Program-made: the position numbers and the translations under genes | Notes under the pieces: model-generated | What the model was told of the DNA's origin: nothing | The model's input: only the letters and a program-made list of their open reading frames with translations | Databases searched by the model: none | Part shown: positions 1-36,058 of the stretch, one piece after another | Numbering within the stretch: the first letter of the stretch is position 1 | How the letters are laid out: each line of letters opens with the position of its first letter | Virus record (IMG/VR): IMGVR_UViG_3300049629_001329 | Location: 1-36,058 of that record | Strand: one strand, 5' to 3' | Source: a virus | DNA length: 36,058 nt

Positions 1-1
1 C

Positions 2-217
2 ATGTCTGATGAAGATCTAGAAAAAGGTAGTGAAGCCTATTTAATGTTCGTTCATAGATTTTCTGAATACATCAAGGAAATGGACAGAAAACTTTGGCAT
101 AAAGCAAGAGAGTATGCCCAAGACTTTACCAAGATTGATGGCGTTACGATTGAACTTATAGATGATGATGAAGAGGAGACAAATGACAGAGACCAAACAA
201 AACGCGGATCAGACTAA
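2..217 (+). CDS. Small acidic hypothetical protein
   Basis: 71-residue ORF opening with ATG at the window edge, so the true start could lie upstream. It is rich in Asp, Glu and Lys and ends in an acidic stretch. I recognise no domain. Its last 35 nt overlap the start of thyX in another frame, and the GAGGAG that serves as the thyX ribosome binding site lies inside its coding sequence, so the two are probably translationally coupled in one operon with the ribonucleotide reductase downstream. Confidence 0.6.
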   Translation: MSDEDLEKGSEAYLMFVHRFSEYIKEMDRKLWHKAREYAQDFTKIDGVTIELIDDDEEETNDRDQTKRGSD

Positions 218-914
218 TATTAAAGTTCTAGATCACGGTCACGTTCAATTGGTTGACTACATGGGTTCCGATCTCAGTGTTGTCAATGCTGCCCGCGTTT
301 CATTTAACAAAGAAAGTGATTGGGATAGCGAGCACAATTGGACAGGCTATCGTGAAAAAAAATTGTCTGACCGTGATGCTAAACTTATTAATTATCTTGC
401 AAAGCATAATCACTTCACTCCATTTTGTCACGCTCAAATTAGTTTGAGAATAAAGTGCCCAATCTTTGTTCGTGCACAACTTGGCAAGCATCAAATCGGT
501 CTTGTCATGAATGAAGTTAGCCGGAGATATGTCACATTTGAGCCCGAGGTTTATATTCCCCTTTGGAGAAGTGCTCCAACAAATGGAGCAAAGCAAGGCA
601 GCGCAGGTGCAATTGAAGATATGGATCTTTGCATCAAGTTGAGACAAGAATACGAAGGAATTGCAAATGAATGTATTGATCTTTACAATCGTCTGTTGGT
701 CGATGGTGTTGCACCAGAACAGGCAAGATCTATTCTTCCCCAAGGAACTTATACGGAATTTGTGTGGACTGGTTCTCTCTACGCATTTGCCCGCGTTTAT
801 AATCTGAGAATCGATAGCCACGCACAATGGGAAATTCAAAAATATGCTGAAGCAATAGATAAAATTGTTGCTCCACTTTTCCCAGTTTCGTGGAAAACTT
901 TAACAACTAAATAA
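183..914 (+). CDS. thyX: Flavin-dependent thymidylate synthase ThyX
   Basis: 243 residues. ThyX makes dTMP from dUMP using methylene-tetrahydrofolate, FAD and NADPH. The signature region reads RAQLGKHQ followed by NEVSRRY, at the place of the classical RHRxxSxNExSxRY motif; the first and third residues are Lys and Gln instead of Arg, a variant I associate with cyanophage-type ThyX. The C-terminal region (PQGTYTEFVWTGSLYAFARVYNLR, with the invariant R of the family's LRxxxxAQ segment seen as LRIDSHAQ) also fits. I chose ATG 183 over the upstream in-frame ATGs at 162-168 because GAGGAG lies 5 nt before it. The next gene is class II RNR, giving a dNTP supply unit. Confidence 0.92.
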   Translation: MTETKQNADQTNIKVLDHGHVQLVDYMGSDLSVVNAARVSFNKESDWDSEHNWTGYREKKLSDRDAKLINYLAKHNHFTPFCHAQISLRIKCPIFVRAQLGKHQIGLVMNEVSRRYVTFEPEVYIPLWRSAPTNGAKQGSAGAIEDMDLCIKLRQEYEGIANECIDLYNRLLVDGVAPEQARSILPQGTYTEFVWTGSLYAFARVYNLRIDSHAQWEIQKYAEAIDKIVAPLFPVSWKTLTTK

Positions 915-940
915 AGACACCAACTAAGGAGTAGCCTATT

Positions 941-2830
941 ATGGCAGAAAATTTGTCACCATTTCAATCGTTTATTTTTATTTCGCGTTATTCTCGCTGG
1001 ATTCCTGAAAAGAATCGCAGAGAAACATGGGATGAATGTGTAGACCGTTGGTGGAATTATTTTACTGGCAAAGTTCCGCAACTTGCAGAGCGTCCTGACG
1101 TAAAAGAAGCAATCCTCAATCTTGAGGTTCTTCCTTCCATGCGCAGTCTGATGACTGCAGGCCCCGCTCTGGACCATGACAACACTTGCTTGTACAATTG
1201 CTCGTACTTGCCAATTGACAGCCTTGATTCGTTTGCAGAACTTTTTGTAATTCTCATGAACGGAACTGGTGTCGGTTATTCTGTTGAGCACCAATACACA
1301 GATAAACTTCCACAAGTTGCAAACAAGATTGAAAAAGCCTTCAACATTACTTACGTTGTCGAAGACTCCAAGGAAGGTTGGGGCAACTCAGTTAGATTCT
1401 TGATGGATCATCTTTATGCTGGTCGCCACATTAAGTGGGATCTCAGTAAGATTCGTCCATCGGGTGCAAGACTGAAGACCTTTGGTGGTCGTGCAAGTGG
1501 TCCAGCTCCTCTTGACAATCTTTTCAAATTTATTGTCAAGGTGTTCTACAATGCACAAGGCCGAAGACTCACCGCTCTTGAGTGTCACGATATTTGCTGC
1601 GCAATCGCAAACGCAGTCATCGTCGGTGGTGTTCGTCGCTCTGCCATGATCTCTCTCAGCGATCTTTCGGATCGTGAGATGGCTCTCTGCAAGAGCGGTG
1701 CATGGTGGGAGCAGGCTGGTTTCCGTTCATACGCCAACAACTCTGCTGTATATCGTGGCCGCCCTCCAATGGGTCAGTTCCTTGAGGAATGGACTTCGCT
1801 ATACAACAGCCACAGCGGTGAGCGCGGAATGATTAACCGCAGGGCATTGCAGGAGCAAGCAGCCAAATGGGGTCGTGATGAAACCTGTGAGTATGGAACA
1901 AATCCATGCTCAGAGATTATTCTAAAGCCATTTGAGTTCTGCAATCTCTCAACTGTCGTTGTTCGTCCCGATGACACCGCTGCTTCGCTGAAGAAGAAGA
2001 TTGAGATTGCCACCATCATCGGCACAGTTCAATCAACATTTGTTGACTTCCCATACCTTCGTTCCGAATGGAAGAAGAACTGTGAAGAGGAGCGTCTTCT
2101 GGGTGTTAGCATGACTGGAATCTACGACAACAAGTTGACAAGTGGACTCGAAGGCAAGCCAAAGTTGGTACGTCTGCTCGAAACACTCCGCGATCACGCA
2201 ACGGCAACGAACATGAAGTGGGCAGAGAAGCTTGGTATCAATCCAAGCAAGTCCATCACATGCGTAAAGCCAGAGGGAACGACTTCGTGCTTGGTTGATT
2301 CAGCATCAGGTCTTCACCCACGGTATGCGGAACATTATTATCGTAGAATCCGTATTGACAAGAAGGATCCAATTTATAATCTCATGAAGGATCAAGGCGT
2401 TCCTTGCGAAGATGATGTGATCAATCCTAATAATACAGCGGTCTTCACATTTGCTATGAAGGCTCCAAGGGGTACAACTACAACGGAAGATCTCCGTGCA
2501 TTGGATCACTTGGATCTGTGGAAGACTTATCAGGAACATTACTGCCACCACAAGCCATCAATCACCGTCAACTACAAGGATTCAGAGTTCCTTGAGGTCG
2601 GTAACTGGCTCTGGGAGAACTTTGATGTCGCAACGGGCATCTCGTTCCTTCCCGGTGGTGACAATCACACATACGCTCAGGCTCCATTTGAGCAAATTGA
2701 TTCTGCAACATATGCAGCGCATCCGAAGGTTAAAGTTAACTTCAAGGAGCTCTCTAAATATGAGGCAGAAGACAATACTGAGTCGGCAAAGGAATTTGCC
2801 TGCGGTGCTGGTGGTTGCCAGATAGTCTGA
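941..2830 (+). CDS. nrdJ: Adenosylcobalamin-dependent (class II) ribonucleotide reductase, monomeric type
   Basis: 629 residues, shorter than the roughly 740 of the Lactobacillus leichmannii enzyme. It reduces ribonucleotides to deoxyribonucleotides through a cobalamin-generated thiyl radical. Visible residues: Cys87 in NCSYLP (first redox Cys), NPCSEI with Cys323 (thiyl position) and Glu325, Cys334 in FEFCNLS (second redox Cys), and a C-terminal CGAGGC pair (Cys621, Cys626) expected to shuttle electrons. The segment PEGTTSCLV near the C-terminal third is also typical. AAGGAG lies 9 nt before the ATG. It is 26 nt after thyX and is followed by tRNA-Asn and a terminator, so the three form one transcription unit. 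Dependence on B12 means the host must have or take up cobalamin. Confidence 0.93.
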   Translation: MAENLSPFQSFIFISRYSRWIPEKNRRETWDECVDRWWNYFTGKVPQLAERPDVKEAILNLEVLPSMRSLMTAGPALDHDNTCLYNCSYLPIDSLDSFAELFVILMNGTGVGYSVEHQYTDKLPQVANKIEKAFNITYVVEDSKEGWGNSVRFLMDHLYAGRHIKWDLSKIRPSGARLKTFGGRASGPAPLDNLFKFIVKVFYNAQGRRLTALECHDICCAIANAVIVGGVRRSAMISLSDLSDREMALCKSGAWWEQAGFRSYANNSAVYRGRPPMGQFLEEWTSLYNSHSGERGMINRRALQEQAAKWGRDETCEYGTNPCSEIILKPFEFCNLSTVVVRPDDTAASLKKKIEIATIIGTVQSTFVDFPYLRSEWKKNCEEERLLGVSMTGIYDNKLTSGLEGKPKLVRLLETLRDHATATNMKWAEKLGINPSKSITCVKPEGTTSCLVDSASGLHPRYAEHYYRRIRIDKKDPIYNLMKDQGVPCEDDVINPNNTAVFTFAMKAPRGTTTTEDLRALDHLDLWKTYQEHYCHHKPSITVNYKDSEFLEVGNWLWENFDVATGISFLPGGDNHTYAQAPFEQIDSATYAAHPKVKVNFKELSKYEAEDNTESAKEFACGAGGCQIV

Positions 2831-2838
2831 TTCTTCAC

Positions 2839-2911
2839 TCCTCTGTAGCTCAGTTGGTAGAGCGGGAAGCTGTTAACTTCCATGTCACTGGTTCGATTCC
2901 AGTCGGAGGAG
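2839..2911 (+). tRNA. tRNA-Asn (GTT)
   Basis: Complete cloverleaf by eye: acceptor TCCTCTG pairs with CGGAGGA, D-stem GCTC/GAGC, anticodon loop CTGTTAA with anticodon GTT, T-arm ACTGG-TTCGATT-CCAGT. Discriminator is G; a full CCA is not encoded. It starts 8 nt after the nrdJ stop and would be released from the thyX-nrdJ transcript. Confidence 0.95.
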
Positions 2912-2933
2912 CATTAAAAAATCAAAAGATTTT

Positions 2934-2957
2934 ACCCCCGAAAGGGGGTTTTTTATT
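2934..2957 (+). terminator. Intrinsic terminator of the thyX-nrdJ-tRNA unit
   Basis: Stem CCCCC-GAAA-GGGGG followed by TTTTTTATT. The U tract runs straight into the CTAAATA box of the next gene, so unit end and late promoter abut. Confidence 0.85.
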
Positions 2958-2964
2958 CTAAATA
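2958..2964 (+). promoter_or_regulatory. T4-type late promoter box CTAAATA for the protease gene
   Basis: CTAAATA with 8 nt to the ATG at 2973. There is no Shine-Dalgarno between box and ATG. It matches the late-promoter core seen before many genes in this window. Confidence 0.55.
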
Positions 2965-2972
2965 TTTTTGCC

Positions 2973-3770
2973 ATGTTGCTGAGGGCATTAATCCTCGCAG
3001 TCGTGATGGCGACAAGCACTGCTTGCAATTCGCTATCGTCTCCTTCAAAACAAGTTGAATCTGAACAGGAAAAAACACAAGGAGTAGCGGAAGTCCCCGC
3101 ATTCTTATTGGATTCTTCGAAGTACGATTCCATCGGACTAGCTGAGGACGACCGCTACTCCTGTGTAGGTGCTATAGTTACACAATCCGGTGATGTAATC
3201 GGATCTGCGGTTCTTATTCACAGAAATGCAATACTAAGCGCACAGCATTGCTTTGCATTATCTGATGATCCTCCAAAATATTTTTGGACTCATGGAGGAC
3301 AATTTTTAAGAATAGGTAAAGTGCATAAAGCAAGCCCATATGTTCCTGGGTTTCCAATGAATGATATTGTTCTTTGCATTTTGGAAGAAGACTGCTATGA
3401 ACCACCAGCAGAACTTTCAAAGATAACATGGGATCTTATTCCGGGAGAAGAACTTATTACTGTTGGGTGGAGCCTCGGATACAAAAAGGTAAGCGAGAAG
3501 GGTGTAATGCGCTACTACGGCTCTTTAATTGAAGATAATGGACAAGTGATGAGAATGCTTGCACTCAATGGGTCTGTTTATTATGGAGATTCTGGTGGTG
3601 GAATTTTTGAAGATTCTGGAAAATTGGCAGGAATCATATCATTCTTTGGAATGGACCCAGAAACTGGCCATGTAATAGACAACGGGGCAATGAAAGTTTG
3701 CCATTATTATCCGTGGATAGATAATATTATGAAAGAAAGGTTCTGTGACTGGCCTTGGTACGAAGAATAA
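2973..3770 (+). CDS. Trypsin-like (S1/chymotrypsin fold) serine protease with putative lipoprotein signal
   Basis: 265 residues. The N-terminus is a short hydrophobic signal (LLRALILAVVMATSTAC) with a possible lipidation Cys18, though the residue at -3 is Ser rather than Leu. The catalytic triad is visible: His92 in SAQHC, Asp131 in NDIVLCIL, and Ser207 in GDSGGG. Thus it should be an endoprotease exported by the host Sec system or anchored to a membrane. It follows a terminator and carries its own late-promoter box, so expression late in infection is likely. A secreted protease is unusual phage cargo; roles in lysis, envelope remodelling or virion maturation are guesses. Confidence 0.85.
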   Translation: MLLRALILAVVMATSTACNSLSSPSKQVESEQEKTQGVAEVPAFLLDSSKYDSIGLAEDDRYSCVGAIVTQSGDVIGSAVLIHRNAILSAQHCFALSDDPPKYFWTHGGQFLRIGKVHKASPYVPGFPMNDIVLCILEEDCYEPPAELSKITWDLIPGEELITVGWSLGYKKVSEKGVMRYYGSLIEDNGQVMRMLALNGSVYYGDSGGGIFEDSGKLAGIISFFGMDPETGHVIDNGAMKVCHYYPWIDNIMKERFCDWPWYEE

Positions 3771-3773
3771 ATA
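3768..3773 (+). promoter_or_regulatory. Late promoter box TAAATA using the protease stop codon
   Basis: The TAA stop of the protease is the first half of TAAATA. With T4-like spacing, +1 falls near 3779, which lies inside the ATG at 3777 and supports ATG 3786 as the real start of the next gene. Confidence 0.5.
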
Positions 3774-3785
3774 TCTATGTTCCAC

Positions 3786-4325
3786 ATGTTAATAGGTGTA
3801 GATTATTCAATAACATGCCCATGCCTCTGTCTTTATGATGAGAGAAAGCCGTTTAAATTTGACAACTGCTTTTTCTATTATCTGACAAATACTAAAAAAT
3901 ATGCTGACAAGATGCTTCCAAATATTACTGGAGAATCTTTTCAGGAATATGTGGCCGATGTTGACAGATTTGACAGCATTTCAGATTGGGCCATAAATTT
4001 GTGTATTGGGGCGTCTGATGTAGCCATAGAAGGCTATTCATATGGCTCACAGGGCCGAGTATTTCATTTAGCCGAGAACATGGGTATATTCAAGCATAAG
4101 CTCTATAAGGCCGGGGTTCCCCTGACGGTCGTAGAGCCATCCAAGTCAAAGAAACACGCCACAGGCAAAGGTAACGCGGATAAAGCCCTAATGTACGAGT
4201 CCTTCTCCAAAGAGACTGGTACAAATTTATTATTAACTTTTAATCAAAAAACTTTGTCAAACCCTATAACAGATATAGTGGACAGTTACTATATTTTAAA
4301 ATATCTGGTTAACACTAAAAATTAA
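3786..4325 (+). CDS. RuvC-like (RNase H fold) nuclease, probable Holliday junction resolvase
   Basis: 179 residues. The RuvC/RNase H acidic set is visible: Asp6 in MLIGVDYS, Glu82 in AIEGYSYG, and Asp163 and Asp166 in TDIVDSYY; a basic GKGNADK segment precedes the last pair. RuvC-type enzymes cut branched DNA, and in phages they resolve junctions before packaging. ATG 3786 is preferred over the upstream ATG at 3777 because it puts the fold's first strand at the N-terminus and lies downstream of the predicted late start site. The 3' end overlaps the convergent FmdB-like gene by 4 nt. Confidence 0.75.
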   Translation: MLIGVDYSITCPCLCLYDERKPFKFDNCFFYYLTNTKKYADKMLPNITGESFQEYVADVDRFDSISDWAINLCIGASDVAIEGYSYGSQGRVFHLAENMGIFKHKLYKAGVPLTVVEPSKSKKHATGKGNADKALMYESFSKETGTNLLLTFNQKTLSNPITDIVDSYYILKYLVNTKN

Positions 4326-4624
4326 CGAACAATTCTTCCGGCATGTTGGCCAGAATTGTCTAATTTATCATGAAATCTTTTTGGTACTTGACCGCTATTT
4401 TTAATTTTATCAATTACATCTTTCCACGCCGATCCAGTAACTTTAGAAGGAGTTAAAGTCATATCCATGCCTATGGAATTTCTTTGCTGGCCCCAATCTT
4501 TAATAATTTTCTTTTTTCCACAGGATGGGCATTTTTCTTTTAAAGGTTGGTCAGATTCACTCATTTTTAAGAACAGTTCAAATGAATGATCACATCCTTC
4601 ACATATAAAACTATAATTAGGCAT
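4322..4624 (-). CDS. FmdB-like small zinc-ribbon protein
   Basis: 100 residues. The N-terminus MPNYSFICEGCDHSFE followed by CPSCGKKK gives two CxxC knuckles (Cys8, 11, 32, 35), the layout of the FmdB/zinc-ribbon regulatory family. The rest is unstructured and polar. The ATG overlaps the stop of the upstream HNH gene (ATGCCTAA), so translation is coupled. Function in phages is unknown; DNA or RNA binding is inferred from the zinc ribbon. Confidence 0.75.
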   Translation of the reverse strand: MPNYSFICEGCDHSFELFLKMSESDQPLKEKCPSCGKKKIIKDWGQQRNSIGMDMTLTPSKVTGSAWKDVIDKIKNSGQVPKRFHDKLDNSGQHAGRIVR

Positions 4625-5114
4625 TACTATTCTTTCTAAAAGTAATTAGCATGTGATCAAATAAAAATCCGTAAGATGGTTCTTTTGGTTTATTTTTTAG
4701 ATCCATTTTTGCTTCTTTTGGAGTTCTATTTCCTTTATGCAAATTACAATCTTTACATGCTGCTACTAGATTGACCCATGTAGAACCACCGCCCTTACAT
4801 TTTGGTATGACATGATCCAAAGTTGCAGTTTTTGTGCAAAGATCAATACCACAATATTGGCACTTATAATTGTCTCTGCGGAGAATATTTATTCTATTGG
4901 GCGCAGCCTTTTTAAAAGGCAATTTTACATAATATTTTAATATCAAAATTTTAGGAATTTTTACAATTTTTGATACTGATACTACCTCATAATAATCTAA
5001 ACTATTTTCATCAATCCAAACTTTATCTTTCGATAAAAGCTTAAAAGCTTTGGAAATGGTGATAATATTAAGGGGAGTATTGTCTTGGTTTAACAGGAGT
5101 ACCTGTTTTTTCAT
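4617..5114 (-). CDS. HNH endonuclease
   Basis: 165 residues from ATG 5114. The C-terminal half holds the HNH motif: Cys85/Cys88, Asp100-His101 in LDHVIPK, a TWVNLVAAC segment, Cys120/Cys123 and His126 in CNLHKGNRTP. The N-terminal part has the NQDNTPLNII pattern common in this HNH family. The longer reading frame starting at 5195 is rejected because a minus-strand ATAAATA box and AAAAGG lie directly before 5114. It could be a free-standing homing enzyme or a nuclease used in DNA packaging or processing. Confidence 0.85.
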   Translation of the reverse strand: MKKQVLLLNQDNTPLNIITISKAFKLLSKDKVWIDENSLDYYEVVSVSKIVKIPKILILKYYVKLPFKKAAPNRINILRRDNYKCQYCGIDLCTKTATLDHVIPKCKGGGSTWVNLVAACKDCNLHKGNRTPKEAKMDLKNKPKEPSYGFLFDHMLITFRKNSNA

Positions 5115-5124
5115 ACCTTTTAAG

Positions 5125-5131
5125 TATTTAT
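5125..5131 (-). promoter_or_regulatory. Late promoter box ATAAATA (minus) for the HNH gene
   Basis: Minus-strand ATAAATA with 10 nt to the ATG at 5114, including AAAAGG. It is divergent from the plus-strand box at 5138. Confidence 0.55.
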
Positions 5132-5137
5132 GAAAAT

Positions 5138-5144
5138 CTAAATA
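5138..5144 (+). promoter_or_regulatory. Late promoter box CTAAATA (plus) for the 528-residue gene
   Basis: CTAAATA with 10 nt to ATG 5155. Only 6 bp separate it from the oppositely oriented box, so the entire divergent control region is about 40 bp. Confidence 0.55.
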
Positions 5145-5154
5145 TTTTACAGCC

Positions 5155-6741
5155 ATGGATAATAAACAACATAGACAATTATATTGGGAAGTCAAGGATT
5201 TTTTGACAAAAAAACAGGATACTTATGTGCCTGTAAAAAAACCATCCACTCTGAAAGATGTTAGTAAAAATATTTTAGAACAAAATAATATTTTTAAACA
5301 AAAAACACCACAAGCTACAAAAGATACAATAAACAATACTAAAAATGTTTTAGCCTCTCTAGAAAAACAAAGACACGGTTATGATGTTTCTTGTGTTGCT
5401 TATACAAGAAATAATATAGCAAATCCTTTTAATAAAAATGTTATTTATGAATATACAGACAGCAATGAAACCATTGCAAGAAAAAGAATGGAAGCTGAAG
5501 CTAGAAATGAAAGAGCAAGAGCAAGAAATACGGCAGAAAATGACAGACTTTCTCAAGCAAAGCAAGATGTAAAAAGAAAAAGAGAAGAAGACGAAGCATA
5601 TCAATTTAATCAAGAAATTTCAGCAGGATCGCAGGGTCAAGGTCCAACCCCATCTGGTGGTAATTTAGCGGATACACTTGAAATGGGCAGAGATGGTAAT
5701 CCAAATCTTCCAGCAGATACTCCAGATAACAGAGCTCGTATGGCTCAATGGAGAAGAGAAAAAGCAGAAACAAAACAGGCAGAATATATGGCTTCACGGA
5801 TTGCAGAACTTTCTGGGAAAAAACCAGAAGAACTAACGTCACAAGAAGCTGGTGAACTTTCATTGATGAAATCAATGACACAAGGAAAAGTAGCCACAAG
5901 AGGTCTTGAAGGAAAAATACAAGGAAACTTGGAAGCCAAAGCAAAGGTATCTCCGCTAGCAATGGAACCAACTGCTGGCACCGATGATACTGGAAGAACC
6001 CAAGACCAGATTGATATGGATGCAATGGCTTCCGGTAAACCTGGTCCCGATGATGCGGCAAAAAGAAAAGCTGCCGCACAAGGTATGATGCAAAGAACTA
6101 TTGGAAGATCGCAAGAAGATTTAGTTTCTCGAACTCAACAAGCTGGCGCCGAAGAAGCGGAACAGAGAGCTCAAGATAATGCAGACTTTTATGCTCAACA
6201 AGCTGAGAAAAAAAGAGCTGCTATGCAAAACACTCGTATTCAAGGAACGAATATGACATACGGACAATTTGAAGCTCAATATGGAAGACCATATGATGCA
6301 ACAAATAGTGAAGATTCAACTATGCTAGTTCGTGCAGCTAGTAATACATCAGCTTTTAGAGTATCACCCACAGCAAGAGCTTTGGACCAAACAACTGTAG
6401 ATTTTAACAGAACCTATAGAGGTATTAATGCCCAAAATGCAGCAAGAGAAGGAGAACTTGATCGCAGAGTTGATCAATCACAAATTTCTCTAGATCAATT
6501 TAATGCAGATAGAAGGGGGACTGTTCAAAGAGAAATTTCTTCAATACAAGCAAGACCCGGTTTTGTTCGTGGTGTTGCCCAAAGCATGCTTCCTTCAGGC
6601 ACAACACCCCCAAAAATCGGTCAACCAAATACACCAACGGGTGGTGCAAAACCAACAGGGCAACCAGCTAGAATTGGAGCTCCATCACTAAGTCAAGCAA
6701 TAAATAGTGTTTTGGGAAACAATAATACAAGACGGGCCTGA
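5155..6741 (+). CDS. Gln/Arg/Ala-rich coiled-coil protein, probable virion or scaffold component
   Basis: 528 residues, not recognised. From about residue 105 to 150 it is a charged, heptad-like helix (ARKRMEAEARNERARARN), followed by low-complexity Gln, Ala, Gly and Arg-rich sequence and further helical segments to about 360; the C-terminus is Pro/Gly/Thr-rich. No signal peptide or membrane segment. It is late-promoted and ends 4 nt before the 1039-residue gene, so the two are co-expressed. Composition and context suggest a structural or internal head protein; this is inference only. Confidence 0.6.
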   Translation: MDNKQHRQLYWEVKDFLTKKQDTYVPVKKPSTLKDVSKNILEQNNIFKQKTPQATKDTINNTKNVLASLEKQRHGYDVSCVAYTRNNIANPFNKNVIYEYTDSNETIARKRMEAEARNERARARNTAENDRLSQAKQDVKRKREEDEAYQFNQEISAGSQGQGPTPSGGNLADTLEMGRDGNPNLPADTPDNRARMAQWRREKAETKQAEYMASRIAELSGKKPEELTSQEAGELSLMKSMTQGKVATRGLEGKIQGNLEAKAKVSPLAMEPTAGTDDTGRTQDQIDMDAMASGKPGPDDAAKRKAAAQGMMQRTIGRSQEDLVSRTQQAGAEEAEQRAQDNADFYAQQAEKKRAAMQNTRIQGTNMTYGQFEAQYGRPYDATNSEDSTMLVRAASNTSAFRVSPTARALDQTTVDFNRTYRGINAQNAAREGELDRRVDQSQISLDQFNADRRGTVQREISSIQARPGFVRGVAQSMLPSGTTPPKIGQPNTPTGGAKPTGQPARIGAPSLSQAINSVLGNNNTRRA

Positions 6742-6745
6742 TTAA

Positions 6746-9700
6746 ATGGATAATATTCGTAAACTTAATCCAATAATAAAAGATCTTCTTTCAAAAAGAA
6801 ATACTATTTTGAAAGAAGATGGAGCTGATATTAGAGCAAGAAGATCAGAGGAATCAAGATTAAGAAAAGCTGGTGTTTTAAAACCAAATGAAGAGCTACC
6901 GTCAGTAGCAAAACAAGCTGGCGAACAATATAAAAAAAGTTTAGCTTCCTTTAGACAATGGGGTCTCGGAAAGCTTATGGATCTTTCCGATGTTAGTGGA
7001 TGGACTGATGCCTCACAATATTTTTTAAGTCCTGCAGCATCAGAATATTTTGGTGCTGGTGTAGAAGAGTTAGGAAGAGCCGAATCGGAAATGAAAGATA
7101 AATTTCCGGGAAAATATAAAGAACTACGCGATGTTTTAGTTCAAGATTTGGTTAGAGAACGAAAAGCTGAGTTCGATGCAGGCAATACAAATATAAGTGA
7201 AAAAGATTTATTAACAAAAGTAATATCTAAAAATAAAGATTTAGCAGATGTTTTAACTAGAGATGAATATGAAACTGTTGCTGGTGGAATTACAAATCCT
7301 CTTCGTATTGAAACAGAAGATGCAGAAGGAAATAAAAAATTAGAAATAGATTTACCTAGATGGACTGGCATAAGTAAAAGTGCAGCAAATGTTTATGATG
7401 TTGGAGCGGGTGCAGCTGATGTTTTAACTGATCCGGCTCAATTAGCAGCTGGTGGTGCTGTTGGCGCTGCATTTAATGTAGCAACCAGAGGAGCAGGCGC
7501 AATTGGAGGAAGAGTTTTAGCAGGAGCGGCCTCTAGAGCACCAACACAGGTTAAAACCGCAGCAGAAGCATCAAGAAGATTTTTACCACCAATATTAGCA
7601 AGAGCAAGAAGTGCAGAAGAATTGGGAAAAGCCGTGGGAAGAGCTGGGGTCGGCGCAGCTGGAGCAGCCATGATAGCCCCCGGTGCCATTGAAGCAGCAT
7701 CCCAAGACAAATTAGCAAGATGGGCTGGTGAAATGCTTGGTAGTGCTGCACCATTTGTAATGGGCTCCAAATTGGCTGATAGAGCTATTGCAGCTTACAA
7801 TAAATCAAAAACTACACCAAAGCCAGAGGTTTCTGCAAAACCAGAGACTGCACCAGAAGCAGCAAAAGATATAGAAGTTTCGGGTGAAACAAAATTTGAA
7901 ATTCCACCTTCTGGAACATACCCAGCAAAAAATTTACCTAAAGCAGATTTTGGTGCTCCAGCCACTCCACCTGTGCCAGAGTATTCTTTAAAACCACAAT
8001 GGGCAAATACCGGAGAAATGCTTAAATCTGTTGGTTATTTGCCAAATATCTATAAGGCAACCAAAGGGAGAAGAGGTGCTGCTTTTACTGCACAAATCCC
8101 AGAACCAGCAAAAACTGAAGTTTCTAAACCGTTAGCACCAGTTGAAATATCAAGAGAAACAATAACTAATCCTCTTTACGAACCCCCAGCAGTAGGATCT
8201 CAAAGAGTTGATTCTTTTGTTAAAACAGAGGTTCCAATTACATTCTGGACACCACCAGAACCAATTGGACGCGAAGGAAAAGCAAAAGAAAGAAGAAGAA
8301 GAAGATCTGAACCAGAAATTTCTCCAAAACCACCAGAAGAACCAACAGTTCCTGCAGTTGAAACACCCAAAAAATCAGAAACACAAGTTGATTGGAATGC
8401 TCCTGCTACTCCACCTGTACCAGAATATTCTTTAAAACCAGATTGGGCCAATACTGGAGAAATGTTAAAATCTGTTGGTTATTTGCCAAACATTTATAAG
8501 GCAACTAAAGGAAGACAGGGTGGTGCTTTTACTGCACAAATTCCAGAACCAGCACCAATCCCCGAACCAAAAACAACTTTGTCTTTAACAGATATAAAGG
8601 CAATAGAACAAATAAAAAGACCACAAGAATCAATTCTTACTAGAGCAGCAAAAGAAGCAGAGGCTTCTCTAAAATCAAAAGAAGTACCTGCAGAAACAGC
8701 AAAACCTGAAATATCTCCAAAACCACCGGAGGAATTGACTCCCGAGCAAATTCAAGATTTATTGAAAGATCTCTCACCAGTTTCATTTCAGTTTCCGAAA
8801 CGAGCACCAAAACCATCTCTGGCAAGAGCGGCAGGAATAGTAGCTTCAATTCCGGGTGCAGGATCAAATCTGCTGCCAGCTCAAACAACTTTAGCAGATT
8901 TATTAAGACTTCCACAAGTTGCAGAAGTTAAACCAGCAATTGAAATTTCTGTACCAAAATGGGCAACAGAAACAAAACCAGTAGAAATAATTAATGGCGA
9001 ACAAATTGCAAAAGCTGTTGCGGACTTAATGCCACAAATGAAAGCTCCGACTGCAAAACCGGGAGTAATAGAAAAACCAGCTACAGCAACAAAACTTGAT
9101 GACGCTTTACCGCCTTCAGCAAAACCTGAAAGAGCAGTAACAAAAACAGCTGAAAGAATTACAATACAGGAACCATCAGCGATGTCTGGTGTAAAAAGAC
9201 CTTCTGCGATTTCGGCTCCCACATCAACGCCCGCTACTGCACAACCACAACAGCCAGAACAACAACCTACAACAAATAGAGATAGACAAGCACCAGAATT
9301 GGTTGAACCTTCTTCTGCAGGATTCGGTGGCAAAGCTACCGGAAAATCAGCTGAAACGATTACAATACAGGAACCGTCACAGATATCTGGTGCAAAAAGA
9401 CCTTCTGCAGTTTCGGCTCCGAGTGTAACACCAGAAACCAAAGAAACCAAAGAAACTAAAGAAACAAAAACTATTTTTGATATGATGCGCGATATGTATA
9501 GAGATTTTGAAAAAGCGCAAGAAAAAATAACAAATAAGCAAGAAAAAGATACAGAACAAAATACTCAAGATGATGAAACTTCACAAGTTCCACAAGTCCC
9601 ACAAATAATAGTACCTGTAACAAAAAATATTTCAACTGGTGGAACTGATAAAGGTGGAATTGGTGGTTCAGAAAAAGGTCCACCACCAAAAAATATCGGT

Positions 9701-9865
9701 AAACCAAGACAAAAAGGAAAATCATCAAGAGCAGGAATTCCATCTATAGGAGGGGGCGACACTGATTATGGAGGTTTAAAACAAGGTGGTGGATTTAAAT
9801 TGGGTGCAAATGTGAATCTAGGAGCGAGAGCTCTTGGAAGATTCACTCAATACTTGCACATTTAA
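6746..9865 (+). CDS. Large modular protein: Gly/Ala-rich hydrophobic core plus Pro/Lys-rich repeats
   Basis: 1039 residues, not recognised. About residues 1-200 are charged and helical. Residues about 210-350 hold long Gly/Ala-rich hydrophobic runs (AAGGAVGAAFNVATRGAGAI) that could insert in a membrane. The rest is Pro/Lys/Glu-rich and disordered, with two internal duplications: about 53 residues at 402-454 and 551-603 (APATPPVPEYSLKP to TAQIPEP), and about 27 residues near 803 and 870 (TIQEPS..SG.KRPSA). The C-terminus is Gly-rich. N-terminal LKE at 22-24 could be a prohead-protease site. It resembles ejected internal virion proteins in general character, but I claim no family. Confidence 0.6.
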   Translation: MDNIRKLNPIIKDLLSKRNTILKEDGADIRARRSEESRLRKAGVLKPNEELPSVAKQAGEQYKKSLASFRQWGLGKLMDLSDVSGWTDASQYFLSPAASEYFGAGVEELGRAESEMKDKFPGKYKELRDVLVQDLVRERKAEFDAGNTNISEKDLLTKVISKNKDLADVLTRDEYETVAGGITNPLRIETEDAEGNKKLEIDLPRWTGISKSAANVYDVGAGAADVLTDPAQLAAGGAVGAAFNVATRGAGAIGGRVLAGAASRAPTQVKTAAEASRRFLPPILARARSAEELGKAVGRAGVGAAGAAMIAPGAIEAASQDKLARWAGEMLGSAAPFVMGSKLADRAIAAYNKSKTTPKPEVSAKPETAPEAAKDIEVSGETKFEIPPSGTYPAKNLPKADFGAPATPPVPEYSLKPQWANTGEMLKSVGYLPNIYKATKGRRGAAFTAQIPEPAKTEVSKPLAPVEISRETITNPLYEPPAVGSQRVDSFVKTEVPITFWTPPEPIGREGKAKERRRRRSEPEISPKPPEEPTVPAVETPKKSETQVDWNAPATPPVPEYSLKPDWANTGEMLKSVGYLPNIYKATKGRQGGAFTAQIPEPAPIPEPKTTLSLTDIKAIEQIKRPQESILTRAAKEAEASLKSKEVPAETAKPEISPKPPEELTPEQIQDLLKDLSPVSFQFPKRAPKPSLARAAGIVASIPGAGSNLLPAQTTLADLLRLPQVAEVKPAIEISVPKWATETKPVEIINGEQIAKAVADLMPQMKAPTAKPGVIEKPATATKLDDALPPSAKPERAVTKTAERITIQEPSAMSGVKRPSAISAPTSTPATAQPQQPEQQPTTNRDRQAPELVEPSSAGFGGKATGKSAETITIQEPSQISGAKRPSAVSAPSVTPETKETKETKETKTIFDMMRDMYRDFEKAQEKITNKQEKDTEQNTQDDETSQVPQVPQIIVPVTKNISTGGTDKGGIGGSEKGPPPKNIGKPRQKGKSSRAGIPSIGGGDTDYGGLKQGGGFKLGANVNLGARALGRFTQYLHI
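7951..8107 (+). repeat. Internal duplication A, copy 1
   Basis: Encodes APATPPVPEYSLKPQWANTG through TAQIPEPA. Copy 2 (8396-8552) differs at only a few residues but has many silent changes, so the protein sequence is under selection. Confidence 0.8.
8396..8552 (+). repeat. Internal duplication A, copy 2
   Basis: Second copy of the unit at 7951-8107; differences include Q to D before WANTG and RGAAF to GGAF. Confidence 0.8.
9152..9231 (+). repeat. Internal duplication B, copy 1
   Basis: Encodes ERITIQEPSAMSGVKRPSAI and following SAPTSTP; second copy at 9353-9431. Confidence 0.7.
9353..9431 (+). repeat. Internal duplication B, copy 2
   Basis: Encodes ETITIQEPSQISGAKRPSAV and following SAPSVTP, matching the unit at 9152-9231. 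Confidence 0.7.
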
Positions 9866-9881
9866 AATAATATAGTATAAT
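9854..9881 (+). promoter_or_regulatory. Sigma70-type promoter TTGCAC-16-TATAAT
   Basis: A -35-like TTGCAC and a perfect TATAAT, 16 bp apart, overlap the end of the preceding gene. Predicted +1 near 9888 leaves a leader of about 5 nt before ATG 9893. A TAAATA also overlaps the ATG (9888-9893). Confidence 0.5.
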
Positions 9882-9892
9882 ATTTGTTAAAT

Positions 9893-10561
9893 ATGTCTTT
9901 ATCAGAATTAAAAAAGTTTAATCATAATTTTATTGAAATAGATTGTAACTTAAAAGAAGTAACAATTGATGGAAAAAGATTTTATGAAACACCCGGTGGT
10001 GTGTTTCCCAGTGTGACAACTGTTGTTGGTTTCGAAAAACAACAGTTTTTTGCTAAATGGAGAGAAAAAAATCCAGAAGAAAGCAAAAGAGTCACAACAA
10101 GAGGTACAAAATTTCATTCTCTAATTGAAAAATATCTTAGAAATGAAGAAATTGATTTTGATGACGTTACTTCTGCAAATAAAGTTTTATTTAATTTGAT
10201 TAAACCGGAATTAGATAAAATTGATAATATCATATCTATAGAAAATTCTCTTTGGTCTAAAACATTAAAACTAGCTGGAAGAACTGACTGTATAGCCGAA
10301 TATGATGGAAAAATGACTATCATTGATTTTAAGGCCAGTACAAAAGAAAAAAGAGAAAGAGATATTGATAATTATTTTGCACAAGCAACAGCTTATGCGT
10401 TAATGTTTCAAGAAAGAACAAATATTATAGTAGATAATTTTGCTATTTTGATTGCATGTGAAGATGGAATAAAACAGGTATTCCAAGGAAACCCAATTAA
10501 ATATGTAAAACATTTGCATGGATTGATAACCAATTATAGAAAAGTAAATAATGTTTTATAA
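9893..10561 (+). CDS. PD-(D/E)XK nuclease (RecB/Cas4-like exonuclease fold)
   Basis: 222 residues. Motifs in order: RGTKFH (His75), SIENSLW (Glu117), LAGRTD (Asp132), TIIDFKAS (Asp145, Lys147) and QATAYAL (Gln164, Tyr168), which is the RecB-family PD-(D/E)XK signature including the QxxxY element. Expected to be a metal-dependent DNA exonuclease for recombination, end processing or host DNA breakdown. I chose ATG 9893, not the TTG three codons earlier. It appears to have its own sigma70-type promoter, so it may be expressed earlier than the virion genes around it. Overlaps the next gene by 11 nt. Confidence 0.8.
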   Translation: MSLSELKKFNHNFIEIDCNLKEVTIDGKRFYETPGGVFPSVTTVVGFEKQQFFAKWREKNPEESKRVTTRGTKFHSLIEKYLRNEEIDFDDVTSANKVLFNLIKPELDKIDNIISIENSLWSKTLKLAGRTDCIAEYDGKMTIIDFKASTKEKRERDIDNYFAQATAYALMFQERTNIIVDNFAILIACEDGIKQVFQGNPIKYVKHLHGLITNYRKVNNVL

Positions 10562-11150
10562 ACCAAAAACTTTAGAAGAACAAGTAAACACAAAAGGAAC
10601 AAAACTTTGGGTTCAAATGAATCAAAGTACTAAAGCTGTTAAATTAAGAAAAAATTTTATTGAAAAATATGGTGGCGTTTTTTTAGAAAAAGACGGTGAA
10701 TGGCTTTGGACAAATCCAATAAAAGAAAAAAACGGATATTGGCTAAAACGTGTTGACACAGAAGAAAAAGTATTTTTTGAAAATATGAGTGAATTTGGTA
10801 AAAAATACGGGTTAACACCAGTAAAAATTTGTGAACTTTTAAATGGAAAACGTAAAACATATAAAGGCTGGACGGCTGTAGAATTAAGAGCAGTAAAAGA
10901 GGGATCTGGATCCCACGAAAAGATAAAAGAAAAAAAAGTAAATAAAATTCAGATAAAAATGGGTGCGGTTTTAGTAAATACAAAAACCAATGAAATTTTG
11001 AATATTTCTTGTATTGCAGATTATGCAAGGGAAAATAAGTTGGATTACGCCAATTTAAGAAAATTGGCTACAGGAAAATCAAAAACATATAAAAATTTAA
11101 AACTTTACAACCCATTAGAAAATTATAAGATTACTCCAGAGCCTAAATAA
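10551..11150 (+). CDS. Two-copy NUMOD1-like DNA-binding protein without nuclease domain
   Basis: 199 residues. Two similar segments, about residues 70-106 (FENMSEFGKKYGLTPVKICE then LLNGKRKTYKGW) and 147-186 (ISCIADYARENKLDYANLRK then LATGKSKTYKNL), match the helix-turn-helix plus NGKRKTYKG pattern of the NUMOD1-type modules that tether homing endonucleases to DNA. The N-terminal 65 residues contain another W-rich segment. No HNH or GIY-YIG residues are visible. It may be a homing-enzyme remnant or a regulator. It starts inside the nuclease gene, implying coupling. Confidence 0.6.
   Translation: MFYKPKTLEEQVNTKGTKLWVQMNQSTKAVKLRKNFIEKYGGVFLEKDGEWLWTNPIKEKNGYWLKRVDTEEKVFFENMSEFGKKYGLTPVKICELLNGKRKTYKGWTAVELRAVKEGSGSHEKIKEKKVNKIQIKMGAVLVNTKTNEILNISCIADYARENKLDYANLRKLATGKSKTYKNLKLYNPLENYKITPEPK
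11144..11149 (+). promoter_or_regulatory. Late promoter box TAAATA for the 787-residue gene
   Basis: CCTAAATAA overlaps the previous stop codon; 7 nt (including GGAG) separate the box from ATG 11157. Confidence 0.5.
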
Positions 11151-11156
11151 TTGGAG

Positions 11157-13520
11157 ATGAACTTTAAATCACTTTTATTCAAATTAACAGAAGCCAGAAC
11201 ATCAAAAGAAGCTTTTACTAAGTCTGGAGAGGCTGAAAAGAAAGAAAGAGCAAAAGGCTCTTCTACGGACTTAAAATCAAAAGACGCGGCACGTAAGCGT
11301 ATAGAACGCTCTAGAATGGTTCCTAGAGACAAGAAGCCGAAGCAGGAACTTGTCAAGGAAGTAATTTCTGTAAAAACTAATCAAGGAAAACTTCAATTAA
11401 TTTTTAAAGATTCATTTAATAAAAAATATCACACTAGAGTTGGTAAAGATATCCTATCTCTTGGGGAAGCGCAGCAAGTAACAAGAGATCCAAATTTTGA
11501 ACAGACAATAGCTTCAAAACTTTTATTTGGTGACGTAAAAACAAAAGAGTCAAAGAAAAAAGAAAATAAAAAAGAAAAATCAGAAGAAAGAAAAAGCGAA
11601 TCTTCCAAAGGAACTGCTAAACCGAAAGAAGCAGAAGAACAAAAACCAAAAGCCCGTAGACTTTCAAAAGAAGAAATATTTCAAAACTTGTCTCAGATGA
11701 ATGGTGAACAATTGGCCCAATTGCCACCAGAATTGAGACAAGAATATTTTGTGGCGCAAAGAAAGCCATTAGATAATAATAATTTTGATAATTTAACATA
11801 TGAATCTTTAAGCATTAAATTTTCTTTAAATCCAATATCTTCAAGCCCATTCAATCAACAAGTATTGAATGCTTTAATTTTTTTGGCAAAAATGAAAATG
11901 GGCGCGAGTGATCAAGAAATGCAAACCCTCACATCTCTAAATCCAGCGGGTTTAGATTTTACAAGAACTGCATTTTATACTGCTAAAAAGATTTTATCAC
12001 AATTAGGTGAAGCTTGCATACAAAATATGTTGACTTCTTTGGAGTCTGGCCCGACTGCTATAAACAGCGATGGAATGTCAGACATGTCTTGTGGAGATTA
12101 TAGATTTAAAGTTTCTGCGGGAGGAGAAATAAGTCTCTCTACATCTGAAATGAGCCAATCGGCAAAATCGTTTAAAGGATATATTGGTGCTGCTTTGGTT
12201 GATGCTTTATCAAATCCAGATTTTATTAAAAACGATAAAATGCTTGGAGAAATTTTTCAAAATGGTGCAGAAATAAAAGCGGGCTTTTCAAAAGAATTGA
12301 TTCCCGATGAATATCTTGATTTGATATTAAAAAATGAAAAACTAACAAATAAATTCATGTCAACTCCAGTAATTGACATGAATGGTAATAATTTGGGAAT
12401 GGTTTTAAGTAAAGATGGTAAATTAAATCCAAAAGTTTCTCTTAATAATTATCAAGAGGAATGGAAAGATTTATCAAAGGGAATGATAAAAGGAAAAGAT
12501 AGCCAATTTAAATCTTTTATAATAGGACAAGTATTAAAAAATGTTTTAAGAGGTGATGGAATCGTTTCCCCCAAAGTTGCAGCTAATCACGTAATTACAA
12601 TAAATGGTGTGTTTCCTCTTACAGATGATTATATAAATGTAATTGCCAATCAATCTGAATTGGATTTAAAACCTGCTAAAAATATTATAACAGCACAAAA
12701 TGTCATAAATTATAAACCATCTGCTGCTGAAATGTTAAAAAAATACAGTGTTATAGTGGAACAAAATGAAAATAATGTTCTTAAAAAAATGATTGTTCCA
12801 ATAGACTCCGTAGATGCAGTTCAATTAATGGTTTCAAATTTGATTAATAACTATGAAATATCAATGAATGCAAGTCTCTTACCCGGATTTAAACCTAAAG
12901 ATTTAAATGCTGTCGAATATAACCACATAAAAATTGGTAAAAAAATGATCAAAATACCAGTTGAAAAGGGTCAAAAAATAGCCAATTCTTTGATGGAAAA
13001 TACTGCGGTTATTATGAATGAAATTCTTTTAGAATCTTTATCAAATAATTTTGTATTAAATTCATTGGTAAAAGTCAATTTAATTGATGCTGCTGAAGAA
13101 TCATTTATAAAAATGGGTAATCAAGTTCTTCTTGAAAATGAGGTAAGACCTCAAGAATTAAAATTTATTTATCAAAATTTATTAGAAAAAATTGAACAAG
13201 AACCATTTAGATATTTTATGTTAATCAATCTTTTAAATTCCATTGAAGAAGAATATAAAAGAGATTATGACATGGAATATAGAAATTATCACGGAAAGCC
13301 AAAGCAGAGAAAAGAAAGAGCTGCGAGAACAAAAGCCAGAGAACAGATGGAAAAAAAGGGAGTTGTAAAAAAGGGTGATGGAAAAGATATAGATCATAAA
13401 AAACCATTACGTTCTGGTGGTTCAAAAGGTATAAATAATCTACGGGTTAGAGATAGATCTAAAAATAGAGCAGACAATGGCCATAAAAAAGGCGAGAAAC
13501 AAAATAAGGATTGGAAATGA
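11157..13520 (+). CDS. Large putative capsid-targeted protein with C-terminal HNH-like motif
   Basis: 787 residues. The N-terminus MNFKSLLFKLTE-ARTSKEA has the layout of a T4-type capsid-targeting sequence with an LxE cleavage site after residue 12. Residues about 15-75 and 120-175 are Lys/Glu-rich. The middle (about 190-700) is a globular region I do not recognise. The last 75 residues are basic and contain KDIDHKKPLRSGG, INNLRVRDRSKNR and GH, the pattern of a small HNH-type motif (Asp-His, then NLR and N-R), preceded by YHGKPKQRKERAARTKAREQ. Start at ATG 11157 rather than TTG 11151. Its TGA overlaps the next ATG. Packaging into the head is inference. Confidence 0.6.
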   Translation: MNFKSLLFKLTEARTSKEAFTKSGEAEKKERAKGSSTDLKSKDAARKRIERSRMVPRDKKPKQELVKEVISVKTNQGKLQLIFKDSFNKKYHTRVGKDILSLGEAQQVTRDPNFEQTIASKLLFGDVKTKESKKKENKKEKSEERKSESSKGTAKPKEAEEQKPKARRLSKEEIFQNLSQMNGEQLAQLPPELRQEYFVAQRKPLDNNNFDNLTYESLSIKFSLNPISSSPFNQQVLNALIFLAKMKMGASDQEMQTLTSLNPAGLDFTRTAFYTAKKILSQLGEACIQNMLTSLESGPTAINSDGMSDMSCGDYRFKVSAGGEISLSTSEMSQSAKSFKGYIGAALVDALSNPDFIKNDKMLGEIFQNGAEIKAGFSKELIPDEYLDLILKNEKLTNKFMSTPVIDMNGNNLGMVLSKDGKLNPKVSLNNYQEEWKDLSKGMIKGKDSQFKSFIIGQVLKNVLRGDGIVSPKVAANHVITINGVFPLTDDYINVIANQSELDLKPAKNIITAQNVINYKPSAAEMLKKYSVIVEQNENNVLKKMIVPIDSVDAVQLMVSNLINNYEISMNASLLPGFKPKDLNAVEYNHIKIGKKMIKIPVEKGQKIANSLMENTAVIMNEILLESLSNNFVLNSLVKVNLIDAAEESFIKMGNQVLLENEVRPQELKFIYQNLLEKIEQEPFRYFMLINLLNSIEEEYKRDYDMEYRNYHGKPKQRKERAARTKAREQMEKKGVVKKGDGKDIDHKKPLRSGGSKGINNLRVRDRSKNRADNGHKKGEKQNKDWK

Positions 13521-14668
13521 TCTCAAATAATGTAAATTTAATTTTAGAAAAAGTATTTTCTGATTCTGGTCTCGGCAAATGGTTTAATAAAGAATCTGCA
13601 GGCGGTGGTCCGGGGTGGGATAGATATAATACTAAAGGTGAAAGAGTTGGAAAATGCGGCGATGCAAAAGAAGGTGAAGCATATGCAGCATGTTTAAGTA
13701 AACAAAAAGCTAAAAAGTTAGGTAAAGAAAAAATAGCTTCATTTGTTCGTCGTAAAAGATCTGCACAGAAAAAAGCTGGAAGATCCGATAAAGGCGATGT
13801 AAAAGGAAAAGGAAAGAAACCAGTATTCGTTGATACTGGAATTTCAAAAATTGAAGAATCATACACAAAATTTATTGTTGAAAACGCAGAAAACTTTTTA
13901 ACAATTCAATATCCAATAATAGAAGCAAAAGAACTTTTACCATGTGATTTAATTGTTTCTAAAAATGGAAATTTCTTTAATGTAAATTTTGTAGAATTAA
14001 TTGAAAATAAGTATAAAGTTATTTTTGAAAATGAAAATGGCGAAGAAATAGAAAAATTATTTGATCCAGAAACAGTAATGGGGTTTGTTGATACTACTGA
14101 AGGAATTGAACTTAATGAATTTGATGAAAAAATTGAAATTTATGAAGATAGCGGTAAAAAAGTAAAACTCAACAAAATCATGCGGGGTGATGTAAAAAAA
14201 TACAAAGTTTATGTAAAAAATGATAAAGGGAATGTCGTAAAAGTAAACTTTGGTGATCCAAATATGGAAATCAAGCGAGACGATCCAGATCGCCGTAGAA
14301 ACTTTAGAGCTAGACATAATTGCGATAATCCCGGACCACGTTGGAAAGCGCGTTATTGGGCTTGTAGAACATGGAGCGCAAAGCCAGTTAGTGCCATGCT
14401 AAAAGAATCCGAGAATCTAGAAGAAGCTACTAAAAATAAAGCCAAAAATCCTAAAAAATGGAGTTCTTGCATTAGCCAAGCTAAACAAAAATTTGACGTA
14501 TATCCATCCGCCTACGCCAATGCTTGGGCTGCAAAGTGCTATAAATCTAAAGGAGGAAAGTGGAAAAAACTTTCTGAGGATATTGCTCAAGAAACACTGG
14601 ATAGCATAAAAAATGTAACTTATAATCCAAATTTATATGGTTTGATAAAAAAACATAAAATGAATTAA
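13517..14668 (+). CDS. Putative head-associated protein with three Cys-containing conserved phage segments
   Basis: 383 residues. Three segments look like those I recall from T4-like marine phage virion proteins: residues about 22-107 (WFNKESAGGGPGWDRYNTKG with KCGDAKEGEAYAACLSKQKA and a basic FVRRKRSAQKKAG stretch, ending KKPVFVDTG), about 257-290 (RRNFRARHNCDNPGPRWKA then RYWACRTW), and about 310-350 (WSSCISQAKQKFDVYPSAYA then NAWAAKCYKS). Between them is an acidic/hydrophobic region of about 130 residues. The N-terminus contains ILE at 9-11, a possible prohead-protease site. ATGA overlap with the upstream gene. The exact function is unknown. Confidence 0.6.
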   Translation: MISNNVNLILEKVFSDSGLGKWFNKESAGGGPGWDRYNTKGERVGKCGDAKEGEAYAACLSKQKAKKLGKEKIASFVRRKRSAQKKAGRSDKGDVKGKGKKPVFVDTGISKIEESYTKFIVENAENFLTIQYPIIEAKELLPCDLIVSKNGNFFNVNFVELIENKYKVIFENENGEEIEKLFDPETVMGFVDTTEGIELNEFDEKIEIYEDSGKKVKLNKIMRGDVKKYKVYVKNDKGNVVKVNFGDPNMEIKRDDPDRRRNFRARHNCDNPGPRWKARYWACRTWSAKPVSAMLKESENLEEATKNKAKNPKKWSSCISQAKQKFDVYPSAYANAWAAKCYKSKGGKWKKLSEDIAQETLDSIKNVTYNPNLYGLIKKHKMN

Positions 14669-14676
14669 AAACATTC

Positions 14677-14683
14677 ATAAATA
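14677..14683 (+). promoter_or_regulatory. Late promoter box ATAAATA
   Basis: ATAAATA with 11 nt to ATG 14695, including AAGGAA, which would lie close to the predicted +1. Confidence 0.55.
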
Positions 14684-14694
14684 TAAGGAACAAC

Positions 14695-15249
14695 ATGAAA
14701 TTTAAAGAATTACTTTCAAATATCCGAACTTTAGTAGAAAATGCGCCGGAGGCTACCACGGGCGGTGGTGGTCTCTATGATATGGGTCAACCAAACCCCG
14801 GACCATCTGCGTTAACAAATAAAGGTACATTTAATTTACAGATGCCAAATTCAATTGATGCAATAAATGCATTATTGTATACTTTTTCTGCAAAAGATTA
14901 TATTGATCCCGATTCCCTTCTCGGAGTTGTAAAACAAAAATTAAATCATTTTGGATTGGATTTTATGTGCAAAACAAACAAAATGATGGATGGGCAAAAT
15001 ATGTACGAATTGGTTCAATATGGTAGCCCGCAACTAGGTGTTTATGGGCAAAATCCATATGAAGATGTAAATAAAAAAGGTTTCAAACAAGGTGATGGCA
15101 TTAAAGAAAAATTAGGCCATTCATTAGCTCTGATGGTTCAAGTTCAAAAACTTCCAAGTGGATTGAGAAGAGTTGAAATGGTAATTGTTCCGATGGACAC
15201 ATCTTCATATAATAGTGATAAAGATTCTGACTGTGGTTGCCAGCACTAA
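14695..15249 (+). CDS. Hypothetical late protein with capsid-targeting-like N-terminus
   Basis: 184 residues, not recognised. N-terminus MKFKELLSNIRTLVE-NAPEATTGGGG fits a helical targeting peptide ending in LVE (residues 13-15) followed by a flexible Gly-rich stretch. The rest is a compact mixed domain (about 45-170), and the C-terminus carries a DCGCQH cluster. Late promoter box directly upstream; next gene begins 4 nt after its stop. Confidence 0.6.
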   Translation: MKFKELLSNIRTLVENAPEATTGGGGLYDMGQPNPGPSALTNKGTFNLQMPNSIDAINALLYTFSAKDYIDPDSLLGVVKQKLNHFGLDFMCKTNKMMDGQNMYELVQYGSPQLGVYGQNPYEDVNKKGFKQGDGIKEKLGHSLALMVQVQKLPSGLRRVEMVIVPMDTSSYNSDKDSDCGCQH

Positions 15250-15253
15250 AATA

Positions 15254-15652
15254 ATGAATTCAAAATACGAATCTTTGACAGAAGAAAATTTTATGAACTT
15301 CTGTCAAAGATATTATTTTAACCCCGAATGCTCGGGAAAAGATGAATTTATAGATGATATGAAGCGCGTGAAATATGTTAAAAGACTTCTTCAAAAAATA
15401 CACAAACATAAAACTTTAAAATCTATACGTGAGAGATTAATAATTAATCATATTATAATTTTAAAAAATGTATTTGGTGAAGAAAAATTGATGAGAATAT
15501 TGTTTTTTAAATTAGATCCAAGATTGCATTCTTATTTAAAATCTTTTTTAGTATTTTTAGAATTTAAAATTATAGATATTCCAGAAGTAAATTATAAAGT
15601 TTTAAATACAGATCCAAGAGTTGATAGAAAACTTACACAAACTGAAAACTAA
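15254..15652 (+). CDS. Conserved small helical phage protein
   Basis: 132 residues from ATG 15254; the open frame back to 15185 lies inside the previous gene and is not used. The pattern YESLTEENFMNFCQRYYFNP, then KRVKYVKRLL, RERLIINHIIILKNVFG and KLDPRLHSYLKSFLVFLEF resembles a small protein family I recall from T4-like cyanophages; function unknown. Predicted all-alpha, no signal or membrane segment. Its TAA is part of the next late box. Confidence 0.65.
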   Translation: MNSKYESLTEENFMNFCQRYYFNPECSGKDEFIDDMKRVKYVKRLLQKIHKHKTLKSIRERLIINHIIILKNVFGEEKLMRILFFKLDPRLHSYLKSFLVFLEFKIIDIPEVNYKVLNTDPRVDRKLTQTEN

Positions 15653-15655
15653 ATA
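15650..15655 (+). promoter_or_regulatory. Late promoter box TAAATA built on a stop codon
   Basis: The stop TAA at 15650 begins the box; 6 nt to ATG 15662, so the predicted leader is about 1 nt. Confidence 0.55.
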
Positions 15656-15661
15656 TTTTTA

Positions 15662-17218
15662 ATGCTTTCAGGATCTTCTTATATTCCACCATTTTATTTT
15701 TACGAATTTGCGCAAGCAATATCTGGACCTTATACGGCTCTTGATGCCTACAAAGCTGGTGCAATAGATGATCAAGGTAATATTATAAAACCAGAAAGTA
15801 GCATAGATTCTTTTGAATATCTTGTGATTAAACTTAAAAAAATTTTTGAATTAATTCCTTCAAATTTAACAAAAGCAAAATTAGCTTCTTATTTTAGTAC
15901 GCTGCAATTATTTCAAGAAGAATATGAAGAATATGATTTAGATCCTTTATATCTCAATATGTTAATTGAAGGTCATATTACAAACATCTCTAACGGAGAA
16001 GTAAGTTATTTGGAATTGGTAGAAGACATGGCTTCTGGAAATCTCGGTGGCCCATCAGTTCAGGCAAATCCAGATTCTGCTAATGTTGCAGGTTTTGATC
16101 CACCACTTACAGATAAAATTTTAAAAAGAAAATATCTTAATAATTGTGAAATATTTGATGTTTGCCCGGAAGAATTTACTCAATTCAAACAAGGAAAATC
16201 TTGGAAAGATATTCAAGATAGTCCAACCAAATCATATTTGCAAAGATTTCAAAGAAGATCAAATACAAAAATGGCCGTCAGAACTGTTAATCCAGAATCT
16301 GGCGACCAATATTTGCATTGGATTAATTATCCAGCTAAAAATTTTTTAGAAGAATACAATTTAAAAGGTCTTGACATTTTAAATGAAAAAAAAGGAGACC
16401 AGCATTTTAATGCTGCTGCTACGGCTGTTCTTGATCCGTTCGATGATGAATCAATAGAAAAAATAAGAACAGGAAAAATAAACAAAACCAATGCCGAACA
16501 GTATGGAAGAGCCGCAACCTTTTTTGCTTCTCTTGGTAATTTAACAAAAAAAATTACTGAACCTTTTTTAGATCAAACAATAAAAACATCAGAAAAATCT
16601 GTTGATTCTACTTCTGAAGATGGGGTTGGAGTCGATGAAGACGGAAGATTGTTTGTTGCAAATTTTAAAAACCACAGAGCAACATATGGTACACGCGGTG
16701 TTGAGCAAATAGGGTTCCCCGAAACACTTGTAAAAGGTTATTATGATCTTAAAAAAGAAAAAGATCAAACACAAAACCAAAGAGAAGTTTCAAAAATTAA
16801 AGCTGAAATGAAAAAACTGGGAGGCCAAGCTAGAGAGTGGTCTGAACCAGCCTCAAGACAAAAAGCAATCGCCGGGTTAATAAAAAAACATTTGGATAAA
16901 CTGAGAGAACCTACTGTTGCCGTGACACCTTACGAAGAACCTTTTGTTATACCACATGAAGGAGTTGTAAAGCATATAATGAAACAACCTGTTCGTGTCG
17001 TTTTGGGTTTGACGGGGCAGGGGGGACGACCCGAACCACAAGCACAATTGGGTGGTTCGGAATTGGCAAGATCGCGCAGTGGGTTAGAAACATTAAAAAG
17101 AAACATTGAAATCCAACCCAGACACTTAATTCCGGATGAAGATGATATAAAAGTTGCAAAAGATGTGCTTGACCCGTCGTTATTTTTAAAATTTATGAAA
17201 GTTTTTAAACCAAGATAA
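15662..17218 (+). CDS. Hypothetical late protein, probable virion component
   Basis: 518 residues. The first 65 residues (YEFAQAISGPYTALDAYKAG, AIDDQGNIIKPES, LVIKLKKIFELIP) match a segment I recall at the N-terminus of T4-like marine phage proteins of unknown role. The middle contains KKGDQHFNAAATAVLDPFDD and VDEDGRLFVANFKNHRATYG, which look globular; the C-terminal 150 residues are basic and Pro-rich. No membrane segments. Last gene of the 5.2-17.2 kb block, followed by a bidirectional terminator. Confidence 0.6.
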   Translation: MLSGSSYIPPFYFYEFAQAISGPYTALDAYKAGAIDDQGNIIKPESSIDSFEYLVIKLKKIFELIPSNLTKAKLASYFSTLQLFQEEYEEYDLDPLYLNMLIEGHITNISNGEVSYLELVEDMASGNLGGPSVQANPDSANVAGFDPPLTDKILKRKYLNNCEIFDVCPEEFTQFKQGKSWKDIQDSPTKSYLQRFQRRSNTKMAVRTVNPESGDQYLHWINYPAKNFLEEYNLKGLDILNEKKGDQHFNAAATAVLDPFDDESIEKIRTGKINKTNAEQYGRAATFFASLGNLTKKITEPFLDQTIKTSEKSVDSTSEDGVGVDEDGRLFVANFKNHRATYGTRGVEQIGFPETLVKGYYDLKKEKDQTQNQREVSKIKAEMKKLGGQAREWSEPASRQKAIAGLIKKHLDKLREPTVAVTPYEEPFVIPHEGVVKHIMKQPVRVVLGLTGQGGRPEPQAQLGGSELARSRSGLETLKRNIEIQPRHLIPDEDDIKVAKDVLDPSLFLKFMKVFKPR

Positions 17219-17240
17219 AAACTCCCCTTTCGGGGAGTTT
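17219..17240. terminator. Bidirectional terminator between convergent units
   Basis: AAACTCCCC-TTTC-GGGGAGTTT with a T run on each strand. It closes the late plus-strand block and the early minus-strand operon ending at 17243. Confidence 0.85.
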
Positions 17241-17242
17241 TG

Positions 17243-17461
17243 TCAATCTTGAATAAAATTTTTACAACACTTGGGTTTAGAGCACCCAGCATTTGCTCTG
17301 GCTTCACTCAAAATTTTTTGATGGGCATCATCCCAACCAGCAAGCCATTCTTGCCAATACACATCACTTTCATTCATTGTAACATTTGATGGTTTAGATC
17401 CACCATTCATTCTGGACTGATATCCCTGAGTGTAAGCAGATCCTGGGGTATATTCGGTCAT
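17243..17461 (-). CDS. Ribosome modulation factor-like (RMF/CrpP fold) small protein
   Basis: 72 residues. Residues 9-45 follow the RMF pattern: A-x3-GYQ (13-15), GGSK (20-23), then WLAGW-x2-A (38-45), compared with the GYQ, GRSK and WLGGW-x2-A of bacterial RMF. A C-terminal tail adds CSKPKCCKNF. RMF dimerises ribosomes during hibernation; a phage copy could alter host ribosomes or serve another RNA- or DNA-binding use of the same fold. AAAGGAG lies before the ATG. Last gene of the operon started at 18485; ATGA overlap with the upstream gene. Confidence 0.6.
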   Translation of the reverse strand: MTEYTPGSAYTQGYQSRMNGGSKPSNVTMNESDVYWQEWLAGWDDAHQKILSEARANAGCSKPKCCKNFIQD

Positions 17462-17856
17462 TTTGACTCCTTTGGAATAATAATAATCTCGTTCAAAAGC
17501 TTATCCAAAGCCTTTACGTGTGCATACTGTTCGGTAATAGCAAGATAGCCACGAATTTCAATAAGCTTAAAATAATCATCTTGATTGAAGACCGTCTTCT
17601 TTGTGCGATTTTTATTTGCTTTGGGGCTCTCTTTATGCTTTTTAATTGAATTATTCATGACATCATTCATGATATCATCGATATTCATATAATCTTTCAT
17701 CTGTTCTGCATATTCATTCTTATCAATATTTTGATGCATCTTGTTCCACATTTCCCTGAATTTTTCATTCCAAGGACCATAATAGAAAAAGTTTTTCGGT
17801 GGCTCTTCGTCACCATTTTGCCAATTCATAAAATCGTTAAAATCTGAGTTATTCAT
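17458..17856 (-). CDS. Hypothetical early protein, Asn/Met-rich
   Basis: 132 residues, not recognised. The first 60 residues are aromatic-rich (FMNWQNGDEEPPKNFFYYGP), then an Asp/Met/Asn-rich helix (MNIDDIMNDVMNN), a basic stretch, and a helical C-terminus ending in IIIIPKESK. AAAGGA precedes the ATG. Part of the five-gene early operon. Confidence 0.65.
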   Translation of the reverse strand: MNNSDFNDFMNWQNGDEEPPKNFFYYGPWNEKFREMWNKMHQNIDKNEYAEQMKDYMNIDDIMNDVMNNSIKKHKESPKANKNRTKKTVFNQDDYFKLIEIRGYLAITEQYAHVKALDKLLNEIIIIPKESK

Positions 17857-17864
17857 GTTTTCCT

Positions 17865-18161
17865 TTAAACATCAAAAATTTGTTCATACAAAACTTTGCT
17901 ACGATTATCTGTAACAGAGATGTATCGAACATGACGCTCTATTGCGTCTGAAATATTTATACCATCATTGGGACCGAAAGCCAAGTGTTTGATCCAAGCA
18001 GGACAGCCGCCAATAGAAATACGAACTTCATTTCCATTAGCATCAGTTCCATAAAAATCAAAAGAACTTTTTTCTCCATCAAAGTACGTAAAGAAGCATT
18101 CAATCTGACCATATTTCTTGCGAACTTCTTCAAACGTCATAACAGTTTCAGTTTTAGCCAT
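17865..18161 (-). CDS. Hypothetical early protein
   Basis: 98 residues from ATG 18161. The longer frame up to 18239 is rejected because it overlaps the upstream gene and ATG 18161 has AAGG upstream. It looks like a compact alpha/beta domain (ECFFTYFDGEKSSFDFYGTD then VRISIGGCPAWIKHL). No known motif. Overlaps the upstream gene by 8 nt. Confidence 0.65.
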   Translation of the reverse strand: MAKTETVMTFEEVRKKYGQIECFFTYFDGEKSSFDFYGTDANGNEVRISIGGCPAWIKHLAFGPNDGINISDAIERHVRYISVTDNRSKVLYEQIFDV

Positions 18162-18327
18162 TTGGCAACCTTGAAAGCTTGACAGACTTAGGAAGTTGGC
18201 CAATCTCGTCAAGCTTACGAAGAGTGCCAACCTTTGCATTCATAAGACTCTCGGCACGTTGACGAGCAATCCTATTCTTGCGCTTTTTGTGAGTACGAGC
18301 AGTGATACGTTGTTTTGAATTAGGCAT
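18154..18327 (-). CDS. Small very basic protein (57 residues)
   Basis: 57 residues beginning MPNSKQRITARTHKKRKNRI. The N-terminal half is dense in Arg/Lys and the C-terminal half is helical (KVGTLRKLDEIGQLP). Such composition suggests RNA, DNA or ribosome binding, but no family is claimed. Lies between two operon genes with an 8-nt overlap downstream (ATGGCTAA) and 2 nt upstream, which supports it as a real gene. Confidence 0.6.
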   Translation of the reverse strand: MPNSKQRITARTHKKRKNRIARQRAESLMNAKVGTLRKLDEIGQLPKSVKLSRLPNG

Positions 18328-18329
18328 GA

Positions 18330-18485
18330 TTACATTATACGCTTTTTCTTGGGTTTGTCAAGTTTTTTCTTGGTTGCCTTCTTTTTTGGCTTTCCAAAAA
18401 TTTCATCCCAATTTTTGCAATATTGCTCATAATTTACAGAGCGGTAAGAATCACCTTTTCCTGCACCATGTATTCCTTCAAACAT
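18330..18485 (-). CDS. Small lysine-tailed protein, first gene of the early operon
   Basis: 51 residues: MFEGIHGAGKGDSYRSVNYE, then NWDEIFGKPKKK and a Lys-rich tail. The GKGD-x4-VNYEQYCKNWDEIFGK layout recalls a very common class of tiny phage proteins (GKGD then N-x3-IFGK) of unknown role. The ATG is 7 nt after a perfect TATAAT, so the mRNA should have a leader of at most 1 nt; no Shine-Dalgarno is present. Confidence 0.6.
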   Translation of the reverse strand: MFEGIHGAGKGDSYRSVNYEQYCKNWDEIFGKPKKKATKKKLDKPKKKRIM

Positions 18486-18492
18486 ATTAATA

Positions 18493-18520
18493 ATTATACA
18501 TTATTTTCAAATAAAGTCAA
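18493..18520 (-). promoter_or_regulatory. Sigma70-type promoter TTGACT-16-TATAAT (minus)
   Basis: Minus-strand TTGACT (18520-18515), 16 bp spacer, TATAAT (18498-18493). It drives the 18485 to 17243 operon. Its -35 lies 1 bp from the plus-strand late box at 18522. Confidence 0.75.
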
Positions 18521-18521
18521 A

Positions 18522-18529
18522 TATAAATA
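18522..18529 (+). promoter_or_regulatory. Perfect T4-type late promoter TATAAATA
   Basis: TATAAATA followed by ATTTT and ATG 18535. The 14-mer TAAATAATTTTATG recurs exactly at 21667 and 25175. Confidence 0.75.
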
Positions 18530-18534
18530 ATTTT

Positions 18535-19536
18535 ATGAAGAATATTAAAGGTTATTATAGCTGGATCCATTCATTAAATGAAGCTGCCATTCAATCTCAA
18601 CATAAGGGATTTGAAATGTTGAAAGAAGAAAAGGCAAGAAAAATTACTGATCCACAAAGACAAGCTGCTCTTTCTGGGAAAATGCAACCACCTCCACCAC
18701 GAACTATGCCGGGTGATGATGTTCTTCCGATTTATGGGGAAGCTGGTCAACAATTAGATGCCGCAAGAGCAAGTGATCTAAAAGCAGCAATGGCCGCTGA
18801 AATTCAAGATAAGATGAAAAGTGGTGTGCGCGGTTATGAAAAGGTTACTCCAACTTCAGTTTCTTTGGCTGGTGGAGATCCCGGTGCTTATGTTGAAATT
18901 GCAAGAATGAAAAGAGCAGAATTAGCGGCACAAAGAGCCAGAGCAACAGGACCAGTTGATGCTGCACCCACAGGTGACGCAGATGATGTTGCCATGGATG
19001 CTGAAGATGGTGAAATGGCTGATCCTGGAATAGGTGACCCTTCCAGCCCACTTCCAACTTACTCCTTGGCCGCACAAGCCCGATCAGATCATGCGAGACA
19101 GTCTTATAAAGAAGCTAGCAGAGCTGCACGTATTGCAGCCAGACAAGCTGCTGCTGTAGGGGATTATGAAGAGAGAGAAGATGCCAGAAGATGGAGTGGC
19201 CCGACCGGAAGAACAGGTGAAACTTATAGCGAATCAGTAAATATAAAAATTAACAAACTAATTAATGAAAAAATAGAAGATGAAGAAGATGATTCAGAAT
19301 CAGGAATTCCAAATATAAGAGGAACTGTTGGTGTTGGAGGAGATCAAAGTATTTTTGCAGCAGGAACATATCCCGGTGGAATTTTTAACAAAATTAAAGG
19401 ACCAAGAACAGAAGCTGCTCAAATTAAGCATTTAATAAAAATTGTTTCAAATCCTGAAAATCATCCATCGGAACATGTTAAATATGCAGATGAATTTTTA
19501 AAGGCTATGGCTTCTCATTTAAGAGGAAGATCTTAA
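18535..19536 (+). CDS. Hypothetical late protein with capsid-targeting-like N-terminus
   Basis: 333 residues, not recognised. N-terminus MKNIKGYYSWIHSLNE-AAIQ has the helical LxE layout (LNE at 14-16). The middle is Ala/Arg/Asp-rich and low-complexity (residues about 35-220); the C-terminal 110 residues contain an acidic stretch (EKIEDEEDDSESG) and a small helical end. Monocistronic, with a perfect late promoter 5 nt before its ATG. Its 3' end overlaps the convergent gene by 4 nt. Confidence 0.6.
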   Translation: MKNIKGYYSWIHSLNEAAIQSQHKGFEMLKEEKARKITDPQRQAALSGKMQPPPPRTMPGDDVLPIYGEAGQQLDAARASDLKAAMAAEIQDKMKSGVRGYEKVTPTSVSLAGGDPGAYVEIARMKRAELAAQRARATGPVDAAPTGDADDVAMDAEDGEMADPGIGDPSSPLPTYSLAAQARSDHARQSYKEASRAARIAARQAAAVGDYEEREDARRWSGPTGRTGETYSESVNIKINKLINEKIEDEEDDSESGIPNIRGTVGVGGDQSIFAAGTYPGGIFNKIKGPRTEAAQIKHLIKIVSNPENHPSEHVKYADEFLKAMASHLRGRS

Positions 19537-19739
19537 AGATCGGGCTGGCCTATTTCTTTAGACCAGATCCATTCTTCCCATAAAATTTTTGCAAATTCAT
19601 CATCAGGTTCGTGACGACGCATCTCAATATCTGCCATACCACTGGCAGATATTGGTGCTTCCATTTCCCAAGAATACCAATACCATTCACCATGTTTAAT
19701 TTCGTTGTTTGTTACCAGACAACGTAATTTTTTTTGCAT
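19533..19739 (-). CDS. Hypothetical protein, Trp/Glu-rich
   Basis: 68 residues (KHGEWYWYSWEMEAPISASG, then LWEEWIWSKEIG). No family recognised. Begins 3 nt after the stop of the upstream small gene and is the last gene of the 21081 to 19533 group. Confidence 0.55.
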   Translation of the reverse strand: MQKKLRCLVTNNEIKHGEWYWYSWEMEAPISASGMADIEMRRHEPDDEFAKILWEEWIWSKEIGQPDL

Positions 19740-19742
19740 AAT

Positions 19743-19997
19743 TTAAAATAGTTCGTAGACTGTAACGTTTGCACTGCTGGCAGTAAAGCCATAAACATAA
19801 GTTGGCCACACCACTACAGTATTTCCTGCTAAAGAAATTGGTCCAACATATTCTATACCATTATCGGTATTCAAACACTGTAAAGTTACTGTATTTGATC
19901 CGGTTCCATTACGAATTAAAACAGAATTATTGTGTTTTGCACCAGTTGCACCCGTAATACCTGTACCAAATAATTTTACGTTGTTAAAAGTTCTCAT
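19743..19997 (-). CDS. Small beta-rich protein, paralog of the next gene
   Basis: 84 residues. Start MRTFNNVKLFGTGITG and end VTVYELF parallel MRLYNKLKKYTGTITK and ISIYELF of the 102-residue neighbour at 20006. Ser/Thr/Asn/Val-rich, consistent with an all-beta virion decoration, fiber or neck protein; that role is inferred. A minus-strand CTAAATA lies 5 nt before the ATG. Confidence 0.6.
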   Translation of the reverse strand: MRTFNNVKLFGTGITGATGAKHNNSVLIRNGTGSNTVTLQCLNTDNGIEYVGPISLAGNTVVVWPTYVYGFTASSANVTVYELF

Positions 19998-20002
19998 ACT
20001 AT

Positions 20003-20009
20003 TATTTAG
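20003..20009 (-). promoter_or_regulatory. Late promoter box CTAAATA (minus)
   Basis: Built on the TAA stop of the upstream gene (20008-20006); 5 nt (ATAGT) to ATG 19997. Confidence 0.55.
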
Positions 20010-20314
20010 AAGAGTTCGTATATCGAAATTCTATTAGTCGCATCAGCCCCCGATGTAATACCTGCAACCGAAAAAGGAAAAAATAAGTAAGATGTGTTAT
20101 TAGCTGCAATAGGATGAGCATCTCCATTTATATCCGTTGCTGGTGCTGCAAAAAGAGATACTGTTGAAGTAGTATTATCGACGTTTATTACAGATACAGA
20201 AGCGACTTGATAAGCAATTGCCGATATGTCATTTCCTTCATAGACAATTAAAACACCTTTGTTTTTTTTAGTGATTGTTCCGGTGTATTTTTTTAATTTA
20301 TTATATAGTCTCAT
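20006..20314 (-). CDS. Small beta-rich protein, paralog of the 84-residue neighbour
   Basis: 102 residues. Short basic N-terminus, then alternating hydrophobic/Thr/Ser strands with no Cys. Shares N- and C-terminal signatures (MR-x2-N, TGTIT, YELF) with the gene at 19743, so the pair arose by duplication. It starts 1 nt after the stop of the upstream gene and shows no promoter of its own. Likely virion protein, inferred. Confidence 0.6.
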   Translation of the reverse strand: MRLYNKLKKYTGTITKKNKGVLIVYEGNDISAIAYQVASVSVINVDNTTSTVSLFAAPATDINGDAHPIAANNTSYLFFPFSVAGITSGADATNRISIYELF

Positions 20315-20315
20315 T

Positions 20316-20771
20316 TTAGTATAAAGTAAATAATTTTATAGTATCTAGCCATGTAACTGGTTCTACTTGATTGGGACCTAATGAAAATATCATTCTTTTA
20401 TATCTTATTGGCATGAAAATTGAAATAGGTGCATCTGTATTAAATAAACCAATTCTTAAATTATTAATTCGCAAAGGTGTTGCAATTGGCATAAATTGAG
20501 CGTAATAATCTATTACAGAACCCGAATTATAATAGCCACCAACTGCACCATTATCTACATCAAATTCTACTTCATTTTCGTCGGGATCAACAAAAACAAT
20601 TTTTTGTAAAAATGCAATTCCACCAGACACATCAGCGTCTGTATAATTTTCAGTTATAGCCGGAGAATATATAAAACCTTTATTATTTTTAAATGGTGGG
20701 GTAAAACTATATGTAATTCCACTAAAAGTTATACCAGAAAGATAGGTTTTATAATTATAGTCTATTAACAT
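20316..20771 (-). CDS. Hypothetical beta-rich late protein
   Basis: 151 residues, Tyr/Ile/Phe/Asn-rich (YLSGITFSGITYSFTPPF, KIVFVDPDENEVEFDVDNG), no membrane span. Probably a structural virion component given the late box before it and its small beta-rich neighbours. No family recognised. Confidence 0.6.
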   Translation of the reverse strand: MLIDYNYKTYLSGITFSGITYSFTPPFKNNKGFIYSPAITENYTDADVSGGIAFLQKIVFVDPDENEVEFDVDNGAVGGYYNSGSVIDYYAQFMPIATPLRINNLRIGLFNTDAPISIFMPIRYKRMIFSLGPNQVEPVTWLDTIKLFTLY

Positions 20772-20778
20772 TCCCTAA

Positions 20779-20784
20779 TATTTA
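20779..20784 (-). promoter_or_regulatory. Late promoter box TAAATA inside a CCCTAA/TTAGGG palindrome
   Basis: Minus-strand TAAATA, 7 nt before ATG 20771. It sits in CCCTAA-TAT-TTAGGG (20773-20787), so an opposing protein or hairpin could act on it. Confidence 0.45.
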
Positions 20785-20790
20785 GGGTTT

Positions 20791-21081
20791 TCATTTATGT
20801 ATTTTATATGCTTCCGAATCCCAAAAAACATTCAGTTCAATATTACTTGTAGCAAAACCAACCATCCAAATAGTTCTTTGCCTCGTACCATTTTTTACAT
20901 TTACAGCCACATGGTATGAATTGCCTTCAGCATATTGATCAACTTTTACTAAAAATTTTGAATTTTCTTGGACTTTATTAATAAACGACTGAATAAATTC
21001 TGGATAAATTGGTTTTGGTTTTTCTACAAATTTTTTAATTTTTCTTTTTGGTTGAGTAGAAGTTTTACGAGGTTTTGGCAT
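20791..21081 (-). CDS. Hypothetical small basic protein
   Basis: 96 residues. A basic, Pro/Lys-rich N-terminal tail (MPKPRKTSTQPKRKIKKFVE) is followed by a compact domain (NSKFLVKVDQYAEGNSYHVA, RQRTIWMVGFATSN). Unknown family. Lies 34 nt downstream of tRNA-Gly on the same strand and may share its transcript; a TATAAT occurs at 21098-21093 without a convincing -35. Confidence 0.55.
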   Translation of the reverse strand: MPKPRKTSTQPKRKIKKFVEKPKPIYPEFIQSFINKVQENSKFLVKVDQYAEGNSYHVAVNVKNGTRQRTIWMVGFATSNIELNVFWDSEAYKIHK

Positions 21082-21115
21082 AATGATTTGAAATTATAAA
21101 TAAAAAGGAGACCAA

Positions 21116-21186
21116 TGCGTATACAGGGATTCGAACCCAGACGGTCAGAATGGAAATCTGACATGCTACCATTACATCATATACGC
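21116..21186 (-). tRNA. tRNA-Gly (TCC)
   Basis: Acceptor GCGTATA pairs perfectly with TATACGC; anticodon stem TCAGA/TCTGA with loop TTTCCAT, anticodon TCC. T-arm CTGGG-TTCGAAT-CCCTG has one T-T mismatch. Discriminator A, no encoded CCA. Confidence 0.9.
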
Positions 21187-21202
21187 GCTTTAATAATATA
21201 AT

Positions 21203-21673
21203 ATGAAATGTCTATACTGTCAAGCAAATACTAAAAATCCAAATTTTTGTTCAAAATCATGTGCAGCAAAATTAAATAACCACAAATATCCAAAAAGAAT
21301 TAAAATAGAATCAAAATGTAAATGTGGTTTAAATAAAACTAAAAGTTCAATATATTGCAGAAATTGCAGATATGAAGAAAAATTTTTAAATTATGGAAAT
21401 AAAACATTAGAATCCGTAATTAATGAATCAAAAAATTATGCTTCCAAACACAAATATGAAAAAATAAGACAACATGCAAAAAGAATTGCCAAAAGATTAA
21501 ATTGGATAACAAGTTGTGAAAAATGTGGATATGACAAGCATGTTGAAGTTTGTCACAAAAAAGCAATATTTTCTTTTGATAAAAAATGTTTAGTAAAAAA
21601 TATAAATTGTAAAAAAAATTTATTATTCTTATGCCCCAATTGTCATTGGGAACACGACAATTTAAATAAATAA
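21203..21673 (+). CDS. HNH endonuclease with N-terminal zinc knuckles
   Basis: 156 residues. The N-terminal half holds CLYCQ, CSKSC, CKCG and CRNC pairs, typical of a zinc-ribbon DNA-binding module. The C-terminal half has CEKCGYDKHVEVCHKK and NLLFLCPNCHWEHD, the Cys2-Cys2 and His pattern of an HNH nuclease, though the central His is in VCHK rather than DH. Very AT-rich and Lys/Asn-rich. Stand-alone, next to a tRNA: a plausible free-standing homing endonuclease. The start is ATG 21203; a TATAAT directly abuts it. Confidence 0.75.
   Translation: MKCLYCQANTKNPNFCSKSCAAKLNNHKYPKRIKIESKCKCGLNKTKSSIYCRNCRYEEKFLNYGNKTLESVINESKNYASKHKYEKIRQHAKRIAKRLNWITSCEKCGYDKHVEVCHKKAIFSFDKKCLVKNINCKKNLLFLCPNCHWEHDNLNK
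21667..21672 (+). promoter_or_regulatory. Late promoter box TAAATA
   Basis: TAAATA-ATTTT-ATG (21678), overlapping the HNH stop codon. Exact 14-mer copy of the sites at 18524 and 25175. Confidence 0.7.
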
Positions 21674-21677
21674 TTTT

Positions 21678-21872
21678 ATGAAATCAAATAAAATAAATGA
21701 AGGAAATCTTTATAATAAAGAAGACCAAATTGCAGGAAACAGCAACGCATCTGTTGATGGATTGGCTTCTTGGAAGCTGGAAGCCAGAAAAAGAATAATG
21801 GAACAATTAAAAAGATCAAAAGTTATGAATCCTGAAGCTGTAATAAAAGCAACTTTTGGTGATCTTTTTTAA
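21678..21872 (+). CDS. Small late protein with LxE-type N-terminus
   Basis: 64 residues. N-terminus MKSNKINE-GNLYN (INE at 6-8), then a helical C-terminal half (WKLEARKRIMEQLKRSKVMN). No family recognised. Its own 5-nt late promoter and small size recall packaged internal head proteins; inferred. Convergent overlap of 4 nt with the next gene. Confidence 0.55.
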   Translation: MKSNKINEGNLYNKEDQIAGNSNASVDGLASWKLEARKRIMEQLKRSKVMNPEAVIKATFGDLF

Positions 21873-22042
21873 TTTTTTATTGCTTTAAAATGTTTATCAA
21901 ATTCTTTAGTTAAATCCTCACGAAGTTTTGTCATTTTATTATAATCTTTTGTGCTGTCTTTACCATCGGTTTCCATTCTACCCAATTTGTAGAGCACGTG
22001 TCCAAATTCATAAATTTTTTCTTCAAGTTCTTTATTTGTCAT
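21869..22042 (-). CDS. Small charged helical protein (57 residues)
   Basis: 57 residues, MTNKELEEKIYEFGHVLYKL then charged helix to TKEFDKHFKAIKN. No known domain. ATGA overlap with the upstream 117-residue gene supports translation by coupling in the early unit that starts at 22392. Confidence 0.6.
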   Translation of the reverse strand: MTNKELEEKIYEFGHVLYKLGRMETDGKDSTKDYNKMTKLREDLTKEFDKHFKAIKN

Positions 22043-22392
22043 TTTGATTTATTGTTTAATTCCCAATGTTCATCAGCAATCATATCATAATGATAATTTG
22101 CTCTACTTGCTTCTTCTTGAGTATCAAACATCTTCAACTTAAGTCTCTCTGCCAATAGATACTTGCGTTCATAAAGTTTGCTGATTCTTGGATCTTTGCT
22201 ATTTGATTTTCTTTCCTTGACAAGAGTTCCAATTGCTTCACAATAGTCTGCATAATTTTGCAGAAGTAAAGTAAAAGGCATCTCCTCTAAAGACTTATTA
22301 AATTTTTCATCGGTCTCATCTAAGAGATAAGATACAAAATCAAAGTCATTTAATATAAATGGTACAGTTTTTGTTCTTTTCCTTTTAGCCAT
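22039..22392 (-). CDS. Hypothetical early protein, probable leaderless mRNA
   Basis: 117 residues, basic N-terminus MAKRKRTKTVPFILNDFDFV, then mostly helical and charged. No family recognised. Its ATG lies exactly 6 nt after TATATT of a TTGACT-16-TATATT promoter, so the A of ATG is the predicted +1 and there is no Shine-Dalgarno. Confidence 0.65.
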   Translation of the reverse strand: MAKRKRTKTVPFILNDFDFVSYLLDETDEKFNKSLEEMPFTLLLQNYADYCEAIGTLVKERKSNSKDPRISKLYERKYLLAERLKLKMFDTQEEASRANYHYDMIADEHWELNNKSK

Positions 22393-22398
22393 GACAAC

Positions 22399-22426
22399 AA
22401 TATATCCTTTAAAAAGAGCAAGTCAA
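22399..22426 (-). promoter_or_regulatory. Sigma70-type promoter TTGACT-16-TATATT (minus), leaderless
   Basis: TTGACT (22426-22421), TATATT (22404-22399); predicted +1 is 22392, the ATG itself. The -35 is half of a perfect 16-bp palindrome shared with the divergent promoter. Confidence 0.7.
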
Positions 22427-22436
22427 TTAATTGACT
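22421..22436. promoter_or_regulatory. Palindrome AGTCAATTAATTGACT containing both divergent -35 elements
   Basis: Perfect 16-bp inverted repeat. Each half-site supplies the TTGACT of one promoter, so two sigma70-type promoters sit back-to-back with no spare sequence. It could also be an operator. Confidence 0.65.
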
Positions 22437-22458
22437 CCATAGTATTGTGATATATAGT
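22431..22458 (+). promoter_or_regulatory. Sigma70-type promoter TTGACT-16-TATAGT (plus)
   Basis: TTGACT 22431-22436, TATAGT 22453-22458, predicted +1 at A22465. It points at the structured region 22465-22608 and tRNA-Tyr. Confidence 0.65.
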
Positions 22459-22464
22459 ATGTCT

Positions 22465-22608
22465 ACAATCTATAAAGCTGCGTAGGGATAACTGATACCC
22501 CGCAGCAATCAGAGGTGGGGCGCGAATACCTCAGAAGAACGCGAAGGGCTAGCACTATACTTCCCAAGGCTTGATCGGCCTTGGAAAAAGGATTCAATGC
22601 CCGTTTTT
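22465..22608 (+). ncRNA. Candidate structured noncoding RNA upstream of tRNA-Tyr
   Basis: No ORF, but dense pairing by eye: stem GCTGCG (22477-22482)/CGCAGC (22501-22506) extended by GGG/CCC; stem GAGGT (22512-22516)/ACCTC (22528-22532) whose loop contains CGCG (22521-22524) able to pair with CGCG 22540-22543, a possible pseudoknot; stem CCAAGGC (22564-22570)/GCCTTGG (22578-22584); and an outer GGGC (22546-22549)/GCCC (22599-22602) followed by GTTTTTA. I cannot match it to a known RNA family. It could instead be a leader processed from the tRNA-Tyr transcript. Confidence 0.5.
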
Positions 22609-22609
22609 A

Positions 22610-22691
22610 GCGAGTATACTCAAGTGGTCAACGAGGTCTGACTGTAAATCAGATGGCATCGCCTACGAAGGTTCGAATCCTCCTGCTCGCA
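22610..22691 (+). tRNA. tRNA-Tyr (GTA), class II with long variable arm
   Basis: Acceptor GCGAGTA/TGCTCGC, D-stem CTC/GAG, anticodon stem TCTGA/TCAGA with loop CTGTAAA (anticodon GTA), variable arm with GGC/GCC, T-arm with one A-C mismatch. Discriminator A. Only 2 nt separate it from the next ATG. Confidence 0.92.
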
Positions 22692-22693
22692 TT

Positions 22694-23311
22694 ATGCACA
22701 ACGTTAATGTTCCACATTTTTATTGTTATCTTCGCAAAGAGCACATGTATCAACATGAGCAGCACGTTGGAGAGTTTGATAAAGTTTTAGTATTTGGCGC
22801 ACAATCATGTGCTGGATACGCTATGACGTTTCATGTCATGACTGACTATGGTATTGTTCGTAGCAGAGTCCCGGTACACATGCTTTGCTGGAAACCAGAG
22901 GCTCCTCTAATGCCCTTGGACCATCTGCAGCTTTGGGATTGTTTTCATGAAAATGTTTCTACTGTTGAATATGATGCTCTTTTTGATTGCAGGGCAAAGG
23001 TTGTATTGAAAGATAAAAGTGAGCATTGGGGCGATTATGTAATGACCTTTGATTGGTATAGGAATGCTTATTCAGAGGAACCAACTCAATACAAATGTCT
23101 TCACATGATTGCTTTGGATAATGGAAACTATACGCTACAACCAAATAACAGAATATTTTGGAAAAATATGTCATTCGTCACTAAGCCATTTCCGGAAAAA
23201 CCGGACTTCAAGGTTGACAACAAGGCATGGAAATGTGAAGGTGAAAGTGACCGCTGGATAATAGATGGTCATGATGACAATTATTATTATGACATAAAGG
23301 CTATTAAATAA
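22694..23311 (+). CDS. Hypothetical protein following tRNA-Tyr
   Basis: 205 residues from ATG 22694; the open frame upstream runs through the tRNA and is not coding. Rich in His, Tyr, Trp and Cys (VPHFYCYLRKEHMYQHEQHV, MLCWKPEAPLMPLDHLQLWD), with no signal or membrane segment. I recall similar unnamed proteins in phages, but no function. tRNA processing would leave a 5' end right at its start codon. Its TAA is reused in a late box. Confidence 0.65.
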   Translation: MHNVNVPHFYCYLRKEHMYQHEQHVGEFDKVLVFGAQSCAGYAMTFHVMTDYGIVRSRVPVHMLCWKPEAPLMPLDHLQLWDCFHENVSTVEYDALFDCRAKVVLKDKSEHWGDYVMTFDWYRNAYSEEPTQYKCLHMIALDNGNYTLQPNNRIFWKNMSFVTKPFPEKPDFKVDNKAWKCEGESDRWIIDGHDDNYYYDIKAIK

Positions 23312-23314
23312 ATA
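23309..23314 (+). promoter_or_regulatory. Late promoter box TAAATA before the FkbM gene
   Basis: Second of two overlapping TAAATA copies (23305 and 23309); the TAA is the preceding stop. 13 nt to ATG 23328, including AAGGA. Confidence 0.5.
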
Positions 23315-23327
23315 TTTAAGGATATAT

Positions 23328-23975
23328 ATGGGAACAGAAACACAAGAAAGTCATTGGGAATATAGTGTAAATGAGTGGGAACAAGGTGATTATTTTAAAA
23401 CTATTACGTCTATATTAAAAAAAGAAAATATAAAAAATTTTATTGATATAGGAGCAAATGTGGGTGGTGTGTCTTTTGTTTTGTTAAAAAATATACCTAG
23501 TATAGAAACAGGTTATTTATTTGAACCCCAAAAAGATAATTTTAATTATTTATTTAATAAATTAAAAAATTTAAATAAATTTGTATTTTTAAATTGTGGT
23601 ATACATTATGGTAAAAAATATCAAAATGCAATAAAACCGGCATTTTCTCATGTTGGCGGTTATACTGTAGTAGATAACTTTAGTAGTGATTTTTTTGAAT
23701 CTGATGAGCCTTTTCACCTTTTTGAATTAGAATTTTTTAATTTTAAACCAATAGATTTTGTAAAAATGGACATAGAGGGAGGGGAGTATAATATTATTGA
23801 AAATTCTACTTTTTTACAAACTGTAAAATACATTGATATAGAATTGCATAGAAATTATGATGAAAATTATATTAAAAAATATTTTCCAAATCATCATATA
23901 ATTTGGTATGCAGGATATCATCATAATACCGGTGATTATAGTGTCAACCATGTATTTTTGAAAAAAAATAATTAA
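23328..23975 (+). CDS. FkbM-family SAM-dependent methyltransferase
   Basis: 215 residues. SAM-binding motif IDIGANVGG (39-47), acidic loop FEPQKDN (65-71), and the FkbM signature VKMDIEGGEYNII followed by DIELHRN. FkbM enzymes O-methylate sugars or small molecules, so glycan or nucleotide-sugar modification is likely, but the substrate is unknown. AAGGA lies before ATG. It is very AT-rich, more so than its neighbours, which hints at recent acquisition. It ends just before the tmRNA gene. Confidence 0.85.
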   Translation: MGTETQESHWEYSVNEWEQGDYFKTITSILKKENIKNFIDIGANVGGVSFVLLKNIPSIETGYLFEPQKDNFNYLFNKLKNLNKFVFLNCGIHYGKKYQNAIKPAFSHVGGYTVVDNFSSDFFESDEPFHLFELEFFNFKPIDFVKMDIEGGEYNIIENSTFLQTVKYIDIELHRNYDENYIKKYFPNHHIIWYAGYHHNTGDYSVNHVFLKKNN

Positions 23976-23984
23976 TATTGGTAT

Positions 23985-24300
23985 TGTTGATCTCGGACAG
24001 AAATGCTTACAGCACAGGGGTTCGAATCCCCTCGGTTCCATTAGCCTAACCCAGAATCTCTGCAACCTCTGGCAATGGCGAAACAAGTCCTCTCTGCAGA
24101 GGGGCACGATCTAAAGTCCTAGGCTTTAGATCAATACGGGACCGAAAGGCATCGACTGGAGCAAAGTAGGAAAGAAGGAGATACCCGACACGGGTAACAA
24201 GTGTCGTAAATAAACAGTTGCAAATATAAAAGCCGCACCAATGCGGATGGCTGCTTAAAGCAGTGGGGTTTCCCGGTTTTCCCGCATCTGAAAAACCGGG
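23985..24300 (+). ncRNA. ssrA: Permuted (two-piece) tmRNA gene
   Basis: The acceptor piece comes first. It has the P2 3' strand TGCTTACAG (24004-24012), T-arm AGGGG-TTCGAAT-CCCCT (24016-24032), acceptor strand CGGTTCC and discriminator A24040. An intervening segment with hairpins (24089-24102 and 24109-24131) follows. The coding piece begins GGGACCG (24138), pairs with CGGTTCC including G3:U70 (Ala identity), continues AAAGGCATCGACTGG (tmRNA consensus), and CTGGAGCA (24156-24163) pairs with TGCTTACAG, leaving one bulged A. An H-type pseudoknot (TACCC/GGGTA, 24182-24196, with GACAC/GTGTC, 24187-24205) lies 14 nt before the resume codon GCA 24220. Tag ORF 24220-24258 reads ANIKAAPMRMAA-stop. 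CTGCT/AGCAG flank the stop. tmRNA frees stalled ribosomes with SmpB. CCA is not encoded. The 5' boundary is uncertain. Confidence 0.9.
24220..24258 (+). other. tmRNA proteolysis-tag reading frame
   Basis: GCA AAT ATA AAA, then GCC to GCT GCT TAA: ANIKAAPMRMAA. The terminal Ala-Ala after hydrophobic Met is the normal degron for ClpXP-type proteases. A hairpin CCGCA-CCAA-TGCGG lies within the tag. Confidence 0.85.
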
Positions 24301-24309
24301 TTTTTTATT
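24272..24309 (+). terminator. Intrinsic terminator of the tmRNA gene
   Basis: CCCGGTTTT/AAAACCGGG with an 11-nt loop, then TTTTTTATT. A late box begins 4 nt after the T run. Confidence 0.85.
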
Positions 24310-24312
24310 GGA

Positions 24313-24318
24313 TAAATA
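24313..24318 (+). promoter_or_regulatory. Late promoter box TAAATA
   Basis: GATAAATA-TCTTT-ATG: 5 nt to the start codon, so a leaderless transcript is predicted. Confidence 0.65.
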
Positions 24319-24323
24319 TCTTT

Positions 24324-25172
24324 ATGATCGTAAAGCGCGGAAATAAATGGGAAGTTAGAGATTCTTCTGGAGAAAAACTTCTTGGCACACACTCTAGCGA
24401 AGAAAAAGCAAAAGACCAACTAGCTGCCATTGAAATTTCAAAGAAGAAAAGAAAAACCTTTAAAGAACATTTGGAAGAAGCCTCTTCTTTAACTTTGCAA
24501 TACCACAATGAATTAAATCAAAAATTGTGGGATAAAGATATGTTGAAACAAGAAGTTAGAGACAAACTTTTGCAAATTGGTAAAACGTGGGCAGAATTTG
24601 CCCAGATACCCGAAGAAGCTATTGTAGATATTATACTGGTTGGTGGAAATGCAAATTTTAATTATACCGATTATTCTGATATTGATGTACATATCTTAAT
24701 AAATAAAGAAAAGATGCCGGATTGTCCAGATTTACTTGATGATTATCTCAAAGATAAAAAACAGTTGTGGGCACAGATTCACGATATAACAGTATATGGG
24801 CACGATGTTGAACTGTATGCCCAAGGAAAAGATGATCCTACACCATCTGGACAGGGTGTATTTAGTTTAGTAAATAATGATTGGATACAGCAACCCAAAC
24901 AGGAAAAAGTAGATTTAGAAGATTCTCTTATAAAAAGTAAAGTAGATTATTTTACTCAAAAAATAGATAATTTAATTTCTAGTAATGCAGAAGATGAATC
25001 TTTTGAAAAAATGAAAGACAAAATTAAAAATATGAGGAATTCTTCTTTAAAAAAATCAGGTGAAAACTCAATAGAAAATTTAATTTTTAAAGAATTAAGA
25101 AATTTAGGATATCTTGATAAAATGAATAATTATATTAAATCAAGAGAAGACGAATCATTAAGCTTAAAATAA
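24324..25172 (+). CDS. Pol beta-superfamily nucleotidyltransferase with N-terminal phage domain
   Basis: 282 residues. Residues 1-40 form a short conserved phage module (GNKWEVRDSSGEKLLGTHSS then EEKAKDQLAAIE). Then FKEHLEE-ASS (46-55) resembles the capsid-targeting motif, placed internally. Residues about 95-130 hold the nucleotidyltransferase core: LVGGNANFNYTDYSDIDVHI, i.e. a GG-N start and the D-x-D pair binding Mg-NTP. It could transfer nucleotides to tRNA, protein or an antibiotic-like substrate; none is indicated. The C-terminus is a helical, Lys-rich region. Monocistronic, right after the tmRNA terminator. Confidence 0.75.
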   Translation: MIVKRGNKWEVRDSSGEKLLGTHSSEEKAKDQLAAIEISKKKRKTFKEHLEEASSLTLQYHNELNQKLWDKDMLKQEVRDKLLQIGKTWAEFAQIPEEAIVDIILVGGNANFNYTDYSDIDVHILINKEKMPDCPDLLDDYLKDKKQLWAQIHDITVYGHDVELYAQGKDDPTPSGQGVFSLVNNDWIQQPKQEKVDLEDSLIKSKVDYFTQKIDNLISSNAEDESFEKMKDKIKNMRNSSLKKSGENSIENLIFKELRNLGYLDKMNNYIKSREDESLSLK

Positions 25173-25174
25173 AC

Positions 25175-25180
25175 TAAATA
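25175..25180 (+). promoter_or_regulatory. Late promoter box TAAATA
   Basis: CTAAATA-ATTTT-ATG 25186, third exact copy of the 14-mer. Confidence 0.7.
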
Positions 25181-25185
25181 ATTTT

Positions 25186-26253
25186 ATGAATAACTTCAAA
25201 GACTATTTAAATTTTTCATCAAACTTATCAGATAATCTTTATAGATTGCAACTAATTGCTTTAACCGAAGCAAAGAAAAAGAAAGAAAAGAAAGAAAAGA
25301 AAGCTAATAAAGATTATGATGGTGATGGTAAGGTAGAATCGGGTAGCGATGAATATTTGGGATCTCGCAGCAATGCAATCAAAAAAGCAATTTCAAAACG
25401 TGAAGGAAAAGATTTAAAAGAAAATTCTGGCCTTATAGATGGACGATATGATCCCGAACTCAAAAGAGTTGTAACTGCTGATGGGCGAAGAAAAAAAATG
25501 GGTGGTCATCTTCCAGATGTTCTTTCAGTAGACTTTCCATCTTATGGTGTGAATAGATTTAAACAAGAATTTAATCCGAAAAACTCGTCTTCTTCAGATT
25601 CAGATCTAGATGCGATGAGAAAAAAAGCCGAAGAAATTGGTGGAATCCCAATGCCAGATAAATCTTCTTCTGATATCATCGATATGCGCAAAAAAGCCGC
25701 AGAGATGGGCGGTATTACAGATGATATGATAAATGAACCTATTCCATCTTCTTCTGGTACAAGTATATTACCAAATGTTTCTCATTATCAAGCATATAAA
25801 CGTCTACGTAGCAGAATAAATTTTGACGATAAGGAATATCCTGTACGTATTCAAAAAAAATCAATCAGAGATGTTGCTCAAGATTTATTAAATCCATTTA
25901 AAAAAAACCAAAATAAATTAAGTGAATCTAAAGAAAAAATGCCAACAGAAATGATGGTTGATTTTTTTGTTAACAATAGCACAAAGGGCTTTGAGCCAGA
26001 AGATGCAGAAATGTATACTCCACTTCCTCCAGAAATTCATAAACAAATTCTACCACACGTAGACAAAGCAGTTTTGATGATTGGACAAGGTGGTCGTATA
26101 CCAGAAGATGCAAATTTACCAGAGCATATAAATGATTTGAGCAAAGCAATTGGAATATTAGATAAGGCTGGCCACGGCAATCATCCAGCTGCACACTTCT
26201 TGGATAGAATAAGAGACACTATAAACGATGAACACATGTCACGAAGAAGATAA
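25186..26253 (+). CDS. Putative head-associated protein with EF-hand-like motif
   Basis: 355 residues. N-terminus MNNFKDYLNF to ALTE-AKKKK gives an LTE site at 26-28. Residues about 43-65 read KDYDGDGKVESGSDEYLGSR, an EF-hand/dockerin-like Asp-x-Asp-Gly-Asp-Gly loop I recall from T4-like phage head proteins. Two related segments (LDAMRKKAEEIGGIP and IIDMRKKAAEMGGIT) are an internal repeat. The C-terminal 120 residues form a helical domain (EMMVDFFVNNS, PPEIHKQILPHVDKAVLMIG). Late-promoted, followed by a bidirectional terminator. Packaging or scaffold role inferred. Confidence 0.6.
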   Translation: MNNFKDYLNFSSNLSDNLYRLQLIALTEAKKKKEKKEKKANKDYDGDGKVESGSDEYLGSRSNAIKKAISKREGKDLKENSGLIDGRYDPELKRVVTADGRRKKMGGHLPDVLSVDFPSYGVNRFKQEFNPKNSSSSDSDLDAMRKKAEEIGGIPMPDKSSSDIIDMRKKAAEMGGITDDMINEPIPSSSGTSILPNVSHYQAYKRLRSRINFDDKEYPVRIQKKSIRDVAQDLLNPFKKNQNKLSESKEKMPTEMMVDFFVNNSTKGFEPEDAEMYTPLPPEIHKQILPHVDKAVLMIGQGGRIPEDANLPEHINDLSKAIGILDKAGHGNHPAAHFLDRIRDTINDEHMSRRR

Positions 26254-26281
26254 CCCCACTTGAGATAGAATCTCAGGTCCG

Positions 26282-26313
26282 ACAACCCCGAGAAGTTCGG
26301 GGTTGTTTCTTTT
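26282..26313. terminator. Bidirectional terminator
   Basis: ACAACCCCGA/TCGGGGTTGT, 5-nt loop, then TTTCTTTT. It separates the convergent late gene (ends 26253) from the early minus operon (ends 26312). A smaller hairpin TGAGAT-AGA-ATCTCA lies at 26261-26275. Confidence 0.8.
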
Positions 26314-26563
26314 ATCGCTCTACAAACTCAACCCAATCTTGGTGAACTACGTGTGAGCCAGCATAACCATCTTTGATCTTACTCACATCCCACCAGATCG
26401 TATCTCCAACCTGAATGTCTTCTGTTAGTTTATTCCCAATTGCTTCTACCTTGGCAGGAATGATCTTTGATGAAGACTTCTCGTTATAAATGATTCCTGC
26501 TTCGGTGGTCTTCTGGCCACCGATCAATGACTTTGCTACTATCCATTTGCCTACTGGTTTCAT
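26312..26563 (-). CDS. GroES-like co-chaperonin (gp31 type)
   Basis: 83 residues. Layout matches GroES: KPVGKWIVAK first strand, a mobile-loop-like GGQKTTEAGIIYNE, then PAKVEAIG, VGDTIWWD and a final VVHQDWVEFVE strand. Phage co-chaperonins such as T4 gp31 replace host GroES so that GroEL can fold the major capsid protein. It is shorter than E. coli GroES (97) and T4 gp31 (111). AGGAGA lies before the ATG. It is the promoter-distal gene of the long early operon, just after tRNA-Gln. Confidence 0.65.
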   Translation of the reverse strand: MKPVGKWIVAKSLIGGQKTTEAGIIYNEKSSSKIIPAKVEAIGNKLTEDIQVGDTIWWDVSKIKDGYAGSHVVHQDWVEFVER

Positions 26564-26576
26564 AATATTCTCCTAG

Positions 26577-26647
26577 TTCCTTCGCTAGGATTCGAACCTA
26601 GACAAAGAGATCCAAAGTCTCTGGTGCTACCGTTACACTACGAAGGA
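26577..26647 (-). tRNA. tRNA-Gln (TTG)
   Basis: Acceptor TCCTTCG/CGAAGGA, anticodon stem AGAGA/TCTCT with loop CTTTGGA (anticodon TTG), T-arm CTAGG-TTCGAAT-CCTAG. Discriminator A; no CCA. Its first 15 nt are also the last five codons (stop included) of the SpoU methyltransferase gene. Confidence 0.93.
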
Positions 26648-27187
26648 GTAAATTTTGGCACAGTAATTGTTCATAATAATTCCTGATGCCGTACCAACAT
26701 TGATGCTTCTCACAGAACCATACTGAGGAATATAGAGAAGGTCATCACACATACTTAGCACACTCTCAGGAACACCTATTTGTTCCTGACCAAATATCAT
26801 AACATAATGAATGTTTGGATCAAACTCATATGCATTTACGTCTTGTGCTTGAGAAACATTGTCAATTCCCAATAGTTTAACTTTTCCTTCAAACTGGGAA
26901 ACAACTTCTTCAACATAGGTGCTGAGATTTTCAATGCTTTTGACATGGCGAAAGTTGGTGTAATGATGCGTACCGACAGTCCCTCGTCGGTCGTATTTCT
27001 TGTTACCATAGATTACAACCTCTCTCGCCAGAAACGCATTAGCATTCCGTATAACGGTAGCAATATTAAAGTCGTTGCCAATGTTGCAGCAGACAACAGA
27101 AAAGTTATTACGCTTAACATCAAGATCAGCTCTAATTGCGTCATCAGTCCAATATTTATAATGATCTATTAGATTTCTATTATCCAT
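26633..27187 (-). CDS. SpoU/TrmH-family (SPOUT) RNA 2'-O-methyltransferase
   Basis: 184 residues from ATG 27187. SPOUT motifs: motif 1 NIGNDFNIATVIRNANAF (35-52, Arg47 in the SAM/RNA site), motif 2 MIFGQEQIGVPESVL, motif 3 IPQYGSVRSINVGTASGI. Family members methylate ribose 2'-OH in tRNA (Gm18) or rRNA. Its location among phage tRNA genes suggests it acts on them. ATG overlaps the upstream stop (ATGGATAA). The end of the gene overlaps tRNA-Gln, so tRNA maturation would cut this mRNA within its last codons. Confidence 0.88.
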   Translation of the reverse strand: MDNRNLIDHYKYWTDDAIRADLDVKRNNFSVVCCNIGNDFNIATVIRNANAFLAREVVIYGNKKYDRRGTVGTHHYTNFRHVKSIENLSTYVEEVVSQFEGKVKLLGIDNVSQAQDVNAYEFDPNIHYVMIFGQEQIGVPESVLSMCDDLLYIPQYGSVRSINVGTASGIIMNNYCAKIYSFVV

Positions 27188-27626
27188 TGCCAACAATCTT
27201 GTAGCCCATTGAAATGCGAGAATCTTCACACAAAGTCATATAGTGAGAACCATTTTTGCATAAGACTCCAATGTTTCCAGTTATTTGACAGGTTGAATAT
27301 GAAGTGTCTTCAGCGGTATCAACTGCGGTCTGAATTCTTCTATAAAGTTCATCGTCTTTCGTATTCATCATGTAATAAAATCGAAGACCACCAAACTTCT
27401 CCTTGACCTGAAGAACGCTGAACAGGGGCTCTTCAGGATTCTCAGGATTTGCTTCAAGGGCTTCTTCAAGAATCACAGACAGTTCTGAACAAAGCCTGTC
27501 CACGATCTTGTACCAGCCAGAAGGAAGATTGTGGTAACCAGTTTTATTCAAATGCTTGAATACAATTGGATAATGTTCAATCAGTTTATCCAGAGTATCC
27601 GGGTGATTATCAATAGAATCGCTCAT
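27180..27626 (-). CDS. Conserved phage protein with KEKFGGLRFY motif and Cys pairs
   Basis: 148 residues from ATG 27626 (ATGA overlap with the upstream gene). It has the pattern GWYKIVDRLCSELS, then VLQVKEKFGGLRFYYM, and a C-terminal CQITGN and TLCEDSR pair that looks like a partial zinc ribbon. I know this pattern from many phage hypothetical proteins without assigned function. Cytoplasmic. Confidence 0.65.
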   Translation of the reverse strand: MSDSIDNHPDTLDKLIEHYPIVFKHLNKTGYHNLPSGWYKIVDRLCSELSVILEEALEANPENPEEPLFSVLQVKEKFGGLRFYYMMNTKDDELYRRIQTAVDTAEDTSYSTCQITGNIGVLCKNGSHYMTLCEDSRISMGYKIVGNG

Positions 27627-27850
27627 TCGTCTTTTCCTTTCCCCCAACCAAGAATTACACGATCAGGATGATGCATGCTTTTTTTATAAAATTGCTTTAG
27701 AGTTGTATCAAACGGATAATGCTTCAATACATCTCTTGCACGATGTCTGATTGCCTTTGGCACGTTTGGTGTCTTATGTGCATCCAAAAGATCGTATAAA
27801 AATTCTCTTGTATTTGTAAGACTATTGTATTCTTCGTGTGGCAATGTCAT
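27623..27850 (-). CDS. Small TREFLxxL-type protein (BPSL0761-like)
   Basis: 75 residues from ATG 27850; the frame upstream is inside tRNA-Glu. Pattern MTLPHEEYNSLTNTREFLYD, P-x2-IRHRARDVLKHYP is that of a widespread small protein family in phages and proteobacteria (BPSL0761-like) with no known role. It starts 2 nt after the tRNA-Glu discriminator. Confidence 0.6.
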   Translation of the reverse strand: MTLPHEEYNSLTNTREFLYDLLDAHKTPNVPKAIRHRARDVLKHYPFDTTLKQFYKKSMHHPDRVILGWGKGKDE

Positions 27851-27852
27851 AA

Positions 27853-27926
27853 TGACCCTTACGGGATTCGAACCCATGTTATGGCCTTGAAAGGGCCGTG
27901 TCCTAGACCAACTAGACGAAAGGGCC
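27853..27926 (-). tRNA. tRNA-Glu (TTC)
   Basis: Acceptor GGCCCTT/AAGGGTC (one G-T), anticodon loop CTTTCAA with anticodon TTC on a GGCC/GGCC stem, T-arm ATGGG-TTCGAAT-CCCGT. Discriminator A; no CCA. Confidence 0.92.
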
Positions 27927-27938
27927 GACTACTATCCA

Positions 27939-28103
27939 TTAGTTCAATTTAACTTTGACTTCTAGAACAAGAATAGCAACAAGCATTCCAACAAGACTGC
28001 CAGCAACTGCTCCTTCATAGTTTTTGTGGTAACAAAAACCAATCATGTTAAAGCCAAGAAACACAAGAAAAGGTACGGTAAGTTTGTTTAGAATAGTTTT
28101 CAT
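27939..28103 (-). CDS. Small two-helix membrane protein
   Basis: 54 residues from ATG 28103. Two hydrophobic stretches (VPFLVFLGFNMIGFCY and GAVAGSLVGMLVAILVLEV) separated by a short polar loop, basic N-terminus MKTILNK. Function unknown. The ATG is exactly 6 nt after CATAAT of a candidate TTGCCT-16-CATAAT promoter, so it may be leaderless. Confidence 0.6.
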   Translation of the reverse strand: MKTILNKLTVPFLVFLGFNMIGFCYHKNYEGAVAGSLVGMLVAILVLEVKVKLN

Positions 28104-28109
28104 AGGTGT

Positions 28110-28137
28110 ATTATGAATCAAGAAATGGAAGAGGCAA
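28110..28137 (-). promoter_or_regulatory. Candidate sigma70-type promoter TTGCCT-16-CATAAT (minus)
   Basis: TTGCCT (28137-28132) and CATAAT (28115-28110). The same -35 and spacing occur before the gene at 31499. Lies within the HNH 3' end. Confidence 0.4.
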
Positions 28138-28437
28138 GAATAAATTTTTAACTTTGTACTTATACTTGTCTCTGTTTACATGGTGTTCTATGCTATGACA
28201 ATTTGCACAAAGGCATATGCACTTACTTATCTCAGCAAGTACTCTCTTCCACTTGTATCTTGATACAAGATTGGGAACATTTGCATCTTTTTGTGATGGA
28301 TCCAAATGATGCCATTGCAAAACTCTTATGTCATCATTACCACAATGGGCACACTTTTTGTCTTTCATGTACTCATCGTATTGCTTTTTTACGGCTTGTC
28401 TTGCTAGTTTTCTATAATAATTTTTTGAGTTACACAT
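28111..28437 (-). CDS. HNH endonuclease
   Basis: 108 residues from ATG 28437. HNH features: CAHCGNDDI (first Cys pair), LQWHHLDPSQK (catalytic His-His), and CLCANCHSIEHH (second Cys pair and His). A short basic N-terminus precedes it. Small stand-alone phage HNH, between tRNA-Pro and the membrane protein; a free-standing homing nuclease is likely. The true start follows tRNA-Pro by 2 nt. Confidence 0.8.
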   Translation of the reverse strand: MCNSKNYYRKLARQAVKKQYDEYMKDKKCAHCGNDDIRVLQWHHLDPSQKDANVPNLVSRYKWKRVLAEISKCICLCANCHSIEHHVNRDKYKYKVKNLFLPLPFLDS

Positions 28438-28439
28438 AA

Positions 28440-28513
28440 TTAGGCATGCTGGATTTGAACCAACGACATCTTGCTCCCAAAGCAAGCACTCTACCAAGCT
28501 GAGTTAATGCCTA
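28440..28513 (-). tRNA. tRNA-Pro (TGG)
   Basis: Acceptor TAGGCAT/ATGCCTA, D-stem ACTC/GAGT, anticodon stem CTTGC/GCAAG with loop TTTGGGA (anticodon TGG), T-arm GTTGG-TTCAAAT-CCAGC. Discriminator A. Its 5' end contains the stop of a small upstream ORF. Confidence 0.93.
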
Positions 28514-28629
28514 TCTAGTTTATTTATTATTACTTCATCTATCCAAATAATGATTTCGCTTAGTGCCATCATAAAGACCGGCATGAAAGTAAAAAAGAAA
28601 AACCAGAAGATTGGAATTTTTTGAATCAA
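28504..28629 (-). CDS. Possible tiny hydrophobic protein (41 residues, TTG start)
   Basis: Opens with TTG immediately after the TAA of the 28630 gene and ends inside tRNA-Pro. Translation: IQKIPIFWFFFFTFMPVFMM, then ALSEIIIWIDEVIINKLDRH. One clear hydrophobic helix. It fills an otherwise empty 117-nt gap. An internal ATG at about residue 16 is the alternative start. Weak support: no Shine-Dalgarno other than coupling. Confidence 0.35.
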   Translation of the reverse strand: MIQKIPIFWFFFFTFMPVFMMALSEIIIWIDEVIINKLDRH

Positions 28630-28911
28630 TTAATGCAACCCAAGTTCTTCATCAAGGTCTGAGAGTCTGTCCATTGCCTGTTCCTGCTCCATTCTCTGAA
28701 GCCTCTTTGGGGTACGGAACTTCTTCATGAAGTCACACTTGCAATGTTCAAACTCACGGTCATCAGCGTGAATGAGAAGCCCGTCCCATTCATCACACCA
28801 ATGCCATCCATTCGCAACTTCCTCTCCGGTCAACATGACATCTTCGTTGCCATCAAAAGGCTGCATGAGGTAATTCCAACGCTCCTGAGACATTCCGTGT
28901 CTATCAAACAT
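28630..28911 (-). CDS. Hypothetical early protein
   Basis: 93 residues from ATG 28911, where AAGGAGG lies 6 nt upstream. The longer frame to 29067 is rejected because it overlaps the upstream gene. Pattern MFDRHGMSQERWNYLMQPFD, GEEVANGWHWCDEWDGLLIH, CKCDF; a CxC and several Trp, no family recognised. Overlaps the upstream stop by 8 nt. Confidence 0.65.
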   Translation of the reverse strand: MFDRHGMSQERWNYLMQPFDGNEDVMLTGEEVANGWHWCDEWDGLLIHADDREFEHCKCDFMKKFRTPKRLQRMEQEQAMDRLSDLDEELGLH

Positions 28912-29155
28912 TGCCGTCCTCCTTGAAACAGTCCCAGCCCCACCTCTTTGCGTGATTTTCTCGGTGATTGTTGGTTGCATCTTCAAGCATAACGCATATC
29001 TCCCGCCTCGCCTCGTCACGCTCCTTGCGGACTTCCCTGATATGCTCAACCACCTGATTAAAGACATCCTCGGTCACACTAAACTGCATGAACCGATACT
29101 TGAATGCCAAGAAGCGATCAAGGATATCCACACCATTTGAATCTCTATCGGGCAT
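28904..29155 (-). CDS. Small early protein, paralog of the upstream gene (KERDEARRE type)
   Basis: 83 residues from ATG 29155, chosen because AAGGAG lies 7 nt upstream (ATG 29161 is too close). The motif KERDEARREIC followed by WGWDCFKEDGNV is shared with the 90-residue neighbour, so these are tandem paralogs. Helical, charged, cytoplasmic; role unknown. Confidence 0.6.
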   Translation of the reverse strand: MPDRDSNGVDILDRFLAFKYRFMQFSVTEDVFNQVVEHIREVRKERDEARREICVMLEDATNNHRENHAKRWGWDCFKEDGNV

Positions 29156-29417
29156 CGGCATTCTCCTTGAAGCAATCCCATCCAAATGACTTTGCCACAT
29201 CCATTGCTGCTTCTTCAAGAGTCATATCTTCGTGTGCTGGATTCGGGAAGAAGTCCGTGAATCCTCGGCAATATTCCCGCCTCGCCTCGTCACGCTCTTT
29301 TGTCAGTCGTTGAATAGTCTCATACGCCTCACAGATATCCCGTAGAACATCAGGGGGAAGATCGGTGCGCTTGCTATGGCAGCGTAGGCGGTAGTCTAGG
29401 GGTTCGTAGTCTGGCAT
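29145..29417 (-). CDS. Small early protein (KERDEARRE type)
   Basis: 90 residues. MPDYEPLDYRLRCHSKRTDL, then TKERDEARREYC and FGWDCFKENADAR. Related to the 83-residue gene downstream. AGGA precedes the ATG. Function unknown. The overlap with the next gene lets it couple translation. Confidence 0.6.
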   Translation of the reverse strand: MPDYEPLDYRLRCHSKRTDLPPDVLRDICEAYETIQRLTKERDEARREYCRGFTDFFPNPAHEDMTLEEAAMDVAKSFGWDCFKENADAR

Positions 29418-29429
29418 TGGTTCCTGTCC

Positions 29430-29612
29430 TCAATGACTATCTTCAAGATAGGTCAGAAGCATCTTTGCTTCATCATACTGTCTTGCAACTTCGGGAACAC
29501 CCTCATCATCGCCTTCAGACTCAAGAAAGGCGACATGATCCGACAAAACACTCGTCAAAATTTCAATCTCGCGGTGAGAAAGGCGAATATTAATATGTTT
29601 TTCGGTATTCAT
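29430..29612 (-). CDS. Small acidic early protein
   Basis: 60 residues, INIRLSHREIEILTSVLSDH then FLESEGDDEGVPEVARQYDE. Mostly helical; no family recognised. AAGGA lies before the ATG, which overlaps the upstream stop by 1 nt. Confidence 0.6.
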   Translation of the reverse strand: MNTEKHINIRLSHREIEILTSVLSDHVAFLESEGDDEGVPEVARQYDEAKMLLTYLEDSH

Positions 29613-29800
29613 TAGAGCAAGTCCTTGAAGTTGTCAATCTTGATGCTAATCTGCTCCAACTGATCGGTGATCTCGTTGGTGGTGATGTTACCCTCAAAGA
29701 TGTCGCTATTCAACATCTCAACCATCTCCTGAATCTTATCCATACGGTCATTCAGGGTGAGGGGAGTTTTCTCGGTCTTGGTCTTGGTCTTGGTAGCCAT
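29612..29800 (-). CDS. Small coiled-coil early protein
   Basis: 62 residues from ATG 29800 (ATG 29809 is an alternative). Thr/Lys-rich start MATKTKTKTEKTPLTLNDRM then a heptad-like helix to the C-terminus (IQEMVEMLNSDIFEGNIT, ITDQLEQISIKIDNFKDLL). It may oligomerise. Unknown function. GGAG lies 9 nt before the chosen ATG. Confidence 0.6.
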   Translation of the reverse strand: MATKTKTKTEKTPLTLNDRMDKIQEMVEMLNSDIFEGNITTNEITDQLEQISIKIDNFKDLL

Positions 29801-29801
29801 A

Positions 29802-30071
29802 TCAGACATCTCCGTAAAGGGCTTCTTCGGTATAACGAGTGACACTCTTGATCTTGCCGTAGCGACGACGAGCGCAAGCCACGATGCGCTTGTATATCTT
29901 CGGGGTGCAGTAGAACTGGAGGTCGAATCCACTAACTCCCATGCCACTTCCGTAGAAATAGCGGCTGTAACGCTTCTCCAGCCCACGGGAAATTTCAAAA
30001 TAGTTTCCACGGTTGTAAAAGAAAATGTAGTGGTACTTGGTCGGCTTCTTGGTCTTGATTTTATTAGTCAT
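29802..30071 (-). CDS. Hypothetical basic early protein
   Basis: 89 residues, Tyr/Arg-rich (KYHYIFFYNRGNYFEISRGL, KRIVACARRRYGKIKSVTRY). Its leader TTAAGGAAACAAAATG is identical to that of the LRV gene at 30470. No family recognised. Confidence 0.6.
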   Translation of the reverse strand: MTNKIKTKKPTKYHYIFFYNRGNYFEISRGLEKRYSRYFYGSGMGVSGFDLQFYCTPKIYKRIVACARRRYGKIKSVTRYTEEALYGDV

Positions 30072-30089
30072 TTTGTTTCCTTAATTTTC

Positions 30090-30470
30090 TTAAGAGGCGA
30101 CTTTCTGTGCCCTGAGAGCAGAGACCTGGAGTTGAAGAATGGGATCCTTTTGTAACCTCTCTTGAGCAGCGCTGCGGACACCCTTTCCCTTGTCTTCCAG
30201 AGCCTTCAGCATGATTTCAGGAGTGGCATTGGGATTCCCGGCAGCAGCATAGCGGACACTGTATTCCTTGTCTTTCATTGCCTTCATCAGGACTTCGGGA
30301 GTGGCATTAGGATTATCGGCAGCCTTCCAGCGGACATCTTCATCTTCATCCTCCAGAGCCTTCAGCAGGACTTCGGGAGTGGCATTGGGATTCCCGGCAG
30401 CACAATAGCGGACAACGCGAACATTGCTGTCTAGGTCTTTCAAAAGTTTATTGGTAGTCTTAGTAGCCAT
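30090..30470 (-). CDS. LRV/HEAT-like repeat protein, copy 2
   Basis: 126 residues with three 26-residue repeats of the form AAxNPNATPE-(V/I)-x-L-KA-(L/M)-x-D-x4-VR, the pattern of leucine-rich-variant/HEAT-like alpha solenoids that bind proteins. N-terminus MATKTTNKLLKDLDSN and C-terminus LQKDPILQLQVSALRAQ are shared with its tandem paralog at 30489. A strong Shine-Dalgarno (AAGGAAA) precedes it. Target unknown; such repeats act in protein-protein contacts. Confidence 0.75.
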   Translation of the reverse strand: MATKTTNKLLKDLDSNVRVVRYCAAGNPNATPEVLLKALEDEDEDVRWKAADNPNATPEVLMKAMKDKEYSVRYAAAGNPNATPEIMLKALEDKGKGVRSAAQERLQKDPILQLQVSALRAQKVAS

Positions 30471-30488
30471 TTTGTTTCCTTAATTTTC

Positions 30489-30869
30489 TTACGTTTCGGT
30501 TGATTGTGCCTCTAGAGCAGCAACTTGAAGTTTAAGAATGGGATCCTTTTGTAACCTTTCTTGAGCAGCGCTGCGGACATCCTCATCCTTATCTTCCAGA
30601 GCCTTCAGCATGATTTCGGGAGTAGCATTGGGATTCAGGGCAGCACCACTGCGGATACCTTCATCTTCATCCTCCATTGCCTTCCGCAGAATTTCAGGAG
30701 TGGCATTGGGATTCTTGGCAGCATAATAGCGGACCCAGCAATACTCGTCCCCCATTGCCTTCAGGAGGACTTCAGGAGTGGCATTGGGATGCTTGGCAGC
30801 AAAACTGCGGACATCTTCATCCTTGTTGTCTAGGTATTTCAGGAGTTTATTGGTAATCTTGGTAGTCAT
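30489..30869 (-). CDS. LRV/HEAT-like repeat protein, copy 1
   Basis: 126 residues, same length and repeat plan as the downstream copy, with about three NPNATPE-type units. Differences are concentrated in the loops (DEDEGIRSGAAL versus KEYSVRYAAAG), as expected for paralogs under divergent selection. It follows the 30887 gene in the operon; its own Shine-Dalgarno is weak. Confidence 0.75.
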   Translation of the reverse strand: MTTKITNKLLKYLDNKDEDVRSFAAKHPNATPEVLLKAMGDEYCWVRYYAAKNPNATPEILRKAMEDEDEGIRSGAALNPNATPEIMLKALEDKDEDVRSAAQERLQKDPILKLQVAALEAQSTET

Positions 30870-30886
30870 TTTATTCTGTAGAGGGA

Positions 30887-31096
30887 TTAGTCATCATAGT
30901 GATCATAGAGGGGTTCGTAACTGTCGTCAATGAAGTCGTAATCTTCCTTCTTCTCTCCCACCTGCTTGAGTGGGGGATGCCCCCACACTTGACCGTAGGA
31001 GGGGTTCCACTCCCACAGAATCCCCCGCATGACTTTGATCTTTGCGTTCAGACGGGCGATCTCTGCCTTCAATTCGTTAATGTCGTCGTTGTTCAT
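30887..31096 (-). CDS. Small early protein, leaderless start
   Basis: 69 residues from ATG 31096. An N-terminal helix (INELKAEIARLNAKIKVMRG) is followed by WEWNPSYGQVWGHPPLKQ and an acidic tail. Unknown family. The first ATG after the -10 box (31102) precedes the predicted +1; the second ATG, at 31096, falls exactly on it. Confidence 0.6.
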   Translation of the reverse strand: MNNDDINELKAEIARLNAKIKVMRGILWEWNPSYGQVWGHPPLKQVGEKKEDYDFIDDSYEPLYDHYDD

Positions 31097-31102
31097 GTTC
31101 AT

Positions 31103-31131
31103 AGTATACACTCTCTTGGGTTGGTTGTCAA
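31103..31131 (-). promoter_or_regulatory. Strong sigma70-type promoter TTGACA-17-TATACT (minus)
   Basis: TTGACA (31131-31126) and TATACT (31108-31103). It shares AGAGTGTATACTATG with the promoter at 31506. Predicted +1 is ATG 31096. Confidence 0.8.
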
Positions 31132-31499
31132 TCAATATGAATCTCAATACCCAAACTATTCATCACCTTCGTGGCCTGCTTACCCACCTTGGGGGCTTCT
31201 TCAGGCAGGGGTGGCAATTCATCCACTCGCAGACGCTTTCTTTCTCCAGTCTGTTCACCGGGAAGAATCTCTGCGGTCAAATATTGAGAAACTTTTTTGC
31301 GTTTGCGCGAAACAACCTTGGGTTCAAACTCTTCGTCATAGATTTCTCTGTATGGACGAATGGCACGGCAGATTGGACTGGACACACACCAGTTATCCAA
31401 TGACGTGCCGGGAAGGGTAGGAAGGGCATTGAACGCCTCTTGAATGCAATTACGCAGATAGCGAATCTCACGCTGCAAACGCTCAATGTCGGGTTGCAT
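31128..31499 (-). CDS. Early protein, leaderless start, coiled-coil N-terminus
   Basis: 123 residues from ATG 31499. A helix QPDIERLQREIRYLRNCIQE leads, a basic KVVSRKRKKV segment sits in the middle, and the C-terminus is Pro/Glu-rich (RVDELPPLPEEAPKVGKQ). No family recognised. First gene of the long minus operon; the A of ATG lies at the predicted +1. Confidence 0.6.
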   Translation of the reverse strand: MQPDIERLQREIRYLRNCIQEAFNALPTLPGTSLDNWCVSSPICRAIRPYREIYDEEFEPKVVSRKRKKVSQYLTAEILPGEQTGERKRLRVDELPPLPEEAPKVGKQATKVMNSLGIEIHID

Positions 31500-31505
31500 G
31501 GACAT

Positions 31506-31533
31506 AGTATACACTCTCAATGGCAAAAGGCAA
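31506..31533 (-). promoter_or_regulatory. Sigma70-type promoter TTGCCT-16-TATACT (minus)
   Basis: TTGCCT (31533-31528) and TATACT (31511-31506). It abuts the plus-strand late box at 31534. Confidence 0.65.
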
Positions 31534-31540
31534 CTAAATA
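31534..31540 (+). promoter_or_regulatory. Late promoter box CTAAATA
   Basis: CTAAATA-CCTAT-ATG 31546; 5-nt spacing. Directly adjacent to the -35 of the divergent early promoter. Confidence 0.65.
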
Positions 31541-31545
31541 CCTAT

Positions 31546-32163
31546 ATGAAAAAATTTAAGCAATTTTTATTAGAAACTGAACAAACTTTAAATCCAAGAC
31601 GCTCAGATTATCCGGAAGGAGACTCAGGGCAACAGCAATACCTTCAGGCCCTGCGTGATACTGCAAAAAAACAAAAACAGGAAGCAGAAGAAATGACTAG
31701 GAGCGCAGAAAGCCGTGCAAATGTTCTGGGTAATATAGAAACAGGATTAAAAGCAGCAGATGTGGTAACTGATGTTGCACTCACGGCAGGTAGCGTTATT
31801 CCGGGAGGTGCTTTATTGAATGCTGGTGTGAAAGCGACTAAATCAGCAATTGCGGCGGGAAGTGGGGATTATACAGGTGCAGCAGTAAACGCACTTGATG
31901 CAGCCGTTCCAATTGCAGGAAAATTAGCAACGGGTGTAAAGACAGCAGGAAATATTGCTTCAGTCGTCAATAATCCAATAACAGGTGGTGTTCGTGTTGC
32001 TGCCAACAAAACAGGGCTTTCACAGGCAATCTCTTCAGGTGTACAAAAATTAGGAGTATCAGAACTCGCTGCAAATGCAGCGGGCAAGGGATTAGGATCT
32101 GCTACTCAAAAAACATCTGTTGCATTAGGTCAGTCAGCAACAGAAAAAGAAAAGAAAATATAA
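31546..32163 (+). CDS. Late protein with capsid-targeting-like N-terminus and Gly/Ala-rich hydrophobic core
   Basis: 205 residues from ATG 31546. N-terminus MKKFKQFLLE-TEQTLNPRR closely follows the MK-x-F-x-FLxE layout (LLE at 8-10). After a charged helix (about 38-60), residues 68-150 are Ala/Gly/Val-rich (VVTDVALTAGSVIPGGALLN, AAVNALDAAVPIAGKLATGV), similar in style to the 1039-residue protein, and may interact with membranes. Followed 1 nt later by a 47-residue gene with a similar N-terminus. Confidence 0.65.
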   Translation: MKKFKQFLLETEQTLNPRRSDYPEGDSGQQQYLQALRDTAKKQKQEAEEMTRSAESRANVLGNIETGLKAADVVTDVALTAGSVIPGGALLNAGVKATKSAIAAGSGDYTGAAVNALDAAVPIAGKLATGVKTAGNIASVVNNPITGGVRVAANKTGLSQAISSGVQKLGVSELAANAAGKGLGSATQKTSVALGQSATEKEKKI

Positions 32164-32164
32164 A

Positions 32165-32308
32165 ATGAAAAGTTTCAAACAATTTTTGGAAGATTATGAT
32201 GTTTATATTGACAAGCCTATGGGATTCAAGAAGGTAGAACCCGAAGTAGATGAGTTAGAAGTAACTGATACAGAGGATGAAAAGCAAGAGGAAAGTGAAG
32301 GGGGGTAA
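32165..32308 (+). CDS. Small acidic late protein with the same N-terminal signature
   Basis: 47 residues. MKSFKQFLE at the N-terminus copies MKKFKQFLLE of the upstream gene; the rest is increasingly acidic, ending EDEKQEESEGG. The start is 1 nt after the upstream stop. Highly charged small proteins of this kind occur inside phage heads; that is a comparison, not evidence. Confidence 0.55.
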   Translation: MKSFKQFLEDYDVYIDKPMGFKKVEPEVDELEVTDTEDEKQEESEGG

Positions 32309-32550
32309 AGGTGGGGAATTGTGGGAGCGAGTGGGGAAAAGAAATTTAAAGAAATTTTGAGTGGTGGGGGATAAGTAAACCTTCCTATAACCCCCTTTAA
32401 TAGTCTTTAACGCCATTTACAGCCACTCTAAGCCCTCAAAGGCCCACGGAGAGGTCTTTTAGGCCGAGCCCTTATAGGGAATCGTAGCGTGTCAAGCAAT
32501 TATTACAAAGATTTTGACAAATTTTTAAAAATTTTGACAATTTTTAAGTT

Positions 32551-32631
32551 CTGTCCTCCAAAATATTACAATCCTGTCCAGAATTCTGAACCCTGTCCAG
32601 GTTTTATTCTAGTCCTGTCAGAATTCTGTCC
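32551..32631 (+). repeat. Helically phased CTGTCC array
   Basis: CTGTCC at 32551, 32574, 32593, (CTGTCA) 32615 and 32626: spacings 23, 19, 22 and 11 bp, near multiples of a helical turn. Two copies of CAGAATTCTG palindrome (32579, 32619) interleave. Confidence 0.55.
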
Positions 32632-32696
32632 TATAGAAAATTTATTATTGCTGGGGGAGGGATCTGGCATATCTCATCATAGAAAGAATGCCCCCC

Positions 32697-32710
32697 TCCG
32701 GATAGTAGTT
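32697..32710 (+). repeat. GATAGTAGT dispersed repeat, one of six
   Basis: TCCGGATAGTAGTT here. Others: GACTACTATCC 27927-27937, GGGACTACTATCCG 33083-33096, TGATAGTAGT 33147-33156, GGGGCTACTATCCG 35507-35520, CGGATAGTAGTCCC 35577-35590. Three in each orientation, mostly intergenic. Confidence 0.5.
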
Positions 32711-32745
32711 CCTGATGCTTCTGGAATCCTGTACAGATAAATCTT

Positions 32746-33029
32746 GTCCGGTAATATTTTCAGAAATTTTTGAAACCGTCTGAGTGAGTCTGATAACTCC
32801 CCAGTATAGACCCAGAAGGCAGAGTCCGGTAACTAGGACCCACCATAACGCCCGATAACCCCCTGCCCGATAATACTTACGATTATCAGTCACAGGACGG
32901 GACGAGGGGGTTATCGGTCGCATGAACAGTCTGATAACTATACACCAGATATGGGGGATGTCAAGTAATCGATGTACAAGTCCGATAATGGATCCCAGGC
33001 GTGCCAGGTGACTCAGATTGTCCGATAAT
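32746..33029. repeat. Cluster of (C/T)C-(G/T)GATAA-like motifs
   Basis: CCGGTAAT 32746, CTGATAAC 32790, CCGGTAAC 32825, CCGATAAC 32852, CCGATAAT 32867, inverse TTATCGG 32911, CTGATAAC 32931, CCGATAAT 32982 and 33022. A further CCGATAAC lies at 35485. Confidence 0.55.
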
Positions 33030-33115
33030 AAATTAATTAATTTGAGACGTGGAAACAATCCCGTACCTGGCAGGGCTTGTCCGGGACTACTATCCGCCCA
33101 GTCCGCAAGGAATGC

Positions 33116-33149
33116 AAAAAAAATCAAGAAACCTCAGAGGTTTCTTGAT
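33116..33149 (-). terminator. Intrinsic terminator of the VWA gene (minus)
   Basis: Perfect 12-bp stem ATCAAGAAACCT/AGGTTTCTTGAT with a 3-nt loop, followed on the minus strand by eight T. Confidence 0.85.
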
Positions 33150-33160
33150 AGTAGTAAGAA

Positions 33161-33202
33161 CCCACCCAGGAACTGGCTCTCTCCTTCCAGTCCCTGGGTG
33201 GG
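33161..33202. other. Large stable hairpin downstream of the VWA gene
   Basis: CCCACCCAGG/CCTGGGTGGG, one mismatch, then ACTGG/CCAGT. It lies between the VWA stop and the terminator and may protect the mRNA 3' end. Confidence 0.65.
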
Positions 33203-33222
33203 CATAAGATGTTTGGAAAGAT

Positions 33223-35424
33223 TTATTTCTCTTTCTTGGCGGGGTTGGCAGAGAGGCGGTAGACCTCCTCGCCCACGGCCTTCAGAGGCTGACCCGCCAC
33301 GATGTCCACATACCGGGTGAGGAACACGCGGCTAGATCCACGCTGACCCATCGTCTTGACGAAGGTGTTCTTGATCTTGGTGAACGTGCCACCGTCCGCA
33401 ATGGCATCCTCGTCCTTGACGATCTTGGGAGTCTTGATGAGGAAGAAGCCGTCGTAGCCGGGGTAGGAAGCCTTCGGCAGAATGATGCACCCTTCCCGAT
33501 TGTAAGTCTCCTTCACCGCGAGGAAGCGAGGGCTATTCTCGTAAGCACCGGAACCGCTGTAGTCGCCACGGCGGTAACGATCCTGCTCCTCCGCGTGAAT
33601 CTTCTCCGACTCGTCGGTGGTGACGCAGAACCCGCTGAACATATTTGCGCTGAAGTTCTTGCTGCCCACGAACATTCCCACGGTGCGGGCGTTGAGAGTC
33701 TTGCGAAGATCGTCAAGCATGACCGACACCACGACGTTTCCCATGCTCATGCCACGGGTGGCCTGCGTATCGACGCGAGTGATCTGTCCCATCATCTCGT
33801 TGTTGATGGTGAGGGATGATCCGGCGACGGTGCAGTAGGGAACACCTTCAGAGTTACCTTCGCGTTCCGCCTGAAGGTTGACTCCGTTGGGCTGTCCGTC
33901 CGTCACGACCATCACGGTCGGGATCTGAATGTTGTTGTCCGCCACCCACTTCTGCACGAACTGCGTCCCAAGCATCAAGGCCTCCACGGTCGGGGTGGAA
34001 CCAAGCGAGAACACGCGGCTGCGCTGCTTCAGGACAATCGCTTCGTAGAGGAAGGCGAGGAGCCGTTCCCGCTTGGCCGCATTGTCCGACGAGGATGCCA
34101 ACTGAATCAACTTGCAGGCACCGTAGGCAACCGTGTTGGGACGCAGGTTGACGAACTTGGGATCGTGGGGAGACTGGTACTGGCTGTAGTCACCCGCCGA
34201 ATGCCTCTTGGTGATGGCCTCACGATCCGCCACGCCACGCTCACCCATCACACCGCATTCGGTGAAGCCAAACACCTCAAAGGGAATCTTCGCCTTCTCG
34301 CAGAACCACACCAACTGAAGAATCTGAAGAAAGCAATCGGAGAGCGTCGTTCCCATCGACCCGCTGCAATCAAGGAAGAAGCAGATGCCGTGGTTTTTGC
34401 CGTCCTGCTTGACGATCTTCGACAGGAAGATATCGTCATGGGTGCGGTACTGGTGCAGACGGTCAAGGTTCAGCATCCCGGTCTGCTTGGGACGCTCACG
34501 CCGAATCTCGTCAGCCGCCTTGCGACGCTCAAACTGGGCAACCAACTGGCGAACGAAGGAGTCCGACTGCTTCACGAACTCACGGTAGGAAGTGAGAGTG
34601 AAGGGCATGGTCTGACGCTCAAACTCCCACAGAAGTTCATCGGTGGGAATGATCTGATCCGAAAGATTCTGAATCGGGGAGAGCGTGACCGTGGTGGCGG
34701 TGAAGTCCGCGCCACTCTTACGAACGAACCCGCCCTCCATGTCCACCATGCCAAGCCCTTCGGTCTGCTGCTTGCCCTGCTTGGCATCGGAAGGTTCGCC
34801 CTTGCCGGAGCCATTCTGCTGCTGCTCCTGCTCGTACTTCTTCCGCATCTCGTCCATCGAAGGATGCTCATAGAGAGCCTTCGCCAACTGGAAAGCCTCA
34901 TCGAAGGTCTGCACCGCGTCGATCATGTCCGCAATGCCCTGCTCCTCGTCGGAAAGATTCACATTCATGAAGCCGGGAATGCCCCACTTGAAGTGAATGT
35001 TCATGCGGTTGATGAGTCCGACCTTCGCAATGTCCATCTCGCTGAACTTGAACAGGTCGGTGTCCACGACCTCCTTGTAGCCCAAGAAGAAGTCCCGACG
35101 AGTGCCGGGGTACTTCGCCTTCATCATCTTCTCAATGCGAACGTCCTCAATCACGTTGCAGATGCGGTGCAGCAACTTGCCATTGAACCCATCGGCTTCC
35201 GCCTGCTTCATCAACTCCTCGCTACGCTCGTAGGGAGTCCACAGGGCATGGCTGATCTCGTGAGCCACGAGCATGGTCTGAAGGGTGTCGGAGACATTCC
35301 AGACGGGCATGACGAGGTGACGAGTCTTGACATCGAACGATGCCGTGGGTGCGTTGGCATCGAAGGAGAAGGAAAGGTTTTCGGTGGCGAGAGCGCGGGC
35401 GAAGATGGAGAGAGAGGTGTTCAT
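33223..35424 (-). CDS. HExxH metallopeptidase-like plus VWA (MIDAS) domain protein
   Basis: 733 residues. N-terminal domain: AHEISHALW (His55, Glu56, His59, a zinc HExxH) with NVIEDVRIEKMMKAKYPG (Glu93/Asp94 as possible third ligand). A Gln/Lys-rich linker spans about 195-225. C-terminal domain: ICFFLDCSGSMG (Asp352, Ser354, Ser356), the MIDAS of a von Willebrand A fold, and VMVVTDGQPNG. Such VWA proteins usually work with MoxR-type AAA ATPases in phages and CobT-like systems. Visibly GC-rich, unlike the late genes. Its ATG lies 6 nt after TAAGAT, so the mRNA is predicted leaderless. Confidence 0.8.
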   Translation of the reverse strand: MNTSLSIFARALATENLSFSFDANAPTASFDVKTRHLVMPVWNVSDTLQTMLVAHEISHALWTPYERSEELMKQAEADGFNGKLLHRICNVIEDVRIEKMMKAKYPGTRRDFFLGYKEVVDTDLFKFSEMDIAKVGLINRMNIHFKWGIPGFMNVNLSDEEQGIADMIDAVQTFDEAFQLAKALYEHPSMDEMRKKYEQEQQQNGSGKGEPSDAKQGKQQTEGLGMVDMEGGFVRKSGADFTATTVTLSPIQNLSDQIIPTDELLWEFERQTMPFTLTSYREFVKQSDSFVRQLVAQFERRKAADEIRRERPKQTGMLNLDRLHQYRTHDDIFLSKIVKQDGKNHGICFFLDCSGSMGTTLSDCFLQILQLVWFCEKAKIPFEVFGFTECGVMGERGVADREAITKRHSAGDYSQYQSPHDPKFVNLRPNTVAYGACKLIQLASSSDNAAKRERLLAFLYEAIVLKQRSRVFSLGSTPTVEALMLGTQFVQKWVADNNIQIPTVMVVTDGQPNGVNLQAEREGNSEGVPYCTVAGSSLTINNEMMGQITRVDTQATRGMSMGNVVVSVMLDDLRKTLNARTVGMFVGSKNFSANMFSGFCVTTDESEKIHAEEQDRYRRGDYSGSGAYENSPRFLAVKETYNREGCIILPKASYPGYDGFFLIKTPKIVKDEDAIADGGTFTKIKNTFVKTMGQRGSSRVFLTRYVDIVAGQPLKAVGEEVYRLSANPAKKEK

Positions 35425-35430
35425 GCTGTA

Positions 35431-35459
35431 ATCTTACCACAAGTTTGGGGTCAGGTCAA
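35431..35459 (-). promoter_or_regulatory. Sigma70-type promoter TTGACC-17-TAAGAT (minus)
   Basis: TTGACC (35459-35454) and TAAGAT (35436-35431). Predicted +1 is ATG 35424. Confidence 0.65.
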
Positions 35460-35636
35460 GTGAAAGGGAAAATCTTTTTTGCGTCCGATAACGTTCGAGC
35501 TGGTCCGGGGCTACTATCCGGCACCATCCCAAAAATAATAAAGTTCTGCGAGTCCTCGGCCCCCCTAAAGGGGCCTCGGATAGTAGTCCCCTGCCATCTG
35601 CCCCGGCCCCTTGAAGGGGCCGGGGCATGAACAGCA
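35460..35636. other. Intergenic region with GC-rich hairpins and GATAGTAGT repeats
   Basis: Contains CCGATAAC (35485), GGGGCTACTATCCG (35507), GGCCCC/GGGGCC with a 6-nt loop, CGGATAGTAGTCCC (35577) and a perfect 11-bp GC hairpin GCCCCGGCCCC/GGGGCCGGGGC (35600-35626). No T run follows, so it is not a standard terminator. Confidence 0.6.
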
Positions 35637-35867
35637 TCAGACGGTCACGGGGCTGATGAGTGAGGTGAGGTCGTAGACTCCCTTGCTCACCGCGCTACGG
35701 TACTCCTTCAGTACCCAAGTCGGAACACCCTTCATGTTGATGCTCTGTGCGATCTGAAGAAGATCGTGCTTGGTGAACTTGCTGAAGTCGCCCTGAAGCA
35801 GGGGGCTGTTCTCCGCGTAGTTCTTGGCGGCTGCGACGAAACGATTGCGCTTGTTGAGGTATGGCAT
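35637..35867 (-). CDS. Small protein resembling the N-terminal domain of phage MoxR-like ATPases
   Basis: 76 residues. KFTKHDLLQIAQSINMKGVP followed by TWVLKEYRSAVSKGVYDL resembles the L-x2-A-x4-(P)-x2-W helical segment I recall at the N-terminus of phage AAA (MoxR-type) proteins that pair with VWA partners. Here it stands alone upstream of the VWA gene. The basic N-terminus (NKRNRFVAAAKNYAEN) suggests nucleic acid or protein contact. Match is weak. Confidence 0.5.
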   Translation of the reverse strand: MPYLNKRNRFVAAAKNYAENSPLLQGDFSKFTKHDLLQIAQSINMKGVPTWVLKEYRSAVSKGVYDLTSLISPVTV

Positions 35868-35883
35868 TTTATTTCTTTCTTGG

Positions 35884-36058
35884 TTAGGCGTGAACTGCGT
35901 TAGCAGGCGTGTTGTGGTTGACGGATGAAGGTTCGTCCTTCATCCCCTCCGGGGTGGGAAGAATGGTGGGGTCGATCTTGGTGTAGAGGCTGAAGAAAGC
36001 CTCCTGCGTTGCAGCATCAAACCGCGTGAGCGTCAGGCGAATGGCCTTCTCCTTGTTG
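35884..36058 (-). CDS. Partial CDS (3' end only), unidentified
   Basis: Last 57 codons of a gene running off the window: KEKAIRLTLTRFDAATQEAF, then FSLYTKIDPTILPTPEG and a Pro/Asn/Ala-rich tail. GC-rich like its neighbours. Possibly co-transcribed with the 76-residue and VWA genes. Too short to identify. Confidence 0.6.
   Translation of the reverse strand, partial: NKEKAIRLTLTRFDAATQEAFFSLYTKIDPTILPTPEGMKDEPSSVNHNTPANAVHA

What the first reader, a model, noticed from the sequence alone, without database searches (positions are those of the whole stretch)
31096..31533. Early promoters place the start codon at +1 (leaderless mRNAs)
At five loci the -10 hexamer is followed by exactly 6 nt and then ATG: TATACT to ATG 31096, TATACT to ATG 31499, TATATT to ATG 22392, TAAGAT to ATG 35424, CATAAT to ATG 28103 (weaker promoter). 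With sigma70 geometry this puts +1 on the A of ATG. Gene 18485 is 7 nt away. None has a Shine-Dalgarno, while most genes inside the same operons do (AAGGAG or AAGGAAA). Lambda cI is the known precedent, but here it looks like a rule.
Basis: partly seen in the sequence, partly recalled or inferred. Interest (0 to 1): 0.8.

Follow-up and report, generated by a model that had tools for sequence, protein, structure and literature searches.

The report
Phage promoters that begin mRNAs at AUG
In a group of uncultured T4-like phages, most strong host-type promoters are placed so that the messenger RNA starts at the start codon itself, leaving no room for a ribosome-binding leader, a layout known as a system in very few phages.

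Summary
All six sites are in the window as described. The best promoter in the window (TTGACA-16-TATAAT-GTAATC-ATG 18327) was missed and also fits. In the window alone, 7 start codons lie 6 nt behind a -10 against 0.9 expected (p about 4e-5). In 17 contigs (window plus 16 relatives, 0.85 Mb), ATG lies 6 nt behind TTGACN-16/17-TANNNT 172 times, 7 nt 21 times, and about 4 times at other distances. The window's VWA gene has the layout in 16 of 16 orthologs. Across 23 gene families, 145 of 191 mapped orthologs sit at exactly 6 nt. The base before ATG is C or T in 99%, as expected at a start site. Few (7 of 226) have a Shine-Dalgarno. Codons 2-11 are strongly C+A-rich, a feature known to help leaderless translation. 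T4, S-PM2, HTVC008M and other isolates lack the peak. Lambda cI shows the same geometry, and the leaderless Thermus phage phiYS40 has 8 matches. An unrelated 147-kb phage contig shows the rule too. Leaderless early-type mRNA as the default is the best reading. It rests on sequence only: no 5' ends are mapped and the host is unknown.

The parts
35425..35459 (-). Promoter TTGACC-17-TAAGAT plus 6-nt discriminator TACAGC; inferred +1 = A of ATG 35424
   Evidence: same layout in 16 of 16 orthologs
33223..35424 (-). VWA/peptidase-like protein (phrog_459), 733 aa, leaderless; orthologs in cyanophages and Pelagibacter phage
31500..31533 (-). Promoter TTGCCT-16-TATACT plus ATGTCC; inferred +1 = A of ATG 31499
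   Evidence: leaderless in 4 of 4 orthologs found
31128..31499 (-). Leaderless ORF, 123 aa, unknown function
31097..31131 (-). Promoter TTGACA-17-TATACT plus ATGAAC; overlaps the stop codon of the preceding gene; inferred +1 = A of ATG 31096
30887..31096 (-). Leaderless ORF, 69 aa; family leaderless in 9 contigs
28104..28137 (-). Promoter TTGCCT-16-CATAAT plus ACACCT; inferred +1 = A of ATG 28103
   Evidence: 10 of 12 orthologs with 6 or 7 nt
27939..28103 (-). Leaderless ORF, 54 aa, small conserved hydrophobic protein
22393..22426 (-). Promoter TTGACT-16-TATATT plus GTTGTC; inferred +1 = A of ATG 22392
22039..22392 (-). Leaderless ORF, 117 aa; 4 of 5 orthologs leaderless
18486..18520 (-). Promoter TTGACT-16-TATAAT plus 7-nt discriminator TATTAAT; inferred +1 at or 1 nt before the A of ATG 18485
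18330..18485 (-). Leaderless ORF, 51 aa; 7 of 8 orthologs at 6 or 7 nt
18328..18361 (-).
18154..18327 (-). Leaderless ORF, 57 aa, basic; 6 of 7 orthologs at 5 or 6 nt

Best explanation
These are sigma70-type promoters read by host RNA polymerase whose -10 hexamer ends 6 nt (sometimes 7) before the start codon, so transcription starts on the A of AUG and the mRNA has no leader. In this T4-like clade this is the default for promoter-proximal, presumably early, genes. The AUG at the 5' end is then bound directly by ribosomes (70S or 30S with initiator tRNA) without Shine-Dalgarno pairing, helped by an unstructured, C+A-rich stretch in codons 2-11. Genes inside operons and the strongly expressed capsid gene use Shine-Dalgarno leaders. 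Shown: geometry, its enrichment, its conservation, absence of SD, base preferences. Inferred: exact start site, leaderless translation, early timing. The layout packs promoter plus start into about 35 bp, often overlapping the previous gene.
For: Distance histogram over 17 contigs: 172 at 6 nt, 21 at 7 nt, about 4 per other distance; reversed sequence 1 at 6 nt. Whole-contig pattern search: all 16 related contigs match, with one hit in total for the reversed pattern. 16/16 orthologs of the VWA gene; 145 at 6, 8 at 7, 3 at 8, 1 at 5 and 34 other among 191 orthologs of 23 families. Base before ATG: C 90%, T 9%, the usual pyrimidine(-1)-purine(+1) start preference (own knowledge). Start codon at 6 nt: ATG 172, GTG 3, TTG 0, fitting the need of leaderless mRNA for AUG (PMC3616915). 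SD-like sequence in 7 of 226. C+A in codons 2-11 0.71 against 0.515 later in the same genes; SD-led genes 0.564 against 0.510 (difference p = 6e-25; GC-matched p = 2.5e-7); CA repeats behind the start are known to enhance leaderless translation (PMC9031893). Promoter spacers within a genome are mostly unlike each other, so this is not one copied cassette. Calibration: lambda cI, known leaderless, reads TAGATT-TAACGT-ATG; phage phiYS40, reported to make leaderless middle/late mRNAs (PMC3594737), gives 8 hits, 0 reversed.
Against: No transcript ends, ribosome profiles or proteins are available. phiYS40 as a positive control is weak under the scored promoter test (3 at 6 nt, 3 at 7 nt over a background of 0.5). 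In two genomes (G002, G007) several of these genes also have a second promoter about 110 nt upstream that would give a leadered, SD-less mRNA. About a third of the strong promoter-like sites do not precede an ATG, a tRNA or an SD leader. Orthologs and contigs are related, so counts are not independent.
Confidence: 0.87

Rival explanations
1. Host-imposed layout: the host itself uses leaderless genes widely (as Deinococcus-Thermus, Actinobacteria or some Alphaproteobacteria do) and the phage merely copies host gene architecture.
For: Leaderless genes are common in several phyla (PMC3160421, PMC12340547), and 375 leaderless mRNAs in Caulobacter (PMC4117421). The phages carry a permuted tmRNA (RF04321), a form found in alphaproteobacteria, some betaproteobacteria and cyanobacteria (own knowledge).
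Against: No host could be named: no WhiB, no psbA, no relative of the VWA gene in bacterial genomes. The composite promoter-start motif occurs only 13 times, as single hits in unrelated bacteria, in the 257 Gb bacterial collection, while several viral contigs hold 2-5 copies each. Phages of leaderless-using Sinorhizobium and Caulobacter (phiM12, CcrColossus) lack the rule.
Confidence: 0.4
2. Genome compaction only: leaders were lost because promoter and start codon overlap saves space, with no translational role.
For: Promoters overlap the end of the preceding ORF (31096, 18327).
Against: C+A enrichment and G depletion behind the start, specific to this class and repeated in an unrelated lineage, and near-absolute AUG use, point to selection on translation as well. 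Noncoding promoter elements and tRNA arrays in the same regions are not compact.
Confidence: 0.25
3. Misassigned starts: the true start codons lie elsewhere and the ATG at +1 is incidental.
For: At 31096 and 31499 a second in-frame ATG is present; gene callers would pick other starts.
Against: N-termini are conserved from exactly this ATG in 16 VWA orthologs and align with cyanophage peptidases near the N-terminus; an incidental ATG would not keep a fixed 6-nt distance in 23 families.
Confidence: 0.03
4. A copied promoter-start cassette spread recently within each genome, making the peak a duplication effect.
For: Some promoters in G012, G007 and G017 have similar spacers.
Against: In the other genomes spacer identity is near the shuffled value (0.29-0.35 against 0.24-0.28; 0-2 similar pairs of 66-190), and the same layout recurs with different motifs in the unrelated contig G023.
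Confidence: 0.04

Closest known systems
Thermus phage phiYS40 middle/late leaderless transcripts (PMC3594737 citing Sevostyanova et al. 2007)
   Same: A lytic phage that makes a whole class of its mRNAs without leader; 8 sites with TTGAC-17-TANNNT-6-ATG and a pyrimidine at -1.
   Different: There the class is middle/late, in a host where leaderless genes are normal, with reported shifts of host IF2 and IF3. Here it is the sigma70-type, presumably early class of T4-like phages; no IF3-like gene was found in the contigs.
Lambda cI mRNA from PRM
   Same: -10 TAGATT, 6 nt, ATG at +1.
   Different: A single regulated repressor gene, not a rule for dozens of genes.
Leaderless genes with adjacent -10 motif in Deinococcus-Thermus (PMC12340547) and Actinobacteria (PMC3160421)
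   Same: TANNNT a few nt before the ORF, no SD.
   Different: Cellular genes; in Deinococcus the -35 is optional, here a near-consensus -35 is part of the unit.
T4 and cyanophage early promoters
   Same: sigma70-type promoters read by host polymerase; same core phage genes.
   Different: T4 early promoters drive leadered mRNAs (broad cluster near 25-31 nt) and no peak at 6 nt in T4, S-PM2 or HTVC008M.

Membership tests
[quoted passage not shown]
   Needs 5' end mapping; inferred from -10 spacing, which matches lambda cI
Leaderless mRNA genes | -10 element ends about 6 nt before the start codon | tested here: met
Leaderless mRNA genes | No Shine-Dalgarno upstream | tested here: met
   7 of 226 only
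Leaderless mRNA genes | AUG rather than GUG/UUG start | tested here: met
   172 ATG, 3 GTG, 0 TTG at 6 nt
sigma70-type (T4 early-like) promoter | TTGACA, 16-18 nt, TATAAT | tested here: met
   80 found against 46.6 in shuffles
Early gene class | Transcribed at the start of infection by unmodified host polymerase | not testable with these tools
   No time course; consistent with a gp55-like sigma gene and TATAAATA plus SD before the capsid gene in 3 of 5 contigs
T4-like myovirus (Kyanoviridae-related) | T4-type capsid, portal, terminase and replication genes | tested here: met
   In relatives, 45-57% identity to DSL-LC02 for capsid, portal, protease and terminase; the window itself is a fragment in which these genes were not found

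The most novel reading that the evidence does not exclude
These phages run a two-stage translation programme encoded in the genome: early host-takeover genes are leaderless with a C+A-rich downstream enhancer and are read through an SD-independent route, while late structural genes switch to SD leaders; the same solution arose independently in unrelated environmental phages and is not copied from the host.
Probability: 0.3. Interest if true: 0.87.

Novelty: new variant of a known kind. Interest (0 to 1): 0.7.

Why it matters
Leaderless mRNAs are usually treated as exceptions in phages. Here they appear to be the default for dozens of genes per genome in an uncultured T4-like group, with a fixed geometry and a downstream sequence signature. 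That gives a large natural set for testing what makes leaderless mRNA efficient, suggests a way for a phage to bypass SD-based control of translation, and means that gene callers may misplace starts in such genomes.

Tried and rejected
Host search failed: no WhiB or psbA family match, no bacterial genome contig with the VWA gene, no enrichment of the composite motif in bacterial genomes. Search for phage-encoded IF3 or ribosomal protein S21 that could favour leaderless mRNA found none. Duplicated-cassette and misassigned-start explanations were tested and rejected. The original phiYS40 paper is not held; its result is taken from a review. Literature searches found no report of systematically leaderless early genes in T4-like phages, but the library lacks most subscription journals.

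Full report
What was checked. The window is a 36-kb fragment of an uncultured virus (IMG/VR record). The strongest promoter of the scanned part, TTGACA-16-TATAAT followed by GTAATC and ATG 18327, was not in the finding and fits the rule. For promoters of 9/12 or better, 7 ATG-initiated ORFs lie at exactly 6 nt in the window; 0.88 are expected and other distances average 0.82 (p = 3.8e-5).

Relatives. The VWA/peptidase gene 33223-35424 recovered 16 viral contigs. Core genes place the group among T4-like myoviruses: capsid, portal, terminase, DNA polymerase gp43, helicase gp41, gp44-47, UvsX/W/Y and a gp55-like late sigma factor, roughly 35-57% identical to a Kyanoviridae phage; the closest isolate by capsid protein is Synechococcus phage S-8S53 at 54%. 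No psbA and no WhiB were found, so neither a cyanobacterial nor an actinobacterial host is indicated.

The rule. Over the window and its 16 relatives (17 contigs, 0.85 Mb by the lengths), TTGACN-16/17-TANNNT occurs 424 times against 134 in the reversed sequence. ATG with an open frame lies 6 nt behind it 172 times, 7 nt 21 times, and about 4 times at any other distance; in the reversed sequence once. The one other high value, 24 at 0 nt, is the ATG-NNN-ATG arrangement seen at 31096 and 31499 in the window. The pattern search over the complete related contigs gives one hit in total for the reversed control against matches in all 16 contigs. With a uniform promoter score, T4, S-PM2 and HTVC008M have 1-2 at 6 nt; related contigs have 18-24; T4 instead shows its leaders as a broad cluster near 25-31 nt. 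Across the 17 control records screened by pattern, only phiYS40 stands out.

Conservation. The VWA gene has the -10 ending 6 nt (15 cases) or 7 nt (1 case) before ATG in 16 of 16 orthologs down to 53% protein identity, and the protein is conserved from that methionine on. For 23 gene families found in at least four contigs, orthologs were mapped without requiring the promoter: 145 sit at 6 nt, 8 at 7, 3 at 8, 1 at 5 and 34 elsewhere. Several of the 34 are the same gene inside an operon with an SD, for example families 15 and 22, so the mode follows position: promoter-proximal genes are leaderless, internal genes SD-led. At least one counted as other is a leaderless gene with a weaker score.

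Signature. Before the ATG the base is C in 90% and T in 9%, which fits transcription starting at the A. GTG and TTG are nearly absent as starts at this spacing (3 and 0 against 172). SD-like sequences occur in 7 of 226. Codons 2-11 hold 71% C+A against 51.5% further in; SD-led genes of the same genomes rise only from 51.0 to 56.4% (difference p = 6e-25; among GC-rich genes p = 2.5e-7). The first 36 nt are predicted to be nearly unstructured (mean -1.3 kcal/mol against -6.9 inside the genes), but SD-led genes are similar there (-2.0), so this last point is not specific. A downstream CA repeat is a known enhancer of leaderless and leadered translation (PMC9031893).

Not one clade only. Contig G023 (147 kb), whose terminase is only about 24% identical to Bacillus phages and which lacks the T4 genes apart from a faint terminase match, has 21 sites at 6 nt and 5 at 7 nt with a different discriminator (CCGCNC) and the same C+A rise (0.62 against 0.47, p = 5e-4). 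L097, with a distant T4-type terminase, has 9 of 10 TTGAC-type promoters at 6 nt. The rule therefore seems to have arisen, or been kept, in separate lineages.

Contrast with other genes. The capsid gene has a TATAAATA late promoter within 80 nt in 3 of the 5 contigs with a mapped start, and in all five a leader with AGGAGA before ATG. Some promoters of the early-type arrays carry a compact leader instead, such as TACAAT-ACACCC-AACAAGGAGACTGACC-ATG. Most internal late genes have weak or no SD by this test (19 of 26), so the statement that late genes are SD-led is firm only for the capsid gene.

Limits. Start sites, translation and timing are inferred. Counts come from related genomes. Roughly a third of strong promoter-like sites were unclassified; in G002 and G007 part of them form a second promoter about 110 nt upstream of leaderless genes, which could add leadered transcripts. 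The host is unknown, so whether the rule mirrors the host cannot be decided. The closest precedent, phiYS40, shows that a phage can use leaderless mRNA for a whole gene class (PMC3594737); hence 'new variant of a known kind' and not 'categorically new'.

Noticed in passing
window 23980-24258 (+): Permuted (two-piece) tmRNA gene, Rfam RF04321, missed by ARAGORN in the window; ARAGORN finds permuted tmRNAs in several of the relatives, with short predicted tags such as ANELAMAA or AEELAIAA.
   Followed up: partly
window 32780-32964 (-): Conserved noncoding locus downstream of the VWA gene: promoter TTGAC-TATA, then invariant GACTGTTCATG and a long hairpin GATAACCCCC...GGGGGTTATCGG, followed in many by repeats of GTTATCGGACT; present in 11 aligned contigs, likely a phage small RNA of no known family.
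   Followed up: partly
L038 (G007) 1474-9230 and L028 (G002:C1) 81347-93466: Repeated short promoter elements (TTGACA-17-TACAAT then TGCCTCGGTGGAATAATTTATTT or CTACTTGGTG) about 110 nt upstream of leaderless genes; may drive small RNAs or tandem transcripts.
   Followed up: partly
window 30090-30470 and 30489-30869 (-): Two adjacent ORFs of equal length (126 aa) with similar DNA; the first has HEAT-like repeats, the second was not scanned.
   Followed up: no
L028, L038, L200 (G002, G007, G017): Tandem arrays of many short genes of unknown function, each with its own leaderless promoter and with divergent promoter pairs at array centres; loci holding the arrays are richer in G+C than the whole contigs (for example L001 0.50 against 0.38 for G001).
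   Followed up: partly
L186-L193 (G023): Unrelated 147-kb phage contig with 18 tRNAs in a cluster and the same leaderless rule with a CCGCNC discriminator.
   Followed up: partly
window 21195-21223 (-): Strong promoter TTGACA-17-TATATT 8 nt before tRNA-Gly; many promoters of this type in relatives drive tRNAs.
   Followed up: no
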